NCBI GenBank assembly: GCA_017883415.1
Contig: JADGNR010000003.1
Span: 1 to 45,908, forward strand
Length of the DNA stretch: 45,908 bases
Origin: Bryobacteraceae bacterium
GTDB taxonomy: Bacteria; Acidobacteriota; Terriglobia; Bryobacterales; Bryobacteraceae
Reading direction: 5' to 3'
The notes beneath the pieces were generated by a model, which was given only the letters and a program-made list of their open reading frames with translations, did no database searches and was not told the DNA's origin. Shown piece by piece: positions 1 through 45,908 of the stretch. Both the position numbers and the translations under genes were made by a program. The stretch's first letter is position 1. Each line of letters begins with the position of its first letter.

Positions 1-2
1 GC

Positions 3-206
3 CCAGCGCCGCGGGCCGGGGCCGCATTCAGACGGAAGTTCCGGCGGGAGATGAGCGCGCCCGATCGGAGCCGCGGACTGGACGTACTGGCGGCGCTGTC
101 GCACCACGCCAACCTGTCGCTGGGTTGCTACTGCCGGGACGAGAGCCGCTGCCACAGGTCCGTGTTGCGGGAACTTCTAGCGGAGCGCGGCGCGGACGTA
201 GTCTGA
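3..206 (+). CDS. DUF488 family protein, C-terminal part (cut by window edge)
   Basis: The reading frame is open from the first base of the window to a TGA at 204-206; the 5' part lies outside. The 67 visible residues include REMSAPD followed by a Gly-Cys-Tyr-Cys segment and SRCHRSVLRELL. This is the usual end of DUF488 proteins: an EM..P segment, then a Cys-rich strand and a CHR helix. DUF488 members are small cytoplasmic proteins of unproven function. An in-frame ATG lies at 51, but the homology-like segment begins upstream of it, so it is probably internal. The family call rests on the CHR motif and the order of the segments. Confidence 0.6.
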   Translation, partial: PAPRAGAAFRRKFRREMSAPDRSRGLDVLAALSHHANLSLGCYCRDESRCHRSVLRELLAERGADVV

Positions 207-361
207 GGGCGGCCAGCATATCGCCCTGCCGGTGATCGCGGTGGATCTCCATCTCGGGCCTGCCGCGCTGCGCAAGGGCCCGAAGGGCGAGTGGGACGCC
301 ACCTATCTGGCCGGCACCCTGCCGCCGCAACCGTGTAGAAGCCGGAACGTGTACCGCGCCG

Positions 362-865
362 GGTGCATCGTCGTGGGGCGCGCGACTTGCCTCGGGAGGC
401 GCGCGGGTGGTGATCGCCGATCTGAACGCGGCCCAAGCCCGGGCGAAGGCTGCGCGCATTGGGGCCGAGGGGGGACAGGCCGTTGGCGTGGCGTGCGACA
501 TCACGAATCCGGAGCTGTGCGAGTGCGCGGCGCAGGCGGCGGCCGATCGATTCGGCCGGCTCGATGGGGTGGTGAACTGCGCCGGTATCAGCGAACCGCA
601 CGACTCCATCTCCCTGGCGCCGGCGGAATGGGCGCGGATGGTGGAGGTACAACTCAACGGCGTCTTTTACGCCGCGCAAGCGTGCCGCTTTCCCCCGCCG
701 GGTCGCCTATTGCTCGGCCAAAGCCGGCGTGGCCATGCTCACCAAGGTGCTGGCCATCGAGTGGGCCGAGCGGCGGCGGCGCGGATCAAGGCCCGCATCC
801 CGCTGGGCCGGCTGGCCCAACCCGCCGAGGTGGACGGCGGCTGGCTGGCTTACGGATACCTGTAA
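362..865 (+). pseudogene. Decayed short-chain dehydrogenase/reductase (SDR) gene
   Basis: One frame reads GASS...RLASGGARVVIADL, then a long Rossmann-fold stretch including VNCAGIS and a QLNGVFYAAQA helix, as in classical SDR oxidoreductases. The N-terminal glycine loop is shortened: GASS runs into WGARLAS without the GIG segment. After about 690 the similarity moves to another frame, where VAYCSAKAGVAML carries the catalytic Tyr-x-x-x-Lys. It then returns to the first frame as LGRLAQPAEV before a TAA. The spacing between AAQA and the YCSAK motif is far too short, so at least two deletions and a frameshift have occurred. Bases 207-361 hold no recognisable gene. The neighbouring inositol genes suggest a former sugar or cyclitol dehydrogenase, which is an inference. 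Confidence 0.6.
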
Positions 866-912
866 CCGGTGCACCGCCGAGGGCCGGGTCCGGGCAAGCC
901 TGGCTGGGGCAA

Positions 913-1848
913 TTATCGCAGGAACTGGGCGGCGTTCTCTTTGGTGACCAAGGTCTCGCCCGTGTCGATCCGTTTCGCCACCGGCTGGCCGCGAGCCGCT
1001 TTGATGGCGGCCTCGACGGCATCGCGGCCCAGCACTTCGGGATGCATGGCCACGTCGGCCGTCAGGCGGCCCGCTTGCACCGCGCGCACCGCCTCACTGG
1101 TGGCGTCCACTCCCACGACCGCCACTTTGCCGGTGAGATTGCGGGCGGCGACGGCCTCCACGGCGCCGAGCGCCATCTGATCGTTGGTGGCAAACACGGC
1201 GCGCACGTCCGGATGGGAAGTGAGGATGTTCTCCATCACCGACATGCCGAGGGCGCGCTCGCTGTTGGCCGGCTGCACGGCGACGCAGACGAGGCCGGGC
1301 GATTTCGCGATCGCCTCGCGAAAACCGGCCAGGCGGTCCTCGTGGGTGGCCACCCCGAGGATTCCGCGAATGACGGCGACTTTGCCCTTGCCCCCGAGCA
1401 ACGTGGCGATATACTCACCCGCCAGGCGGCCGGCCCGCTGGTTGTCGGCTCCAATGTAGCTCAGTTTGGAAGGCCAGTCGATATCGGTGTCGACGATCAA
1501 AACGGGGATGCCAACGGCCTTAGCATGCTCGAGGACGGGCAGCACTTCCGACGCTCCCGCGGGCGCCACCGCCAGCGCCGAGACTCCCTTGGTGACCTGG
1601 TTTTCCAGAATCGACACCTGCTGGTCGATGTTCACCTCGCGCTCGGGCGCCAGAACGGACAATCGCACTTCGGGATCGGCGCGCGCCGCCTCCTCGGCTC
1701 CCGCCTTCACGCGCTGCCACCATTCGCTGTCGAGCGCCTTGGTGACGAAGGCGATCTCGACGGTCCTGGCCTTGCCGCCGCGCCCGCAGGAGGCGTTCGA
1801 GAACGCAACCGCCACCACCATTGCCGCGACCAGTAGTTTTCTGTTCAT
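913..1848 (-). CDS. Sugar ABC transporter substrate-binding protein (RbsB-like)
   Basis: 311 residues, a normal length for periplasmic-binding-protein-like domain 4 proteins (RbsB/LsrB class). An N-terminal signal of about 20 residues ends in NASC, a weak lipobox, so membrane anchoring through Cys20 is likely. The mature part follows the family pattern: VEIAFVTKALDSEWW at the start of lobe 1, the IDQQVSILENQVTKGV helix, VLIVDTDI, and the lobe-2 segment VFATNDQMALGAVEA. It should bind a sugar or cyclitol for the ATPase and permease encoded on the other strand at 10.7-13.2 kb. GAGGAA stands just before the ATG. It is the last gene of the minus-strand group and starts 13 bases after the dehydrogenase upstream of it. 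The ligand myo-inositol is inferred from context only. Confidence 0.85.
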   Translation of the reverse strand: MNRKLLVAAMVVAVAFSNASCGRGGKARTVEIAFVTKALDSEWWQRVKAGAEEAARADPEVRLSVLAPEREVNIDQQVSILENQVTKGVSALAVAPAGASEVLPVLEHAKAVGIPVLIVDTDIDWPSKLSYIGADNQRAGRLAGEYIATLLGGKGKVAVIRGILGVATHEDRLAGFREAIAKSPGLVCVAVQPANSERALGMSVMENILTSHPDVRAVFATNDQMALGAVEAVAARNLTGKVAVVGVDATSEAVRAVQAGRLTADVAMHPEVLGRDAVEAAIKAARGQPVAKRIDTGETLVTKENAAQFLR

Positions 1849-1861
1849 GGTTCCTCGCGTG

Positions 1862-2893
1862 TCAGTGTTTCGCCGCCACCGCCATCTCGTGCACGCCGAC
1901 CGGGCGCTTCTCCTGAAACGAAGCCTGGGCCGCCAGGCTGATTTTCATTGCGGCCACGGCGTCCGCGCCGGTGACCGACGGCCGCGCCTGGTTCCGCACC
2001 TTGTCCACGAAATCCTGGATCTGGGTGAGGTAGGCGCTCTCAAACCGCTCGAAGAAGTAGGGCACGGCATCGTGGGTAATCCCTTCCCGGGTCATCATCA
2101 GAATGGGGGTCTGGCGGAAATAGCCGATCTGGATGGAACCCTTCGTGCCCCATATCTCGCCGCGGATGTCATAGCCGAACACCGCATTGCGGCTCAACTG
2201 GACCACGCCCAAGCTCCCACTCTCGAAGACCATGTCGACGATGGCGTTGTCGATATCGCCTATCTCTTTCATCTCGGGGTACGCCAGGGCGCCGCCGACG
2301 GCATGCACGGTCTGGACCTCGCCCATGTACATCCGGGCCACATCGAAATCGTGAATGCCCATATCGGCGATCAGGCCGCCGGAGACTTTCGGGTCGCAGA
2401 ACTCCAGCGGCGGGCGAAACGGATCGCGGGAAATGGAAGTGAAGACGAGCGGCGTCCCGATCGCCCCCTCCTCCACCTTCCGGCGTGCGCCCAGGTAGGC
2501 GGCATCGAAGCGCCGCTGGAAACCCATCTGCAGGAACGCGCCCGTCTCTTCCACTACGCGCAGGATCTCATGGGCGTCCTCGAGTGACAGCGAGATCGGC
2601 TTCTCGCAGAACACGGCTTTGCCGGCCCGGGCGGCATCGACGATCATTTCTTTGTGCGTGCTGGTGGAGGCGATCACCACGACCGCCTCGATATCCGGGT
2701 CGCCCAGCAGGCCATGGTGGCTCTCATAGAAGCGGCCGATGCCGAATTCCCGGGCGAACGATGCGGCCAGGCCGGGCTTCTGGTCGGCCACGGCCACGAG
2801 GCGCGCATGGGGCACGCGCTGCGCCAGATTCGCCGCATACACTCTCCCCATCCGGCCGACGCCAATGACTCCCACGTTCAGACGGCCGGGCAT
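1862..2893 (-). CDS. iolG: Inositol 2-dehydrogenase-like oxidoreductase (Gfo/Idh/MocA), second copy
   Basis: 343 residues. The NAD(P)-binding Rossmann motif GVIGVGRMG lies at residues 8-16, the CEKP motif with catalytic Lys at 96-99, and the C-terminal domain has GFQRRFD (124-130) and ADMGIHDFD (176-184) with the catalytic Asp and His. These are features of the IolG branch of Gfo/Idh/MocA. The ATG at 2893 is inside the 3' end of the upstream iolG (16-base overlap), so the two are translationally coupled. A longer open frame runs upstream, but it only shadows the neighbouring gene. Two adjacent paralogues often differ in stereochemistry (myo-, scyllo- or chiro-inositol, or NAD versus NADP). 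Which does which cannot be read here. Confidence 0.85.
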   Translation of the reverse strand: MPGRLNVGVIGVGRMGRVYAANLAQRVPHARLVAVADQKPGLAASFAREFGIGRFYESHHGLLGDPDIEAVVVIASTSTHKEMIVDAARAGKAVFCEKPISLSLEDAHEILRVVEETGAFLQMGFQRRFDAAYLGARRKVEEGAIGTPLVFTSISRDPFRPPLEFCDPKVSGGLIADMGIHDFDVARMYMGEVQTVHAVGGALAYPEMKEIGDIDNAIVDMVFESGSLGVVQLSRNAVFGYDIRGEIWGTKGSIQIGYFRQTPILMMTREGITHDAVPYFFERFESAYLTQIQDFVDKVRNQARPSVTGADAVAAMKISLAAQASFQEKRPVGVHEMAVAAKH

Positions 2894-3924
2894 GGAACGC
2901 TCCGTGGATAGACTTCCGTCAATTTCACCGGCCGGCGCTCGGCGACCGATTGGGCGGCCGCCACCGCGATGGCCACCGCCATCAGCCCGTCGTTTCCATC
3001 CACGGGGACCGGCCGTTGGCGCGTCACCGCGTCCACGAACGCGCGCATCTCCCGCAGGTACGATTCGGCGTACCGCTCCAGGAAAAAGTGCAACGGCTGG
3101 GCCGAATGGATACCGGCGCCGTCGCAGTACACGTGCGTGTCGGGCGTTTGGTTCCGCGCCGCCGCCATGCCCGCGGAGCCGAACACCTCGACGCGTTGAT
3201 CGTAGCCATAGGCGGCCTTGCGGCTGTTGTCGATGGCGCCCAGGGCGCCGTTGGCGAACGACAGCGTCACCACCGCCGTGTCCCAATCGCCGGCTTTTCC
3301 AATGGCCGGGTCCACCAGCACCGCAGCCCGGGCGTATACCTCGGTCACCTCGCTTGCCAGCAGATAACGAGCCATATCGAAATCGTGGATGGTCATGTCG
3401 AGGAAGATCCCGCCCGAGGCGCGGATGTATTCCTCCGGAGGCGGGCCCGGATCGCGGCTGGTGATCCGCAAAATGTGGGGTTCGCCGACTTTGCCCGCGG
3501 CCACCAACTCGCGGACTTTTTCGAAGGTGGGATCGAAGCGGCGGTTGAAGCCCACCATGAGCCGGACGCCGCGCCGGCGCACCTCTTCGTTGATGGCCTG
3601 AATTTTCCCGATGGAAAGGTCGATCGGCTTTTCACAGAAGATCTGCTTGCCGGCGGCGGCGGCGTCCAGAATCACCTGGGAGTGGGTATTGGTGGGAGTG
3701 CAGATGACGACCGCGTCCACCTCCGGATCCCGGAGCACCTCCCGGTAATCGGAAAACGTTTTCGGGACGGCGAGGCCGGCGGCCGCCGCGGCCAGATTCT
3801 CCGGGATTACATCGCACAGGGCGGTCAGTTGCGCGCCCGGAATGCGATGGGCCAGGTTCCCGGCATGAATCCTGCCGATCCGGCCGGCGCCTAAGACAGC
3901 GAATCGCAGCGTGCGTGTCGTCAT
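2878..3924 (-). CDS. iolG: Inositol 2-dehydrogenase (IolG-type)
   Basis: 348 residues. The reaction expected for IolG is NAD-dependent oxidation of myo-inositol to 2-keto-myo-inositol in the cytoplasm. The sequence shows the nucleotide-binding loop VLGAGRIG (10-17), CEKP (97-100), VGFNRRFDP (124-132), ITSRDPGPPP (154-163) and DMTIHDFDMAR (176-186), the set typical of IolG. The start at 3924 is preceded by a good ribosome-binding site, GGAGGAGCTC. The gene lies 207 bases downstream of the transaldolase gene, across a hairpin array, and overlaps the second dehydrogenase by 16 bases. IolD and IolE-type genes on the other strand support the inositol assignment over other sugar dehydrogenases. Confidence 0.87.
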   Translation of the reverse strand: MTTRTLRFAVLGAGRIGRIHAGNLAHRIPGAQLTALCDVIPENLAAAAAGLAVPKTFSDYREVLRDPEVDAVVICTPTNTHSQVILDAAAAGKQIFCEKPIDLSIGKIQAINEEVRRRGVRLMVGFNRRFDPTFEKVRELVAAGKVGEPHILRITSRDPGPPPEEYIRASGGIFLDMTIHDFDMARYLLASEVTEVYARAAVLVDPAIGKAGDWDTAVVTLSFANGALGAIDNSRKAAYGYDQRVEVFGSAGMAAARNQTPDTHVYCDGAGIHSAQPLHFFLERYAESYLREMRAFVDAVTRQRPVPVDGNDGLMAVAIAVAAAQSVAERRPVKLTEVYPRSVPCPAV

Positions 3925-3974
3925 ATTGTGAGCTCCTCCGGGCCCGGCACGGAGAGCGCGCCGGGGTCGTGGGG

Positions 3975-4069
3975 CGGGCAATCCTGCCCGGGGTCCCCTC
4001 TGGGGACGCCCTTCAGGCGGCTCTTTCGGGCGGCCGGCTGAAAGCCGGCGGCAGCCAGGATTGGCTGCC
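3975..4069. repeat. Array of four short perfect hairpins
   Basis: Four consecutive inverted repeats fill 95 bases of the 207-base gap between two minus-strand genes. Stem/loop lengths are 6/4 (3975-3990, CGGGCA-ATCC-TGCCCG), 6/3 (3993-4007, GTCCCC-TCT-GGGGAC), 7/3 (4033-4049, GCCGGCT-GAA-AGCCGGC) and 8/4 (4050-4069, GGCAGCCA-GGAT-TGGCTGCC). All stems are perfect. No T-tract follows, so a simple intrinsic terminator is unlikely. A dispersed palindromic intergenic repeat, or mRNA structure separating the transaldolase and iolG messages, fits better. A related hairpin lies at 8737-8756. Confidence 0.75.
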
Positions 4070-4131
4070 CCACTGGTGCAGCCTTCCCGGTTGTGGGACA
4101 ACTCAGTGACATGGTGCTTTAGCTTGCCGAA

Positions 4132-5223
4132 TTAGTCCGGGTTGGGCAGCATGAAGTCCCGGATGAGCGCATCCAGGTCGTGACATGCGGCGATGAACTG
4201 CCGCAGCGTCCTGCGTGTGGCGCCGAAACCGTCGAACTCGTCCACGGCGAGACCGTCTTCGGTATAGGCGCGGCGGAAATCGCCGAATTTCGTCAAAGCA
4301 TCGACGATCCGGCGGTCCACCGGCTTATCGATCCGCGGCACCACCTCGATGTCGCCGGCATTGAAGCGAACCTGCCAGGAGTAGGGCGGCGAAATCACCG
4401 CATCGGCGCCGATGAGCTCGCTCCAGTGCATGTGATTGCGAAAGGCGGCTGAAAGCAGGCGAATCCGGTAGCCCCGCTCGCGAAAAATGCGGTAGGTCTT
4501 CTTGAAGACCGCCACGCCGGCCCACTCCAGGCAGCCGGGCTCGACGAGGATGCCCTCTTTTTCCGCCACCACCTTCAGCCAGTCGTCGAGGCGCCCCACC
4601 ATGATGGTGCACACCGGCCCCATGGAAGCGATGTCCTTGCCGGCCCGCTCGCGCCGCTTCAGGCCGCGCTCCACCGCTTCCGCCACGGCGATCGACTGCG
4701 GCAGAGTGAAGCACACCGTGGCGTTGATGCTCACTCCGCGATACGTGGCTTCCTCGATGGCCGGGATGCCCGCGCAGGTTACCGGGATCTTCACGATCAT
4801 GTTGCGCGCGATCCGGCTGAACTCGAGGGCCTGATCCACAATGGCCTGCGTGTTCCGGTAGAATCGCGGGTCCGTCTGAATAGAGAGGCGTCCGTTGCGC
4901 CCCTGGTGCGCATCGAAGATGGGATCGAGCAGCGCCGCGCCCCGAGCGGATATTTCCGCCACCAGCTTCCAGCCGATTTCGCTTTCGGTGGCCGCCGGCA
5001 TGTCCTGGACCAGAGCTTCGATGCGGCTACGCCACAGCGGCATTTCTTTCTTCAAAACCCCGAGGACGATCACCGGGTTGCAGGTGGCGCCCACGGCGCC
5101 ATGGGCGATCGAATAGGTGAGCTCTTCGATGGAGGCAGAATCGTTCCACAGGCAGGTGGGCGTAGTCTGCGTCATCCGGTGCAACGGGCTCTTGAACACC
5201 GCGGGCGAGCTGGCTGGCGTCAC
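4132..5223 (-). CDS. Transaldolase family protein
   Basis: 363 residues. Transaldolases move a dihydroxyacetone unit between sugar phosphates through a Schiff base on lysine. Visible features are the N-terminal CLWNDSAS and GATCNP (residues 45-50), the active-site segment NMIVKIPVT with the likely Schiff-base Lys145, and SINATVCFTLPQ (166-176), which carries the conserved Asn. The GTG start at 5223 is chosen because AGGAGAAG stands six bases upstream; a later ATG (Met17) lacks such a site. The gene is divergent from the TonB receptor and leads the minus-strand group with two iolG genes and a binding protein. A role in handling a phosphorylated product of cyclitol breakdown is inferred. Its exact substrate is unknown. 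Confidence 0.82.
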   Translation of the reverse strand: MTPASSPAVFKSPLHRMTQTTPTCLWNDSASIEELTYSIAHGAVGATCNPVIVLGVLKKEMPLWRSRIEALVQDMPAATESEIGWKLVAEISARGAALLDPIFDAHQGRNGRLSIQTDPRFYRNTQAIVDQALEFSRIARNMIVKIPVTCAGIPAIEEATYRGVSINATVCFTLPQSIAVAEAVERGLKRRERAGKDIASMGPVCTIMVGRLDDWLKVVAEKEGILVEPGCLEWAGVAVFKKTYRIFRERGYRIRLLSAAFRNHMHWSELIGADAVISPPYSWQVRFNAGDIEVVPRIDKPVDRRIVDALTKFGDFRRAYTEDGLAVDEFDGFGATRRTLRQFIAACHDLDALIRDFMLPNPD

Positions 5224-5392
5224 CGTCTTCTCCTGCTCACCGTAACCCGGCAGCGGGGCACATTCGTTACGTTAACAAGCACGCGCGAAGGACTCGATCA
5301 TACTCTTAACCTCGCAAGGGAGTCAAGGTCGGGGGGGGATTTGTGAACAATCGGTTTCGGCCGCAAGAAGCTTTCGTGAACCAGCAGTTTTG

Positions 5393-5421
5393 TTGCTGCG
5401 ATTCAGTTGACTTCGTATAGA
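5393..5421 (+). promoter_or_regulatory. Candidate sigma-70 promoter of the TonB receptor
   Basis: TTGCTG at 5393-5398, a 17-base spacer and TATAGA at 5416-5421 lie in the 207-base divergent region. Transcription would begin only a few bases before the ATG at 5431, and no Shine-Dalgarno sequence is visible there, so the message may be nearly leaderless. Each hexamer matches the consensus at four of six positions, so this is only a candidate. Confidence 0.3.
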
Positions 5422-5430
5422 ATCTTTTCC

Positions 5431-8400
5431 ATGCACAAGCCAACCGTTGCGTTTGCCGCTTTGCTCTTGCTGGGCGCCGTCTTGTTCGCCCAGGTAAACA
5501 CCGCCAGTCTTACCGGGCTGGTGAAAGATTCGTCTGAAGGCGTGGTCGCCGAAGCGAAGGTCACCGCCACGAACACCGCCACGGGGGTGGAGCGCAGCAC
5601 GCTCACCGATGCCGCCGGTTACTATTTCCTGGCCAACCTTCCTGTCGGCGCCTATACCATTGCCATCGAAAGGCCCGGCTTCCAGAAGGCCGTGGCCACG
5701 GTGAACCTCGATGCCGCGGAGAAGGGCCGGCAGGACTTCGCGCTCGCCGTGGGCACCGTGACCACCATTACGACGGTGGAGGCCACGACGCCGCAACTGT
5801 CCACCCAGGATGCCTCGCTGGGCGCCGTGGTGGAGAATCAATATGTCACGCAATTCCCGCTTCTCCTGCGGAGCTGGGACGACCTGGTGAACCTGGTGGC
5901 GGGGGTGCAGGGTCAACGCTACACCGACCAGGGCGGAAGCACCAGCGCGGGCCGTACGGGCGGATTCAACGTCCACGGCATACGCCAGCTGCAGAACAAT
6001 TTCATTCTCGATGGTCTGGACAACAACTCGATTTCCGAGAATGTCCAGGAGTTGACGACGCAGGTGATTCGTCCGTCGGTCGACACCATCCAGGAATTCA
6101 AGATCATCACCAACGCCTACTCCGCGGAGTATGGCCGCAATCCCGGTGCGGCCATCAGCGTGGTGACCAAAGGCGGCACCAACCAGATTCATGGGCTGGC
6201 GTATGAGTACCTGCGCAATCGCGTGTTCGACGCCAACGATTTCTTCTCGAACCGGCAGGGGCTGGCCAAGCCGCAGAACATTCAGAACCAGTACGGCGGC
6301 GACGCAGGCGGTCCCATCGCGAAGAACAAGCTGTTCATGTTCTTCGATTACGAGGGCACCAAGATTCGCCGCGGGGCGCTGCGCAGCACCTCGGTGCCCA
6401 CCGCCAACGAGCGGATCGGCGATTTCAGCCCGGCCGCGGCCGCGCTGGTGCACACCACCTATCCCACCATTTACGATCAGAGCACCGGTCTGCCGTTCGC
6501 GCTGAACCAGGTCCCCCAAGGGAAGATCGATCCGCTGGCGGCGAAGATCATGGCGCTGTTCCCGAATCCGACGGTCCCCGGCATCGCGCTCAACAATTTC
6601 TTCCGCAACGCCGGATTGCTGGATGACGGCGGCCGTTTTTCGGGCCGCATCGACTGGCAGCCCGACGCGAGGGACACGGTGTTCACGCGCATCACCTTCA
6701 CCAACCGGAATCGCTTCATCCCCGGGAACTTCGGCGGGATCGCCGATGGCACCTCCTCCTCTTCGCAAGGACGCCAGCAGCTCACCGCCTACCAAGCCTC
6801 TTCGGGCTGGACGCGGCCCATTGGCGCGCGCCTGGTGAATGAACTGCGCGTCGGTTTCGGACGGGACAATTCCCAGGCGGAGCAGGATCCGTTCGGGTTG
6901 AACCACACGGGCGACTTCGTTCCCGGCGTGCCTCGCGATCCCAGCTTCGACGGCGGCGTGCCCATGATCACCTTCGCCAACGTGAACACGTTTATCGGAT
7001 CGCCGAATTTTCTGCCCAAGCACCAGATCACCCAACAATACGAGTTCACCGACACGCTGTCGTGGACGCGGGGAAAACACCAGATCAAGTTGGGCGCGGA
7101 TGTGCGCTTTCCGCTGCGCAACAATTTCCAGGACGTTCCCGCCACCCGCGGCGCGCTCAATTTCGACAAGATCTTCACCTGCCTGCGCCAGGCGAACAAT
7201 CAGTGCGCCCCGAATACCGGCTTGTCGTACGCCGATTTCCTAATCGGCTCGGTGCAGACCGCGCAGTTGTCCAACCCCTTCCAGGTGGACCAGAGAATGC
7301 ACATGATCTCCGGGTTCGCGCAGGACGATTTCAAGATCTCGCCGAAACTCACGTTGAACCTCGGCATGCGGTACGATTTTGCGACGCCGGTTTACGATGC
7401 CAAGAACCACCTGGCCAATTTCGATCCGGCGGGCGCCGGATCGCTGATCTTCGCCAGCGACGGATCGCTGTTCAACCGGACCCAGGTGGAGCCGAATACC
7501 CACAACTTCGCTCCCCGCCTCGGCCTGGCGTATCAGCTCAATCCGAAATCGGTGGTGCGCGCCGGGTACGGCATCTTCTACGTGCCGTTTGAGCGCATCG
7601 GAAGCGAGGATCAGCTGGCCTTGAATCCTCCGAGTTTCATCAACAACAACATTTCTCTGCCATCCACCGCGGCAGCGCCGTTGTTCCTGCTACAGAACGG
7701 GTTTCCCTCGAACTTCCTGGATCCCGCGCAACTGGATCTGCGGCGCGTGAAAATCCGCGCGGCCAACCCGGACGCCCCCAGCACCTATGTGCAGCAGTGG
7801 AGCGCCGGGATCCAGCGCGAGCTGCCCCTCGGCATGTTCCTGGAAGCGGACTACGTGGGCACCAAGAGCACGCACCTGAACACGCTGCGCGATTTCAATC
7901 AGCCCATCAACGGGGTGGTGCCCTATGCGAACTTCGGCCAGATCGAATATCGCGACCCGTTGGGCAACGCCGTATATCACGGGCTCGACCTTACGGTGGA
8001 GCGCCGGTTCAAAGCCGGATTGGCATTCCGCGCGGCCTATACCAACTCCAAGTCGATCGACAACACGGCGGAGCACCTGAGCGCTTACGGTTCGAACAGC
8101 TTCGGCCAGAACGGGCGCGATTTCAAGTCGTGGCGCGGGCTGAGCGACTTCGACGTGCCGCAGCGGCTGGTGTTCAGCTATGTGTACGAGCTGCCCTTCG
8201 GCAAGGGCAAGCCCCTGGCATCGAGCGGCATCCTCTCCTACATCGTGGGCGGATTCCAGACCAGCGGCGCCATGACCCTGGCAAGCGGCCGCCCCTTCAC
8301 GGTCTTCGCGGCTTCCAACAACAGCTCGATCGATATCGGCCTCCAGCAGGCGCTGGCCAATGTGATTGGAACCCCTGTGATGCCCCAGACCGTGACTTGC

Positions 8401-8724
8401 TGGTTCTACGCTTCGAAGAATCCGGGATGCGCCGGCATCACTGGGACCGACGCGTTCGCCACCCCGCCCGCGGGCGTGTTCGGCAACGCCGGCCGCAACA
8501 CCCTGCGCGGGCCCGACACGAAAGTGTTCGACTTTTCGCTGGCGCGCAATTTCGCCATTACCGAGCGCGCGCAACTGCAGTTCCGCTGGGAGGTTTTCAA
8601 TCTGACGAATACCGTGCAGTTTGCGCTGCCCAATAACAACATCAGCGGCGGGACCCCGGGCGTGATCACCGCGCTGGCGGGAGATCCGCGGCTGATGCAG
8701 TTCGCGCTGCGTTTGAAGTTTTGA
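5431..8724 (+). CDS. TonB-dependent receptor, Oar-like, with N-terminal carboxypeptidase-regulatory domain
   Basis: 1,097 residues. The ATG at 5431 is chosen over an upstream TTG because it directly begins a signal peptide (MHKPTVAFAALLLLGAVLFA, cleavage near Ala-Gln). Residues ~25-105 form a carboxypeptidase-regulatory-like Ig-fold domain (TASLTGLVKDSSEG, DAAGYYFLANLPVGAY). A plug-like part follows (~115-230, with DGLDNNSISE), then a large barrel. The last residue is Phe (FALRLKF), the usual outer-membrane beta-barrel C-terminal signature. Such proteins are greatly expanded in Acidobacteriota. Next to iolD, an ABC importer and iolE, it probably brings a cyclitol or inositol-containing glycan across the outer membrane. 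The substrate is inferred from context. Confidence 0.88.
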   Translation: MHKPTVAFAALLLLGAVLFAQVNTASLTGLVKDSSEGVVAEAKVTATNTATGVERSTLTDAAGYYFLANLPVGAYTIAIERPGFQKAVATVNLDAAEKGRQDFALAVGTVTTITTVEATTPQLSTQDASLGAVVENQYVTQFPLLLRSWDDLVNLVAGVQGQRYTDQGGSTSAGRTGGFNVHGIRQLQNNFILDGLDNNSISENVQELTTQVIRPSVDTIQEFKIITNAYSAEYGRNPGAAISVVTKGGTNQIHGLAYEYLRNRVFDANDFFSNRQGLAKPQNIQNQYGGDAGGPIAKNKLFMFFDYEGTKIRRGALRSTSVPTANERIGDFSPAAAALVHTTYPTIYDQSTGLPFALNQVPQGKIDPLAAKIMALFPNPTVPGIALNNFFRNAGLLDDGGRFSGRIDWQPDARDTVFTRITFTNRNRFIPGNFGGIADGTSSSSQGRQQLTAYQASSGWTRPIGARLVNELRVGFGRDNSQAEQDPFGLNHTGDFVPGVPRDPSFDGGVPMITFANVNTFIGSPNFLPKHQITQQYEFTDTLSWTRGKHQIKLGADVRFPLRNNFQDVPATRGALNFDKIFTCLRQANNQCAPNTGLSYADFLIGSVQTAQLSNPFQVDQRMHMISGFAQDDFKISPKLTLNLGMRYDFATPVYDAKNHLANFDPAGAGSLIFASDGSLFNRTQVEPNTHNFAPRLGLAYQLNPKSVVRAGYGIFYVPFERIGSEDQLALNPPSFINNNISLPSTAAAPLFLLQNGFPSNFLDPAQLDLRRVKIRAANPDAPSTYVQQWSAGIQRELPLGMFLEADYVGTKSTHLNTLRDFNQPINGVVPYANFGQIEYRDPLGNAVYHGLDLTVERRFKAGLAFRAAYTNSKSIDNTAEHLSAYGSNSFGQNGRDFKSWRGLSDFDVPQRLVFSYVYELPFGKGKPLASSGILSYIVGGFQTSGAMTLASGRPFTVFAASNNSSIDIGLQQALANVIGTPVMPQTVTCWFYASKNPGCAGITGTDAFATPPAGVFGNAGRNTLRGPDTKVFDFSLARNFAITERAQLQFRWEVFNLTNTVQFALPNNNISGGTPGVITALAGDPRLMQFALRLKF

Positions 8725-8736
8725 GTTGGCCGGCGT

Positions 8737-8756
8737 GGCAGGCGAAAGCGCCTGCC
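8737..8756. terminator. Hairpin just after the TonB-receptor gene
   Basis: GGCAGGCG-AAAG-CGCCTGCC is a perfect 8-bp stem with a 4-base loop, starting 13 bases after the receptor's TGA. There is no run of T after it, so it may be a weak terminator, an mRNA 3'-end stabiliser, or one unit of the hairpin repeat family also seen at 3975-4069. Confidence 0.4.
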
Positions 8757-8784
8757 CCACCCTCGCGGCTGCCCCTGGTCACGA

Positions 8785-8790
8785 TAGAAT
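8785..8790 (+). promoter_or_regulatory. Candidate -10 element upstream of iolD
   Basis: TAGAAT lies 25 bases before the iolD ATG, with GAGGGCGGGG as the likely ribosome-binding site between them. No convincing -35 hexamer stands 16-18 bases upstream. Together with the hairpin at 8737-8756 it suggests that iolD starts a separate transcript from the receptor. Confidence 0.25.
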
Positions 8791-8814
8791 CTTAGAACCG
8801 AGGGCGGGGTGCGG

Positions 8815-10740
8815 ATGCGAACACGTCGTCTGACCATGGCGCAGGCCCTGGTTGGCTTTCTCAAGAATCAGTACGTCGAGCGCGACGGCGAGGAGACGCG
8901 CTTCTTTGTCGGCGTATGGGGCATCTTCGGCCACGGCATCATCGCCGGCCTGGGGCAGGCGCTGCAGCAGAATCCGGATTTCCGTTACTACCTATGCCGC
9001 AACGAGCAGGGCGCGGTGCACATCGCCACGGCATTCGCCAAGGCACGCAATCGGAAAGCGGCGTTTGCCTGCACCTCTTCGATTGGCCCCGGCGCGACGA
9101 ATATGATTACCGGAGCCGCCACCGCCACGGTGAATCGCCTCCCGGTGCTGCTGCTGCCGGGAGATATCTTCGCGCGGCGCAACGTGGCCCCCGTACTGCA
9201 ACAACTCGAATCGGAACACACGCAGGATATTTCCGTCAACGACGCTTTCAAGCCGGTGTCGCGCTATTGGGACCGTATCTACCGGCCGGACCAACTGATC
9301 TGCTCGTTGCCGGAGGTCATGCGCGTGCTGACGTCGCCGGCCCAAACGGGCGCGGCCACGCTGGCGCTTCCGCAGGACGTTCAGGCGGAAGCCTTCGACT
9401 ACCCGGAAGAGATGTTCGAAAAGCGTGTCTGGCTGATTGCGCGTCCAGAAGCGGATCGGGTTTTGCTGGCGCGCGCGGCCGAGTGGATTCGCGCGGCGCG
9501 GAAGCCGCTGATCGTCGCTGGAGGGGGAGTGCTCTTCAGCGAAGCGGCCGCGGCACTGGCTCGGTTGGCATCCCAAACCGGCATTCCCGCCGGGGAGACG
9601 CAGGCGGGCAAGGGGTCGCTTCCGTTCGATCACGCCCAGAACCTCGGCGCCCTCGGCGTCACCGGCACTCCCGGCGCGAACCTTGCCGCCCGGGAGGCGG
9701 ACCTGGTAATCGCCATCGGCACGCGCCTGGGCGATTTCACCACGGCTTCGAAGACGGCGTTCCAGAACCCCGCGGTCCGCTTCATCAACATCAACGCCGC
9801 GGAAATCGACGCGTATAAACATGCCGCGCTGCCGCTGGTCTCAGACGCGCGGGCCGCGCTCGAACACCTCGCTACCGCGCTGGCCGGATACCGCGTGGAA
9901 CCGCCGTATGCCAGCCGCGTGGCCGCGTGGAAAGACGCTTGGGAGAAGGAGACGGATCGCATCTTCGGCCTGCGCCACGGTCCGCCGATCAGCCAGGGCG
10001 AGGTGATCGGCGCGGTGAACCGGGCGGCGCGCGCCGAAGACGTGGTGGTGTCGGCGGCCGGCAGTCTGCCCGGCGACCTGCACAAGCTGTGGCGCACCCG
10101 GCGGCCCAATACGTACCACCTGGAATATGGATACTCGTGCATGGGGTATGAGATCGCCGGCGGCCTGGGCGTGAAGATGGCCGATCCGGCGCGCGAGGTC
10201 TACGTGATGGTGGGAGACGGCTCGTTCCTGATGATGTCGTCGGAAATTGCGACTTCCATCCAGGAAGGATACAAGCTCAACATCGTGCTGGTGGACAATC
10301 ATGGCTACAGCAGCATCGGCGGCCTGTCGCAAGCGATCGGCTCCGGGGGTTTCGGCACCGATTACCGCTACCGCGCGGCGCGCGACGGGCAATTGAGCGG
10401 CGAGCATCTTCCGGTGGACTTCGTGAAACTGGCGGAAGGGTTGGGAGCGCGTGCGGTGCGCGCCACCACGCGGGAGGACGTGGAACGGGCGCTCGCCGAC
10501 ATGCGGCACCACGACCGCACCAGCGTGGTGGTGGTGGAGGTGGACAAGGAGATGCGCGTGCCGGGCTACGAATCCTGGTGGGACGTGCCGGTTTCCGAGG
10601 TCTCGGAGATCGAGAGCATCCGGCACGCCCGCGCGGTATACGAAGAGGCGGTGAAGAAAGAGCGGCGCCACGAGATCGCGTCCCAGGGTTCGCAGGAGCC
10701 GGTAGCGGCCATGACCGAGTTCCGGGATCGCGTCCGTTGA
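8815..10740 (+). CDS. iolD: 3D-(3,5/4)-trihydroxycyclohexane-1,2-dione hydrolase (IolD), ThDP-dependent
   Basis: 641 residues. IolD opens the cyclohexane ring of the trihydroxy-dione made by IolE, giving 5-deoxy-glucuronate, with thiamine diphosphate as cofactor. The N-terminal RRLTMAQALVGFLKNQYVE and VWGIFGHGIIAG match IolD. The catalytic-Glu region is CRNEQGAVHIATAFAKA. The ThDP/Mg motif starts at GDGSF (about residue 466) and ends at VDNHGYSSIGG. The ATG at 8815 is preferred over a GTG two codons earlier because GGGCGGGG then stands at proper spacing. The stop overlaps the ATPase start (TTGA), so iolD leads a coupled operon with ATPase, permease and iolE. The conserved opening and the neighbourhood separate it from acetolactate synthase. 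Confidence 0.92.
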   Translation: MRTRRLTMAQALVGFLKNQYVERDGEETRFFVGVWGIFGHGIIAGLGQALQQNPDFRYYLCRNEQGAVHIATAFAKARNRKAAFACTSSIGPGATNMITGAATATVNRLPVLLLPGDIFARRNVAPVLQQLESEHTQDISVNDAFKPVSRYWDRIYRPDQLICSLPEVMRVLTSPAQTGAATLALPQDVQAEAFDYPEEMFEKRVWLIARPEADRVLLARAAEWIRAARKPLIVAGGGVLFSEAAAALARLASQTGIPAGETQAGKGSLPFDHAQNLGALGVTGTPGANLAAREADLVIAIGTRLGDFTTASKTAFQNPAVRFININAAEIDAYKHAALPLVSDARAALEHLATALAGYRVEPPYASRVAAWKDAWEKETDRIFGLRHGPPISQGEVIGAVNRAARAEDVVVSAAGSLPGDLHKLWRTRRPNTYHLEYGYSCMGYEIAGGLGVKMADPAREVYVMVGDGSFLMMSSEIATSIQEGYKLNIVLVDNHGYSSIGGLSQAIGSGGFGTDYRYRAARDGQLSGEHLPVDFVKLAEGLGARAVRATTREDVERALADMRHHDRTSVVVVEVDKEMRVPGYESWWDVPVSEVSEIESIRHARAVYEEAVKKERRHEIASQGSQEPVAAMTEFRDRVR

Positions 10741-12242
10741 CCGCCCAGAACCGACCGCCGCTGCTGCGCCTGGAAGGCATCTCCAAGAGCTTCGGCGGCG
10801 CTCCCGTGCTCACCGGCGTCGCCTGGGAAGTGCTGACGGGGGAAGTGCACGCGCTGGTGGGAGAAAACGGCGCCGGGAAATCGACGCTCATGAATATCGT
10901 GAGCGGCGTGCTCGAGCCCGACGCGGGCCGGATGGAGTGGGCCGGCAGGCCGATGGCGGTGCATACTCCGCGCGCGGCGCAAGACCTGGGCATCAGTTTC
11001 GTCCATCAGGAACTCGCCCTGGTCCCGCAGTTGAGCATCGCCGAGAACGTCTTCCTGGGCCGGCACCCATCGCGCCGCATCGGATTGCCGGTGGTGAAAT
11101 GGGGGGAACTGCGCGAGCGCGCCCGGGCCTTGCTGGCGGAACTCGGACACGACGTGGACCCGCGCCGGCTGGTGGAGCGGTTGAGCATCGGCGAGCAGCA
11201 GTTGGTCGAGATCGCCCGCGCCCTGGCCTGTGTTTCGCGGCTGATCATCATGGATGAACCCACGGCGCCGCTTTCCGAGCGCGAGACCGAGCGCCTGTTC
11301 GAAGTGATTGGGCGTCTGCGCGGCCGCGGCGTCAGCATCATCTATATCACCCACCGGCTGAAGGAGGTTTACAGCGGGGCGGACCGTGTGACCGTGCTGC
11401 GCGACGGGCGCCTGATCGCCACCGCGCCGGTCTCGGAAATGCCGCAGGACCTGCTGGTGCGTCACATGGTGGGGCGCGAGTTGAGCGAGGAAACCGCGGC
11501 GCCGCACGAATCCGCCCAGAGGGAGGTCATGCTGCGCGTGGACGGTCTCGCGCGCGGACGCGACTTCCGCGACATCGGCTTTGCCGTGCGCCGCGGCGAA
11601 ATCGTGGCTCTGGCGGGCCTGGTGGGCGCGGGCCGCACCGAGGTGCTGGAGTCGCTGTTTGGGGTATCGCCCGCCGACCACGGGCGCATCCAGGTGGCCG
11701 GCCGGGAAGTGGAAATCCGCACGCCGGCGGACGCGATTCGCGCCGGCATGGCTCTGGTCCCGGACGACCGCAAGGCCAAGGGGCTCATGCTGGGCGCTTC
11801 CGTGCGAATGAACATGGTGCTGGCGTGCGAGCGCCGGTTCGTCATCCGCCGCCGCCGGGAAGCCGAATCCGCCGCCCGCATGATCGGCGAGTTGCGCGTG
11901 CGCACGCGCGGCGCGGAGCGGCCGGTGAGCGAATTGAGCGGCGGCAATCAGCAGAAGGTGGTGCTCGCCAAGTGGCTGCTCGCCGATGCCGGCGTATTTT
12001 TGCTGGACGAACCGACGCGCGGCGTGGACGTGGGAGCCAAGAGCGAGATCTACGCGCTCATACGCGCGCTGGCCCGCCGCGGCGCGGCCATCCTGTTCGC
12101 CTCTTCGGAGATGGAAGAGGTGCTGCGCCTGGCGGATCGCATTCTGGTCATGCACCGCGGCCGCATCGCCGGGGAACTTTCCCGCGCCCAGGCCAGCGAC
12201 GAACGCATCATGCAATTAGCCACCGGAGGAGAAGCCGCATGA
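10737..12242 (+). CDS. Sugar ABC transporter ATP-binding protein (RbsA/MglA type, double ATPase)
   Basis: 501 residues from a TTG at 10737 that overlaps the iolD stop by four bases. This start gives the usual length of the family, and LLRLEGISKSFGG follows at the normal place. The first ATPase half has Walker A GENGAGKST (about residue 42), signature LSIGEQQLVEIARAL and Walker B LIIMDEPTAPLS. The second half has the usual degenerate Walker A (LVGAGRTE, ~295), signature LSGGNQQKV (~400) and LLDEPTRGVDVGAKSEIY (~421). It energises import of a monosaccharide or cyclitol with the next gene's permease and the binding protein at 913-1848. The next ORF begins in its last codons (ATGA). Confidence 0.93.
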   Translation: MTAQNRPPLLRLEGISKSFGGAPVLTGVAWEVLTGEVHALVGENGAGKSTLMNIVSGVLEPDAGRMEWAGRPMAVHTPRAAQDLGISFVHQELALVPQLSIAENVFLGRHPSRRIGLPVVKWGELRERARALLAELGHDVDPRRLVERLSIGEQQLVEIARALACVSRLIIMDEPTAPLSERETERLFEVIGRLRGRGVSIIYITHRLKEVYSGADRVTVLRDGRLIATAPVSEMPQDLLVRHMVGRELSEETAAPHESAQREVMLRVDGLARGRDFRDIGFAVRRGEIVALAGLVGAGRTEVLESLFGVSPADHGRIQVAGREVEIRTPADAIRAGMALVPDDRKAKGLMLGASVRMNMVLACERRFVIRRRREAESAARMIGELRVRTRGAERPVSELSGGNQQKVVLAKWLLADAGVFLLDEPTRGVDVGAKSEIYALIRALARRGAAILFASSEMEEVLRLADRILVMHRGRIAGELSRAQASDERIMQLATGGEAA

Positions 12243-13201
12243 TTCCCAAGGGCAGCGTGGCCGCGACCCTGCGGCGCTTCAGCCCCTTGCTCGGACTGGC
12301 GGTCATGTGCCTCGCACTGGGCCTGAGCTCCGAGCATTTTCTCACCGTCGACAACCTGACCAATGTGTTCCGGCAATCGGCGGTGAACGCGCTGCTCGGG
12401 CTGGGGCAACTGGCGGTGATCATCACCGCGGGCATCGATCTCTCGGTCGGCTCCATTCTCGGCTTCTGCTGCGTGCTGGTGGCCCTGATGTTGAAAGCGG
12501 GCGCGCCGCCGTGGCTCGCCATCCCGGCGGCGCTGGCGGCGGGCACGGCCCTGGGCCTGGTCAACGGTCTGCTGCTGACCAAATTGCGGCTGCCGCATCC
12601 CTTCATACCGACTCTGGGAATGATGAATGTCGCCCGCGGCCTTGCGCTGGTGATGTCGGGCGGGTTCGCGATCTCGGAATTACCGGCGCCGTTCCGGTTC
12701 TGGGGCGCCGGCACCATCGCCTACGCCCCGGTCCCGATCCTGGTGGTGGTGTTCTTTTGCGTGCTGTTCCACCTGTTTCTGACGCGCACCACGCCGGGCC
12801 GCGACATCTACGCCATCGGCGGCAACAAACAGGCGGCCCTGCTGTCGGGCGTGCCGGTGGACCGGCGGCTGGACATGGTCTACGGCATGAGCGGATTCAT
12901 GTCCGCGGTGGCGGCCATCGTGCTCGCCGGACGCATGAATTCCGGGTTTCCGCTGGCCGGCATGGGCGCGGAGCTCGATTCCATCGCGGCGGTGATCATC
13001 GGCGGCGCCAGCTTTTTTGGCGGCGTCGGCGGTGTGGGCGGCACGCTGGTGGGCGCGCTCATCATCGGCGTGCTGCGCAACGGACTCAATCTGCTGGATG
13101 TCTCGGCCTACTGGCAAACGGTGGTGATCGGAGCGGTCATCGTGATTGCGGTTTGGGTGGATGTGCTCCGCCAGCGGGCCGCGGCCCGGGGGAGACGATA
13201 A
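12239..13201 (+). CDS. Sugar ABC transporter permease (RbsC type)
   Basis: 320 residues, strongly hydrophobic, with about eight to ten membrane segments. The family loop VNALLGLGQLAVIITAGIDLSVGSI (residues ~50-75), GLVNGLLLTKLRLPHPFIPTLG and the late AAVIIGGASFFGG..GGTLVGALIIG segment are those of RbsC-like permeases (BPD_transp_2). The ATG at 12239 overlaps the ATPase stop and follows GGAGGAG, a strong ribosome-binding site. Its own stop overlaps the next start (TAATG). It forms the membrane channel of the presumed inositol importer. Confidence 0.92.
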   Translation: MIPKGSVAATLRRFSPLLGLAVMCLALGLSSEHFLTVDNLTNVFRQSAVNALLGLGQLAVIITAGIDLSVGSILGFCCVLVALMLKAGAPPWLAIPAALAAGTALGLVNGLLLTKLRLPHPFIPTLGMMNVARGLALVMSGGFAISELPAPFRFWGAGTIAYAPVPILVVVFFCVLFHLFLTRTTPGRDIYAIGGNKQAALLSGVPVDRRLDMVYGMSGFMSAVAAIVLAGRMNSGFPLAGMGAELDSIAAVIIGGASFFGGVGGVGGTLVGALIIGVLRNGLNLLDVSAYWQTVVIGAVIVIAVWVDVLRQRAAARGRR

Positions 13202-14097
13202 TGCCGATACAAGTTGCCACCGCCCCGGTGAGCTGGGGAATCATGGAAATCGAGGGGTTCACGGGGCAGAAGAGCTACGGCGAGGTGCTCGATGAAATGG
13301 TGGAAGCCGGGTATGCGGGCACGGAACTGGGCCCCTACGGCTTCCTGCCCACGGCCCCGCACGAGCTCAAACGCGAACTGGAGAAGCGGCGCCTCACCCT
13401 GCTCGGCGCATTTGTTCCGCTGCCGCTGGGGCGCCCGGAGCGGCATGACGAAGGTCTGCGGTCGGCCATGGAAGTCGCGCGCCTGCTGGCCGCCGCGGGG
13501 GCGCCGTACCTGGTGCTGGCCGGCGAAATGGATCCGCGCCGCATGGCGATTGCCGGGAGCGCCGGCAGCGGCGACGAATTCCGCCAGCCGCAGTGGGACG
13601 CGGCCGCGCGCCTGCTCGCGGTCATTGCCGGCGAGGCGCGCGCGCTGGGACTGCGCAGCGTCTTTCACCATCACGCGGGCACGTTCGTCGAGACGCCGCG
13701 CGAGGTGGCCCATCTTCTGGAGATCACCGATCCGCGGCTTCTGGGCGTTTGCCTGGATACGGGCCACTATGCATATGGCGGCGGCGATCCGGTTACGTTT
13801 GCGCGCACGCACGCCAGCCGTATCCGGCACCTTCATCTGAAGGACGTTCAGCCCGCGGTGCTGGCCGAGGTGCGGCGCGACAAGATCCCTTACTTGGATG
13901 CGATCCGCCGCGGCGTCTTCTGCGAGCTCGGGGCCGGCTGTGTCGATTTCCCGGGCGTGATCGGGGCGCTGCGGAACGCCGGATTCGACGGTTGGGCCGT
14001 TTTCGAACAGGATGTGGACCCGGCCCTGCCGGGGGTCAGCCCGAAGGAGAGCGCCGCGCGAAGCCGTGCCTACCTGCGGCGGGTAGTGGAATTGTAG
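13201..14097 (+). CDS. iolE: Inosose dehydratase-like TIM-barrel protein (IolE family)
   Basis: 298 residues, a xylose-isomerase-like TIM barrel. IolE removes water from 2-keto-myo-inositol to give the trihydroxycyclohexane-dione used by IolD. The opening TAPVSWGIMEIEG, the first-strand GYAGTELGPYGFLP, the metal-site segments SVFHHHAG, CLDTGHYAYGGGD and IRHLHLKDV, and the final WAVFEQDVD fit the family. The gene starts on the permease's stop (TAATG) and ends the operon. IolE-type, IolI-type (inosose isomerase) and other sugar-phosphate isomerase-like proteins look alike. The SWG.ME opening and adjacency to iolD favour the dehydratase. Confidence 0.82.
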   Translation: MPIQVATAPVSWGIMEIEGFTGQKSYGEVLDEMVEAGYAGTELGPYGFLPTAPHELKRELEKRRLTLLGAFVPLPLGRPERHDEGLRSAMEVARLLAAAGAPYLVLAGEMDPRRMAIAGSAGSGDEFRQPQWDAAARLLAVIAGEARALGLRSVFHHHAGTFVETPREVAHLLEITDPRLLGVCLDTGHYAYGGGDPVTFARTHASRIRHLHLKDVQPAVLAEVRRDKIPYLDAIRRGVFCELGAGCVDFPGVIGALRNAGFDGWAVFEQDVDPALPGVSPKESAARSRAYLRRVVEL

Positions 14098-14238
14098 CTG
14101 CAGCGGCCCTACGGCAGTTCGGACGATGATGGGCGGCTACACTGGTATCGTCGGCGTGGATCGAAAATCTGGAAGCACCCGGCTGCGCGGCCTATCGCCG
14201 ATGGAATCCGAGGCCCGGAGCGAGACCAGGAGGGTTGA

Positions 14239-14934
14239 ATGCCAGTACGCCACCAGGAACGACACCGCATAGGACGAATCGGCTGGCTGCGCGCGACGGT
14301 ATTGGGCGCGAACGACGGTATCCTTTCCACCGCGAGTCTGGTGCTTGGTGTCGCCGCTGCGCGCGGGACTCACAGCAACGTATTGGTCGCGGGAGTCGCC
14401 GGCCTGGTCGCCGGAGCGATGTCGATGGCTGCCGGTGAGTACGTATCCGTCCACTCGCAGGCAGACACCGAACAGGCGGATCTCGCGCGCGAGCGCAAGG
14501 AACTCAAAGTAGACGACAAGGGCGAGCACCAGGAACTGGCGGCGATCTACGTCGCGCGCGGACTCGATCCGCCGCTCGCGAAACAGGTAGCGCAGCAACT
14601 GATGGCCCATGACGCGCTGGGCGCGCATGCCCGCGATGAGCTGGGCATCTCCAAGACTCTCCGTGCCCGGCCCATTCAGGCTGCGTTGGCCTCGGCGGGA
14701 AGCTTCGCCGTGGGCGCAGCCATGCCCCTCTTGGTCACTGCCATAGCTCCGGTGGCGGGTCTAATCCCCCTGGTCGCTGGAACTTCTTTGGCGTTCCTGA
14801 CGCTTCTAGGGGCGTTAGCGGCACGCGCGGGCGGCGCGGGCGTGACGGCGGGCGCGTTGCGCGTGACGTTCTGGGGTGCACTGGCCATGGCGGTGACCGC
14901 GGGCATCGGGGCGCTGTTCGGAACCGTTGCGTGA
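14239..14934 (+). CDS. VIT/CCC1-family iron/manganese transporter
   Basis: 231 residues. The first transmembrane segment carries LRATVLGANDGILSTASLVLGV, a hallmark of VIT1/CCC1 transporters, followed by AGAMSMAAGEYVSVHSQADTE, the second conserved helix leading into the cytoplasmic Glu-rich metal-binding region (ERKELKVDD...EHQELAAIY). Three hydrophobic helices fill residues ~150-230. AGGAGGG stands just before the ATG. It lies 141 bases after iolE and shares no overlap, so it is probably independent of the inositol operon. It likely exports or sequesters Fe2+ or Mn2+. Confidence 0.9.
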   Translation: MPVRHQERHRIGRIGWLRATVLGANDGILSTASLVLGVAAARGTHSNVLVAGVAGLVAGAMSMAAGEYVSVHSQADTEQADLARERKELKVDDKGEHQELAAIYVARGLDPPLAKQVAQQLMAHDALGAHARDELGISKTLRARPIQAALASAGSFAVGAAMPLLVTAIAPVAGLIPLVAGTSLAFLTLLGALAARAGGAGVTAGALRVTFWGALAMAVTAGIGALFGTVA

Positions 14935-15180
14935 GCGAGGGCGAACCGGATGCTGGAGCGGCTCGTTCCGGGCCGGACGTCGTGATGGAACTGAGAACCA
15001 CTTCGTCATGAGTGAAAACTCGGTGGCCGCGCGGGAGGCCCTCGGCGGATTATCTGCCTCCTCGCTAAGTCGACAATCCTGGCTGGACAAGCAACCGCTG
15101 TTGGCGGTTAGGGGTTTGGGTCCAGGTTTGCCGTGCCGGTGGCGAAGCCGGCTGAAGCGATTTGGATTCAATGCGGTAGT

Positions 15181-15313
15181 TGGTAGCGCTAACGGGAATC
15201 GAACCCGAGGGCTGCCAGTTCAGCTCAGTCCAGTTGGGTCTAAGAGGGTGTGGTTTCAGTACAGTTGGTATTCCGGAATGGTCCACAACGCCGCTACGAA
15301 CCGCCGACGTCAC
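15181..15313 (-). repeat. tRNA 3'-end attachment core with element arm, copy 1
   Basis: Bases 15181-15205 read on the minus strand as the end of a tRNA, from the T-loop (TTCGATT) through the acceptor strand to CCA. The same 25 bases occur at 18626-18650. No D-arm or anticodon arm exists here, so it is not a tRNA gene. The next ~108 bases are clearly related to those after copy 2, sharing for example TTTCAGTACAGTTGGTATTC, and contain repeated CAGTTCAG/CCAGTT units. A T-loop core is one of the standard places where tyrosine integrases recombine. Parent tRNA identity is not determined. The flanks (14935-15180 and 15314-15370) hold nothing recognisable. Confidence 0.6.
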
Positions 15314-15370
15314 AGCGCAGCCGCGTGCAGAGGTGCACTTCCGGCCCTGATTCCAGTTTCTGAGCGTGGC

Positions 15371-15592
15371 TAGTGTAGTGTCCACGAAATAACAAGAGAC
15401 ATTCCGCGCGGAGCAGTGGGGCGGACCCCAGGTCCGCGGCCGACCCCCTGGTCGGCCTGCCACGATGGCGAGATCAGCTTCATTTAGCAGATGCAGAAGC
15501 GGGTCCAGGGGGACCCGCGCGGACTAGGTCGCGGACCAGGGGGTCCGCCCCACTGACTCGACCTGTCCAGCCAATTCGTGGACACCACACTA
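15371..15592. mobile_element. MITE-like element with nested inverted repeats
   Basis: The ends are an inverted repeat of 19 bases with one mismatch: CTAGTGTAGTGTCCACGAA at 15370-15388 and its complement (CTAGTGTGGTGTCCACGAA) ending at 15593. Both ends carry TA, which would suit a TA target duplication as in IS630/Tc1-type elements. Inside, a perfect 16-base inverted repeat (CAGTGGGGCGGACCCC at 15414-15429; complement at 15540-15555) continues imperfectly inward through GGTCCGCGG-type sequence. There is no room for a transposase, so it would depend on one encoded elsewhere. The family link is inferred from the ends only. Confidence 0.6.
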
Positions 15593-15649
15593 GTGGAAAC
15601 CGAACTTGGTCGCGAACTGTGCCTGCAGAAATTCAGCCCGCCGCTGGCC

Positions 15650-16135
15650 TTATGGCGCGCGATACACGTCGCGCCATCCACCGGTGGGCAGTGCCACGCC
15701 GATCACCGTGCCTACAAGCGCTCCCAGCGCCGACAACACCACCTTGCCTGAATCCGGAAACATCCTGCCGGGCCTCGACTTTGCATCCGCGCCAGCACCT
15801 ACGGCCAGGCCAGCGCCCGTACCAATCGCCAATCCGATGAGCGTGTTGCGTCCGCGATGCCCAGGGCGCTTCAGTTCGACGCGCCGAATGTCCGGCCGGG
15901 AGAGCGTTTCCTGGCTGGTCGTCGCGTTGATCGCCAGTGACTCGGGCGTCACGCGCTGCATGAACCCACGTAGGGTATTCCCGTTGGCAAGCGTGACCCG
16001 GATCTCCGCTCCCGTGACAAGTTGGTTGAGGTTGGCCCAATTCGCAATGGGCTTGGCTTGTTGGGCCGCCGCGGTGGCCGCGAGAGTCGCGGCCAATAGG
16101 GCCGGCAAGAAGATGTGCCTCGGTGTTCTGTTCAT
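15650..16135 (-). CDS. Exported protein with LSm/SH3-like domain and glycine-rich membrane segments
   Basis: 161 residues from the ATG at 16135; the longer frame upstream is unsupported. Residues 1-24 are a signal peptide (LLAATLAATAAAQ). Residues ~36-90 look like a small five-stranded SH3/LSm-like barrel (LVTGAEIRVTLANGNTLRG, LSRPDIRRVELKR). The C-terminal third is glycine- and alanine-rich with two membrane-length stretches (96-116 and ~130-150), like a glycine zipper. It is a paralogue in layout of the gene at 27772-28242. It ends a four-gene minus-strand group. I know no biochemical function. A periplasmic or inner-membrane-associated role is inferred. Confidence 0.65.
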   Translation of the reverse strand: MNRTPRHIFLPALLAATLAATAAAQQAKPIANWANLNQLVTGAEIRVTLANGNTLRGFMQRVTPESLAINATTSQETLSRPDIRRVELKRPGHRGRNTLIGLAIGTGAGLAVGAGADAKSRPGRMFPDSGKVVLSALGALVGTVIGVALPTGGWRDVYRAP

Positions 16136-16158
16136 AAAGGGATTTGCATACGCCAGCT

Positions 16159-16509
16159 CTATGACCGCGCCACCGTTCGTCCTGCGGTTAGAGATGCCAC
16201 GACGGCGCCAAGGTACGTGGCCCCGCAGGTGGCGAGTAGTATTGCTGGGCCTTGGGAGTGAATGACATTCTGCTTCTCCTTCAAGAACATGACACAGAGT
16301 ATGAAGAGCCAGACTGCATCCAGCGCCAACATAACGGGCCAATCCTTACGGTAGGCGTTCACGTTCTTGCGCGACAGTAAGAACTGACAAAGGAAACAAT
16401 AGACGCCCAGCGTAACGAACCCCGCAACTAAGCCGGAACCTTCGCCAACCCCAAACCCTATAAAGAATCCGATAACTCCCAGGAAAAAGGCAATCACTAC
16501 TTTCGACAT
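16159..16509 (-). CDS. Small integral membrane protein
   Basis: 116 residues, with four membrane-length hydrophobic stretches (about 4-22, 26-46, 57-77 and 88-108) and no enzyme motif. GGAGAGG stands six bases before the ATG at 16509, which decides the start. The gene ends 23 bases before the LSm-like gene, so the two are probably co-transcribed. The 306 bases upstream (16510-16815) hold no other gene that I can support. Function not recognised. Confidence 0.6.
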   Translation of the reverse strand: MSKVVIAFFLGVIGFFIGFGVGEGSGLVAGFVTLGVYCFLCQFLLSRKNVNAYRKDWPVMLALDAVWLFILCVMFLKEKQNVIHSQGPAILLATCGATYLGAVVASLTAGRTVARS

Positions 16510-16815
16510 CTTTTCCTCTCCTTCCCAAATCGCGACGGCAAAGGAGTGTCCGCGCCCGCCGATCCTCCTTTGCCTCGCAAACCAATTGTGCTCCCATTTT
16601 GCCGGGCGCGTTTCCGAAGAACGCGCTTCACGGACATCTGGCCGCTCACAGATCCTGCTGTACCGCCGGGCCCGCTCCCGCGGCGCAGGCTCTCGGCCTG
16701 CCGTCTGCCGTCTCGCGGAAGGCCTGCGAGTTGGTGGTGATCGAAGCGGTCGGAAGCGTCGGTGGAACGGACGCACGCTGCTCCCGTTCCGTCCCCTTCC
16801 TCCGTATCGTACGCA

Positions 16816-17193
16816 CTACCTCCGGGCGTGCAGTTCCGCCCTCTTCAGCCAGTTCACCAGGAACAGCGCGGCGATGACGAAGGCGGGCCCGGCGATAAGG
16901 AGCGCCGCGCTCCGCCTGAGGTGCGGCGACAGATGCCTGGGCATGTTGAAGAGGAACACCAGTGCTGCGCCCGCAAGAGCGGCCGCGCCGATCCATTCCC
17001 AACGCCAGGCCAGCGCCAGGACCAGCAACAGGACGAACACGGGGATCAAGTGCATGAATAGGGCGAACAAGGTCCGCCAGAAGCCCAGTCCCTCTCCAAA
17101 GACGTCCATCGCAAACATACTCAGGTACAGGGCGAACGCGAGGCCAAGGCAGCGCGGCGCCCAATACAGTACCTTCTTTGAAACCTCGGTCAT
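16816..17193 (-). CDS. Small integral membrane protein
   Basis: 125 residues with four predicted membrane helices (about 13-31, 40-62, 66-84 and 94-113). Trp and Phe are frequent at helix ends, as in FGEGLGFWRTLFALFMHLIP. The ATG at 17193 is chosen because AGGAAGG precedes it; the longer frame has no such site. It lies 101 bases downstream of the CadC-like regulator gene and in the same direction. Similar four-helix proteins with a DVFGEG-type first loop occur in several bacteria, but I cannot name the function. Confidence 0.6.
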   Translation of the reverse strand: MTEVSKKVLYWAPRCLGLAFALYLSMFAMDVFGEGLGFWRTLFALFMHLIPVFVLLLVLALAWRWEWIGAAALAGAALVFLFNMPRHLSPHLRRSAALLIAGPAFVIAALFLVNWLKRAELHARR

Positions 17194-17294
17194 TCGGGCA
17201 CCTTCCTTTCGGCTGCCAGGATGACTCCCAAGCGCCGCGAATGTGCCTTCGCATTTGTTTCGGACTGCGCGAAAGGTCTTTCGCATCTTAGGAA

Positions 17295-18140
17295 TCAATG
17301 ACTTAGGCGCTGGCTGATCTGGGCCGCCACGGTTCGCGCCACGCCGGATTCGGCGCTTTCCAGCTCGGCAGCCGGAATCTCGTAGTTCTCCGCCCAGATC
17401 AGCCGTCCAGAGTGGACGTCGCTGAGGCGTATCGCGATCCGCACCAGGGTCCCGGATTGCCGGGCGGTCCCCTCGACGATGACGTGCAAGCCCAACATGC
17501 GCGCCATCAGAGCGACCGGAATGCCCCAGCGCTCGTAGCGCCGCACGGTGCTCGGCGAGATCAACCGGACCGAGTCGTGCTTCGCGAGTTCGGCGGCCAG
17601 TGTCTCCGTGAACGCCCGCGGGAAACCTGTCCGCTCCAGTTCGGGACCGATGATCTCGATGGTCGCTACCGCCAGAAAAGCCCGCTGCCCCTGGGCGGGA
17701 ACGAATTGTGAAGACTGGTAGAACTGCCAGTACACGAAAGCCGCAAGGAGGAGAGCCCCCACGCCGGCCACCAGCGGCAGAATCGGTCTCCGCTTCGCTG
17801 CCGGCAGCTGTCCGGCGACCTCGTCCTCACCCGCCGTAAACCGGTACCCCCGCCGTGGGACGGTCTCGATGTAGTTCTCCGCGTTTTCCCCCAGCGCTTT
17901 GCGCAGCAGCGAGATATTCCGCGCCAGGCCGATCTCTTCCACCACGCAGTCCGGCCACACCAACTTCATCAACTCGGCCTTCTCGACCACTTGGCCGCGC
18001 CGCTCCAGCAGTACCGCGAGCGTGTCGATCGCCTTGGGCATCAGGAGCACAGGCTCGCCGTCGCGCGACAAGGATCGCTCGGCGGGGTCAAACCGGAACG
18101 GCCCGAAACGATAGACGCGAGCCTGCAACTGCGCGGACAT
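17295..18140 (-). CDS. CadC-like membrane-bound transcriptional regulator
   Basis: 281 residues. Residues 1-105 are an OmpR/PhoB-type winged helix: RVYRFGPFRFDPAERSLSR opens it, PKAIDTLAVLLERRGQVV and the recognition-helix region GLARNISLLRKALGE follow, and YIETVPRRGYRF closes it. One membrane helix (about 122-142) is followed by a periplasmic part resembling the N-terminal domain of TolB-like/CadC proteins (LHVIVEGTARQSGTLVRIAIRL, HSGRLIWAENYE). There is no receiver domain. It would sense an outer signal directly and act on DNA from the membrane. Its neighbours, two membrane proteins and an exported protein, are its likely targets, which is an inference. Confidence 0.85.
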   Translation of the reverse strand: MSAQLQARVYRFGPFRFDPAERSLSRDGEPVLLMPKAIDTLAVLLERRGQVVEKAELMKLVWPDCVVEEIGLARNISLLRKALGENAENYIETVPRRGYRFTAGEDEVAGQLPAAKRRPILPLVAGVGALLLAAFVYWQFYQSSQFVPAQGQRAFLAVATIEIIGPELERTGFPRAFTETLAAELAKHDSVRLISPSTVRRYERWGIPVALMARMLGLHVIVEGTARQSGTLVRIAIRLSDVHSGRLIWAENYEIPAAELESAESGVARTVAAQISQRLSH

Positions 18141-18339
18141 GGCGTTGAGCTTCCACCAATCTTACATTACACTCTGTGCCAACCGCTCAGCTAGCTCCAC
18201 CAATTCCCGTCCCGAACGCCGGACCCTTCCGTGGTCGCGGCACGGGAGAGGGGACGGCGCTCGGGTCGCGCGGCTCCAGCAGACCGCCTCACGCGGCCGA
18301 AAGTCATCTGGGAGATGACCCGTCGGGGCAGGCGGGCGG

Positions 18340-18476
18340 ATTGGGTGGCGCTTCGCGTCGGCCGCGCGTTGCCTTTCGCCGATCCCGTCCAGCGCACGCC
18401 GTTTCGCTTCCATCCGCACGTGGGAGTACCGCGAGAGCATGGCGCGGGAGACGTGGCCGCGAAGCTCATGATTACC
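18340..18476 (-). pseudogene. Tyrosine recombinase remnant (C-terminal end)
   Basis: On the minus strand the text GHVSRAMLSRYSHVRMEAKR can be read, followed by RALDGIGERQRAADAKR. This is the nucleophile-tyrosine end of a site-specific integrase (the MLSRYSH Tyr). Nothing upstream in the same frame resembles the rest of the catalytic domain, so only about 45 codons survive. It lies 150 bases left of the tRNA-end core at 18626, where an integrase gene would be expected. The rest of 18141-18625 holds no gene I can support. Confidence 0.55.
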
Positions 18477-18625
18477 TTGTCGCCGACGCACCGGCGTCTA
18501 ACCGGCAGCGCGGCAAACGGACGCAGCCCGTTGCGTTTTGTATGGCTGTTTTGAGGGAATCTTCCTGCTGGAGCGTTGCGCGTCCTGCCCCGTCCTGCCC
18601 TGTTCCCCGGAAATCTATGAAAACA

Positions 18626-18765
18626 TGGTAGCGCTAACGGGAATCGAACCGAAATGGCGCCAGTTCAGTCCAGTTCAGTTGGGTTTAAGTAGTTGTGTTT
18701 TCAGTACAGTTGGTATTCACGGATGGTCCGAAACACCGCCACGGATCGCCGACGTTGTCACTCGG
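18626..18765 (-). repeat. tRNA 3'-end attachment core with element arm, copy 2
   Basis: Bases 18626-18650 are identical to 15181-15205: a tRNA T-loop, acceptor strand and CCA on the minus strand. The next ~110 bases are related to the arm of copy 1, including TTTCAGTACAGTTGGTATTC and a doubled CAGTTCAG unit. Frames reading across this stretch give spurious peptides that come from antisense tRNA text. The two copies delimit 3.4 kb carrying the CadC-like group and suggest tandem integration of related elements. The stretch 18766-19156 holds no gene. TATAAT at 19007-19012 is a possible -10 for the next gene, without a good -35. Confidence 0.6.
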
Positions 18766-19156
18766 TTGTCACTCGGAGCCTCCTAGACAGGCCAAAAGCA
18801 GGCGCCGAAGAACTGGGGCGCCAGTTTCGCACCGGGTCCAACCTTTGCTGCAGGCCGTCTGCGCACCTCCGCGTTATCAACCGACTCCAACGTGCGTCGC
18901 GGCCCCGAAGTAGGACGGGCCTCCCGCGCGGGAACGCGATTTGACCGTGATCCTCAACAGCTTTGCTTGGTGACGGGGATGAGGAGAACCAGGCCGCAGG
19001 AAGCGGTATAATCCAATCCGGAAGACCGAAACGGCACCCTGGCTGCGCAGGTTGACGGTTTCGCTTCCCGCCGGCGCAACCAGGTTTGCCCGACCTTCGA
19101 CCGGTGTCACCCCGGTCTGCCACAAGACGAAAGCCTGAATCCGAAAGGAGGATCCA

Positions 19157-22100
19157 ATGCGTCGGAGACTCTGCTCGATGCTGTCGCTGGCCACCGTTTC
19201 ATGCACATTGCTCGTCACATCGCGTGCGTATGAGCCCCCTTCCGACCCTGTTTGTAGGCTGACGGACGTCAGTCCCGGGCCCGGCAGCAAGGTTAACCAG
19301 GGCAACTCGGTCTCCGGGAGGATGCTCACCATCAGCGCCACCGGATTGGAGGGTGCCGTTGGGCCACCCACAAGTTGGAGCACGCCGAACCAGGGAGTCA
19401 TCGTTGATCATATCGCCGCCGCGGATAAGGACGGCCGCCTCGTGCTGTTCTACTCCTACCCCGGCAGCGACTGGAAGGCCGTGAACATCCGCGAGAAGAC
19501 CAATGCCACCGTCGCTATTGTGCGTCCGGAGAGCTGGGTATTTCCGGATGGGCAGATTGTTCTGGAGCGCCTGGCAGCGCCGTCCCCAACCGGCGACCTG
19601 CTGCTGTTCACCTGGCATACCGGTAGTGACTGGGCCGTCACGAATCTCACGGCGGCAACGCCCGGCAACAGGAAAATCGTGGGCTCCGTGACCGCCTGGC
19701 AAACGCCGCTTGACGGCAAGATGGTCGAGCATATCGGCGCGCGTGGCATCGACAACCACTTTCTGGTGTTCTGGCGCATTGCCGGCGGCAGCGACTGGGC
19801 AGTAGTCGACGTCACCGCTATCACCAACCAGTTAGTCGGCGGCAGCGGCGCCAGTTGGGCGCTGAACTTGGGACCGGAATGGGTCGAATCGGTGGCTATG
19901 CCGGCCATGAACAACGACCTTGTCGTCTTCGAATTCCGCCCAAGCACCGACTGGCGTGCAACAAACATCGGCCTGAAGAAGATCGCCGGGCCGCCCGTGC
20001 ATTGGCGGGCACCCACCGGCGCCGCCCTCGATTACCTGGCGGCACCCGCGCCCGATGGCGACCTGTTGCTGTTTTCCAAAGAGCCCATCGAGAACACCTG
20101 GCAGGTGTACGACATCTCCGCGCACACGCACCAGCGCGTCAACGGGCCGGTTACCAACTGGAACACGGGCACGGGAGAATCCTGGTGGGAGCATCTCGCC
20201 GGCCGTGGACCGGATGACCGTCTGTATGTGTTCTTCAAGCCCACCGGCGGCGAATGGGATGTCACCGACGTTACGGCCGTGACGGGCGGCTCCATCGCAC
20301 AGGCGCCATCCTCCTGGATGACGTCGAAAGGCTCCTACGCCGGCGAGAACGTCGCCGCGCCCGGTTGGGACGGCCACATGCGCGTCTTCACCTTCGATTC
20401 GGATTGGAGAGTAGCGGATGTCTCGCTCAAGTCCTATGGGAGCACGGTGTACGCGGCGTCTGAAATGGCAGGCGTATGGCGCTCGCGCGATTACGGCGAC
20501 AACTGGCAGCAGATGGTTCGCCCGCAGCCTGCGCCCACGGGAACCACCACCGGTGGGCTCGACGCGCCCATAGCGCTCGACCTCGCGGTGTCGCCTTCCG
20601 ACCCGAACCTCGTCTTGGCTGCGACCGGCCTCGATCACCGCAACCCATCCCTGGCCGGCATCTATCGCTCGACCGATGCCGGCGAGTCGTGGACCCTGGT
20701 CCATCAGTTCTTCTGCCCGGATGACAGCAGCCCAACCGGCAAGGCGGTCCAGCCTGTTTCGCAGATTATGTTTGCACCCGGCAATCCGAAAATGATCTAC
20801 GCGGCGGGCGGCTGTGCCGTCGCGATGAGCGACAATCGCGGCGAGCCCGGTAGTTGGAGTGAGTTCGCCCCTACGGAGGTCGCTGTCGGTCGCCGGATCT
20901 GGCATTTCGCCGTTACTCCGGAGCTTGCCGGCGAAAAGCGGAGCGGTTACGCCTGCGGAGATTCGGCCCTCTGGTACTTCTCGCATTCCACCGCCGGCGC
21001 TCACTGGCAGTGGGTTCTCGACGAGACCACCGCGACCCGGTTACCGGAGAATTTCTGCAACCTCACCACGCATGAAAACGGCCTGGCGGCCCAACTGTTG
21101 GCTCTCGAACCGGGCAACCCCGACCATGTGTACCTTGCCGTGCTGAACCACGCGAACGGGCCGAGTTATTTCCACCCCGTGGATGGCGGACCGCAAGGCG
21201 TGCACGCGAACATCAGGATCATATATACCGCCAACGCGGCATATGCTCCGGGCGACCCCGTAATCTGGCCTCCCGACCTCGTTTCCCCACACCCTGCCGT
21301 GAACACCAAGCTCACTCACGACGCCAAGGTCCGTTTCGTCGACAAGCCTCCTTACAACGGCCATTGGGACCCCGGCGAGACGCTCGTATATGACTTGAAT
21401 GACGACCAGCAGTTCAGCGCCATCTCCGCTGATCTCAACGAACAAGTGCTCCTCGGCGGCGCGCCCGCGGTTGGCGACACGCTTTCCGGCGACCCGAATT
21501 TGAAATTTCTGGACACGGGTGGGCTCTTGGCGCCGCGCGGCGCAGGGGAAGGGTCGCTGTGGTTCGGAGATTTCTCCGGCTTTAATCCCGATAAGCCCGC
21601 CGCGGGCAAGGTCAACTGGGAGAATCTTCCGGGGCCGCCGCTCTACTGGGGGGGAGGATCGACCCCTAGCGGACGGTCCTATGTATTCACGCACCAGGTG
21701 AAAGATACATTCCTGGTCTTCTTCTCGAACCGGGACTCGGTCCACGTAAGCGTCGGCAAACCCGCTGCCGGAAGCTGGCATCGTCTGGGCGGTCGCGATG
21801 CCTCCGAAAGCAAGCGCCTCAACGACCTCAAGAACGTTTTCGAGCTCCACGTCGACCCTCATGGCCTCGCCGTGTCCCCGGATTTTGAGCTCTCGCTCCT
21901 GCCCTCGGACCAGCCCGCGCCTTACAACGAGAATTCCGAGCTTCCCCGCATCCTCCCTCCCACTACCGCGGACATCCCCGTGAAAACCAATTGCCACGGT
22001 AGGGTCTGGATGACCAATGATGGTGGCGTGTACCGCAGCGAGGACTGTGGCCGGACCTGGATCCTGCCACAGACGGGACCGCACACCCTGGCGATTCACA

Positions 22101-23203
22101 ACATCGCGGTAATCCCGGGTAAGCAGCTTCCGTTTGGCCAGAGCGTTCCCCCGGCGCTGTATTTCGGAGGCGGCGACAATGCCGATTTCTTCAGCCTGGA
22201 TGGAGGTAAAACCTGGCGCACCGCCTCCAATGACTGCGGAGACTGCGACGTCTGGTATACCGACCCGGCGCAGCCCGGCCGCCTCTGGCGTCACCCGGGC
22301 GGAGGGAGCGAGGCGTTCCGGTTGTTCGTGAGTTCCGGAGCGCCTGACCCTACGTCGGGCATTCTCATGCAGGTGGTGAATTATCCTCCGCCGCCGGACG
22401 GCAGCAAGATGGAGCGGATCACGGATGCCGTCCTGCCGGGAGATACCGTGCATAACCGCGGCGGCAGGCCGATCGTCCGGACGCTCGCGACCGAGAGTGC
22501 TCTGCCAAACGGCGACTACATTACCATCCAGCAAATCGACACCCCCGCGCCGGCCACCCCGCGCCGGATTCTGCTTCGCGCACGAGACAGCCTGAATAGC
22601 TACTTGCCTTGGCAGAAGGTCGGGCCTGACCTTCCGCCGTCCGTGTTCTTCGCCCAGGCGTCCGGTGGCCATACCGATACCGTGTTTTATGCGGGCAACG
22701 AAACCGGCCTCTGGCGATGGCCGCCCCTGAGCGGCAACCTGAAAAGCAAGAACTGGCAGCAAATCGTCCCCGGCGGTGGCGCTACCCGGGCAACACGCTT
22801 CTTCGTGAACCCCTACGACAGCCGCGAAATCTACCTGCTGGACGAGGGCACGATCCGCCACTCCACGAACGGAGGCTTGACATGGCCGGCCGATCCGAAC
22901 CTGGAGACTGCACTCTCGGATCACGGCGCTTTCCGGCATGAGTGTTTCAGTACCGTCTGCATTCTGAACGACATGATCTTCGACCACGCCTCGCCGAAGA
23001 TACGGTTCGCGATGGGACTCGCGGGCGTTTTCTATTCCGAAGGCCGCGGCAACCACTGGACGCGCCTGCTCGATACTCGTGCGCTACCCGGCCGTCCCCG
23101 CGCTGCTTTCTTCGACAATCTGACCAATCCAAATGAGCGGACTCTCTACATCGCGGTGGAGGGCCGCGGCGTCATGCGCTGTGATCTGACAGCGTCGCGA
23201 TAA
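19157..23203 (+). CDS. Large secreted double beta-propeller protein
   Basis: 1,348 residues. AAAGGAGGATCC before the ATG is an excellent ribosome-binding site. Residues 1-24 form a signal peptide. Residues ~60-430 hold seven repeats of about 50-56 residues with the pattern W..P...v..iAA...dG.L.lF....sdW.v.dvt (for example DGRLVLFYSYPGSDWKAVNI and DGDLLLFSKEP), which suggests a seven-bladed lectin-like propeller. From ~435 the protein turns into BNR/VPS10-type repeats with Asp-boxes SRDYGDNW, STDAGESW, SEDCGRTW, SLDGGKTW and STNGGLTW, a second, larger propeller. No catalytic residue pattern of sialidases is evident. A carbohydrate- or protein-binding extracellular role is inferred. Confidence 0.8.
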   Translation: MRRRLCSMLSLATVSCTLLVTSRAYEPPSDPVCRLTDVSPGPGSKVNQGNSVSGRMLTISATGLEGAVGPPTSWSTPNQGVIVDHIAAADKDGRLVLFYSYPGSDWKAVNIREKTNATVAIVRPESWVFPDGQIVLERLAAPSPTGDLLLFTWHTGSDWAVTNLTAATPGNRKIVGSVTAWQTPLDGKMVEHIGARGIDNHFLVFWRIAGGSDWAVVDVTAITNQLVGGSGASWALNLGPEWVESVAMPAMNNDLVVFEFRPSTDWRATNIGLKKIAGPPVHWRAPTGAALDYLAAPAPDGDLLLFSKEPIENTWQVYDISAHTHQRVNGPVTNWNTGTGESWWEHLAGRGPDDRLYVFFKPTGGEWDVTDVTAVTGGSIAQAPSSWMTSKGSYAGENVAAPGWDGHMRVFTFDSDWRVADVSLKSYGSTVYAASEMAGVWRSRDYGDNWQQMVRPQPAPTGTTTGGLDAPIALDLAVSPSDPNLVLAATGLDHRNPSLAGIYRSTDAGESWTLVHQFFCPDDSSPTGKAVQPVSQIMFAPGNPKMIYAAGGCAVAMSDNRGEPGSWSEFAPTEVAVGRRIWHFAVTPELAGEKRSGYACGDSALWYFSHSTAGAHWQWVLDETTATRLPENFCNLTTHENGLAAQLLALEPGNPDHVYLAVLNHANGPSYFHPVDGGPQGVHANIRIIYTANAAYAPGDPVIWPPDLVSPHPAVNTKLTHDAKVRFVDKPPYNGHWDPGETLVYDLNDDQQFSAISADLNEQVLLGGAPAVGDTLSGDPNLKFLDTGGLLAPRGAGEGSLWFGDFSGFNPDKPAAGKVNWENLPGPPLYWGGGSTPSGRSYVFTHQVKDTFLVFFSNRDSVHVSVGKPAAGSWHRLGGRDASESKRLNDLKNVFELHVDPHGLAVSPDFELSLLPSDQPAPYNENSELPRILPPTTADIPVKTNCHGRVWMTNDGGVYRSEDCGRTWILPQTGPHTLAIHNIAVIPGKQLPFGQSVPPALYFGGGDNADFFSLDGGKTWRTASNDCGDCDVWYTDPAQPGRLWRHPGGGSEAFRLFVSSGAPDPTSGILMQVVNYPPPPDGSKMERITDAVLPGDTVHNRGGRPIVRTLATESALPNGDYITIQQIDTPAPATPRRILLRARDSLNSYLPWQKVGPDLPPSVFFAQASGGHTDTVFYAGNETGLWRWPPLSGNLKSKNWQQIVPGGGATRATRFFVNPYDSREIYLLDEGTIRHSTNGGLTWPADPNLETALSDHGAFRHECFSTVCILNDMIFDHASPKIRFAMGLAGVFYSEGRGNHWTRLLDTRALPGRPRAAFFDNLTNPNERTLYIAVEGRGVMRCDLTASR

Positions 23204-23456
23204 TACTCAAGCCCGCGACGATTCTTGACGACCCGACTGAGGTGCGCTGGCACCAATTCAGCGTGCCCGCCGTTCGGATTTCTTGTTCTCCGCACTTTTG
23301 TGGCGGCCCTTGTCGGCAACCCGATTCCTACGGGAGTCCTCCAGACCCTTTGGGAATCCCACTTGTGTGCGCTTGGTTCCTTGACGGCTCGCTTTCCTCG
23401 TGCCGGGGCAAGCGAGCTTTAAGCAGCGACCGCCTCGCCTTGCGTCCCTGCCCGGC

Positions 23457-23696
23457 TCACTGGATCGTGGCGCTGAAGTCTGGCTCCCCACCGCGCTGCG
23501 CCATATGCGCAATCACCTGACGGGCGATGTCGACCCAAAACGAACCGACCGGCATGTGGGCATACTTCTTGCGGGCGTAATCCATCCCGATACCGTGGGA
23601 TTGCGCGATGAACGCCACCGCCAGGTAGCGTGCGACCTGCAGTTCGTGATCCAGGTCTCGGTCGGAGTCCCTGTCAGGGTTTGCCTTTCTGGCCAT
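23457..23696 (-). CDS. Small hypothetical protein downstream of an integrase remnant
   Basis: 79 residues from an ATG at 23696 to a TGA. The protein is hydrophilic, starts MARKANPDRDSDRD and contains HELQVARYLAVAFIAQSHGI and RQVIAHMAQRGGEPDFS. It begins eight bases after the end of the integrase remnant, so it was probably its operon partner. I do not recognise a family. The 253 bases between the double-propeller gene and this one contain nothing I can support. Confidence 0.4.
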   Translation of the reverse strand: MARKANPDRDSDRDLDHELQVARYLAVAFIAQSHGIGMDYARKKYAHMPVGSFWVDIARQVIAHMAQRGGEPDFSATIQ

Positions 23697-23704
23697 AACG
23701 CTCT

Positions 23705-23944
23705 TCAGTTTACGCCCGCGGATTTCTCGCTGCGCGCTCGCTGCATGATGGCGTCCCAAGATTGGGCGGCGGCATGGTCCTTGCCGCGGATGGCGTGCGC
23801 GTAGATGTCGGCGGTTGTGCGTACCGAGGAGTGGCCGAGACGCGCGGCGATGGTCGCGAGGTCCACGCCCTCGGCCAGCAGCAGGCTCGCATGGCTGTGC
23901 CGCAGGACGTGGAGAGAGGCGCCTTTGGGCAGGCCCAGCTTGCG
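23705..23944 (-). pseudogene. Tyrosine recombinase/integrase, C-terminal catalytic fragment
   Basis: The frame from about 23944 to the TGA at 23705 reads LGLPKGASLHVLRHSHASLL, then ARLGHSSVRTTADIYAHAI. These are the second and third catalytic boxes of phage-type integrases: HxLRH, GH and the nucleophile Tyr. The N-terminal SAM-like domain and the first catalytic Arg box are missing: upstream codons turn into unrelated, frame-disturbed sequence. The product would be inactive. Bases 23945-24362 otherwise hold only a GGGGACT-type repeat. Confidence 0.8.
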
Positions 23945-24073
23945 GCAGCCTGGCTGCGCCACCGTTCGCGCACAGTTCGCCCACGTTGCACCCCGGCGCG
24001 GCGAGGCGGCCCGTCCTACCAGGTCGCCCGGCGCAAGGCGCGCGACTGTTGCGACGGAGCCTTCGCGAAGCAC

Positions 24074-24096
24074 TGGGGGGATTCTGGGGGGACTCC
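24074..24096 (+). repeat. Paired GGGGGGA-type motif beside the integrase remnant
   Basis: TGGGGGGATTCTGGGGGGAC is a direct repeat of TGGGGGGA with an 11-base period. Similar pairs occur at 28688-28709 and 44049-44069 (both on the minus strand) and at 44385-44408, each beside a tRNA-half or recombinase remnant. It may be an integrase arm-binding site. The remaining bases up to 24362 show nothing supportable. Confidence 0.4.
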
Positions 24097-24362
24097 GGCG
24101 TCCACGGATGGGTAAATTCGAGCAAGGATGGGTAATTCCAAATTTCAGCCGGCGCTCGGCCGCGAGGCCGCAACCGGCGTGTTCAGTAGGGGATGCGTTG
24201 AAAAGGAAGGACTTAATTTGGCTCCCCACAAACCATGGTTTCCAACCGCCCCTCCGCGGCGCGAGCCATTGAGCGTAAAGGACGAGGCCCCTCGGTGCTT
24301 GATCCTATTCACTTCCATCGCCGGTCGCAATTACGGGAAGCGGCCTGCGCGCGCATGCTAGA

Positions 24363-25649
24363 ATGGCCCGGATAATGGAAGTTCGCTCCTTCAGACCAAT
24401 GATATGCCTGCTATTGGCGCTGCTCTGCATAATCGCATATGCTCCGACGCTTTCCATCCCCCTACTCGAAGACGACTACCCCAATATCGGCATGGCACAG
24501 GACTGGGGCTCTTTTTCAGCTTTGGCGCGTCTGCTTCATAATCCCGTGCTGCGCCCCAGAGCCACCAGTTGGTGGACCATGTTCGCGCTGTGGCGGAGCT
24601 TTCAATTGGCGCCGCTTCCGTATCGTGTCGCCGGCCTCTTGCTCCACATTGCGAATACACTGTTGTTGTATTGGCTCGCATTGAAGTGGCCGCCCATGCG
24701 CTCCGCCGCCATGTTTGCCGCTGCGCTCTTCGCGGTTAACGAACGTCCTCAGGAAGCCGTCATGTGGTTGTCGGGCATGACCGAACCATTCCAGTTCTTC
24801 TTCGGGATTGGGGCCGTGCTGTGCTGGTTGCAGGCGGAAGGGCGGCGAACCGCCTGGTTGTGGCGAACGGCTGGCCTGGTTCTCTTTGTTTTCGCGCTCC
24901 TTTCGAAAGAGTCGGCGATAATCCTGCTTCCGTTCTTTCTGCTCACTACGCCCCGGTCGGCCTGGCGATCGTCCGTCCCGCGCTGGATCCCATTGCTGGT
25001 ACTGACTGCTTTGGGGGTGGCGGCCATAGTGGCAACAAGATCGTACTCGTTCCGTTTCACTAGTATTTCACTCCACGCCCCTTTTTGGATCACCTGGCCG
25101 CGCAGTTTTTCGCGACTATTGTGGCCGTGGGGTTGGTTTGCTCTGGCAGTCATCGCCTGGCAGTGGCGGGATCGCGATTTGAAGAAGGCAGGGATGCTCG
25201 CCCTCGTCTGGATCGGCATCGGACTGGCGCCCTATAGCTTCCTCACGTTTCCCTACTCCACCCAGATTCCCAGCCGGCAAACCTATCTGGCCAGCGCCGG
25301 TGTGGCGCTTCTCTTTGGCCTGTCCCTCGCGCAGTTGTCCGGCAACGCGCCGCGCGCGCACATCGTTGTGCCATGCGTGGTTGCGTTGATGCTCATCCAT
25401 AACGTCGGCTGGATCTGGATCAAGAAGCGCGGCCAATTCCTGCGGCGCGCCGAGCCCACCGAACAACTGATCCGGCTGGCGCGTGAAACCAGCGGCCCGA
25501 TCTGGGTACAGTGCTATCCGCGGATAGATCTGATCGCTATCGAAGCGGTCCGTTTGGCTGCCGGACGTCCACCTTCCGGGCTTGTCTGGAGCGAAGCGGA
25601 GGCAAAGGAACGCGGCGCGACCGCCGTCTTCTGCTACCACGAGCGTTGA
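24363..25649 (+). CDS. GT-C-like multi-pass membrane protein
   Basis: 428 residues, about ten membrane helices. After the first helix a luminal/periplasmic loop carries LLEDDYPNI with a paired Asp, as in GT-C glycosyltransferases using polyprenyl-phosphate sugars. FALLSKESAIILLPFFLL resembles the Ser-Lys-Glu segment of TMTC/protein-O-mannosyltransferase-like proteins. The C-terminal ~60 residues are soluble. The ATG at 24363 overlaps a TAGAAT -10-like hexamer (24359-24364), so the in-frame ATG at 24375 may be the real start. The stop lies six bases from that of the convergent glycosyltransferase gene. Together they could make and use a lipid-linked sugar, an inference from this pairing. Confidence 0.65.
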   Translation: MARIMEVRSFRPMICLLLALLCIIAYAPTLSIPLLEDDYPNIGMAQDWGSFSALARLLHNPVLRPRATSWWTMFALWRSFQLAPLPYRVAGLLLHIANTLLLYWLALKWPPMRSAAMFAAALFAVNERPQEAVMWLSGMTEPFQFFFGIGAVLCWLQAEGRRTAWLWRTAGLVLFVFALLSKESAIILLPFFLLTTPRSAWRSSVPRWIPLLVLTALGVAAIVATRSYSFRFTSISLHAPFWITWPRSFSRLLWPWGWFALAVIAWQWRDRDLKKAGMLALVWIGIGLAPYSFLTFPYSTQIPSRQTYLASAGVALLFGLSLAQLSGNAPRAHIVVPCVVALMLIHNVGWIWIKKRGQFLRRAEPTEQLIRLARETSGPIWVQCYPRIDLIAIEAVRLAAGRPPSGLVWSEAEAKERGATAVFCYHER

Positions 25650-25655
25650 GAAACA

Positions 25656-26663
25656 TCATTGCGCGGCTTGTCCTCCGAACCGCTCGTCCTGCCTGGGAAA
25701 AACTCTGCGGACGCTGCCGACGAAATAGGGGCAGTCGCGGATCGGAAGAAAGCCGACGCTGTTGCGGGCGCCGATCACCGTGAACACCAGGATCAGGGTG
25801 ATCGGGATGGCCTGCAATAGAATGATTCCCAGAATCGCTGCGAGGTAGACGCACAGGTTCAGGATGCCTGGACTGCTAGTGAAACGTACGCTCAGTCCGG
25901 CCGCCACCACCACCACTTCCAGCAGCAGAGCCAACGCAATCACAACCAGCAGCCGCGCGCCCACGATGTCGCCATATACGAAGAACGCGCTGAGTCCGTG
26001 CAGTAGCAGTGCGATGAAATTCATGCTGGACTTGCCGGACAGACGCTTCCCGCGAGCAATGGGAATCGACTCGAATCGTAAACGCGAGCGGATCACGGCA
26101 GCCGCGTAATGATTCCATATCTCGGGCACAACCACCAGGCGGCCCAGGCTTTCAAAAGGGATGATGCTGAAATTCCCTACCCGCACCGAGTCACCCGTCA
26201 GCAACCAATGCAGCAGCCGGTAGACATGGTAAAGAAAGCGTAACATGACCCGTTCCAACCGTTTTGCGCGCGCCGCGAATATGATGGAGCGCCCACCGTC
26301 CTGCTGGAACTTCTCCGCCAGCATGCGGATGTCCGCGGGACGGTCTTCGCCATCGGCGTCCATCACAACTACGGACCGGCAGGAGACATTCTGATACACG
26401 TGCACCAGCCCTACGGCAATGGCGCGCTGATGGCCCAGGTTCCTTCGAAGGCTGAGAATGTCGATGGCCCGCAGCGCGGTGAACTGCCGCTCCGCAAATC
26501 CCTCGGGCGCCGGCAGCGACGAACCGTCGTCGATGAACAGGACCTCGGCGGGCATCCCGCATTCTCCCATCGCCAGATCCAGGTCCCGGAGCAGCAAATC
26601 GCCCGCCTCCCAATCGTTGAACAGGGGAATCAGAATGACAGTCCGGTCCTGGGGCGTGCTCAT
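25656..26663 (-). CDS. Family-2 glycosyltransferase, DPM1/ArnC-like with C-terminal membrane helices
   Basis: 335 residues from the ATG at 26663. The GT-A core shows VILIPLFNDW at the first strand, VLFIDDGSS (nucleotide-binding Asp pair, residues 42-50), LRRNLGHQRAIAVGL, and VVVMDADGEDRPADI with the metal-binding DAD at 102-104. This is the pattern of enzymes that transfer a sugar from a nucleotide to polyprenyl phosphate. Two hydrophobic helices in the last third (about 230-260 and 275-300) anchor it. An upstream extension of the open frame to 26801 lacks features of the family. It probably supplies the convergent GT-C-like protein. Confidence 0.8.
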   Translation of the reverse strand: MSTPQDRTVILIPLFNDWEAGDLLLRDLDLAMGECGMPAEVLFIDDGSSLPAPEGFAERQFTALRAIDILSLRRNLGHQRAIAVGLVHVYQNVSCRSVVVMDADGEDRPADIRMLAEKFQQDGGRSIIFAARAKRLERVMLRFLYHVYRLLHWLLTGDSVRVGNFSIIPFESLGRLVVVPEIWNHYAAAVIRSRLRFESIPIARGKRLSGKSSMNFIALLLHGLSAFFVYGDIVGARLLVVIALALLLEVVVVAAGLSVRFTSSPGILNLCVYLAAILGIILLQAIPITLILVFTVIGARNSVGFLPIRDCPYFVGSVRRVFPRQDERFGGQAAQ

Positions 26664-27771
26664 CGGGATGGCGCCACCATTATTCCACATCGGGCGCATG
26701 CTCCGTTGAACCGCCATCCAAGAGCGTAACCCTCGATCGTTCCCGTGGTTGTCCGAATGAAACCGCGGCTGATTCTTAAGCCCTGATGCGAGCCAGCCCA
26801 CTAGACGCGCAAGCGGAGACCGGATTCATCGTTGTCTCGCTTGTCCTTCCATTGCCCCTATCTTTCGCCCCGTCGCTAGGTCCCCAACCTCTCGAGTCAT
26901 CCAACCATGCACACCGCAGAATCGTCCCGATCCCTCATATCGGTAGCGGTCTGCGCGAACAGCGTCCGCACGGGACGGTTTGACTTTGGGCGCGCCCGCC
27001 TCACCGGGCGCAATATTGGTCGCGGTGCCCTGTACAAAGCACGATGAATTGTGCGTTAAGTGCCCTTTCGTGGGGGCCCTGTTTGGAACGAACATTTGTG
27101 GGACCCCGCTCTGGACCCCCCTGTCAAGAAACAGGACCTGTCAACTGGAGAAAACGGAGAATTCTGCGCCGAATCCACCGCGGCGGGACGCTCACGGGTG
27201 GTTGCGCCGCGCACGCCGCCATTCAGGACGGAGAGTCTCCAGACCGCAGCATGTCCGGAATGTTTGGGATAGCGGGGCGCTTTCGAGGCAGTCCGATGCT
27301 GTCAACAAAACTGGCCTTTGAGTTCGCAACCGAGTGTATGGCTCCCCACACTGGACGCGTTTCGAACTTTCGCGGCTCCGTTAGCCCTCTGATCGAACCC
27401 GCAGACGTCCATTGTTTTCAGAACGATTCGATCGCGCCGCCGACGCTTGTCCAGGGTGGGCACCCACCCTGGATAAGTCTCGAACTCGCCAAGGGACCCC
27501 GTAATTTCAGATGGCCGCAATCCGCGCGGATAGCTCTACCCTTCGCGACTTTCGGGGAGTTAACAGCATCCTTACGCAAGGAGCCGGTCGATGGTCAGTC
27601 GATGGTCGATGACAAAAGACAAACAGGTCTAATTATGGTATATTTCCTGGACAGGGCCCCCATTCACAAGGCGCTGCCATGCAGTCCGGGCAGCGAGGCG
27701 AGATTCGCCTGCTGCGGCGCCACGAAATCGAAGTAGATACCTACTCCTTTGGGCAGGGCGGTGGTGTGCCG
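26664..27771. other. Long intergenic stretch without a supported gene
   Basis: About 1.1 kb. Short open frames here lack ribosome-binding sites and known motifs. The only structure I can support is a perfect 11-bp inverted repeat with a 2-base loop at 27450-27473. The text around 27117-27145 (CTGTCAAGAAACAGGACCTG and onward) is palindrome-rich and might be the end of a lost insertion element, but no partner end was found. Confidence 0.4.
27450..27473. repeat. Perfect palindromic unit
   Basis: TCCAGGGTGGG-CA-CCCACCCTGGA: 11-bp arms and a 2-base centre. It has no T-run, stands 300 bases before the next gene and far from any stop codon, so a dispersed palindromic repeat is more likely than a terminator. 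Confidence 0.6.
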
Positions 27772-28242
27772 ATGAAACGTATGCGTGTGATTCCGTTCAT
27801 CCTCGTGTGGATTAGTGCTTCGTCATTTTGTTCCGCGGCGAGCGAGGTGAACCGGTCTTGGGAAGAGTTGGTCCGGATCCTCGTCGAAGGCAAGAAAGTG
27901 ACGGTGACGCGGATGAACTCATCTGAGGTGGAAGGCAAGCTGACCGGGATAACGGGGGACTCGATCACGATGCAGGGCAAGGCAGCGCCGCAGACGGTGC
28001 AACGGGTTGACGTGTACCAGGTGCGATATGCGGGCATCCGGAAGAAGCGCGCGCTGTGGGGCTTGGCAGTTGGGGCGGTGGTTGGTGCCCTGGCGATGGC
28101 GATCCCGGAGAAGACCCAGAAGGATGAGGCGGCGGTGCTCGGCGCATTACTCGGGATGGCTGGCGGTGCAATCGTGGGCGGCGTGCTGCCGGTTGGGCCG
28201 CCGCTGTACGAGGCCGAAAAGGTGGTACACAAGAAACCATAG
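27772..28242 (+). CDS. Exported protein with LSm/SH3-like domain and glycine-rich membrane segments, paralogue 2
   Basis: 156 residues from the ATG at 27772, which begins a signal peptide (VIPFILVWISASSFCSA). Residues ~30-85 form an SH3/LSm-like segment (VRILVEGKKVTVTRMNSSEV, then GKLTGITGDSITMQGK and VDVYQVRYAGIRKKR). Two glycine/alanine-rich membrane-length stretches follow (ALWGLAVGAVVGALAMAI and AAVLGALLGMAGGAIVGGVL). The order of parts is the same as in the protein at 15650-16135. It stands 270 bases left of a tRNA-Asn half. Bases 28243-28511 contain no supported gene. Confidence 0.65.
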   Translation: MKRMRVIPFILVWISASSFCSAASEVNRSWEELVRILVEGKKVTVTRMNSSEVEGKLTGITGDSITMQGKAAPQTVQRVDVYQVRYAGIRKKRALWGLAVGAVVGALAMAIPEKTQKDEAAVLGALLGMAGGAIVGGVLPVGPPLYEAEKVVHKKP

Positions 28243-28510
28243 TGTTGGTCCAGCACGGTCCAGGCTCATTAGTTGTGCGGCCCGCTTCACCCCCTTGGTC
28301 AGCTTGGCGACTACGATGTAGGTCGGGGCGTGCGATCCTCTGTGACGGCGCAGTAGAGAGCAAAGGCGCCAGCTCCGGAATGGTACTCGGAGTTTATGAA
28401 CTTGGACGTGAAGTCGTGAGGTTCCATGCCCCCAGTCAGGACTCGAAATTGAAAACAAAGGACTTTAACCCTTGATGCTTCCTTGCAGTCCAATGTTTTC
28501 AATATGTTGT

Positions 28511-28558
<48 letters not shown>

Positions 28559-28573
28559 TAGAAATCAAGTCCT

Positions 28574-28709
28574 TTGCAGGATTGCTCGGCAGTAAGCTTA
28601 GTTGCTCGTTATCAAGCTTTTGCAGGCGGATCCCGAATATGTGCCGATTGCAGGATTGCTCGCCATTTGCCGCCATTTTGATGCATACTACCCACAAAAG
28701 TCCCCACAG
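28574..28709. repeat. Repeated short motifs next to the left island boundary
   Basis: TTGCAGGATTGCTCG occurs twice (28574-28588 and 28648-28662), with a third TTGCAGG at 28620. At 28688-28709 the minus strand reads CTGTGGGGACTTTTGTGGGT, a pair of TGTGGG units like those at 24074 and 44049. The arrangement, short direct repeats within 150 bases of an attachment core, looks like integrase or excisionase arm sites. Bases 28710-29343 hold no supported gene. Confidence 0.4.
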
Positions 28710-29343
28710 CCCGCCCGTCCGATCCGTTGCCGGTCGCGTGTACATCGCGCCATTCCCATGCCCCGCGTTGGGGCGCACCCCTCATGCCGCTCTCGGTGTT
28801 GGCCGCCGGAACACTCCGCACTGAAGACTCCTTCCCCTGACCGGACGCCAATAGCATTCTCGCCTGGAATTGCCACTTGACAAAGTTTGCGGTGACCGCG
28901 TCCCTCCGTAAGTAGCAAGAGGCTTCGTTTAGCTTGCGTTCCGGCTGGGAGGGAGGGTAGAGATTCTCGGAATTTCTGCTGCATTTGACTGCAACGGCGG
29001 ATACCTGCGCGCATGCCACGCTCGACGCAAAATCTGGATTGGCGTCCGAGTCCGACGCCAGATAACATCCCGACCCTTCAAAGAAATCACGCAATACGAT
29101 TTTGCCTGCTCCGGTGCCGACGATCCTCGGAATTTCGACGGGGCGCGAACAGATTGATTGAAGCCGGAGTGCTCCGTCTGCCGGGCGAATTTATAAGGAG
29201 AATTCGAATTTAGCGATTCAACTTTCATGTGGGGAGGCAAACATTCTCGGCAATCCGGCTTGTCAAGCCCCGAGACCCCGCGACCGCGGAGTGGCGGTGA
29301 ATCGCCCACTGCGGGAACGACAAGGCGACGCCTGCGCGGATCT

Positions 29344-32300
29344 TCACCGGGTACGTCGCAAATCCAGCGTAAACGGAAATTCGGGATTGTCCTCCTTCGG
29401 CGGCACGACCATCATGCCCGCGGTGTAGCCGGTATCCTGAAACCGGGCCAGACGACGACTCTCTGCCTCTTGTGCGTTGACAGGGAACTGCTTATTCGCC
29501 CGTCCGCCTGGATGCGTGACATGATACGTGCAGCCGCCGATGGCGCGTCCGGACCAGGTGTCGACGATATCGAACACCAGGGGCGTATGTACCGGGATGT
29601 TTGGGTGCAGGCAGGATGGCGGCTGCCAGGCGCGATAACGCACCCCAGCCACAAATTCGCCGCTCTCTCCCGTGGGATGGAGCGGCACGCGGCGGCCGTT
29701 GCACGCCACCACGAAGCGCTGGTCCGCCATGCCACTCACTTTCACCTGGAGCCGCTCCACCGATGAGTCCACGTTGCGGACGGTCGCGCTCCCGGAGACC
29801 TCCTCACCGAGCACGTGCCACGGCTCCAGTGCGTGCCTTAATTCCAGCCGCACACCCTGCCGGGTTACCGAACCGATCTGCGGAAAGCGAAACTCGAGGT
29901 GTGGGGCAAACCACTCTACCTCGAACTCGAACCCCGCCTCACGAAGATCCGCCATCACGTTCTCCCAGTCGACTTGCACAAAGTGCGGCAGCATGAAGCG
30001 GTCGTGCAGCGCGGTCCCCCACCAAACGAGTTTCCGGCGGTACGGCGTTTCCCAGAAATATGCCGTCAGCGCCCGCACTAGCAATTGTTGCGTGAGGCTC
30101 ATCCGCGCGTGCGGAGGCATCTCAAAAGCGCGCAACTCCACAAGTCCGAGGCGTGACCCGGAAGAGTCTGGTGAGTAGAGCTTGTCGATGCAGAACTCAG
30201 CGCGGTGCGTGTTGCCTGCCAGATCAGTGAGAAGATGCCGAAACACGCGATCGGCCAGCCATAGCGGACTTCCGCGAGAATCCTTGTCGGGGATCTGGTC
30301 GAAGGCGATTTCCAGCTCGTAGATGGCATCCGTGCGCGCCTCGTCCACGCGCGGATGTTGACTGGTCGGACCGATGAATAATCCGGAGAGCAGATAGGAC
30401 AGGGACGGGTGATTGTGCCAATATCCGATCAAGCTTCGCAACAGATCGGGACGCCGCAGGAACGGACTGTCTTCCGCAGTAGGTCCGCCCATCACCACGT
30501 GGTTTCCGCCGCCGGTCCCGGAGTGTTGTCCATCCAACATGAATTTCTCGGTACCCAAACGGCTTTGACGCGCGAGTTCGTAGAGCGTCGTGGTGTTGGT
30601 AGTAAGCTCGTCCCAGGTTGCCGCCGGATGAATGTTGACTTCGATGACGCCGGGATCGGGCGTCACTTTCAACACGCTGATCCGGACATCGCTGGGAGGC
30701 GTATACCCTTCCAGAAGAACCGGCATCTTAAGGTAAACGGCCGTATCTTCGATTGCGGCCACCAGATCCAGATAATCGCGGATATGCTCGACCGGCGGCA
30801 TGAAGACGAACAGCTTGCCCTGTCGGGATTCCACGCAGATGGCTGGACGGGTAATCCAGGCCGCCGATTGGCCCTTCTCCGGAGGTTCGACCTGGGTGGC
30901 GTGAGGCGCGTCGGGGGCATAGGGCGCGTCGAACAGGTATCTTTTGCGCTCCGGCCTTGCCGGAAGGCGGGTACGCTTCGCAAAGGGATCCGGTTCGTAG
31001 GAATAGAGAACATCTTCCGGTTTGGTCCAGGGAAGAGATTCCAGCGGCAATCGGTAACCCATCGAGGAATCGCCCGGAACCAGAAACATCTGCTTCGAGG
31101 CGAGAAACCAAGGCTGACTGGTCCAGCCCGGCTCACCCGAACGGGTCGTGATTGGCCGCAACGGAAGGACGTATCCTATCGGCTGTCCCAGGCCTTGTTC
31201 GAAAACCTGCGCCAAGCGGCCGCGCTCGAGCGGGTCTTCGATCTTGGGATCCAGCGGATCGACGTTGACCGGCAGCTTGCGTTCCTTCCACAGGTAATAA
31301 AAAACGTCTTCGTACGCGGTAATGATGAATGCAGGGTCTACCTGGAGGCGGCGGGTGAGGGACTCCATAAACCGGCGTGCATGCTCCGCCGCGTAACCGT
31401 AGTTATGGCCGTCCTCCGCGATGAGGCTCGCATCCTCCCAAATGGGGACTTTGTCCGTGCGCCAGTAGCAACCGAAGGCCCAGCGAGGCAGGGGCTCGCC
31501 GGGATACCACTTGCCCTGGCCGAAATGCAGCAAGCCCTGGGGCGCGAAGTGTTGGCGCAGCCTGCCCAGCAGTTCCACCGCGCGTTGGCGCTTTACCGGC
31601 CCCAGCGCAGCGGTAGTCCATTCGGGCCCATCGACGTCGTCGAGAGAAACGAAAGTCGGTTCGCCGCCCATGGTGAGCCGCACGTCCCCGGAACGCAGGT
31701 CGGCATCCACCTGATGGCCTAGTTTTTCGATTGCTTGCCACTGTTGCTGGCTATATGGCTTGGTGACGCGTGGCGTTTCGTAAATTCGCTGCACCGTCAT
31801 CTCGTGCCGGAATTCCGTGTTGCAGGGATCGAGCAGGCCGGAGATGGGCGCCGCACTGCTGGCGTCCGGAGTGCAGGCCAGCGGGATGTGCCCCTCGCCG
31901 GCGAGCAAGCCGGACGTGGGATCGAAGCCCACCCAGCCGGCGCCCGGAAGATAGGCTTCGGCCCACGCGTGCAAGTCCGTGAAATCGGCGGTGGGGCCGG
32001 AGGGCCCTTCCAACGGCTTCACATCCGCAACCAACTGAATCAGGTAACCGGACACGAAGCGCGCCGCCAGCCCGAGGCGGCGCATGGTCTGCACCAGCAG
32101 CCATGCCGAATCGCGGCAGGATCCGGTACGTAGCGTGAGCGTCTCCTCGCACGTCTGCACACCCGGCTCCATGCGGATGATGTAGCCGATTTCGCTCTGC
32201 ACCCTTTGATTCAGGGCGACCAAAAAATCCATGGTGCGCCGTGGTTCGCGCGGTACTTTAGCGAGAAAAGCGGAGAGTCCGGGACTATCCGGCTCGGTTT

Positions 32301-32655
32301 CGAGAAATGGGCGCAACTCGCGGGCGGCCGATGCGTCGTACGAAAAAGGGTACTGTTCCGCGTGCGGCTCCAGGAAGAAGTCGAACGGATTGTATACCGC
32401 CATTTCGGCGACCAGATCCACTTCCACGCATAGCTCCGTGGTCGGTTCCGGGAAGACCAGCCGCGCCAGATAGTTGCCCTGCGGGTCCTGCTGCCAGTTA
32501 ATGAACTGGTTCTTGGGAAGAACTCTGAGCGAATAGGACAGGATCGGCGTGCGGCAGTGCGGGGCGGGGCGCAGCCTGATCACTTGAGGACCGAGCGACA
32601 CCCGCCGGTCGTACCGGTACACGGTTTGATGATGAAGCGCAACGTGAATGGCCAT
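29344..32655 (-). CDS. Transglutaminase-DUF2126 fusion protein
   Basis: 1,103 residues from the ATG at 32655. An N-terminal transglutaminase-associated beta domain (HHQTVYRYDRRVSLGPQVIR) is followed by a transglutaminase core with Cys180 (RTGSCRDSAW), His229 (DLHAWAEAYLPGAGW) and Asp245 (GFDPTSG). The rest, from ~296, is the DUF2126 region, with VRLTMGGEPTFVSLDD, GKWYPGEPLPRWAFG and LDGQHSGTGGGNH. Such fusions are known next to circularly permuted ATP-grasp and alpha-E proteins. The GG.N.H and acidic motifs of DUF2126 suggest a second catalytic unit, possibly ligase-like (inference). It is the last gene of a four-gene minus-strand operon and starts 16 bases after its neighbour. No signal peptide, so cytoplasmic. 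Confidence 0.9.
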   Translation of the reverse strand: MAIHVALHHQTVYRYDRRVSLGPQVIRLRPAPHCRTPILSYSLRVLPKNQFINWQQDPQGNYLARLVFPEPTTELCVEVDLVAEMAVYNPFDFFLEPHAEQYPFSYDASAARELRPFLETEPDSPGLSAFLAKVPREPRRTMDFLVALNQRVQSEIGYIIRMEPGVQTCEETLTLRTGSCRDSAWLLVQTMRRLGLAARFVSGYLIQLVADVKPLEGPSGPTADFTDLHAWAEAYLPGAGWVGFDPTSGLLAGEGHIPLACTPDASSAAPISGLLDPCNTEFRHEMTVQRIYETPRVTKPYSQQQWQAIEKLGHQVDADLRSGDVRLTMGGEPTFVSLDDVDGPEWTTAALGPVKRQRAVELLGRLRQHFAPQGLLHFGQGKWYPGEPLPRWAFGCYWRTDKVPIWEDASLIAEDGHNYGYAAEHARRFMESLTRRLQVDPAFIITAYEDVFYYLWKERKLPVNVDPLDPKIEDPLERGRLAQVFEQGLGQPIGYVLPLRPITTRSGEPGWTSQPWFLASKQMFLVPGDSSMGYRLPLESLPWTKPEDVLYSYEPDPFAKRTRLPARPERKRYLFDAPYAPDAPHATQVEPPEKGQSAAWITRPAICVESRQGKLFVFMPPVEHIRDYLDLVAAIEDTAVYLKMPVLLEGYTPPSDVRISVLKVTPDPGVIEVNIHPAATWDELTTNTTTLYELARQSRLGTEKFMLDGQHSGTGGGNHVVMGGPTAEDSPFLRRPDLLRSLIGYWHNHPSLSYLLSGLFIGPTSQHPRVDEARTDAIYELEIAFDQIPDKDSRGSPLWLADRVFRHLLTDLAGNTHRAEFCIDKLYSPDSSGSRLGLVELRAFEMPPHARMSLTQQLLVRALTAYFWETPYRRKLVWWGTALHDRFMLPHFVQVDWENVMADLREAGFEFEVEWFAPHLEFRFPQIGSVTRQGVRLELRHALEPWHVLGEEVSGSATVRNVDSSVERLQVKVSGMADQRFVVACNGRRVPLHPTGESGEFVAGVRYRAWQPPSCLHPNIPVHTPLVFDIVDTWSGRAIGGCTYHVTHPGGRANKQFPVNAQEAESRRLARFQDTGYTAGMMVVPPKEDNPEFPFTLDLRRTR

Positions 32656-32671
32656 GGCTAGTTCGAGGCAG

Positions 32672-33643
32672 CTATTGTTGCTGGAGTTGCTGCTGCGCCT
32701 GCAACTTCTCGGCTTGCAGGTCGTTTTCCAGAAAACGGGACCATCCCTCGTCCGCCGCAAACTCCTTGTCGGGAGGCAGCAGGGCATCGGAGGGAGTCAC
32801 GCGCACGCGCACCTGCAGCTCGGTTTCCGCGGAACCTTTCATCGTGCCTACGGTTGGGGACACGTCCGCGTAGTCACGCCCGATCGCCGTTCGTATGTGT
32901 CTTCCTCCCACAATTAAGCTATTCGTCGGGTCAAAGCCAACCCAACCAATACGCGGCAGAAGTGCCTCCACCCATGCATGAGTAGCTCCCTCATCGGAGC
33001 GATTGGACTCCCCGGCATCGCGATGGAGGTAGCCGCTCACATACCGGCACGGAATTCGCAGGTTTCGCACGATGGCAATCATGGTGTGCGCAAAATCCTG
33101 ACAAACGCCTTGGCGCGACCGGATGGCTTCCTCCACGGGAGAATTGACCCCCGTGCTGCGCTTTACGTAAGAGAAATACTGGTTGATCCTGGAGTTCAGG
33201 GTGGTCAGCAGTTCCAAAGGTCCCCGCCTGCCGCGTTCCACTACTTCCAGAGCTTTTGCGAGCTCTTCGACCTCAGGCGAGGTGCAGGCGAAACGGCTCG
33301 GCATCAGCATATCCCAGTAATCCTCCCGGTCGATCATGGCATCGAGTTCGTCCCAGGCGCCTGGGCCCAACGTCTGCGGCAGCGGTGCGGGGTTTTCCAC
33401 CTCCACCAGGGCGTCGGCGGTAATCGTCAATTGCTTGTGTTGCCCGGGAACGTCGAAATGGTGAACCAGATTGCCCAGGTAATCCTGGTAGGAAAAAACC
33501 CGGGCCTGCGGACTTATGGCCAACCGAAAACTGAAGCAGCGTTGCATGTTCTCGCTCCGCGGCTGCATGCGCAATTCCATGGCGCTCTGCCAGACGGGAA
33601 GGCTGTATCGAAAACGAGTGAAATGCCGCACGGCGTAGAACAT
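32672..33643 (-). CDS. Transglutaminase-like protein, unfused module
   Basis: 323 residues. Beta-domain opening FYAVRHFTRFRYSLPVWQSA, then a transglutaminase core with Cys181 (RQGVCQDFAH), His222 (GATHAWVEALLP) and Asp238 (GFDPTNS), a full triad. These proteins use a Cys thiol to make or break amide bonds, as peptidase, isopeptidase or ligase. The C-terminal ~20 residues are a Gln-rich helix (LQAQQQLQQQ), probably disordered. The ATG at 33643 shares a base with the stop of the alpha-E gene (TAATG), so the two are translationally coupled. No signal peptide is seen. Confidence 0.9.
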   Translation of the reverse strand: MFYAVRHFTRFRYSLPVWQSAMELRMQPRSENMQRCFSFRLAISPQARVFSYQDYLGNLVHHFDVPGQHKQLTITADALVEVENPAPLPQTLGPGAWDELDAMIDREDYWDMLMPSRFACTSPEVEELAKALEVVERGRRGPLELLTTLNSRINQYFSYVKRSTGVNSPVEEAIRSRQGVCQDFAHTMIAIVRNLRIPCRYVSGYLHRDAGESNRSDEGATHAWVEALLPRIGWVGFDPTNSLIVGGRHIRTAIGRDYADVSPTVGTMKGSAETELQVRVRVTPSDALLPPDKEFAADEGWSRFLENDLQAEKLQAQQQLQQQ

Positions 33644-34578
33644 TAGGCCTCCAGAGCCGATTGGATCGGGTAATCGATATACACCATGTGAACCGCCGCA
33701 TGCAGGCTGTTGCACTGCTCAATGACATCGTCGAGGTAACGGTGCACCCCGCCCATCATGATTTCCGCGATCTGGGCATAAGCCAGGTTGGCGCGCAGCC
33801 GTCCCGCAATACGCTCGATCCGGCCGGACGCTTTGGTGAAGGACGTCTTGGAAATCGCGGCAATCGCCGCGCCCATCCGCTCCACCGCATAACGCACGGA
33901 ATATGGAAACTCCGGATTCAGCAACAGAAACTCGGCCATCGAATCGGGCTTCAGTTCCGCGGTATACACCTTGCAGTAGGATTCAAAAGCCGCGCAACTC
34001 GCCAGCAATCCCACCCAATCCAAGGTATCCGCTTCCCCGGCCCGCGAGAAATAGGCATCCAGCAGAACCGGCAATGCACAGGAACGTTCCATGTACTTTC
34101 CCAGTTGAATGAATTGCCACCCCTCGCCATGGTTCATGGTGGCGCCGGTTATACCGTGAAACTGGTAGGAGCCTTCCCGAACGGCGGCTACCAGCCGCAT
34201 CGGGTCGGTGTCCGCCTCCAGGTTGGCGCTGGCCTTTGTAACCTTATGATACAAACTGTTCAAGCCTTCCCACATCTCGGAACTGATCTGCTCTCGAACC
34301 TGGCCCGCATTCTCGCGGCTTGCCGCGATGCAGAATGCGATAGACGATTCGAAGCCTGCGTCGCTGGTCAGGTTGACCATGGCACTCTGCGGGTCGATGC
34401 CGCCGGCAGCCGGCGCGATACCAAGTGACGTCATGATGCGCTGCCATCTCTCCTCGGTGGGGAGCTTCGAAGGATTCAGCATGAGATTGTGGTTGGCTTC
34501 CAGTACGCGAGCGCAGTGGTTGGCACGCTCGAAATACCGGCTCATCCAATAGAGGCTATCGGCTACGCGGGAAAGCAT
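33643..34578 (-). CDS. Alpha-E domain protein (DUF403/COG2307)
   Basis: 311 residues, nearly all helical. It opens with LSRVADSLYWMSRYFERANH, the conserved Tyr-Trp and Glu-Arg motif that names the family, and has EQISSEMWEGLNSLYHKV in mid-protein and LGKYMERSC later. The biochemical role is not established. Its constant company is a circularly permuted ATP-grasp protein, either in the next gene or fused, as at 38934-41426. AAGGTGG precedes the ATG at 34578, 16 bases after the ATP-grasp stop. It probably acts as partner or specificity subunit of the ATP-grasp enzyme (inference). Confidence 0.92.
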   Translation of the reverse strand: MLSRVADSLYWMSRYFERANHCARVLEANHNLMLNPSKLPTEERWQRIMTSLGIAPAAGGIDPQSAMVNLTSDAGFESSIAFCIAASRENAGQVREQISSEMWEGLNSLYHKVTKASANLEADTDPMRLVAAVREGSYQFHGITGATMNHGEGWQFIQLGKYMERSCALPVLLDAYFSRAGEADTLDWVGLLASCAAFESYCKVYTAELKPDSMAEFLLLNPEFPYSVRYAVERMGAAIAAISKTSFTKASGRIERIAGRLRANLAYAQIAEIMMGGVHRYLDDVIEQCNSLHAAVHMVYIDYPIQSALEA

Positions 34579-34594
34579 GGAACCACCTTGATGT

Positions 34595-36061
34595 TCAGTT
34601 CTCTAAAACCCACGTGTCCTTCGAACCTCCTCCCTGGGAAGAATTTACCACCAGGGAACCCTTGCGCAACGCGACTCTGGTAAGCCCGCCGGGCACGATT
34701 GTGACTTTCTCGCCAAATAGAACGTACGGCCTCAGATCCACGTGCCGCGGCTCAATTCGCCCATTCATAAAACAGGGGGCAGCCGACAGCGTGATGGTGG
34801 GCTGTGCGATGTAGTTTCTGGGATCGGCCAAAATCTTCTCGCGGAACTCGGCACGTTGCTCGCGGCTGCTGTGCGGACCGATGAGCATGCCGTAACCTCC
34901 GGACTCGCCTACGGCTTTGACCACGTATTTTTCCAGGTTTCCGCACACCTCGTCGCGCTGCGCGCGGTCCGTCATCAGAAAAGTCTCCACGTTGTCCACG
35001 ATTGGGTCTTCGTCCAGATAATAACGAATGATCTTGGGAACGTAAGAGTAGATCGCCTTATCGTCAGCCACTCCCGAGCCGAGAGCATTGGCGAGCACCA
35101 CGTTCCCCGCACGGTAGGCGTTGAAAAGTCCCGCTACCCCCAGGGTAGAATCGGCGCGAAAGGCAAGCGGATCGACGAAATCGTCGTCCACCCGGCGGTA
35201 TATAATGTCGACGCGCTGCAGACCGGAAGTCGTCCGCATGTAGACCGTATTATCGTGCACTACCAGATCGCGTCCCTCCACCAGCTCGATTCCCATTTGG
35301 CGGGCGAGGAATGCGTGCTCGAAATACGCTGAATTACAGTTTCCCGGGGTGAGCAGGACGATGGTGGACTGGCCGTCCGGCGCCAGAGAACGAAGTGTGG
35401 AGAGGAGCGCCTGGCTGTACTGCTCGATGGGCCGCACGGCGCATTTTCGAAACAGCGCCGGAAAGATCTGCTTCATCACCTTGCGGCTGGTCAGCATATA
35501 GGAGACTCCGCTGGGGACGCGCAGATTGTCCTCGAGGACCACAAACCTGCCGTCGGGCATGCGGATCAAGTCCGTCCCAGCCACGCTGACATATACACCG
35601 CGTGGAACCTTTACCCCCAGCATTTGCCGGCGGAAGTGTTTGCAGGTGTAGATGATTTCGCCGGGAATGACGCGGTCCTTTACGATGCGCCGTTCGTGAT
35701 AAACGTCGGCGAGAAAGAGGTTGAGAGCCGTAATGCGCTGCGTGAGACCGCGTTCGATGGTCGCCCACTCCGAACTGGTGACGATCCGCGGCAGCAGATC
35801 ATGAGGGAAAATCTGCTCCGTTCCCTCGGCACGCCCGTACACGGTAAACGTGATGCCCTGGTTGAAGAACGAGAGATCGGCTTGCTTCTTGAAGCGATAC
35901 AGTTCTTCGGAAGGAAGATTCAAAAGCTGGGTAAAGAGATGCCGGTAATGCGTTCGGGGCCGTCCATTGGCACGGAACATTTCGTCATAAGCCGGACCCA
36001 TCGCGTAATCGCTGAACGGCGCGGGCATCTGGAGTTTAGCGGATTGCACTGGCGTGGACAT
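34595..36061 (-). CDS. Circularly permuted ATP-grasp protein (COG2308), unfused module
   Basis: 488 residues from the ATG at 36061, preceded by GGAAAGG; an ATG at 36091 would add ten residues but has no ribosome-binding site. Conserved parts are [18 protein letters not shown] near the start, [17 protein letters not shown] (acidic/Asn site), [49 protein letters not shown], and the Gly-rich [16 protein letters not shown] likely to hold ATP phosphates. The family is predicted to form amide bonds by way of acyl-phosphates. All expected ligand residues seem present, unlike in the fused copy. It is first in the operon ATP-grasp, alpha-E, transglutaminase, transglutaminase-DUF2126. Confidence 0.92.
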
Positions 36062-36337
36062 GCCTTTCCAGGTCCACTGAACCAGGGCCATTCAACATGG
36101 AACAGTGCCGGCGACCAATTTAAGGGTACAGCACGAGTATACCGCGACACCAGCGCAGTTGCGAGCACCGGGATGCATTTGCGAATGAGCACTCGATTGT
36201 TCGTCCTGATATCATGGAAGACAGCGATGCCGCACTCCGGGATGGACGAGCGCATACGATGGGCCCCCGGGTGCCGCTAAACGACCCGATGCAATCTCAC
36301 TTCGCGGATCTCGCCCCGCAGATTAGGGTATTCGTCA
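36062..36337. promoter_or_regulatory. Divergent control region between two operons of the island
   Basis: 276 bases between the ATP-grasp gene (minus) and the transglutaminase pair (plus); both operons must be driven from here. On the minus strand TATACT (36136-36141) could be a -10 box, without a clear -35. For the plus strand I see neither a clear promoter nor a strong ribosome-binding site before 36338. Confidence 0.3.
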
Positions 36338-37147
36338 ATGCAACTCCGGATCGGTTATGAACTGATTTACAGCTTTCCACGATCCACGCCGATCATCCTT
36401 GTCCTGAATGTCCACGATTCACGCGCGTCTGACATCATCGTTCCCGACAGCCTGACCACCGAGCCATCCATTCCGGTCACCGGCTATCGCGACAGCTTTG
36501 GCAACCAGTGCCACCGCGTGCTCGCGCCCGCGGGCCGCCTCCGCCTTACGGCCGACGGCGTGATTCGAGATAACGGCAAACCGGACGAGGTTATGCCCGA
36601 GGCCTGGCAGGACTCGGTGGAGGATCTGCCGGAAGATACTCTGCTGTTCCTCCTGGGCAGCCGTTATTGCGAGACCGACCTGCTGTCTCAAACGGCCTGG
36701 CAACTCTTTGGAGGCACCGCTCCAGGGTATCCGCGCGTGCAGGCCATCTGCGATTACGTTCATAACCGTATCGTTTTCAACTACCAGAATGCCCGGCCCA
36801 CCCGTAGCGCCTCGGAAACTCTCCAGGAGCAGGCCGGCGTTTGCCGCGACTACGCGCATCTGGCCATCACGTTCTGCCGCTGCATGAACATTCCGGCGCG
36901 ATATTGCGCCGGCTACCTTGGCGATGTCGGAACCCCGCCGCCTTTCCCACCGGGCGATTTCGCCGCGTGGTTCGAGGCCTGGATCGGCGGCCGCTGGCAC
37001 ATTTTCGACCCGCGCAACAATGTGCCCCGCATGAGCCGCGTCCTGATGGCCAGAGGCCGCGACGCATCCGATGTCGCGATCGCCACCACCTTCGGGCCCA
37101 ATTACCTGGAACGTTTCAAGGTCTGGACTGACGAGATCCCGGAGTGA
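36338..37147 (+). CDS. Transglutaminase-like protein lacking the usual catalytic His
   Basis: 269 residues. The N-terminal beta domain begins QLRIGYELIYSFPRSTPIIL. The core has Cys169 (QAGVCRDYAHLAITFC) and Asp224 (WHIFDPRNN). Where a His is expected the sequence reads GDFAAWFEAW, with Ala209 in its place. The close is PRMSRVLMARGRDASDVAI. The overall pattern matches a distinct COG1305 subfamily, in which I recall Ser or Ala being common here; that recollection is unverified. It may be a non-classical enzyme or a regulatory subunit. His221 (RWHIFDPR) is a possible substitute. It precedes the next transglutaminase by seven bases. Confidence 0.88.
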   Translation: MQLRIGYELIYSFPRSTPIILVLNVHDSRASDIIVPDSLTTEPSIPVTGYRDSFGNQCHRVLAPAGRLRLTADGVIRDNGKPDEVMPEAWQDSVEDLPEDTLLFLLGSRYCETDLLSQTAWQLFGGTAPGYPRVQAICDYVHNRIVFNYQNARPTRSASETLQEQAGVCRDYAHLAITFCRCMNIPARYCAGYLGDVGTPPPFPPGDFAAWFEAWIGGRWHIFDPRNNVPRMSRVLMARGRDASDVAIATTFGPNYLERFKVWTDEIPE

Positions 37148-37154
37148 ATGACTG

Positions 37155-38021
37155 ATGTCGCTTCTCACCGTCCACCACTCCACCGTCTACCGCTACCGGG
37201 AGCCCGTCGGCCTGGGGGAACACCGGATGATGTTCCGCCCGCGCGACAGTCACGACCTCCGGTTGATTCGAACCAACCTGCTCATTACGCCGCAACCCGC
37301 CCGGTTGCGCTGGCTGCACGACCCGTTCGATAACTCCGTCGCCGTCGCCACTTTTGAAGGAACCACGTCGGAACTGCGTTTCGAAAGCACGGTGACGCTG
37401 GAGCATTTCGAAAACTCCATGCCGGAGTATCCTCTTGAAGAGTACGCGCGAACGTATCCGTTTCGATATTCCGATGAGGACTTCCCCAGCCTCTCCAACG
37501 CTCTGGCGAAGCGCTACGCGGCCGAGAGCGTGACGACATGGGGATTGCAGTTTCTCGATCCGGCGGATACCTCCAACACCATGAAAATACTGCGCGCCAT
37601 GACGTCTGGCATCCGCCGGGACTTCACCTATTCCCGTCGCGTCGAGAAGGGCGTGCAGCCTCCGGAGGAAACGTTGCGCACCCGCACCGGCAGTTGCCGG
37701 GATTTCGCGGTCCTGATGATGGAAGCTACGCGTTCACTGGGCATCGCCGCGCGGTTTGTCAGCGGCTATATCTTCATTCCCAACAGTTCCGGGTTGGCGG
37801 GGGGCGGATCGACTCATGCATGGGTGCAGGCCTATCTGCCCGGCGCCGGGTGGATCGATTTCGACCCTACCAACAGCATCATTGGCAACCGCAATCTGAT
37901 TCGCGTCGCCGTCGCCTGGAGTCCCGAGCAGGTGCTGCCCTTATGTGGCACCTACGAGGGTCCCCCGGAGGCGTTCGTGGGGATGGACGTCAATGTGGAC
38001 GTCACCGAGGTGGACGGGTGA
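37155..38021 (+). CDS. Transglutaminase-like protein
   Basis: 288 residues. Beta-domain opening LLTVHHSTVYRYREPVGLGE, then a core with Cys181 (RTGSCRDFAVLMMEA), His221 (GSTHAWVQAYLPGAGW) and Asp237 (DFDPTNS), an intact triad. The wording around Cys and His is closest, within this window, to the transglutaminase part of the DUF2126 fusion (RTGSCRDSAW). It is the second gene of a two-gene plus-strand operon and converges on the operon ending at 38065, with only 43 bases between. No signal peptide. Confidence 0.9.
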   Translation: MSLLTVHHSTVYRYREPVGLGEHRMMFRPRDSHDLRLIRTNLLITPQPARLRWLHDPFDNSVAVATFEGTTSELRFESTVTLEHFENSMPEYPLEEYARTYPFRYSDEDFPSLSNALAKRYAAESVTTWGLQFLDPADTSNTMKILRAMTSGIRRDFTYSRRVEKGVQPPEETLRTRTGSCRDFAVLMMEATRSLGIAARFVSGYIFIPNSSGLAGGGSTHAWVQAYLPGAGWIDFDPTNSIIGNRNLIRVAVAWSPEQVLPLCGTYEGPPEAFVGMDVNVDVTEVDG

Positions 38022-38064
38022 TATCGACGTGTGAGGCAGGTGGAATCCTGCGTGCGTCAGAGCG

Positions 38065-38937
38065 TTAGTCCGGTTCCATATCTACACCCACTTCGACTTT
38101 GTGCTCGCGCCCACCCTGGATTACGCCGCGCACCGGACTAACGTCACCGTAATCCCGGCCCCAAGAGAGCGTGACGTGACTCTGGAACGGGACCAGATTG
38201 TTGGTCGGATCCACGTCCAGCCAGCCGGCGCCGGGGCAATACACGGACACCCAGGCGTGCGAAGCATCCGCTCCCACCAGCCGGGCGCGCCCAGGCGGAG
38301 GGTAGGTCCGCAGGTACCCGCTCACATACCTGGCGGGCAGGCCTAGTGATCGCAAGCATGCCACCTGCAAGTGAGCGAAGTCCTGACAGACGCCGCGACC
38401 GTGACGAAGCACCTCTTCCGGCGGCGTCCGTACGTTGGTTGCCTTGGAATCGAAGCGGAAATCCTTGTAGATCCGTCCAGTAAGGTCGAGCAGCGCTTCG
38501 GTAAGCGGCCTGGCCGGCGAAAAGGAGGGCAATGCGTATTCCGCAAACTCGGCGCCCGGCTTGACACGAGGCGACTCAAACACGAACTGATAAGCTTCTA
38601 GCCCTTCCGGACTGCGATCGGCTGGCAGAGATCGCCCCACTTCTTCCCAAGGTTGTGAGTGCTCCGGCCAAATTGCCGGACAATCGTCGATGACGACCCG
38701 GCTGCGAGCTTCCACGCGCAGCGCGTCATGCGGCTCACGAATGGTGAAATACGTGACAGGATTCCCAAAGTAGTCCAACCGCTCGCTTACTCCGGAGGGA
38801 GACGGTGTCACCAGCAACTCATGCGACGTGCAAGTGTGGTGAGCCAGAGTCCGGGGAGTCAGGTAGGCTATGTGATTCCCGACGGAGACGGGAACCTTGT
38901 ACTTATAAGTAGTCTTATGAACGATTCGGTAAGTCAT
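38065..38937 (-). CDS. Transglutaminase-like protein paired with the fused ATP-grasp/alpha-E protein
   Basis: 290 residues. Opening MTYRIVHKTTYKYKVPVSVG, core with Cys184 (GRGVCQDFAHLQVACL), His227 (DASHAWVSVYCPGAGW) and Asp243 (LDVDPTNN), a full triad. The ATG overlaps the stop of the ATP-grasp/alpha-E gene by four bases (ATGA), so the two are made together and probably work on one substrate. The partner pairing parallels the unfused operon, where a transglutaminase is coupled to alpha-E. Confidence 0.9.
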   Translation of the reverse strand: MTYRIVHKTTYKYKVPVSVGNHIAYLTPRTLAHHTCTSHELLVTPSPSGVSERLDYFGNPVTYFTIREPHDALRVEARSRVVIDDCPAIWPEHSQPWEEVGRSLPADRSPEGLEAYQFVFESPRVKPGAEFAEYALPSFSPARPLTEALLDLTGRIYKDFRFDSKATNVRTPPEEVLRHGRGVCQDFAHLQVACLRSLGLPARYVSGYLRTYPPPGRARLVGADASHAWVSVYCPGAGWLDVDPTNNLVPFQSHVTLSWGRDYGDVSPVRGVIQGGREHKVEVGVDMEPD

Positions 38938-41426
38938 CCACCTATACTGATCGGGTACGTGAGCGCATGGTCGAAGTACGTGAGCGAGATATTATCCGCC
39001 CAGGAAGGGAGGAGTTTCTGGATGGAGCCGAGAGCACGGTCGATCTGCGATTGTCCATCGGAATAACCCTCGGGCAGGCCGCCTCCGGGCAGCGGAAATT
39101 CCAGCTTCTCCAGGTCCAGACCGCGCAGCAATGTCACTGCCTGTTGTATTGCCTGCTGATCGGCGGGATCGTGCCGTGGCAGCCTCCTATGTAAATCGGC
39201 CAAATGAGCCATCTGGAAGTTTAACGACCGGGGGTTGTTCTCATCCGCCATCAATACGTCCAGCACCGCGATGGGCTGCAAGGTGGTGAAGTAGCGGGAG
39301 CGATAAGTCATGGAACTATCGGCCACCTCCAATACATATTCCAGCAGAGGCCAGCTTTGTTCATCCAGCCCTGAGGTCAATTCCCTGAGTTGCCTCACCG
39401 AGTACATCGCCCGTTCCAATCTGCGTCCCAAACTCAGGAAAAGCCAGCCGGATCCCCTGGTAATGTTTTCACGTTCCATGCCGGAGAATGCGGAGAGCAG
39501 CTCCAGACACCCGTTGAGTACGGCCGAGTACTCGACAAAGAGCATGTAGTTCTCCGTGCGGGCGGATTCCGCCAGGGCAACCACCAGTCGCGACATATCC
39601 GAGGAGAGCCGTTCGCGAACGTTTCCACCGACGCGATGGGCCTCCGCCAGATTGGACGCCAGGCTGTCCGGCCGCTCGACGCCCGACATTAACGAGACCA
39701 ACTCATCTTCCAGATCGCGCGCACTGGCCGGGCGATCTTTGGGCAGTGTGCTGTGCGGTGAACCCAAACAACCGTGCAGCCGAAACAGGCAGGCAAGTTC
39801 GGTATGATTGGCTCGCCGGACGCGGGTCATCAGGCATCGCAGCAGGCGTGCAATGGACTCCGACCGTTCGGCGTAACGGCCCAGCCAGAAAAGGTTGTCC
39901 GCGGCGCGGCTTGGCAGGTCCGCGGGCGCGCGTTCCAGTTGGACCGGCTGGTTCCTTGGACGCAGCATGCTGAAGGTGTCGACCGGTCCATCCCACAGAA
40001 CCCAGGCGTCTTTGCTGCGGCCCCCGCGCTGCATGGATACCACCTGGCCGTCGGCTTCCGACACGCGCACCAGGCCACCGGGCATTGCGATCCAACCGGA
40101 ACCGGTGTTTAGAACATACGTCCGCAGCACCAGGCTGCATGGGTATAGGCGTCCCTGGTCCCAAACCGGCGCGGTTGAGAGATCCACCTGTTCCTGCGCC
40201 ACGTACTCGTAGGGGCGCGAACGTATCTGTTCTCCGACCATCCGCTTTTCCGCCTGGGAGAGGCCTGCGCCGAAGACGGGTTCCATTCCACGCAACGGGA
40301 ACGCAGGTTTGACCACCACGCGATCCAGATGGTTCAGCACCCAATCCAGCGCGTAATCCTGCCCACACCACCATGTCGCCACACACGGCAGATTGAGGGG
40401 TTCTCCCAACAATTTCTCAGCCAGGCCGGGAAGAAACGGCATGATGGCTGCGGTCTCTATCACGCCGCTCCCCAGTGCGTTCACCACTACGACGTTGCCG
40501 GCATGTACCGCGTCCACCAGGCCTGCCACTCCCAGGAAGGAATCGTGGCGGAGTTCCATGGGATCGCAGAAACCATCGTCAACTCGGCGCAGAATTATGT
40601 GGATCGGCTGCAGGCCCTCCACCGTTTTCAGATAGACCCGCCGGTCGCGAACGGTCAGATCGGATCCCTCAGCCAGCGTAAGTCCGAGATACCTTGCCAG
40701 GTAGGAGTGCTCGAAGTAGGTCTCGTTATAGGGTCCGGGTGTCAGCAGAACCGCGCGTGGATGATCGCAATGCGCCAGGCCGAGCAGCACCTCACGCCAG
40801 GTGCGGAAGAAGGAAGCCAGACGCATGACGTTTGCAGCGCTAAAAGCCTCCGGCAGAACGTCCGCCACGATCGTGCGATTTTGCAGCGCATATCCCGTTC
40901 CCGAAGGCGATTGCGTGCGGTCGGCGAGCACCCACCAGCGGCCGTCTGGCGAGCGCGCCAGGTCCACTCCGATTAAATGGAGATGGCCACGCTGGAGTGG
41001 TGCCACCCCGGTCAAAGGCCGCAGAAAAGCCGGATTTGCAAATAGCAAGGCCGCCGGGATGTCCCCGTTCTGAACGAGTTGGCGAGGTCCGTAGATGTCA
41101 CCCAGGAGCAGATTAAGCAGGTGCGCCCGCTGCGTGATGCCTGCCTCGATGACACGCCATTCGTCCGGCGGGATAAGCAGCGGAATGGGATCGATGGCCA
41201 GTGGCCGGTTTATACCTTGCGGGTCGGTGTAGACGTTGTAGGTGACGCCGTTCTCCCGGATGCGACGTTCCGCGCGCTTCCAGCGGCGCGCCAATTCGTC
41301 GGGGCCCATGTCCTGGAGCGAATCGATAACCGCGGACCAGTACGGCCGGGGGGTGACTCCGTCCGGCGCGAACTCATTATAAGTCGACCGGTCGGGCAAC
41401 AGCATCTGAAGAAGATCAGGGTTCAC
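38934..41426 (-). CDS. Circularly permuted ATP-grasp / alpha-E fusion protein
   Basis: 830 residues. Residues 1-~490 are COG2308-like: TYNEFAPDGVTPRPYW, VLLTPGPYNETYFEHSYLAR (226-245), RRVDDGFCDP (280-289) and VVVNALGSGVIETAAIMP. Residues ~507-830 are an alpha-E domain starting AADNLFWLGRYAERSESIAR. Two sites differ from the unfused ATP-grasp: [11 protein letters not shown] becomes VLADRTQSPSG (167-176), and the Gly-rich [10 protein letters not shown] becomes KPAFPLRGMEP (373-383). The fusion form is known as a family of its own. Whether it still binds ATP in the same way is open. The gene leads a two-gene operon and is divergent from the PuuD-like gene. Confidence 0.92.
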   Translation of the reverse strand: MNPDLLQMLLPDRSTYNEFAPDGVTPRPYWSAVIDSLQDMGPDELARRWKRAERRIRENGVTYNVYTDPQGINRPLAIDPIPLLIPPDEWRVIEAGITQRAHLLNLLLGDIYGPRQLVQNGDIPAALLFANPAFLRPLTGVAPLQRGHLHLIGVDLARSPDGRWWVLADRTQSPSGTGYALQNRTIVADVLPEAFSAANVMRLASFFRTWREVLLGLAHCDHPRAVLLTPGPYNETYFEHSYLARYLGLTLAEGSDLTVRDRRVYLKTVEGLQPIHIILRRVDDGFCDPMELRHDSFLGVAGLVDAVHAGNVVVVNALGSGVIETAAIMPFLPGLAEKLLGEPLNLPCVATWWCGQDYALDWVLNHLDRVVVKPAFPLRGMEPVFGAGLSQAEKRMVGEQIRSRPYEYVAQEQVDLSTAPVWDQGRLYPCSLVLRTYVLNTGSGWIAMPGGLVRVSEADGQVVSMQRGGRSKDAWVLWDGPVDTFSMLRPRNQPVQLERAPADLPSRAADNLFWLGRYAERSESIARLLRCLMTRVRRANHTELACLFRLHGCLGSPHSTLPKDRPASARDLEDELVSLMSGVERPDSLASNLAEAHRVGGNVRERLSSDMSRLVVALAESARTENYMLFVEYSAVLNGCLELLSAFSGMERENITRGSGWLFLSLGRRLERAMYSVRQLRELTSGLDEQSWPLLEYVLEVADSSMTYRSRYFTTLQPIAVLDVLMADENNPRSLNFQMAHLADLHRRLPRHDPADQQAIQQAVTLLRGLDLEKLEFPLPGGGLPEGYSDGQSQIDRALGSIQKLLPSWADNISLTYFDHALTYPISIGG

Positions 41427-41545
41427 AACTAGCGGCTCTCACGTGCCTCTGAGCTTAGCACGTATTTCAGAAAGGGTTTTCGTTCGACAGCGCCCTACTG
41501 GACGGATGCGATCGCGCGACGGGTACAATTGGTAGGACCACGACT
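41427..41545. promoter_or_regulatory. Divergent region between the ATP-grasp/alpha-E and PuuD-like genes
   Basis: 119 bases. TACAAT at 41524-41529 lies 17 bases before the PuuD-like ATG and could be its -10 box. No good -35 hexamer stands at 16-18 bases. The shared upstream region makes co-regulation of hydrolase and ligase possible (inference). Confidence 0.3.
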
Positions 41546-42205
41546 ATGAGCGAAAGAGTCCTCGTCGTATATCGGGAAAGTGCGGAGGTCCAGCCGTATG
41601 CTCGCGCGATTGAATCCGTCGGCGCGGAGCCGGTGCTGGAGGAAGTCCGGACCGGCCTCAGGATCGGCCCGTGTTGCGGACTCTTGCTGACCGGCGGCGG
41701 CGACGTGGACCCGGCGCTCTACGGCGAAATTGGTTCCCCGGAAACCGAAGTGCCCGATCCGGAGCGAGATGCCGTCGAAGCCGCCCTCATCGATGAAGCG
41801 TTGGCTCGCGACCTGCCGCTGCTTGGGATTTGCCGTGGAATGCAACTCCTGAATGTGCATCTGGGGGGCAGCCTCGTACAGCACCTGCCAACCGCCGGGC
41901 GCCATGTCAGGCGCACCTCCGACCGGGGCTTGCCGGCCCACCGCGTGGTGATCGAGCCCGGCAGCATGCTGGCGAGCATCGCTCACCGGGAGATGTGGGA
42001 GGTGAACTCACGGCACCACCAGGCGGTAGCGCGACTTGCAGGCGGGTTCAAGGTCTGCGCCAGTGACCCGGAAGACGGAACTGTCGAAGCCATCGAACTC
42101 CCCGCGCGGCGGTACGTTCTGGCGGTCCAGTGGCACCCCGAGAATCAAGTTTCGAGCGATCCCGAACAGCGCAACCTGTTTCAGAGCTTCGCGGTCGCGC
42201 TCTGA
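41546..42205 (+). CDS. PuuD-like gamma-glutamyl hydrolase (class I glutamine amidotransferase fold, peptidase C26)
   Basis: 219 residues. Catalytic Cys96 in the nucleophile elbow LLGICRGMQLLNV, His197 and Glu199 in VQWHPE, plus LLLTGGGDVDPALYGE and WEVNSRHHQAVARL: the complete pattern of gamma-glutamyl-GABA hydrolases. These enzymes cut gamma-glutamyl amide bonds in the cytoplasm. No puuA (gamma-glutamylputrescine synthetase) or other putrescine genes are near. Being inside the island and divergent from an ATP-grasp/alpha-E operon, it may remove or process what those enzymes attach, which is inferred from position only. Bases 42206-42393 contain nothing supported. Confidence 0.88.
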   Translation: MSERVLVVYRESAEVQPYARAIESVGAEPVLEEVRTGLRIGPCCGLLLTGGGDVDPALYGEIGSPETEVPDPERDAVEAALIDEALARDLPLLGICRGMQLLNVHLGGSLVQHLPTAGRHVRRTSDRGLPAHRVVIEPGSMLASIAHREMWEVNSRHHQAVARLAGGFKVCASDPEDGTVEAIELPARRYVLAVQWHPENQVSSDPEQRNLFQSFAVAL

Positions 42206-42393
42206 AGCCGCAAATACGCTGTCGCGTTTTTTCTGTTCGCATCGACGCTCCTCCCCGTAAATCCCGATCTGATTGATAAGTTCTTGGAAACCAATGTGAA
42301 AACCACGGCGTCTATTGACTTCTTCAGGGTGCCCACCATTCGCTTTCAGGTATTGGACGTATCCCTGGTGTTGGCTCACGACCGCCGGCTGCG

Positions 42394-42493
42394 TATTCCG
42401 GGCAACCCGAACACGATTCCGGGCTGAAGGCGAACAGCATTCCGGGCTGAAGCCGAACACTTTTTGGTCGACCCCGGAATGCTGTTCGGCGTG
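42394..42493. repeat. IS21-like left end repeats with an inverted unit at the istB break
   Basis: Units of about 22-23 bases containing CGAACAGCATTCCGGGCTGA are repeated head to tail at 42407-42460. A further unit in the opposite direction (CCCCGGAATGCTGTTCGGC, 42472-42490) ends three bases before the istB break point. Multiple internal repeats at the ends are typical of IS21-family elements. The inverted unit suggests that another element end was joined here. Confidence 0.65.
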
Positions 42494-43003
42494 CCAGTCG
42501 TCGATCACGAGCACATCGATCCGACTGAGCTTGGCCAGCAGCAGGCGTAGGCTCCCGTCAGCACGAGCGATGGCCAGATCGCGGAATAGCGCCGCGGTGC
42601 CCGTGTAGAGTGCGGAGTAGCCATCGCCTCAGGCCTTCTGCGCCAGGGCACAGGCAAGGAAGCTCTTACCCACGCCGGTGTGGCCGAGAATGAACAGGTG
42701 CTCGTGATTGCATACCCACGCCGACTCCTGCGCCAGGGCGCGGATCACGCTCTTGTCCAAGCCGCGCGCCGCGCGGTAGTCGACATCCTCGACGCAGGCG
42801 TTGCCGCGAAGTTTGGCGGAGTGCAGGCGTCGCGCCAGGGCCTGATTCTGGCGCCAGTTCCACTGGTGATCGATTAGCATCGCCAGGCGATCGAGAAAGC
42901 TCAGCTCGCGAGCGGCGGGGTCCTGTTGCTGGGCCTTCAAGGCGTCGGCGATGCCGTTCAGCCGCATGGCCAGTAGTTTCTCCGTCATCGGTTCTTGTGA
43001 CAT
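42494..43003 (-). pseudogene. istB: istB, N-terminal and ATPase part (broken)
   Basis: From the ATG at 43003: LLAMRLNGIADALKAQQQ, FLDRLAMLIDHQWNWR, then Walker A LGHTGVGKSFLACALAQKA. The frame meets a TGA (near 42629) exactly where IstB proteins usually have a Cys, then continues unchanged as GDGYSALYTGTAALFRDLAI to the Walker B text VLVIDDW, where it stops being IstB at 42494. So there is one nonsense change (TGC to TGA would explain it) and a clean break. IstB is the transposition helper ATPase of IS21. 170 codons are present; the remainder is at 43431-43661. Confidence 0.8.
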
Positions 43004-43348
43004 CTAAATAGTCTCTCGATTGCTGTCACGATACTCTTCCCAGACCAACTGCAACGTCACATGGCGGTGACGCTGCAGTTGCTCGTGGACGGCGGCGAAG
43101 TCCGGCGGGAACTTCCGGGTTGTGGGGCGTGGTGGCGCATCCGTAGGCGGAAACAGCGCTGCCGCCAAACGGGCGTCATCCCAACCGTCAGGCAGCGGCC
43201 AACCGATATTGGCGGCCGCGGCCCGTTTCAAATACTCATGCACCGTACTGACGGAGAGTGAGCAACTCCGTGCGATCTGCCGCTGTTCAAGCTCCAGTTC
43301 GTTTCTTAGTCGTAGAACTTCTTTGATCTTGCGCGTGGACTTTCTCAT
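43004..43348 (-). pseudogene. istA: istA, N-terminal remnant
   Basis: The ATG at 43348 begins RKSTRKIKEVLRLRNELELE, and a helix-turn-helix follows (QIARSCSLSVSTVHEYLKRA): the DNA-binding start of an IS21 transposase. It runs to VTLQLVWEEYRDSN and then ends after four more codons at a TAG that touches the istB ATG. A full istA would be about four times longer with a DDE domain, so an internal deletion has joined its start to istB. Confidence 0.75.
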
Positions 43349-43430
43349 TGCGGGCAAAAGATTCTCCCTACAAGGGCAGGGTCTCTTACCCGGCGTGGAT
43401 GGCCAGCGTCACTACTTGTGGAAAATTCCG

Positions 43431-43661
43431 GCCATGGCGCCGCTCACGGAAACTGAGCGGCGCGACTTCTGGGAGATCTGCGAAGACCGCTGCCAGACCC
43501 GGTCGATGATCCTGACCTCGCAACTGCCCGTGGCTCGCTGGCACGAGCAGATCGGCGATCCCACCGTCGCCGACGGCATCCCCGACCGCCTGGTCCACAA
43601 CGCCCACCGCATTGAGATGAAGGGCGACTCGATGCGCAAGAAGCGCGGAGGAGGTGCATAG
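43431..43661 (+). pseudogene. istB: istB, C-terminal part, inverted
   Basis: In the plus direction the frame reads AMAPLTETERRDFWEICEDR, then SMILTSQLPVARWH and DRLVHNAHRIEM, ending RKKRGGGA: the C-terminal third of IstB. Its first codon (Ala) is the one expected directly after VLVIDDW at 42494 on the other strand. The two parts add up to about 246 residues, the normal IstB length. So istB was cut between two codons and one side inverted. Confidence 0.8.
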
Positions 43662-43854
43662 GGCCGGTGGCTGACGCTCGCCGGGTCTCTCCAGTGCCGA
43701 GCGGGGAACGGGACTGCTGTCCCTTTCCCCGCACCCCTTTCCCAGCTTGTGTCCGCCTGCCTCCGCTTCGCTCCGGGCCGGTCACCCTGCCTCGTTTTCC
43801 TTGATCAAGCCGAACACTTTCCGCACAATCAGAAAGCCAGCGTCGCTTACGCTC

Positions 43855-43925
43855 CGGTTGGTGTTCGGAATCATCCCGGAATCCTGTTCGGCTTCCCTCC
43901 GGAATGCTGTTCGCCTTCGCCGGAT
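43855..43925. repeat. IS21-like right end repeats
   Basis: GTGTTCGGAATCATCCCGGAAT, TCCTGTTCGGCTTCC and CCGGAATGCTGTTCGCCTTC follow each other, complementary in type to the units at 42407-42460. These mark the right end of the wrecked element. Bases 43662-43854 contain nothing I can support. Confidence 0.55.
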
Positions 43926-44048
43926 CCGCACGCCGGCGTCGCCAATTAAGGATAAAGAGGCCTCAAGAGCCTTTGTACATTTCGCGCAGGCCCCAAATCG
44001 GCCGCCTGCTCAACACGCCAAAACTGCCCACCAAACCTACGGACCCAG

Positions 44049-44069
44049 TACCCACAAGAGTCCCCACAG
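44049..44069 (-). repeat. Paired TGTGGG motif near the right island boundary
   Basis: The minus strand reads CTGTGGGGACTCTTGTGGGT, nearly the same as at 28688-28709 next to the left boundary. It lies 198 bases left of the tRNA-Asn half. Candidate recombinase arm site, by recurrence and position only. Confidence 0.4.
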
Positions 44070-44266
44070 TGGCTCGGCTGGGTTCCGCACGTGATCGGAT
44101 AAGTCCTTATTGTTGATAGAGTTTAGGAATTTGGAGGATATAACCCCTTCGGTTGTTTGCAGAAACACCCACATTGCACGAAGAATCAACCACTTACGGA
44201 CCTTATTTCGGTAGGAGTGAAGCCAGGATGGAATCGGAGAATAGAACGTAAACTACTGAAAACAAA

Positions 44267-44319
<53 letters not shown>

Positions 44320-44384
44320 GCTTATGGCCGCCTCGCATTGCAAACACAAGGCTTAGAAGTTCCAAAAATGAGTTTCCCCGGAAA

Positions 44385-44408
44385 TTGGGGGGACTTTGGG
44401 GGGACACC
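44385..44408 (+). repeat. Paired GGGGGGAC motif right of the boundary
   Basis: TTGGGGGGACTTTGGGGGGA followed by CACC is a direct repeat of TTGGGGGGAC with an 11-base period. It begins 72 bases after the tRNA-Asn half. Same type as at 24074-24096. Confidence 0.45.
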
Positions 44409-45228
44409 GTACGCACCTTCAAGGACCAGCTTCCGAGATTCCGGTTTTTCAACCCGGACCGCAGTTCTAAGGTGATCCGCCGAACCAAGAGTCCGATGAA
44501 CCCTGCGCTCAGAAATCGGTAACACGACCTCAGTCGATGCTGAAACGGTGTAGCGCAGGCAGGCTTGTCGCCGAACGCCAAAAGTTGCACTATAACGGAA
44601 AACACACCAGTGCTGTAATCGCGGGGTCATGCCTTCAGCGACGGGCGCGGAGGCATAGCGGCTAAAAAGTGCGGTTCCTTTCCCTTGACCGCTCGTTTTG
44701 TGGACTCCGTTGGTGACCACAACTCCGTGTGCGTGGATGGCGGCCGACTGAGGACCCAACGCGGACGGAACGGTCTTCCACTCATCTGAGCCTTTCGGGC
44801 GGGAACTGTCGCGGTTTTCGACGCCGCTTCGTTGGGAGTCCACTCCTCATTTCATCCTGGGCAAAGCCGTTGGAAACAGGAGCAACCGGTCCGGTTCTTT
44901 TACGGGTTGTCGGGAGCCTCCGCGCCGAACAGGTCAGCACCGTAGCGTCGGGTCCGCTATGGATTGATCTCCCAGATTGGCGCGGCCGTAGCCTGGAGGC
45001 GTTCCATCGCCTCGGCCTGGGGACTCGCTGTCACAGGTAATCAGGCGTGAAGGACCCCATAGCAGAGTTTCATCAGAGATTTGTAAGATTTTGCGAAGGA
45101 CATTCGCACCGTTCCCATGGCAAACTCGGCTTGTGAGAAAGCGTGAGGCCGCGGCCAGGCGCCTCCGAACAGCGACCGGGATGCTGAAACGGAGGTTCTG
45201 GCCGATTCGGCACAAGAGGAGTTTTCAA
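44409..45228. other. Intergenic stretch without a supported gene
   Basis: About 820 bases. Short open frames on both strands lack ribosome-binding sites and known motifs and overlap one another. I see no tRNA, repeat or promoter here worth calling. Probably the decayed inside of a neighbouring element. Confidence 0.4.
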
Positions 45229-45908
45229 ATGAAACGTGGATCGATGCACATGATGTCTACTCGACTTCTTGGTGGCGCGGGCGCGGCTGTTCTCTTTGCG
45301 TCGCTTGTGTGCGCGCAAGCAGGCCCCGACGGTCACTGGGAAGGTTCCTTTACGGTAAACAATCGCGAGATCGGGATCTCGCTTGACCTCGCGAAGAACG
45401 CGAAATCGGAGTGGATCGCAAGTATGGGCCTTCCCTCCCAAAACGTGACCAGCCTTGTCGTGATGGATGTGGCGGTAAACGGCAAGTCCGTGAAGTTTGT
45501 TGCCGTCGAATTCCAGATGGCTACGTTCGACCTGACCCTGGGCCCGGACGGGAGAATGAAGGGGACGATGTCCGCCCCGCAGGGCCCGATGTCCACGCAG
45601 GGCCCGATGCCGGTCGAACTCAAGCGCACGGGTGAGGCAAAGGTGGAACTGATCCCAGCGAGCCCAGCGGTGTCGAAGGAACTGGAAGGAGATTGGGAAG
45701 GCTCGCTCCAGGGGCCCAACGGTGCGTCGGCCCCGCTGACATTCCACTTCAAAAACCGACCGGACAAGACGGTAGCGGCGACCATGGACAGTCCCGGCAG
45801 GAACGCCATGGCTATGCCGCTCAACAACGTGAAACAGACCGGCCAGAAGGTGGAGTTTGGACTCAAAATCGCTCAAAGCGCCTTTCAGGGCGCGCTGAAT
45901 CCGGAGGG
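45229..45908 (+). CDS. Exported protein with duplicated domain (cut by window edge)
   Basis: 226 residues are visible with no stop before the window ends. AGAGGAG stands just before the ATG at 45229. A signal peptide runs to about residue 30 (GAGAAVLFASLVCAQA). Two copies of a ~100-residue beta-rich domain follow. The first opens GPDGHWEGSFTVNNREIGIS, the second LEGDWEGSLQGPNGASAPLT; both go on through a strand ending in a GxGxxx-type close (FDLTLGPDGRMKGTM; FQGALNPEG). They are joined by a Pro/Gln-rich linker with a short tandem repeat (QGPMSTQGPMP). Such domains often precede a hydrolase in Acidobacteriota, which is family recollection; the C-terminus is outside the window. Confidence 0.7.
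   Translation, partial: MKRGSMHMMSTRLLGGAGAAVLFASLVCAQAGPDGHWEGSFTVNNREIGISLDLAKNAKSEWIASMGLPSQNVTSLVVMDVAVNGKSVKFVAVEFQMATFDLTLGPDGRMKGTMSAPQGPMSTQGPMPVELKRTGEAKVELIPASPAVSKELEGDWEGSLQGPNGASAPLTFHFKNRPDKTVAATMDSPGRNAMAMPLNNVKQTGQKVEFGLKIAQSAFQGALNPE

Follow-up and report, generated by a model that had tools for sequence, protein, structure and literature searches.

A gene on the forward strand of the window, by which we mean the entire 45,908-nucleotide stretch of Bryobacteraceae DNA analysed here, encodes a predicted hydrolase of the Peptidase_C26 family (hereafter C26). It lies next to a module of genes from the CP-ATP-grasp, Alpha-E and transglutaminase-like families, and the features concerned are as follows.

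41546 to 42205, plus strand: C26, a Peptidase_C26 / class I GATase-like gamma-glutamyl hydrolase of 219 amino acids with an ATG start (PF07722)
41427 to 41545, no strand: divergent intergenic region of 119 bp between C26 and the ATP-grasp/Alpha-E fusion
38934 to 41426, minus strand: fusion of CP_ATPgrasp and Alpha-E, 830 amino acids (Pfam)
38065 to 38937, minus strand: TG_A, transglutaminase-like with Bact_transglu_N (Pfam)
37155 to 38021, plus strand: TG_B, transglutaminase-like with Bact_transglu_N (Pfam)
36338 to 37147, plus strand: TG_C, transglutaminase-like without a Bact_transglu_N match (Pfam, neighbourhoods)
34595 to 36091, minus strand: CP_ATPgrasp, 498 amino acids (Pfam)
33643 to 34578, minus strand: Alpha-E, 311 amino acids (Pfam)
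32672 to 33715, minus strand: TG_D, transglutaminase-like with Bact_transglu_N (Pfam)
29344 to 32787, minus strand: transglutaminase-like domain with a DUF2126 putative amidoligase, open reading frame of 1147 amino acids (Pfam)

Altogether, the module contains two ATP-grasp genes, of which one carries a fused Alpha-E domain, an Alpha-E gene standing on its own and five transglutaminase-like genes, among them the DUF2126 fusion. The CP-ATP-grasp, Alpha-E and transglutaminase families of an Anbu-type operon are found together in the window. The first tens of residues of the 29344 to 32787 reading frame are probably untranslated, and this part of the predicted protein is doubtful because its relative at locus L087 starts at the equivalent internal methionine. 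The first-pass annotation had placed the C26 gene 119 bases from the ATP-grasp/Alpha-E gene, and the gap at 41427 to 41545 measures exactly this. Within it, the sequence GGGTACAATT is located upstream of the C26 start codon and is kept in three relatives (L037, L038 and L039), and a scan of the region for promoter consensus sequences found nothing.

The C26 gene is followed by an IS21-type remnant (42206 to 43400), which includes an IstB fragment at 42629 to 43003. DNA similarity to L037 and L038 ends 74 bp past the C26 stop codon, and the contigs of these two relatives end approximately 315 and 757 bases past it. At window positions 913 to 12242 there is a cluster that resembles those for sugar or inositol catabolism, with genes for a periplasmic binding protein, a Gfo/Idh/MocA protein, a transaldolase-family protein, a TPP enzyme that is presumably IolD-like, an ABC ATPase and a TonB-type barrel. 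The nearest named contigs are from Bryobacterales-type MAGs (Ca. Solibacter, Bryobacterales and Ca. Sulfopaludibacter), whose phylum we take to be Acidobacteriota.

Family assignment of the C26 protein

The protein scores 185.2 bits against PF07722 (Peptidase_C26; cut-off 20.5), which places it in this family, and 58 bits against the general GATase profile PF00117. It is the top Peptidase_C26 match of the genome. There are five further matches of 23 to 32 bits, and these are probably GMP synthase, CTP synthase and similar amidotransferase domains. A complete Cys-His-Glu triad had been proposed in the first-pass annotation, and C96, H197 and E199 are invariant in all 75 aligned homologues. By sequence alignment, H197 corresponds to the catalytic histidine that, according to PDB entry titles, is mutated in the SpuA H221N structures. 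The alignment and the predicted model together place the triad within a class I GATase fold, and the AlphaFold model has a mean pLDDT of 92.4. The best matches among solved structures are Lin1909 (3fij), SpuA (7d4r, 7d50 and 7d53) and PuuD (6vtv).

The dN/dS ratio of the C26 gene is about 0.19 when compared with relatives of 85% and 74% protein identity, and thus the reading frame is more than a chance ORF. For L037 and L038, which are near-identical to the window and offer few changes to compare, the ratios are 0.30 and 0.40. Judged by these substitution patterns, the gene is under purifying selection.

The initial description of the protein as PuuD-like holds at the level of the family, in that it is a C26 member with PuuD among its best structural matches, but it does not extend to the enzyme itself. 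The score against the PuuD equivalog model (NF008471) is 91.8 bits with a cut-off of 266, no PuuA-type synthetase was found in the genome, and we reject identity with PuuD. The genome, which is 96.5% complete, was searched for puuA as the first-pass annotation had advised; the sole Gln-synt_C match is typed as GlnA, and hence this search found no PuuA-type ligase. The reported lack of putrescine-pathway neighbours also stands, as no putrescine genes were found among the 19 window proteins scanned. The presence of a puuA/puuC set near C26 in close relatives had been named as evidence against a tie to the module. For the glutamine synthetase part of this, tblastn of GlnA was run against the 12 neighbourhoods of the other members of the clade described below. 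It gave a single match, weak and partial, where the L040 contig ends (positions 1 to 177; 30% identity over 61 amino acids, E 1e-4), about 9 kb from C26.

Genomic association of C26 with module genes and Anbu

A strong C26 was defined as one scoring 158 bits or more, and there are 56 such loci in 54 genomes of a family sample of 121. The flanks of these loci and of the named loci were searched with the module proteins of the window and with Anbu. In a tree of 75 C26 rows, from which four identical duplicates were left out beforehand, all linked genes fall within one 13-row clade with an SH-aLRT support of 97. In a 63-row rebuild, with 12 distant or long rows left out, the support for this clade is 98/93, the bootstrap being not fully settled. 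Linked rows make up 11 of the 13 inside the clade and 0 of the 62 outside it. Fisher p-values computed for this contrast are given no weight, since they take the rows as independent and the clade itself was picked out on the tree. Of the outside rows, 45 have flanks of 2 kb or more in both directions, and they too are all unlinked. The two remaining clade rows are found at contig edges: L142 is at base 1, and L124 has a flank of just 472 bases in one direction and one of 3.9 kb in the other, the latter free of module genes.

For 10 of the 11 linked rows, the nearest module or Anbu match, as measured from tblastn match edges, is 3 to 121 bp from C26; for the remaining row, the distance is 1.4 kb. 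The tree requires a minimum of three changes in linkage label, and because contexts differ among the clade loci, linkage has probably been kept or regained within the clade. The linked genomes of the family sample are G000, G077, G014 and G120, which have module genes, and G107 and G092, which have TG_C and Anbu. The complete lack of conserved linkage that would have spoken against the first-pass proposal was not observed, given the 11 linked clade rows. The association is conserved in related soil bacteria from several genera, but it is restricted to a single C26 clade, and only 6 of the 56 family loci are seen to be linked, many of the others being on short contigs.

G001, a genome from the same genus as G000, yielded no Alpha-E and no strong C26; since G000 has both, gain or loss of the module and of C26 may occur within a genus. 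The L043 contig (NZ_CAJCHS010000090.1) is labelled Nevskia soli, and this label looks wrong, as its C26 protein is that of G107:C90, from the family of the window.

Several arrangements are represented among the linked loci. C26 is divergent from the ATP-grasp/Alpha-E fusion in the window and in L037, L038 and L039, whereas it adjoins DUF2126 in L087. In L097 (G014), it is positioned between a divergent TG_C, its direct neighbour, and an ATP-grasp gene 0.7 kb away on the other side. Runs of N of 2 and 19 bases separate this ATP-grasp gene from C26, and as the gaps may exceed their drawn length, an Anbu gene may be hidden there. In L130 (G120), a PMT_2-like gene separates C26 from TG_A, and the distance between the two is 1.4 kb.

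The Anbu gene of an Anbu-type operon is not found in the window genome but is present in four relatives (L040, L041, L043 and L044), and in relatives TG_C is found next to Anbu, C26 or both, in divergent orientation. The gene pair is Anbu-C26 divergent from TG_C in L040 and L043, C26-Anbu divergent from TG_C in L041, and Anbu-C26 in L044. The two genes share the four bases ATGA as an overlap in L041, L043 and L044, the start in L044 having been chosen by homology, and they are 2 bp apart in L040. Five solved sequences, of which three are named Anbu and two peptidase, match the L040 Anbu with E values of 1.6e-54 or better, and identity to the L043 protein is 74% for L040, 74% for L044 and 37% for L041. 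The L041 protein has no Pfam match of its own, and we call it Anbu because of this 37% identity and because it is 54 to 71% identical to the Anbu proteins of family ATP-grasp/Alpha-E loci (L227 to L231, L233, L234 and L237).

An Anbu subtype that is 68 to 77% identical to the L043 protein is found divergent from a TG_C-type transglutaminase in L218, L219, L220 and L223, and in L218 an ATP-grasp gene follows. This arrangement differs from the four-gene operon of the published descriptions. Two TG_C-type genes are located close together in L087 (620 to 3061) and in L219 (5109 to 7266), which suggests a duplication of the Anbu/C26 neighbour.

Anbu had been noted as absent from the window, and the genome-wide search that the first-pass annotation called for also found none, the sole proteasome-family match being HslV. 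There are eight clade genomes in the family sample, all of them drafts that are 71 to 97% complete. Anbu was found in three (G077, G092 and G107) and not in the other five (the window genome, G014, G070, G120 and G124), and Alpha-E was found in six, the exceptions being G107 and G124. In G077, C26 adjoins the module and Anbu is located elsewhere in the genome.

The association is far from general. Anbu is present in 20 of the 121 family genomes, and only two of these 20 loci (G107 and G092) have an adjoining C26. Similarly, C26 is within 10 kb of Alpha-E in 4 of the 67 family genomes that have Alpha-E (G000, G014, G077 and G120); in G116, both are on one contig but 32 kb apart. The closest fetched relatives of the window fusion outside the linked loci, L158 (G144) and L159 (G030), have an ATP-grasp/Alpha-E fusion of 80 to 81% identity with no adjoining C26, and no strong C26 was found anywhere in the G030 genome. 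A phylum sample of 396 genomes gave C26 profile matches with E of 1e-30 or lower in 216 and Anbu profile matches with E of 1e-10 or lower in 16. Among the matches listed, both genes have known places in 11 genomes and are together in none of them: in G269 they are separated by 2.85 Mb, and in the others they are on separate contigs. As for the other Anbu genomes of these 16, G228, G300 and G349 have no such C26, and G195 and G416 have one whose position falls outside the matches listed. Only G000, G024 and G112 among the matches listed are from the family of the window.

C26 was likewise found in none of 20 larger Anbu/module stretches (L218 to L237) and in none of the eight plasmid-borne module loci examined with 10 kb flanks, where 117 plasmid records hold ATP-grasp. 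We therefore reject a general linkage of C26 with the module across the phylum (0/11 listed genomes, 0/20 stretches, 0/8 plasmid loci). Neither is C26 a regular component of Anbu operons (6/56 family C26 loci, 2/20 Anbu loci, 0/8 plasmid loci); it is optional to the system, and its closest operon relatives are without it. A different hydrolase is seen within the module of a Caballeronia plasmid (L239), where a putative zinc-binding metallopeptidase is annotated at 12535 to 13596 between Alpha-E and a DUF2126-type gene.

Possible functions of C26

We favour, with moderate confidence, the view that the C26 cysteine hydrolase has an accessory role in the ATP-grasp/Alpha-E/transglutaminase (Anbu-type) system, with a substrate and an activity deduced from its family and its neighbours. 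ATP-grasp ligases form amide bonds, and gamma-glutamyl groups are the sites at which transglutaminase-like enzymes work; a gamma-glutamyl conjugate would thus be a natural substrate, with the enzyme family pointing to a gamma-glutamyl amide as the type of bond. Perhaps Cys96 attacks this amide to form a gamma-glutamyl thioester and release the amine, as in the chemistry of SpuA and PuuD. To judge from the context, the amide might be a conjugate that the ligases and transglutaminase-like enzymes encoded nearby make or exchange. C26 would then reverse or trim the conjugate, beside Anbu where it is present and alone where it is missing, as in the window genome. On this view, C26 probably cleaves a bond made by the module; in doing so, it might remove a completed mark, recycle a by-product or trim a precursor. 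The repeated association, including the translationally coupled pairing with Anbu, is better explained by a shared function than by one accidental relocation.

A more specific proposal, which we put forward only tentatively, is that gamma-glutamyl conjugates, in the form of a tag or an isopeptide, are the product of the Anbu/ATP-grasp/Alpha-E/transglutaminase system and that the C26 clade serves as their dedicated eraser, acting with Anbu in some Bryobacterales and in its place in others. If this is true, C26 betrays the bond chemistry of the system. Among the matches listed, a full-text literature search that leaves subscription papers mostly uncovered found no link of Anbu to gamma-glutamyl. 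The tie between C26 and the Anbu system in several genera leads to a chemical guess that can be assayed, namely a gamma-glutamyl amide, and C26 is a single-domain enzyme that could be used as a probe of this system.

Another explanation is that C26 is a general enzyme for scavenging gamma-glutamyl amides or polyamines, recruited beside the module in one lineage with no functional tie. We regard this as rather unlikely, although its active-site columns are identical to those of unlinked C26 proteins in the family. Residues specific to the clade are small differences, such as Q201 in 13 of 13 clade rows versus 10 of 50 other family rows, and because the clade has almost no residues of its own, a special substrate is not visible in the sequence. 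A scavenging role would also be consistent with the 50 of 56 family loci that have no visible linkage, with the nearest characterised relatives being hydrolases of polyamine pathways, and with the eight clade genomes in the family sample each showing one strong C26, which may hence be the general-purpose copy. However, six or seven local arrangements recur within one clade, including the ATGA overlaps with Anbu, and the window genome yielded no PuuA-type ligase. In addition, two genera include both clade and non-clade C26 genomes (G120/G065 and G124/G074), which argues against the plain vertical descent of a housekeeping gene.

It is improbable that C26 is instead a glutaminase subunit that supplies ammonia from glutamine to an ATP-grasp ligase, in the manner of class I glutamine amidotransferases. 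ATP-grasp ligases sometimes use GATase partners, and the class I GATase fold with its 58-bit PF00117 score would suit this role, but the protein scores 185 bits against PF07722 and its best structural matches are stand-alone C26 proteins (7e-23), with synthetase GATase domains at E values of 1.5e-13 and worse. Moreover, the adjacent partner in four relatives is Anbu and not a ligase, and in 63 of the 67 Alpha-E genomes of the family sample, C26 is not located close to Alpha-E.

The first-pass annotation had further suggested that the hydrolase takes the place of Anbu, and in part this is consistent with L097, where C26 sits directly beside the divergent TG_C in the position held by Anbu in L218 to L220 and L223, and with the five of eight clade genomes, including that of the window, in which no Anbu was found. 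However, C26 abuts Anbu in four relatives, and thus it is not simply a stand-in, and the two can be partners. Strict functional replacement, wherein C26 assumes the role of Anbu where the latter is lost, is highly improbable given the joint presence of both genes in L040, L041, L043 and L044, the G077 genome with C26 at the module plus Anbu elsewhere, and the small number of genomes, all drafts, on which it would be based.

Comparison with known systems

The closest solved relative of C26 is Lin1909 (3fij), which is titled as uncharacterised and is 38% identical. SpuA (7d4r, 7d50 and 7d53), which is presumably from Pseudomonas, and E. coli PuuD (6vtv) share the C26 fold and the Cys-His-Glu triad at 29 to 33% identity, and by analogy the same gamma-glutamyl thioester chemistry is expected for the window protein. 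By its title, entry 7d50 shows SpuA as a glutamyl-thioester complex. This is in favour of the chemistry assumed for the family, in a protein other than the window C26. Unlike SpuA and PuuD, the window C26 has no putrescine pathway genes found with it; its neighbours are those of the module and, in relatives, Anbu.

Gamma-glutamyl-CDP-amidate hydrolase is a C26-like hydrolase that serves a dedicated ligase pathway. The superfamily is shared, but the window protein scores only 41.8 bits against its model (NF045546), with a cut-off of 250.

The system encoded by the Anbu operon was reportedly first proposed by Iyer et al. in 2009. In its accessible text, PMC5666114 describes an operon in which Anbu is accompanied by transglutaminase, ATP-grasp and Alpha-E genes. 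The accessible text of PMC6376114 reports that the ATP-grasp protein releases phosphate in an ATP-dependent manner and that Anbu has no peptidase activity, and states that the published hypotheses were experimentally unconfirmed to its authors' knowledge. As far as these portions of PMC5666114 and PMC6376114 extend, the operon is a four-gene set without a C26 hydrolase, whereas the window genome has C26 and no Anbu that could be found. Nevertheless, the ligase, Alpha-E and transglutaminase families of the operon described there are shared with the window, and its relatives have Anbu beside C26.
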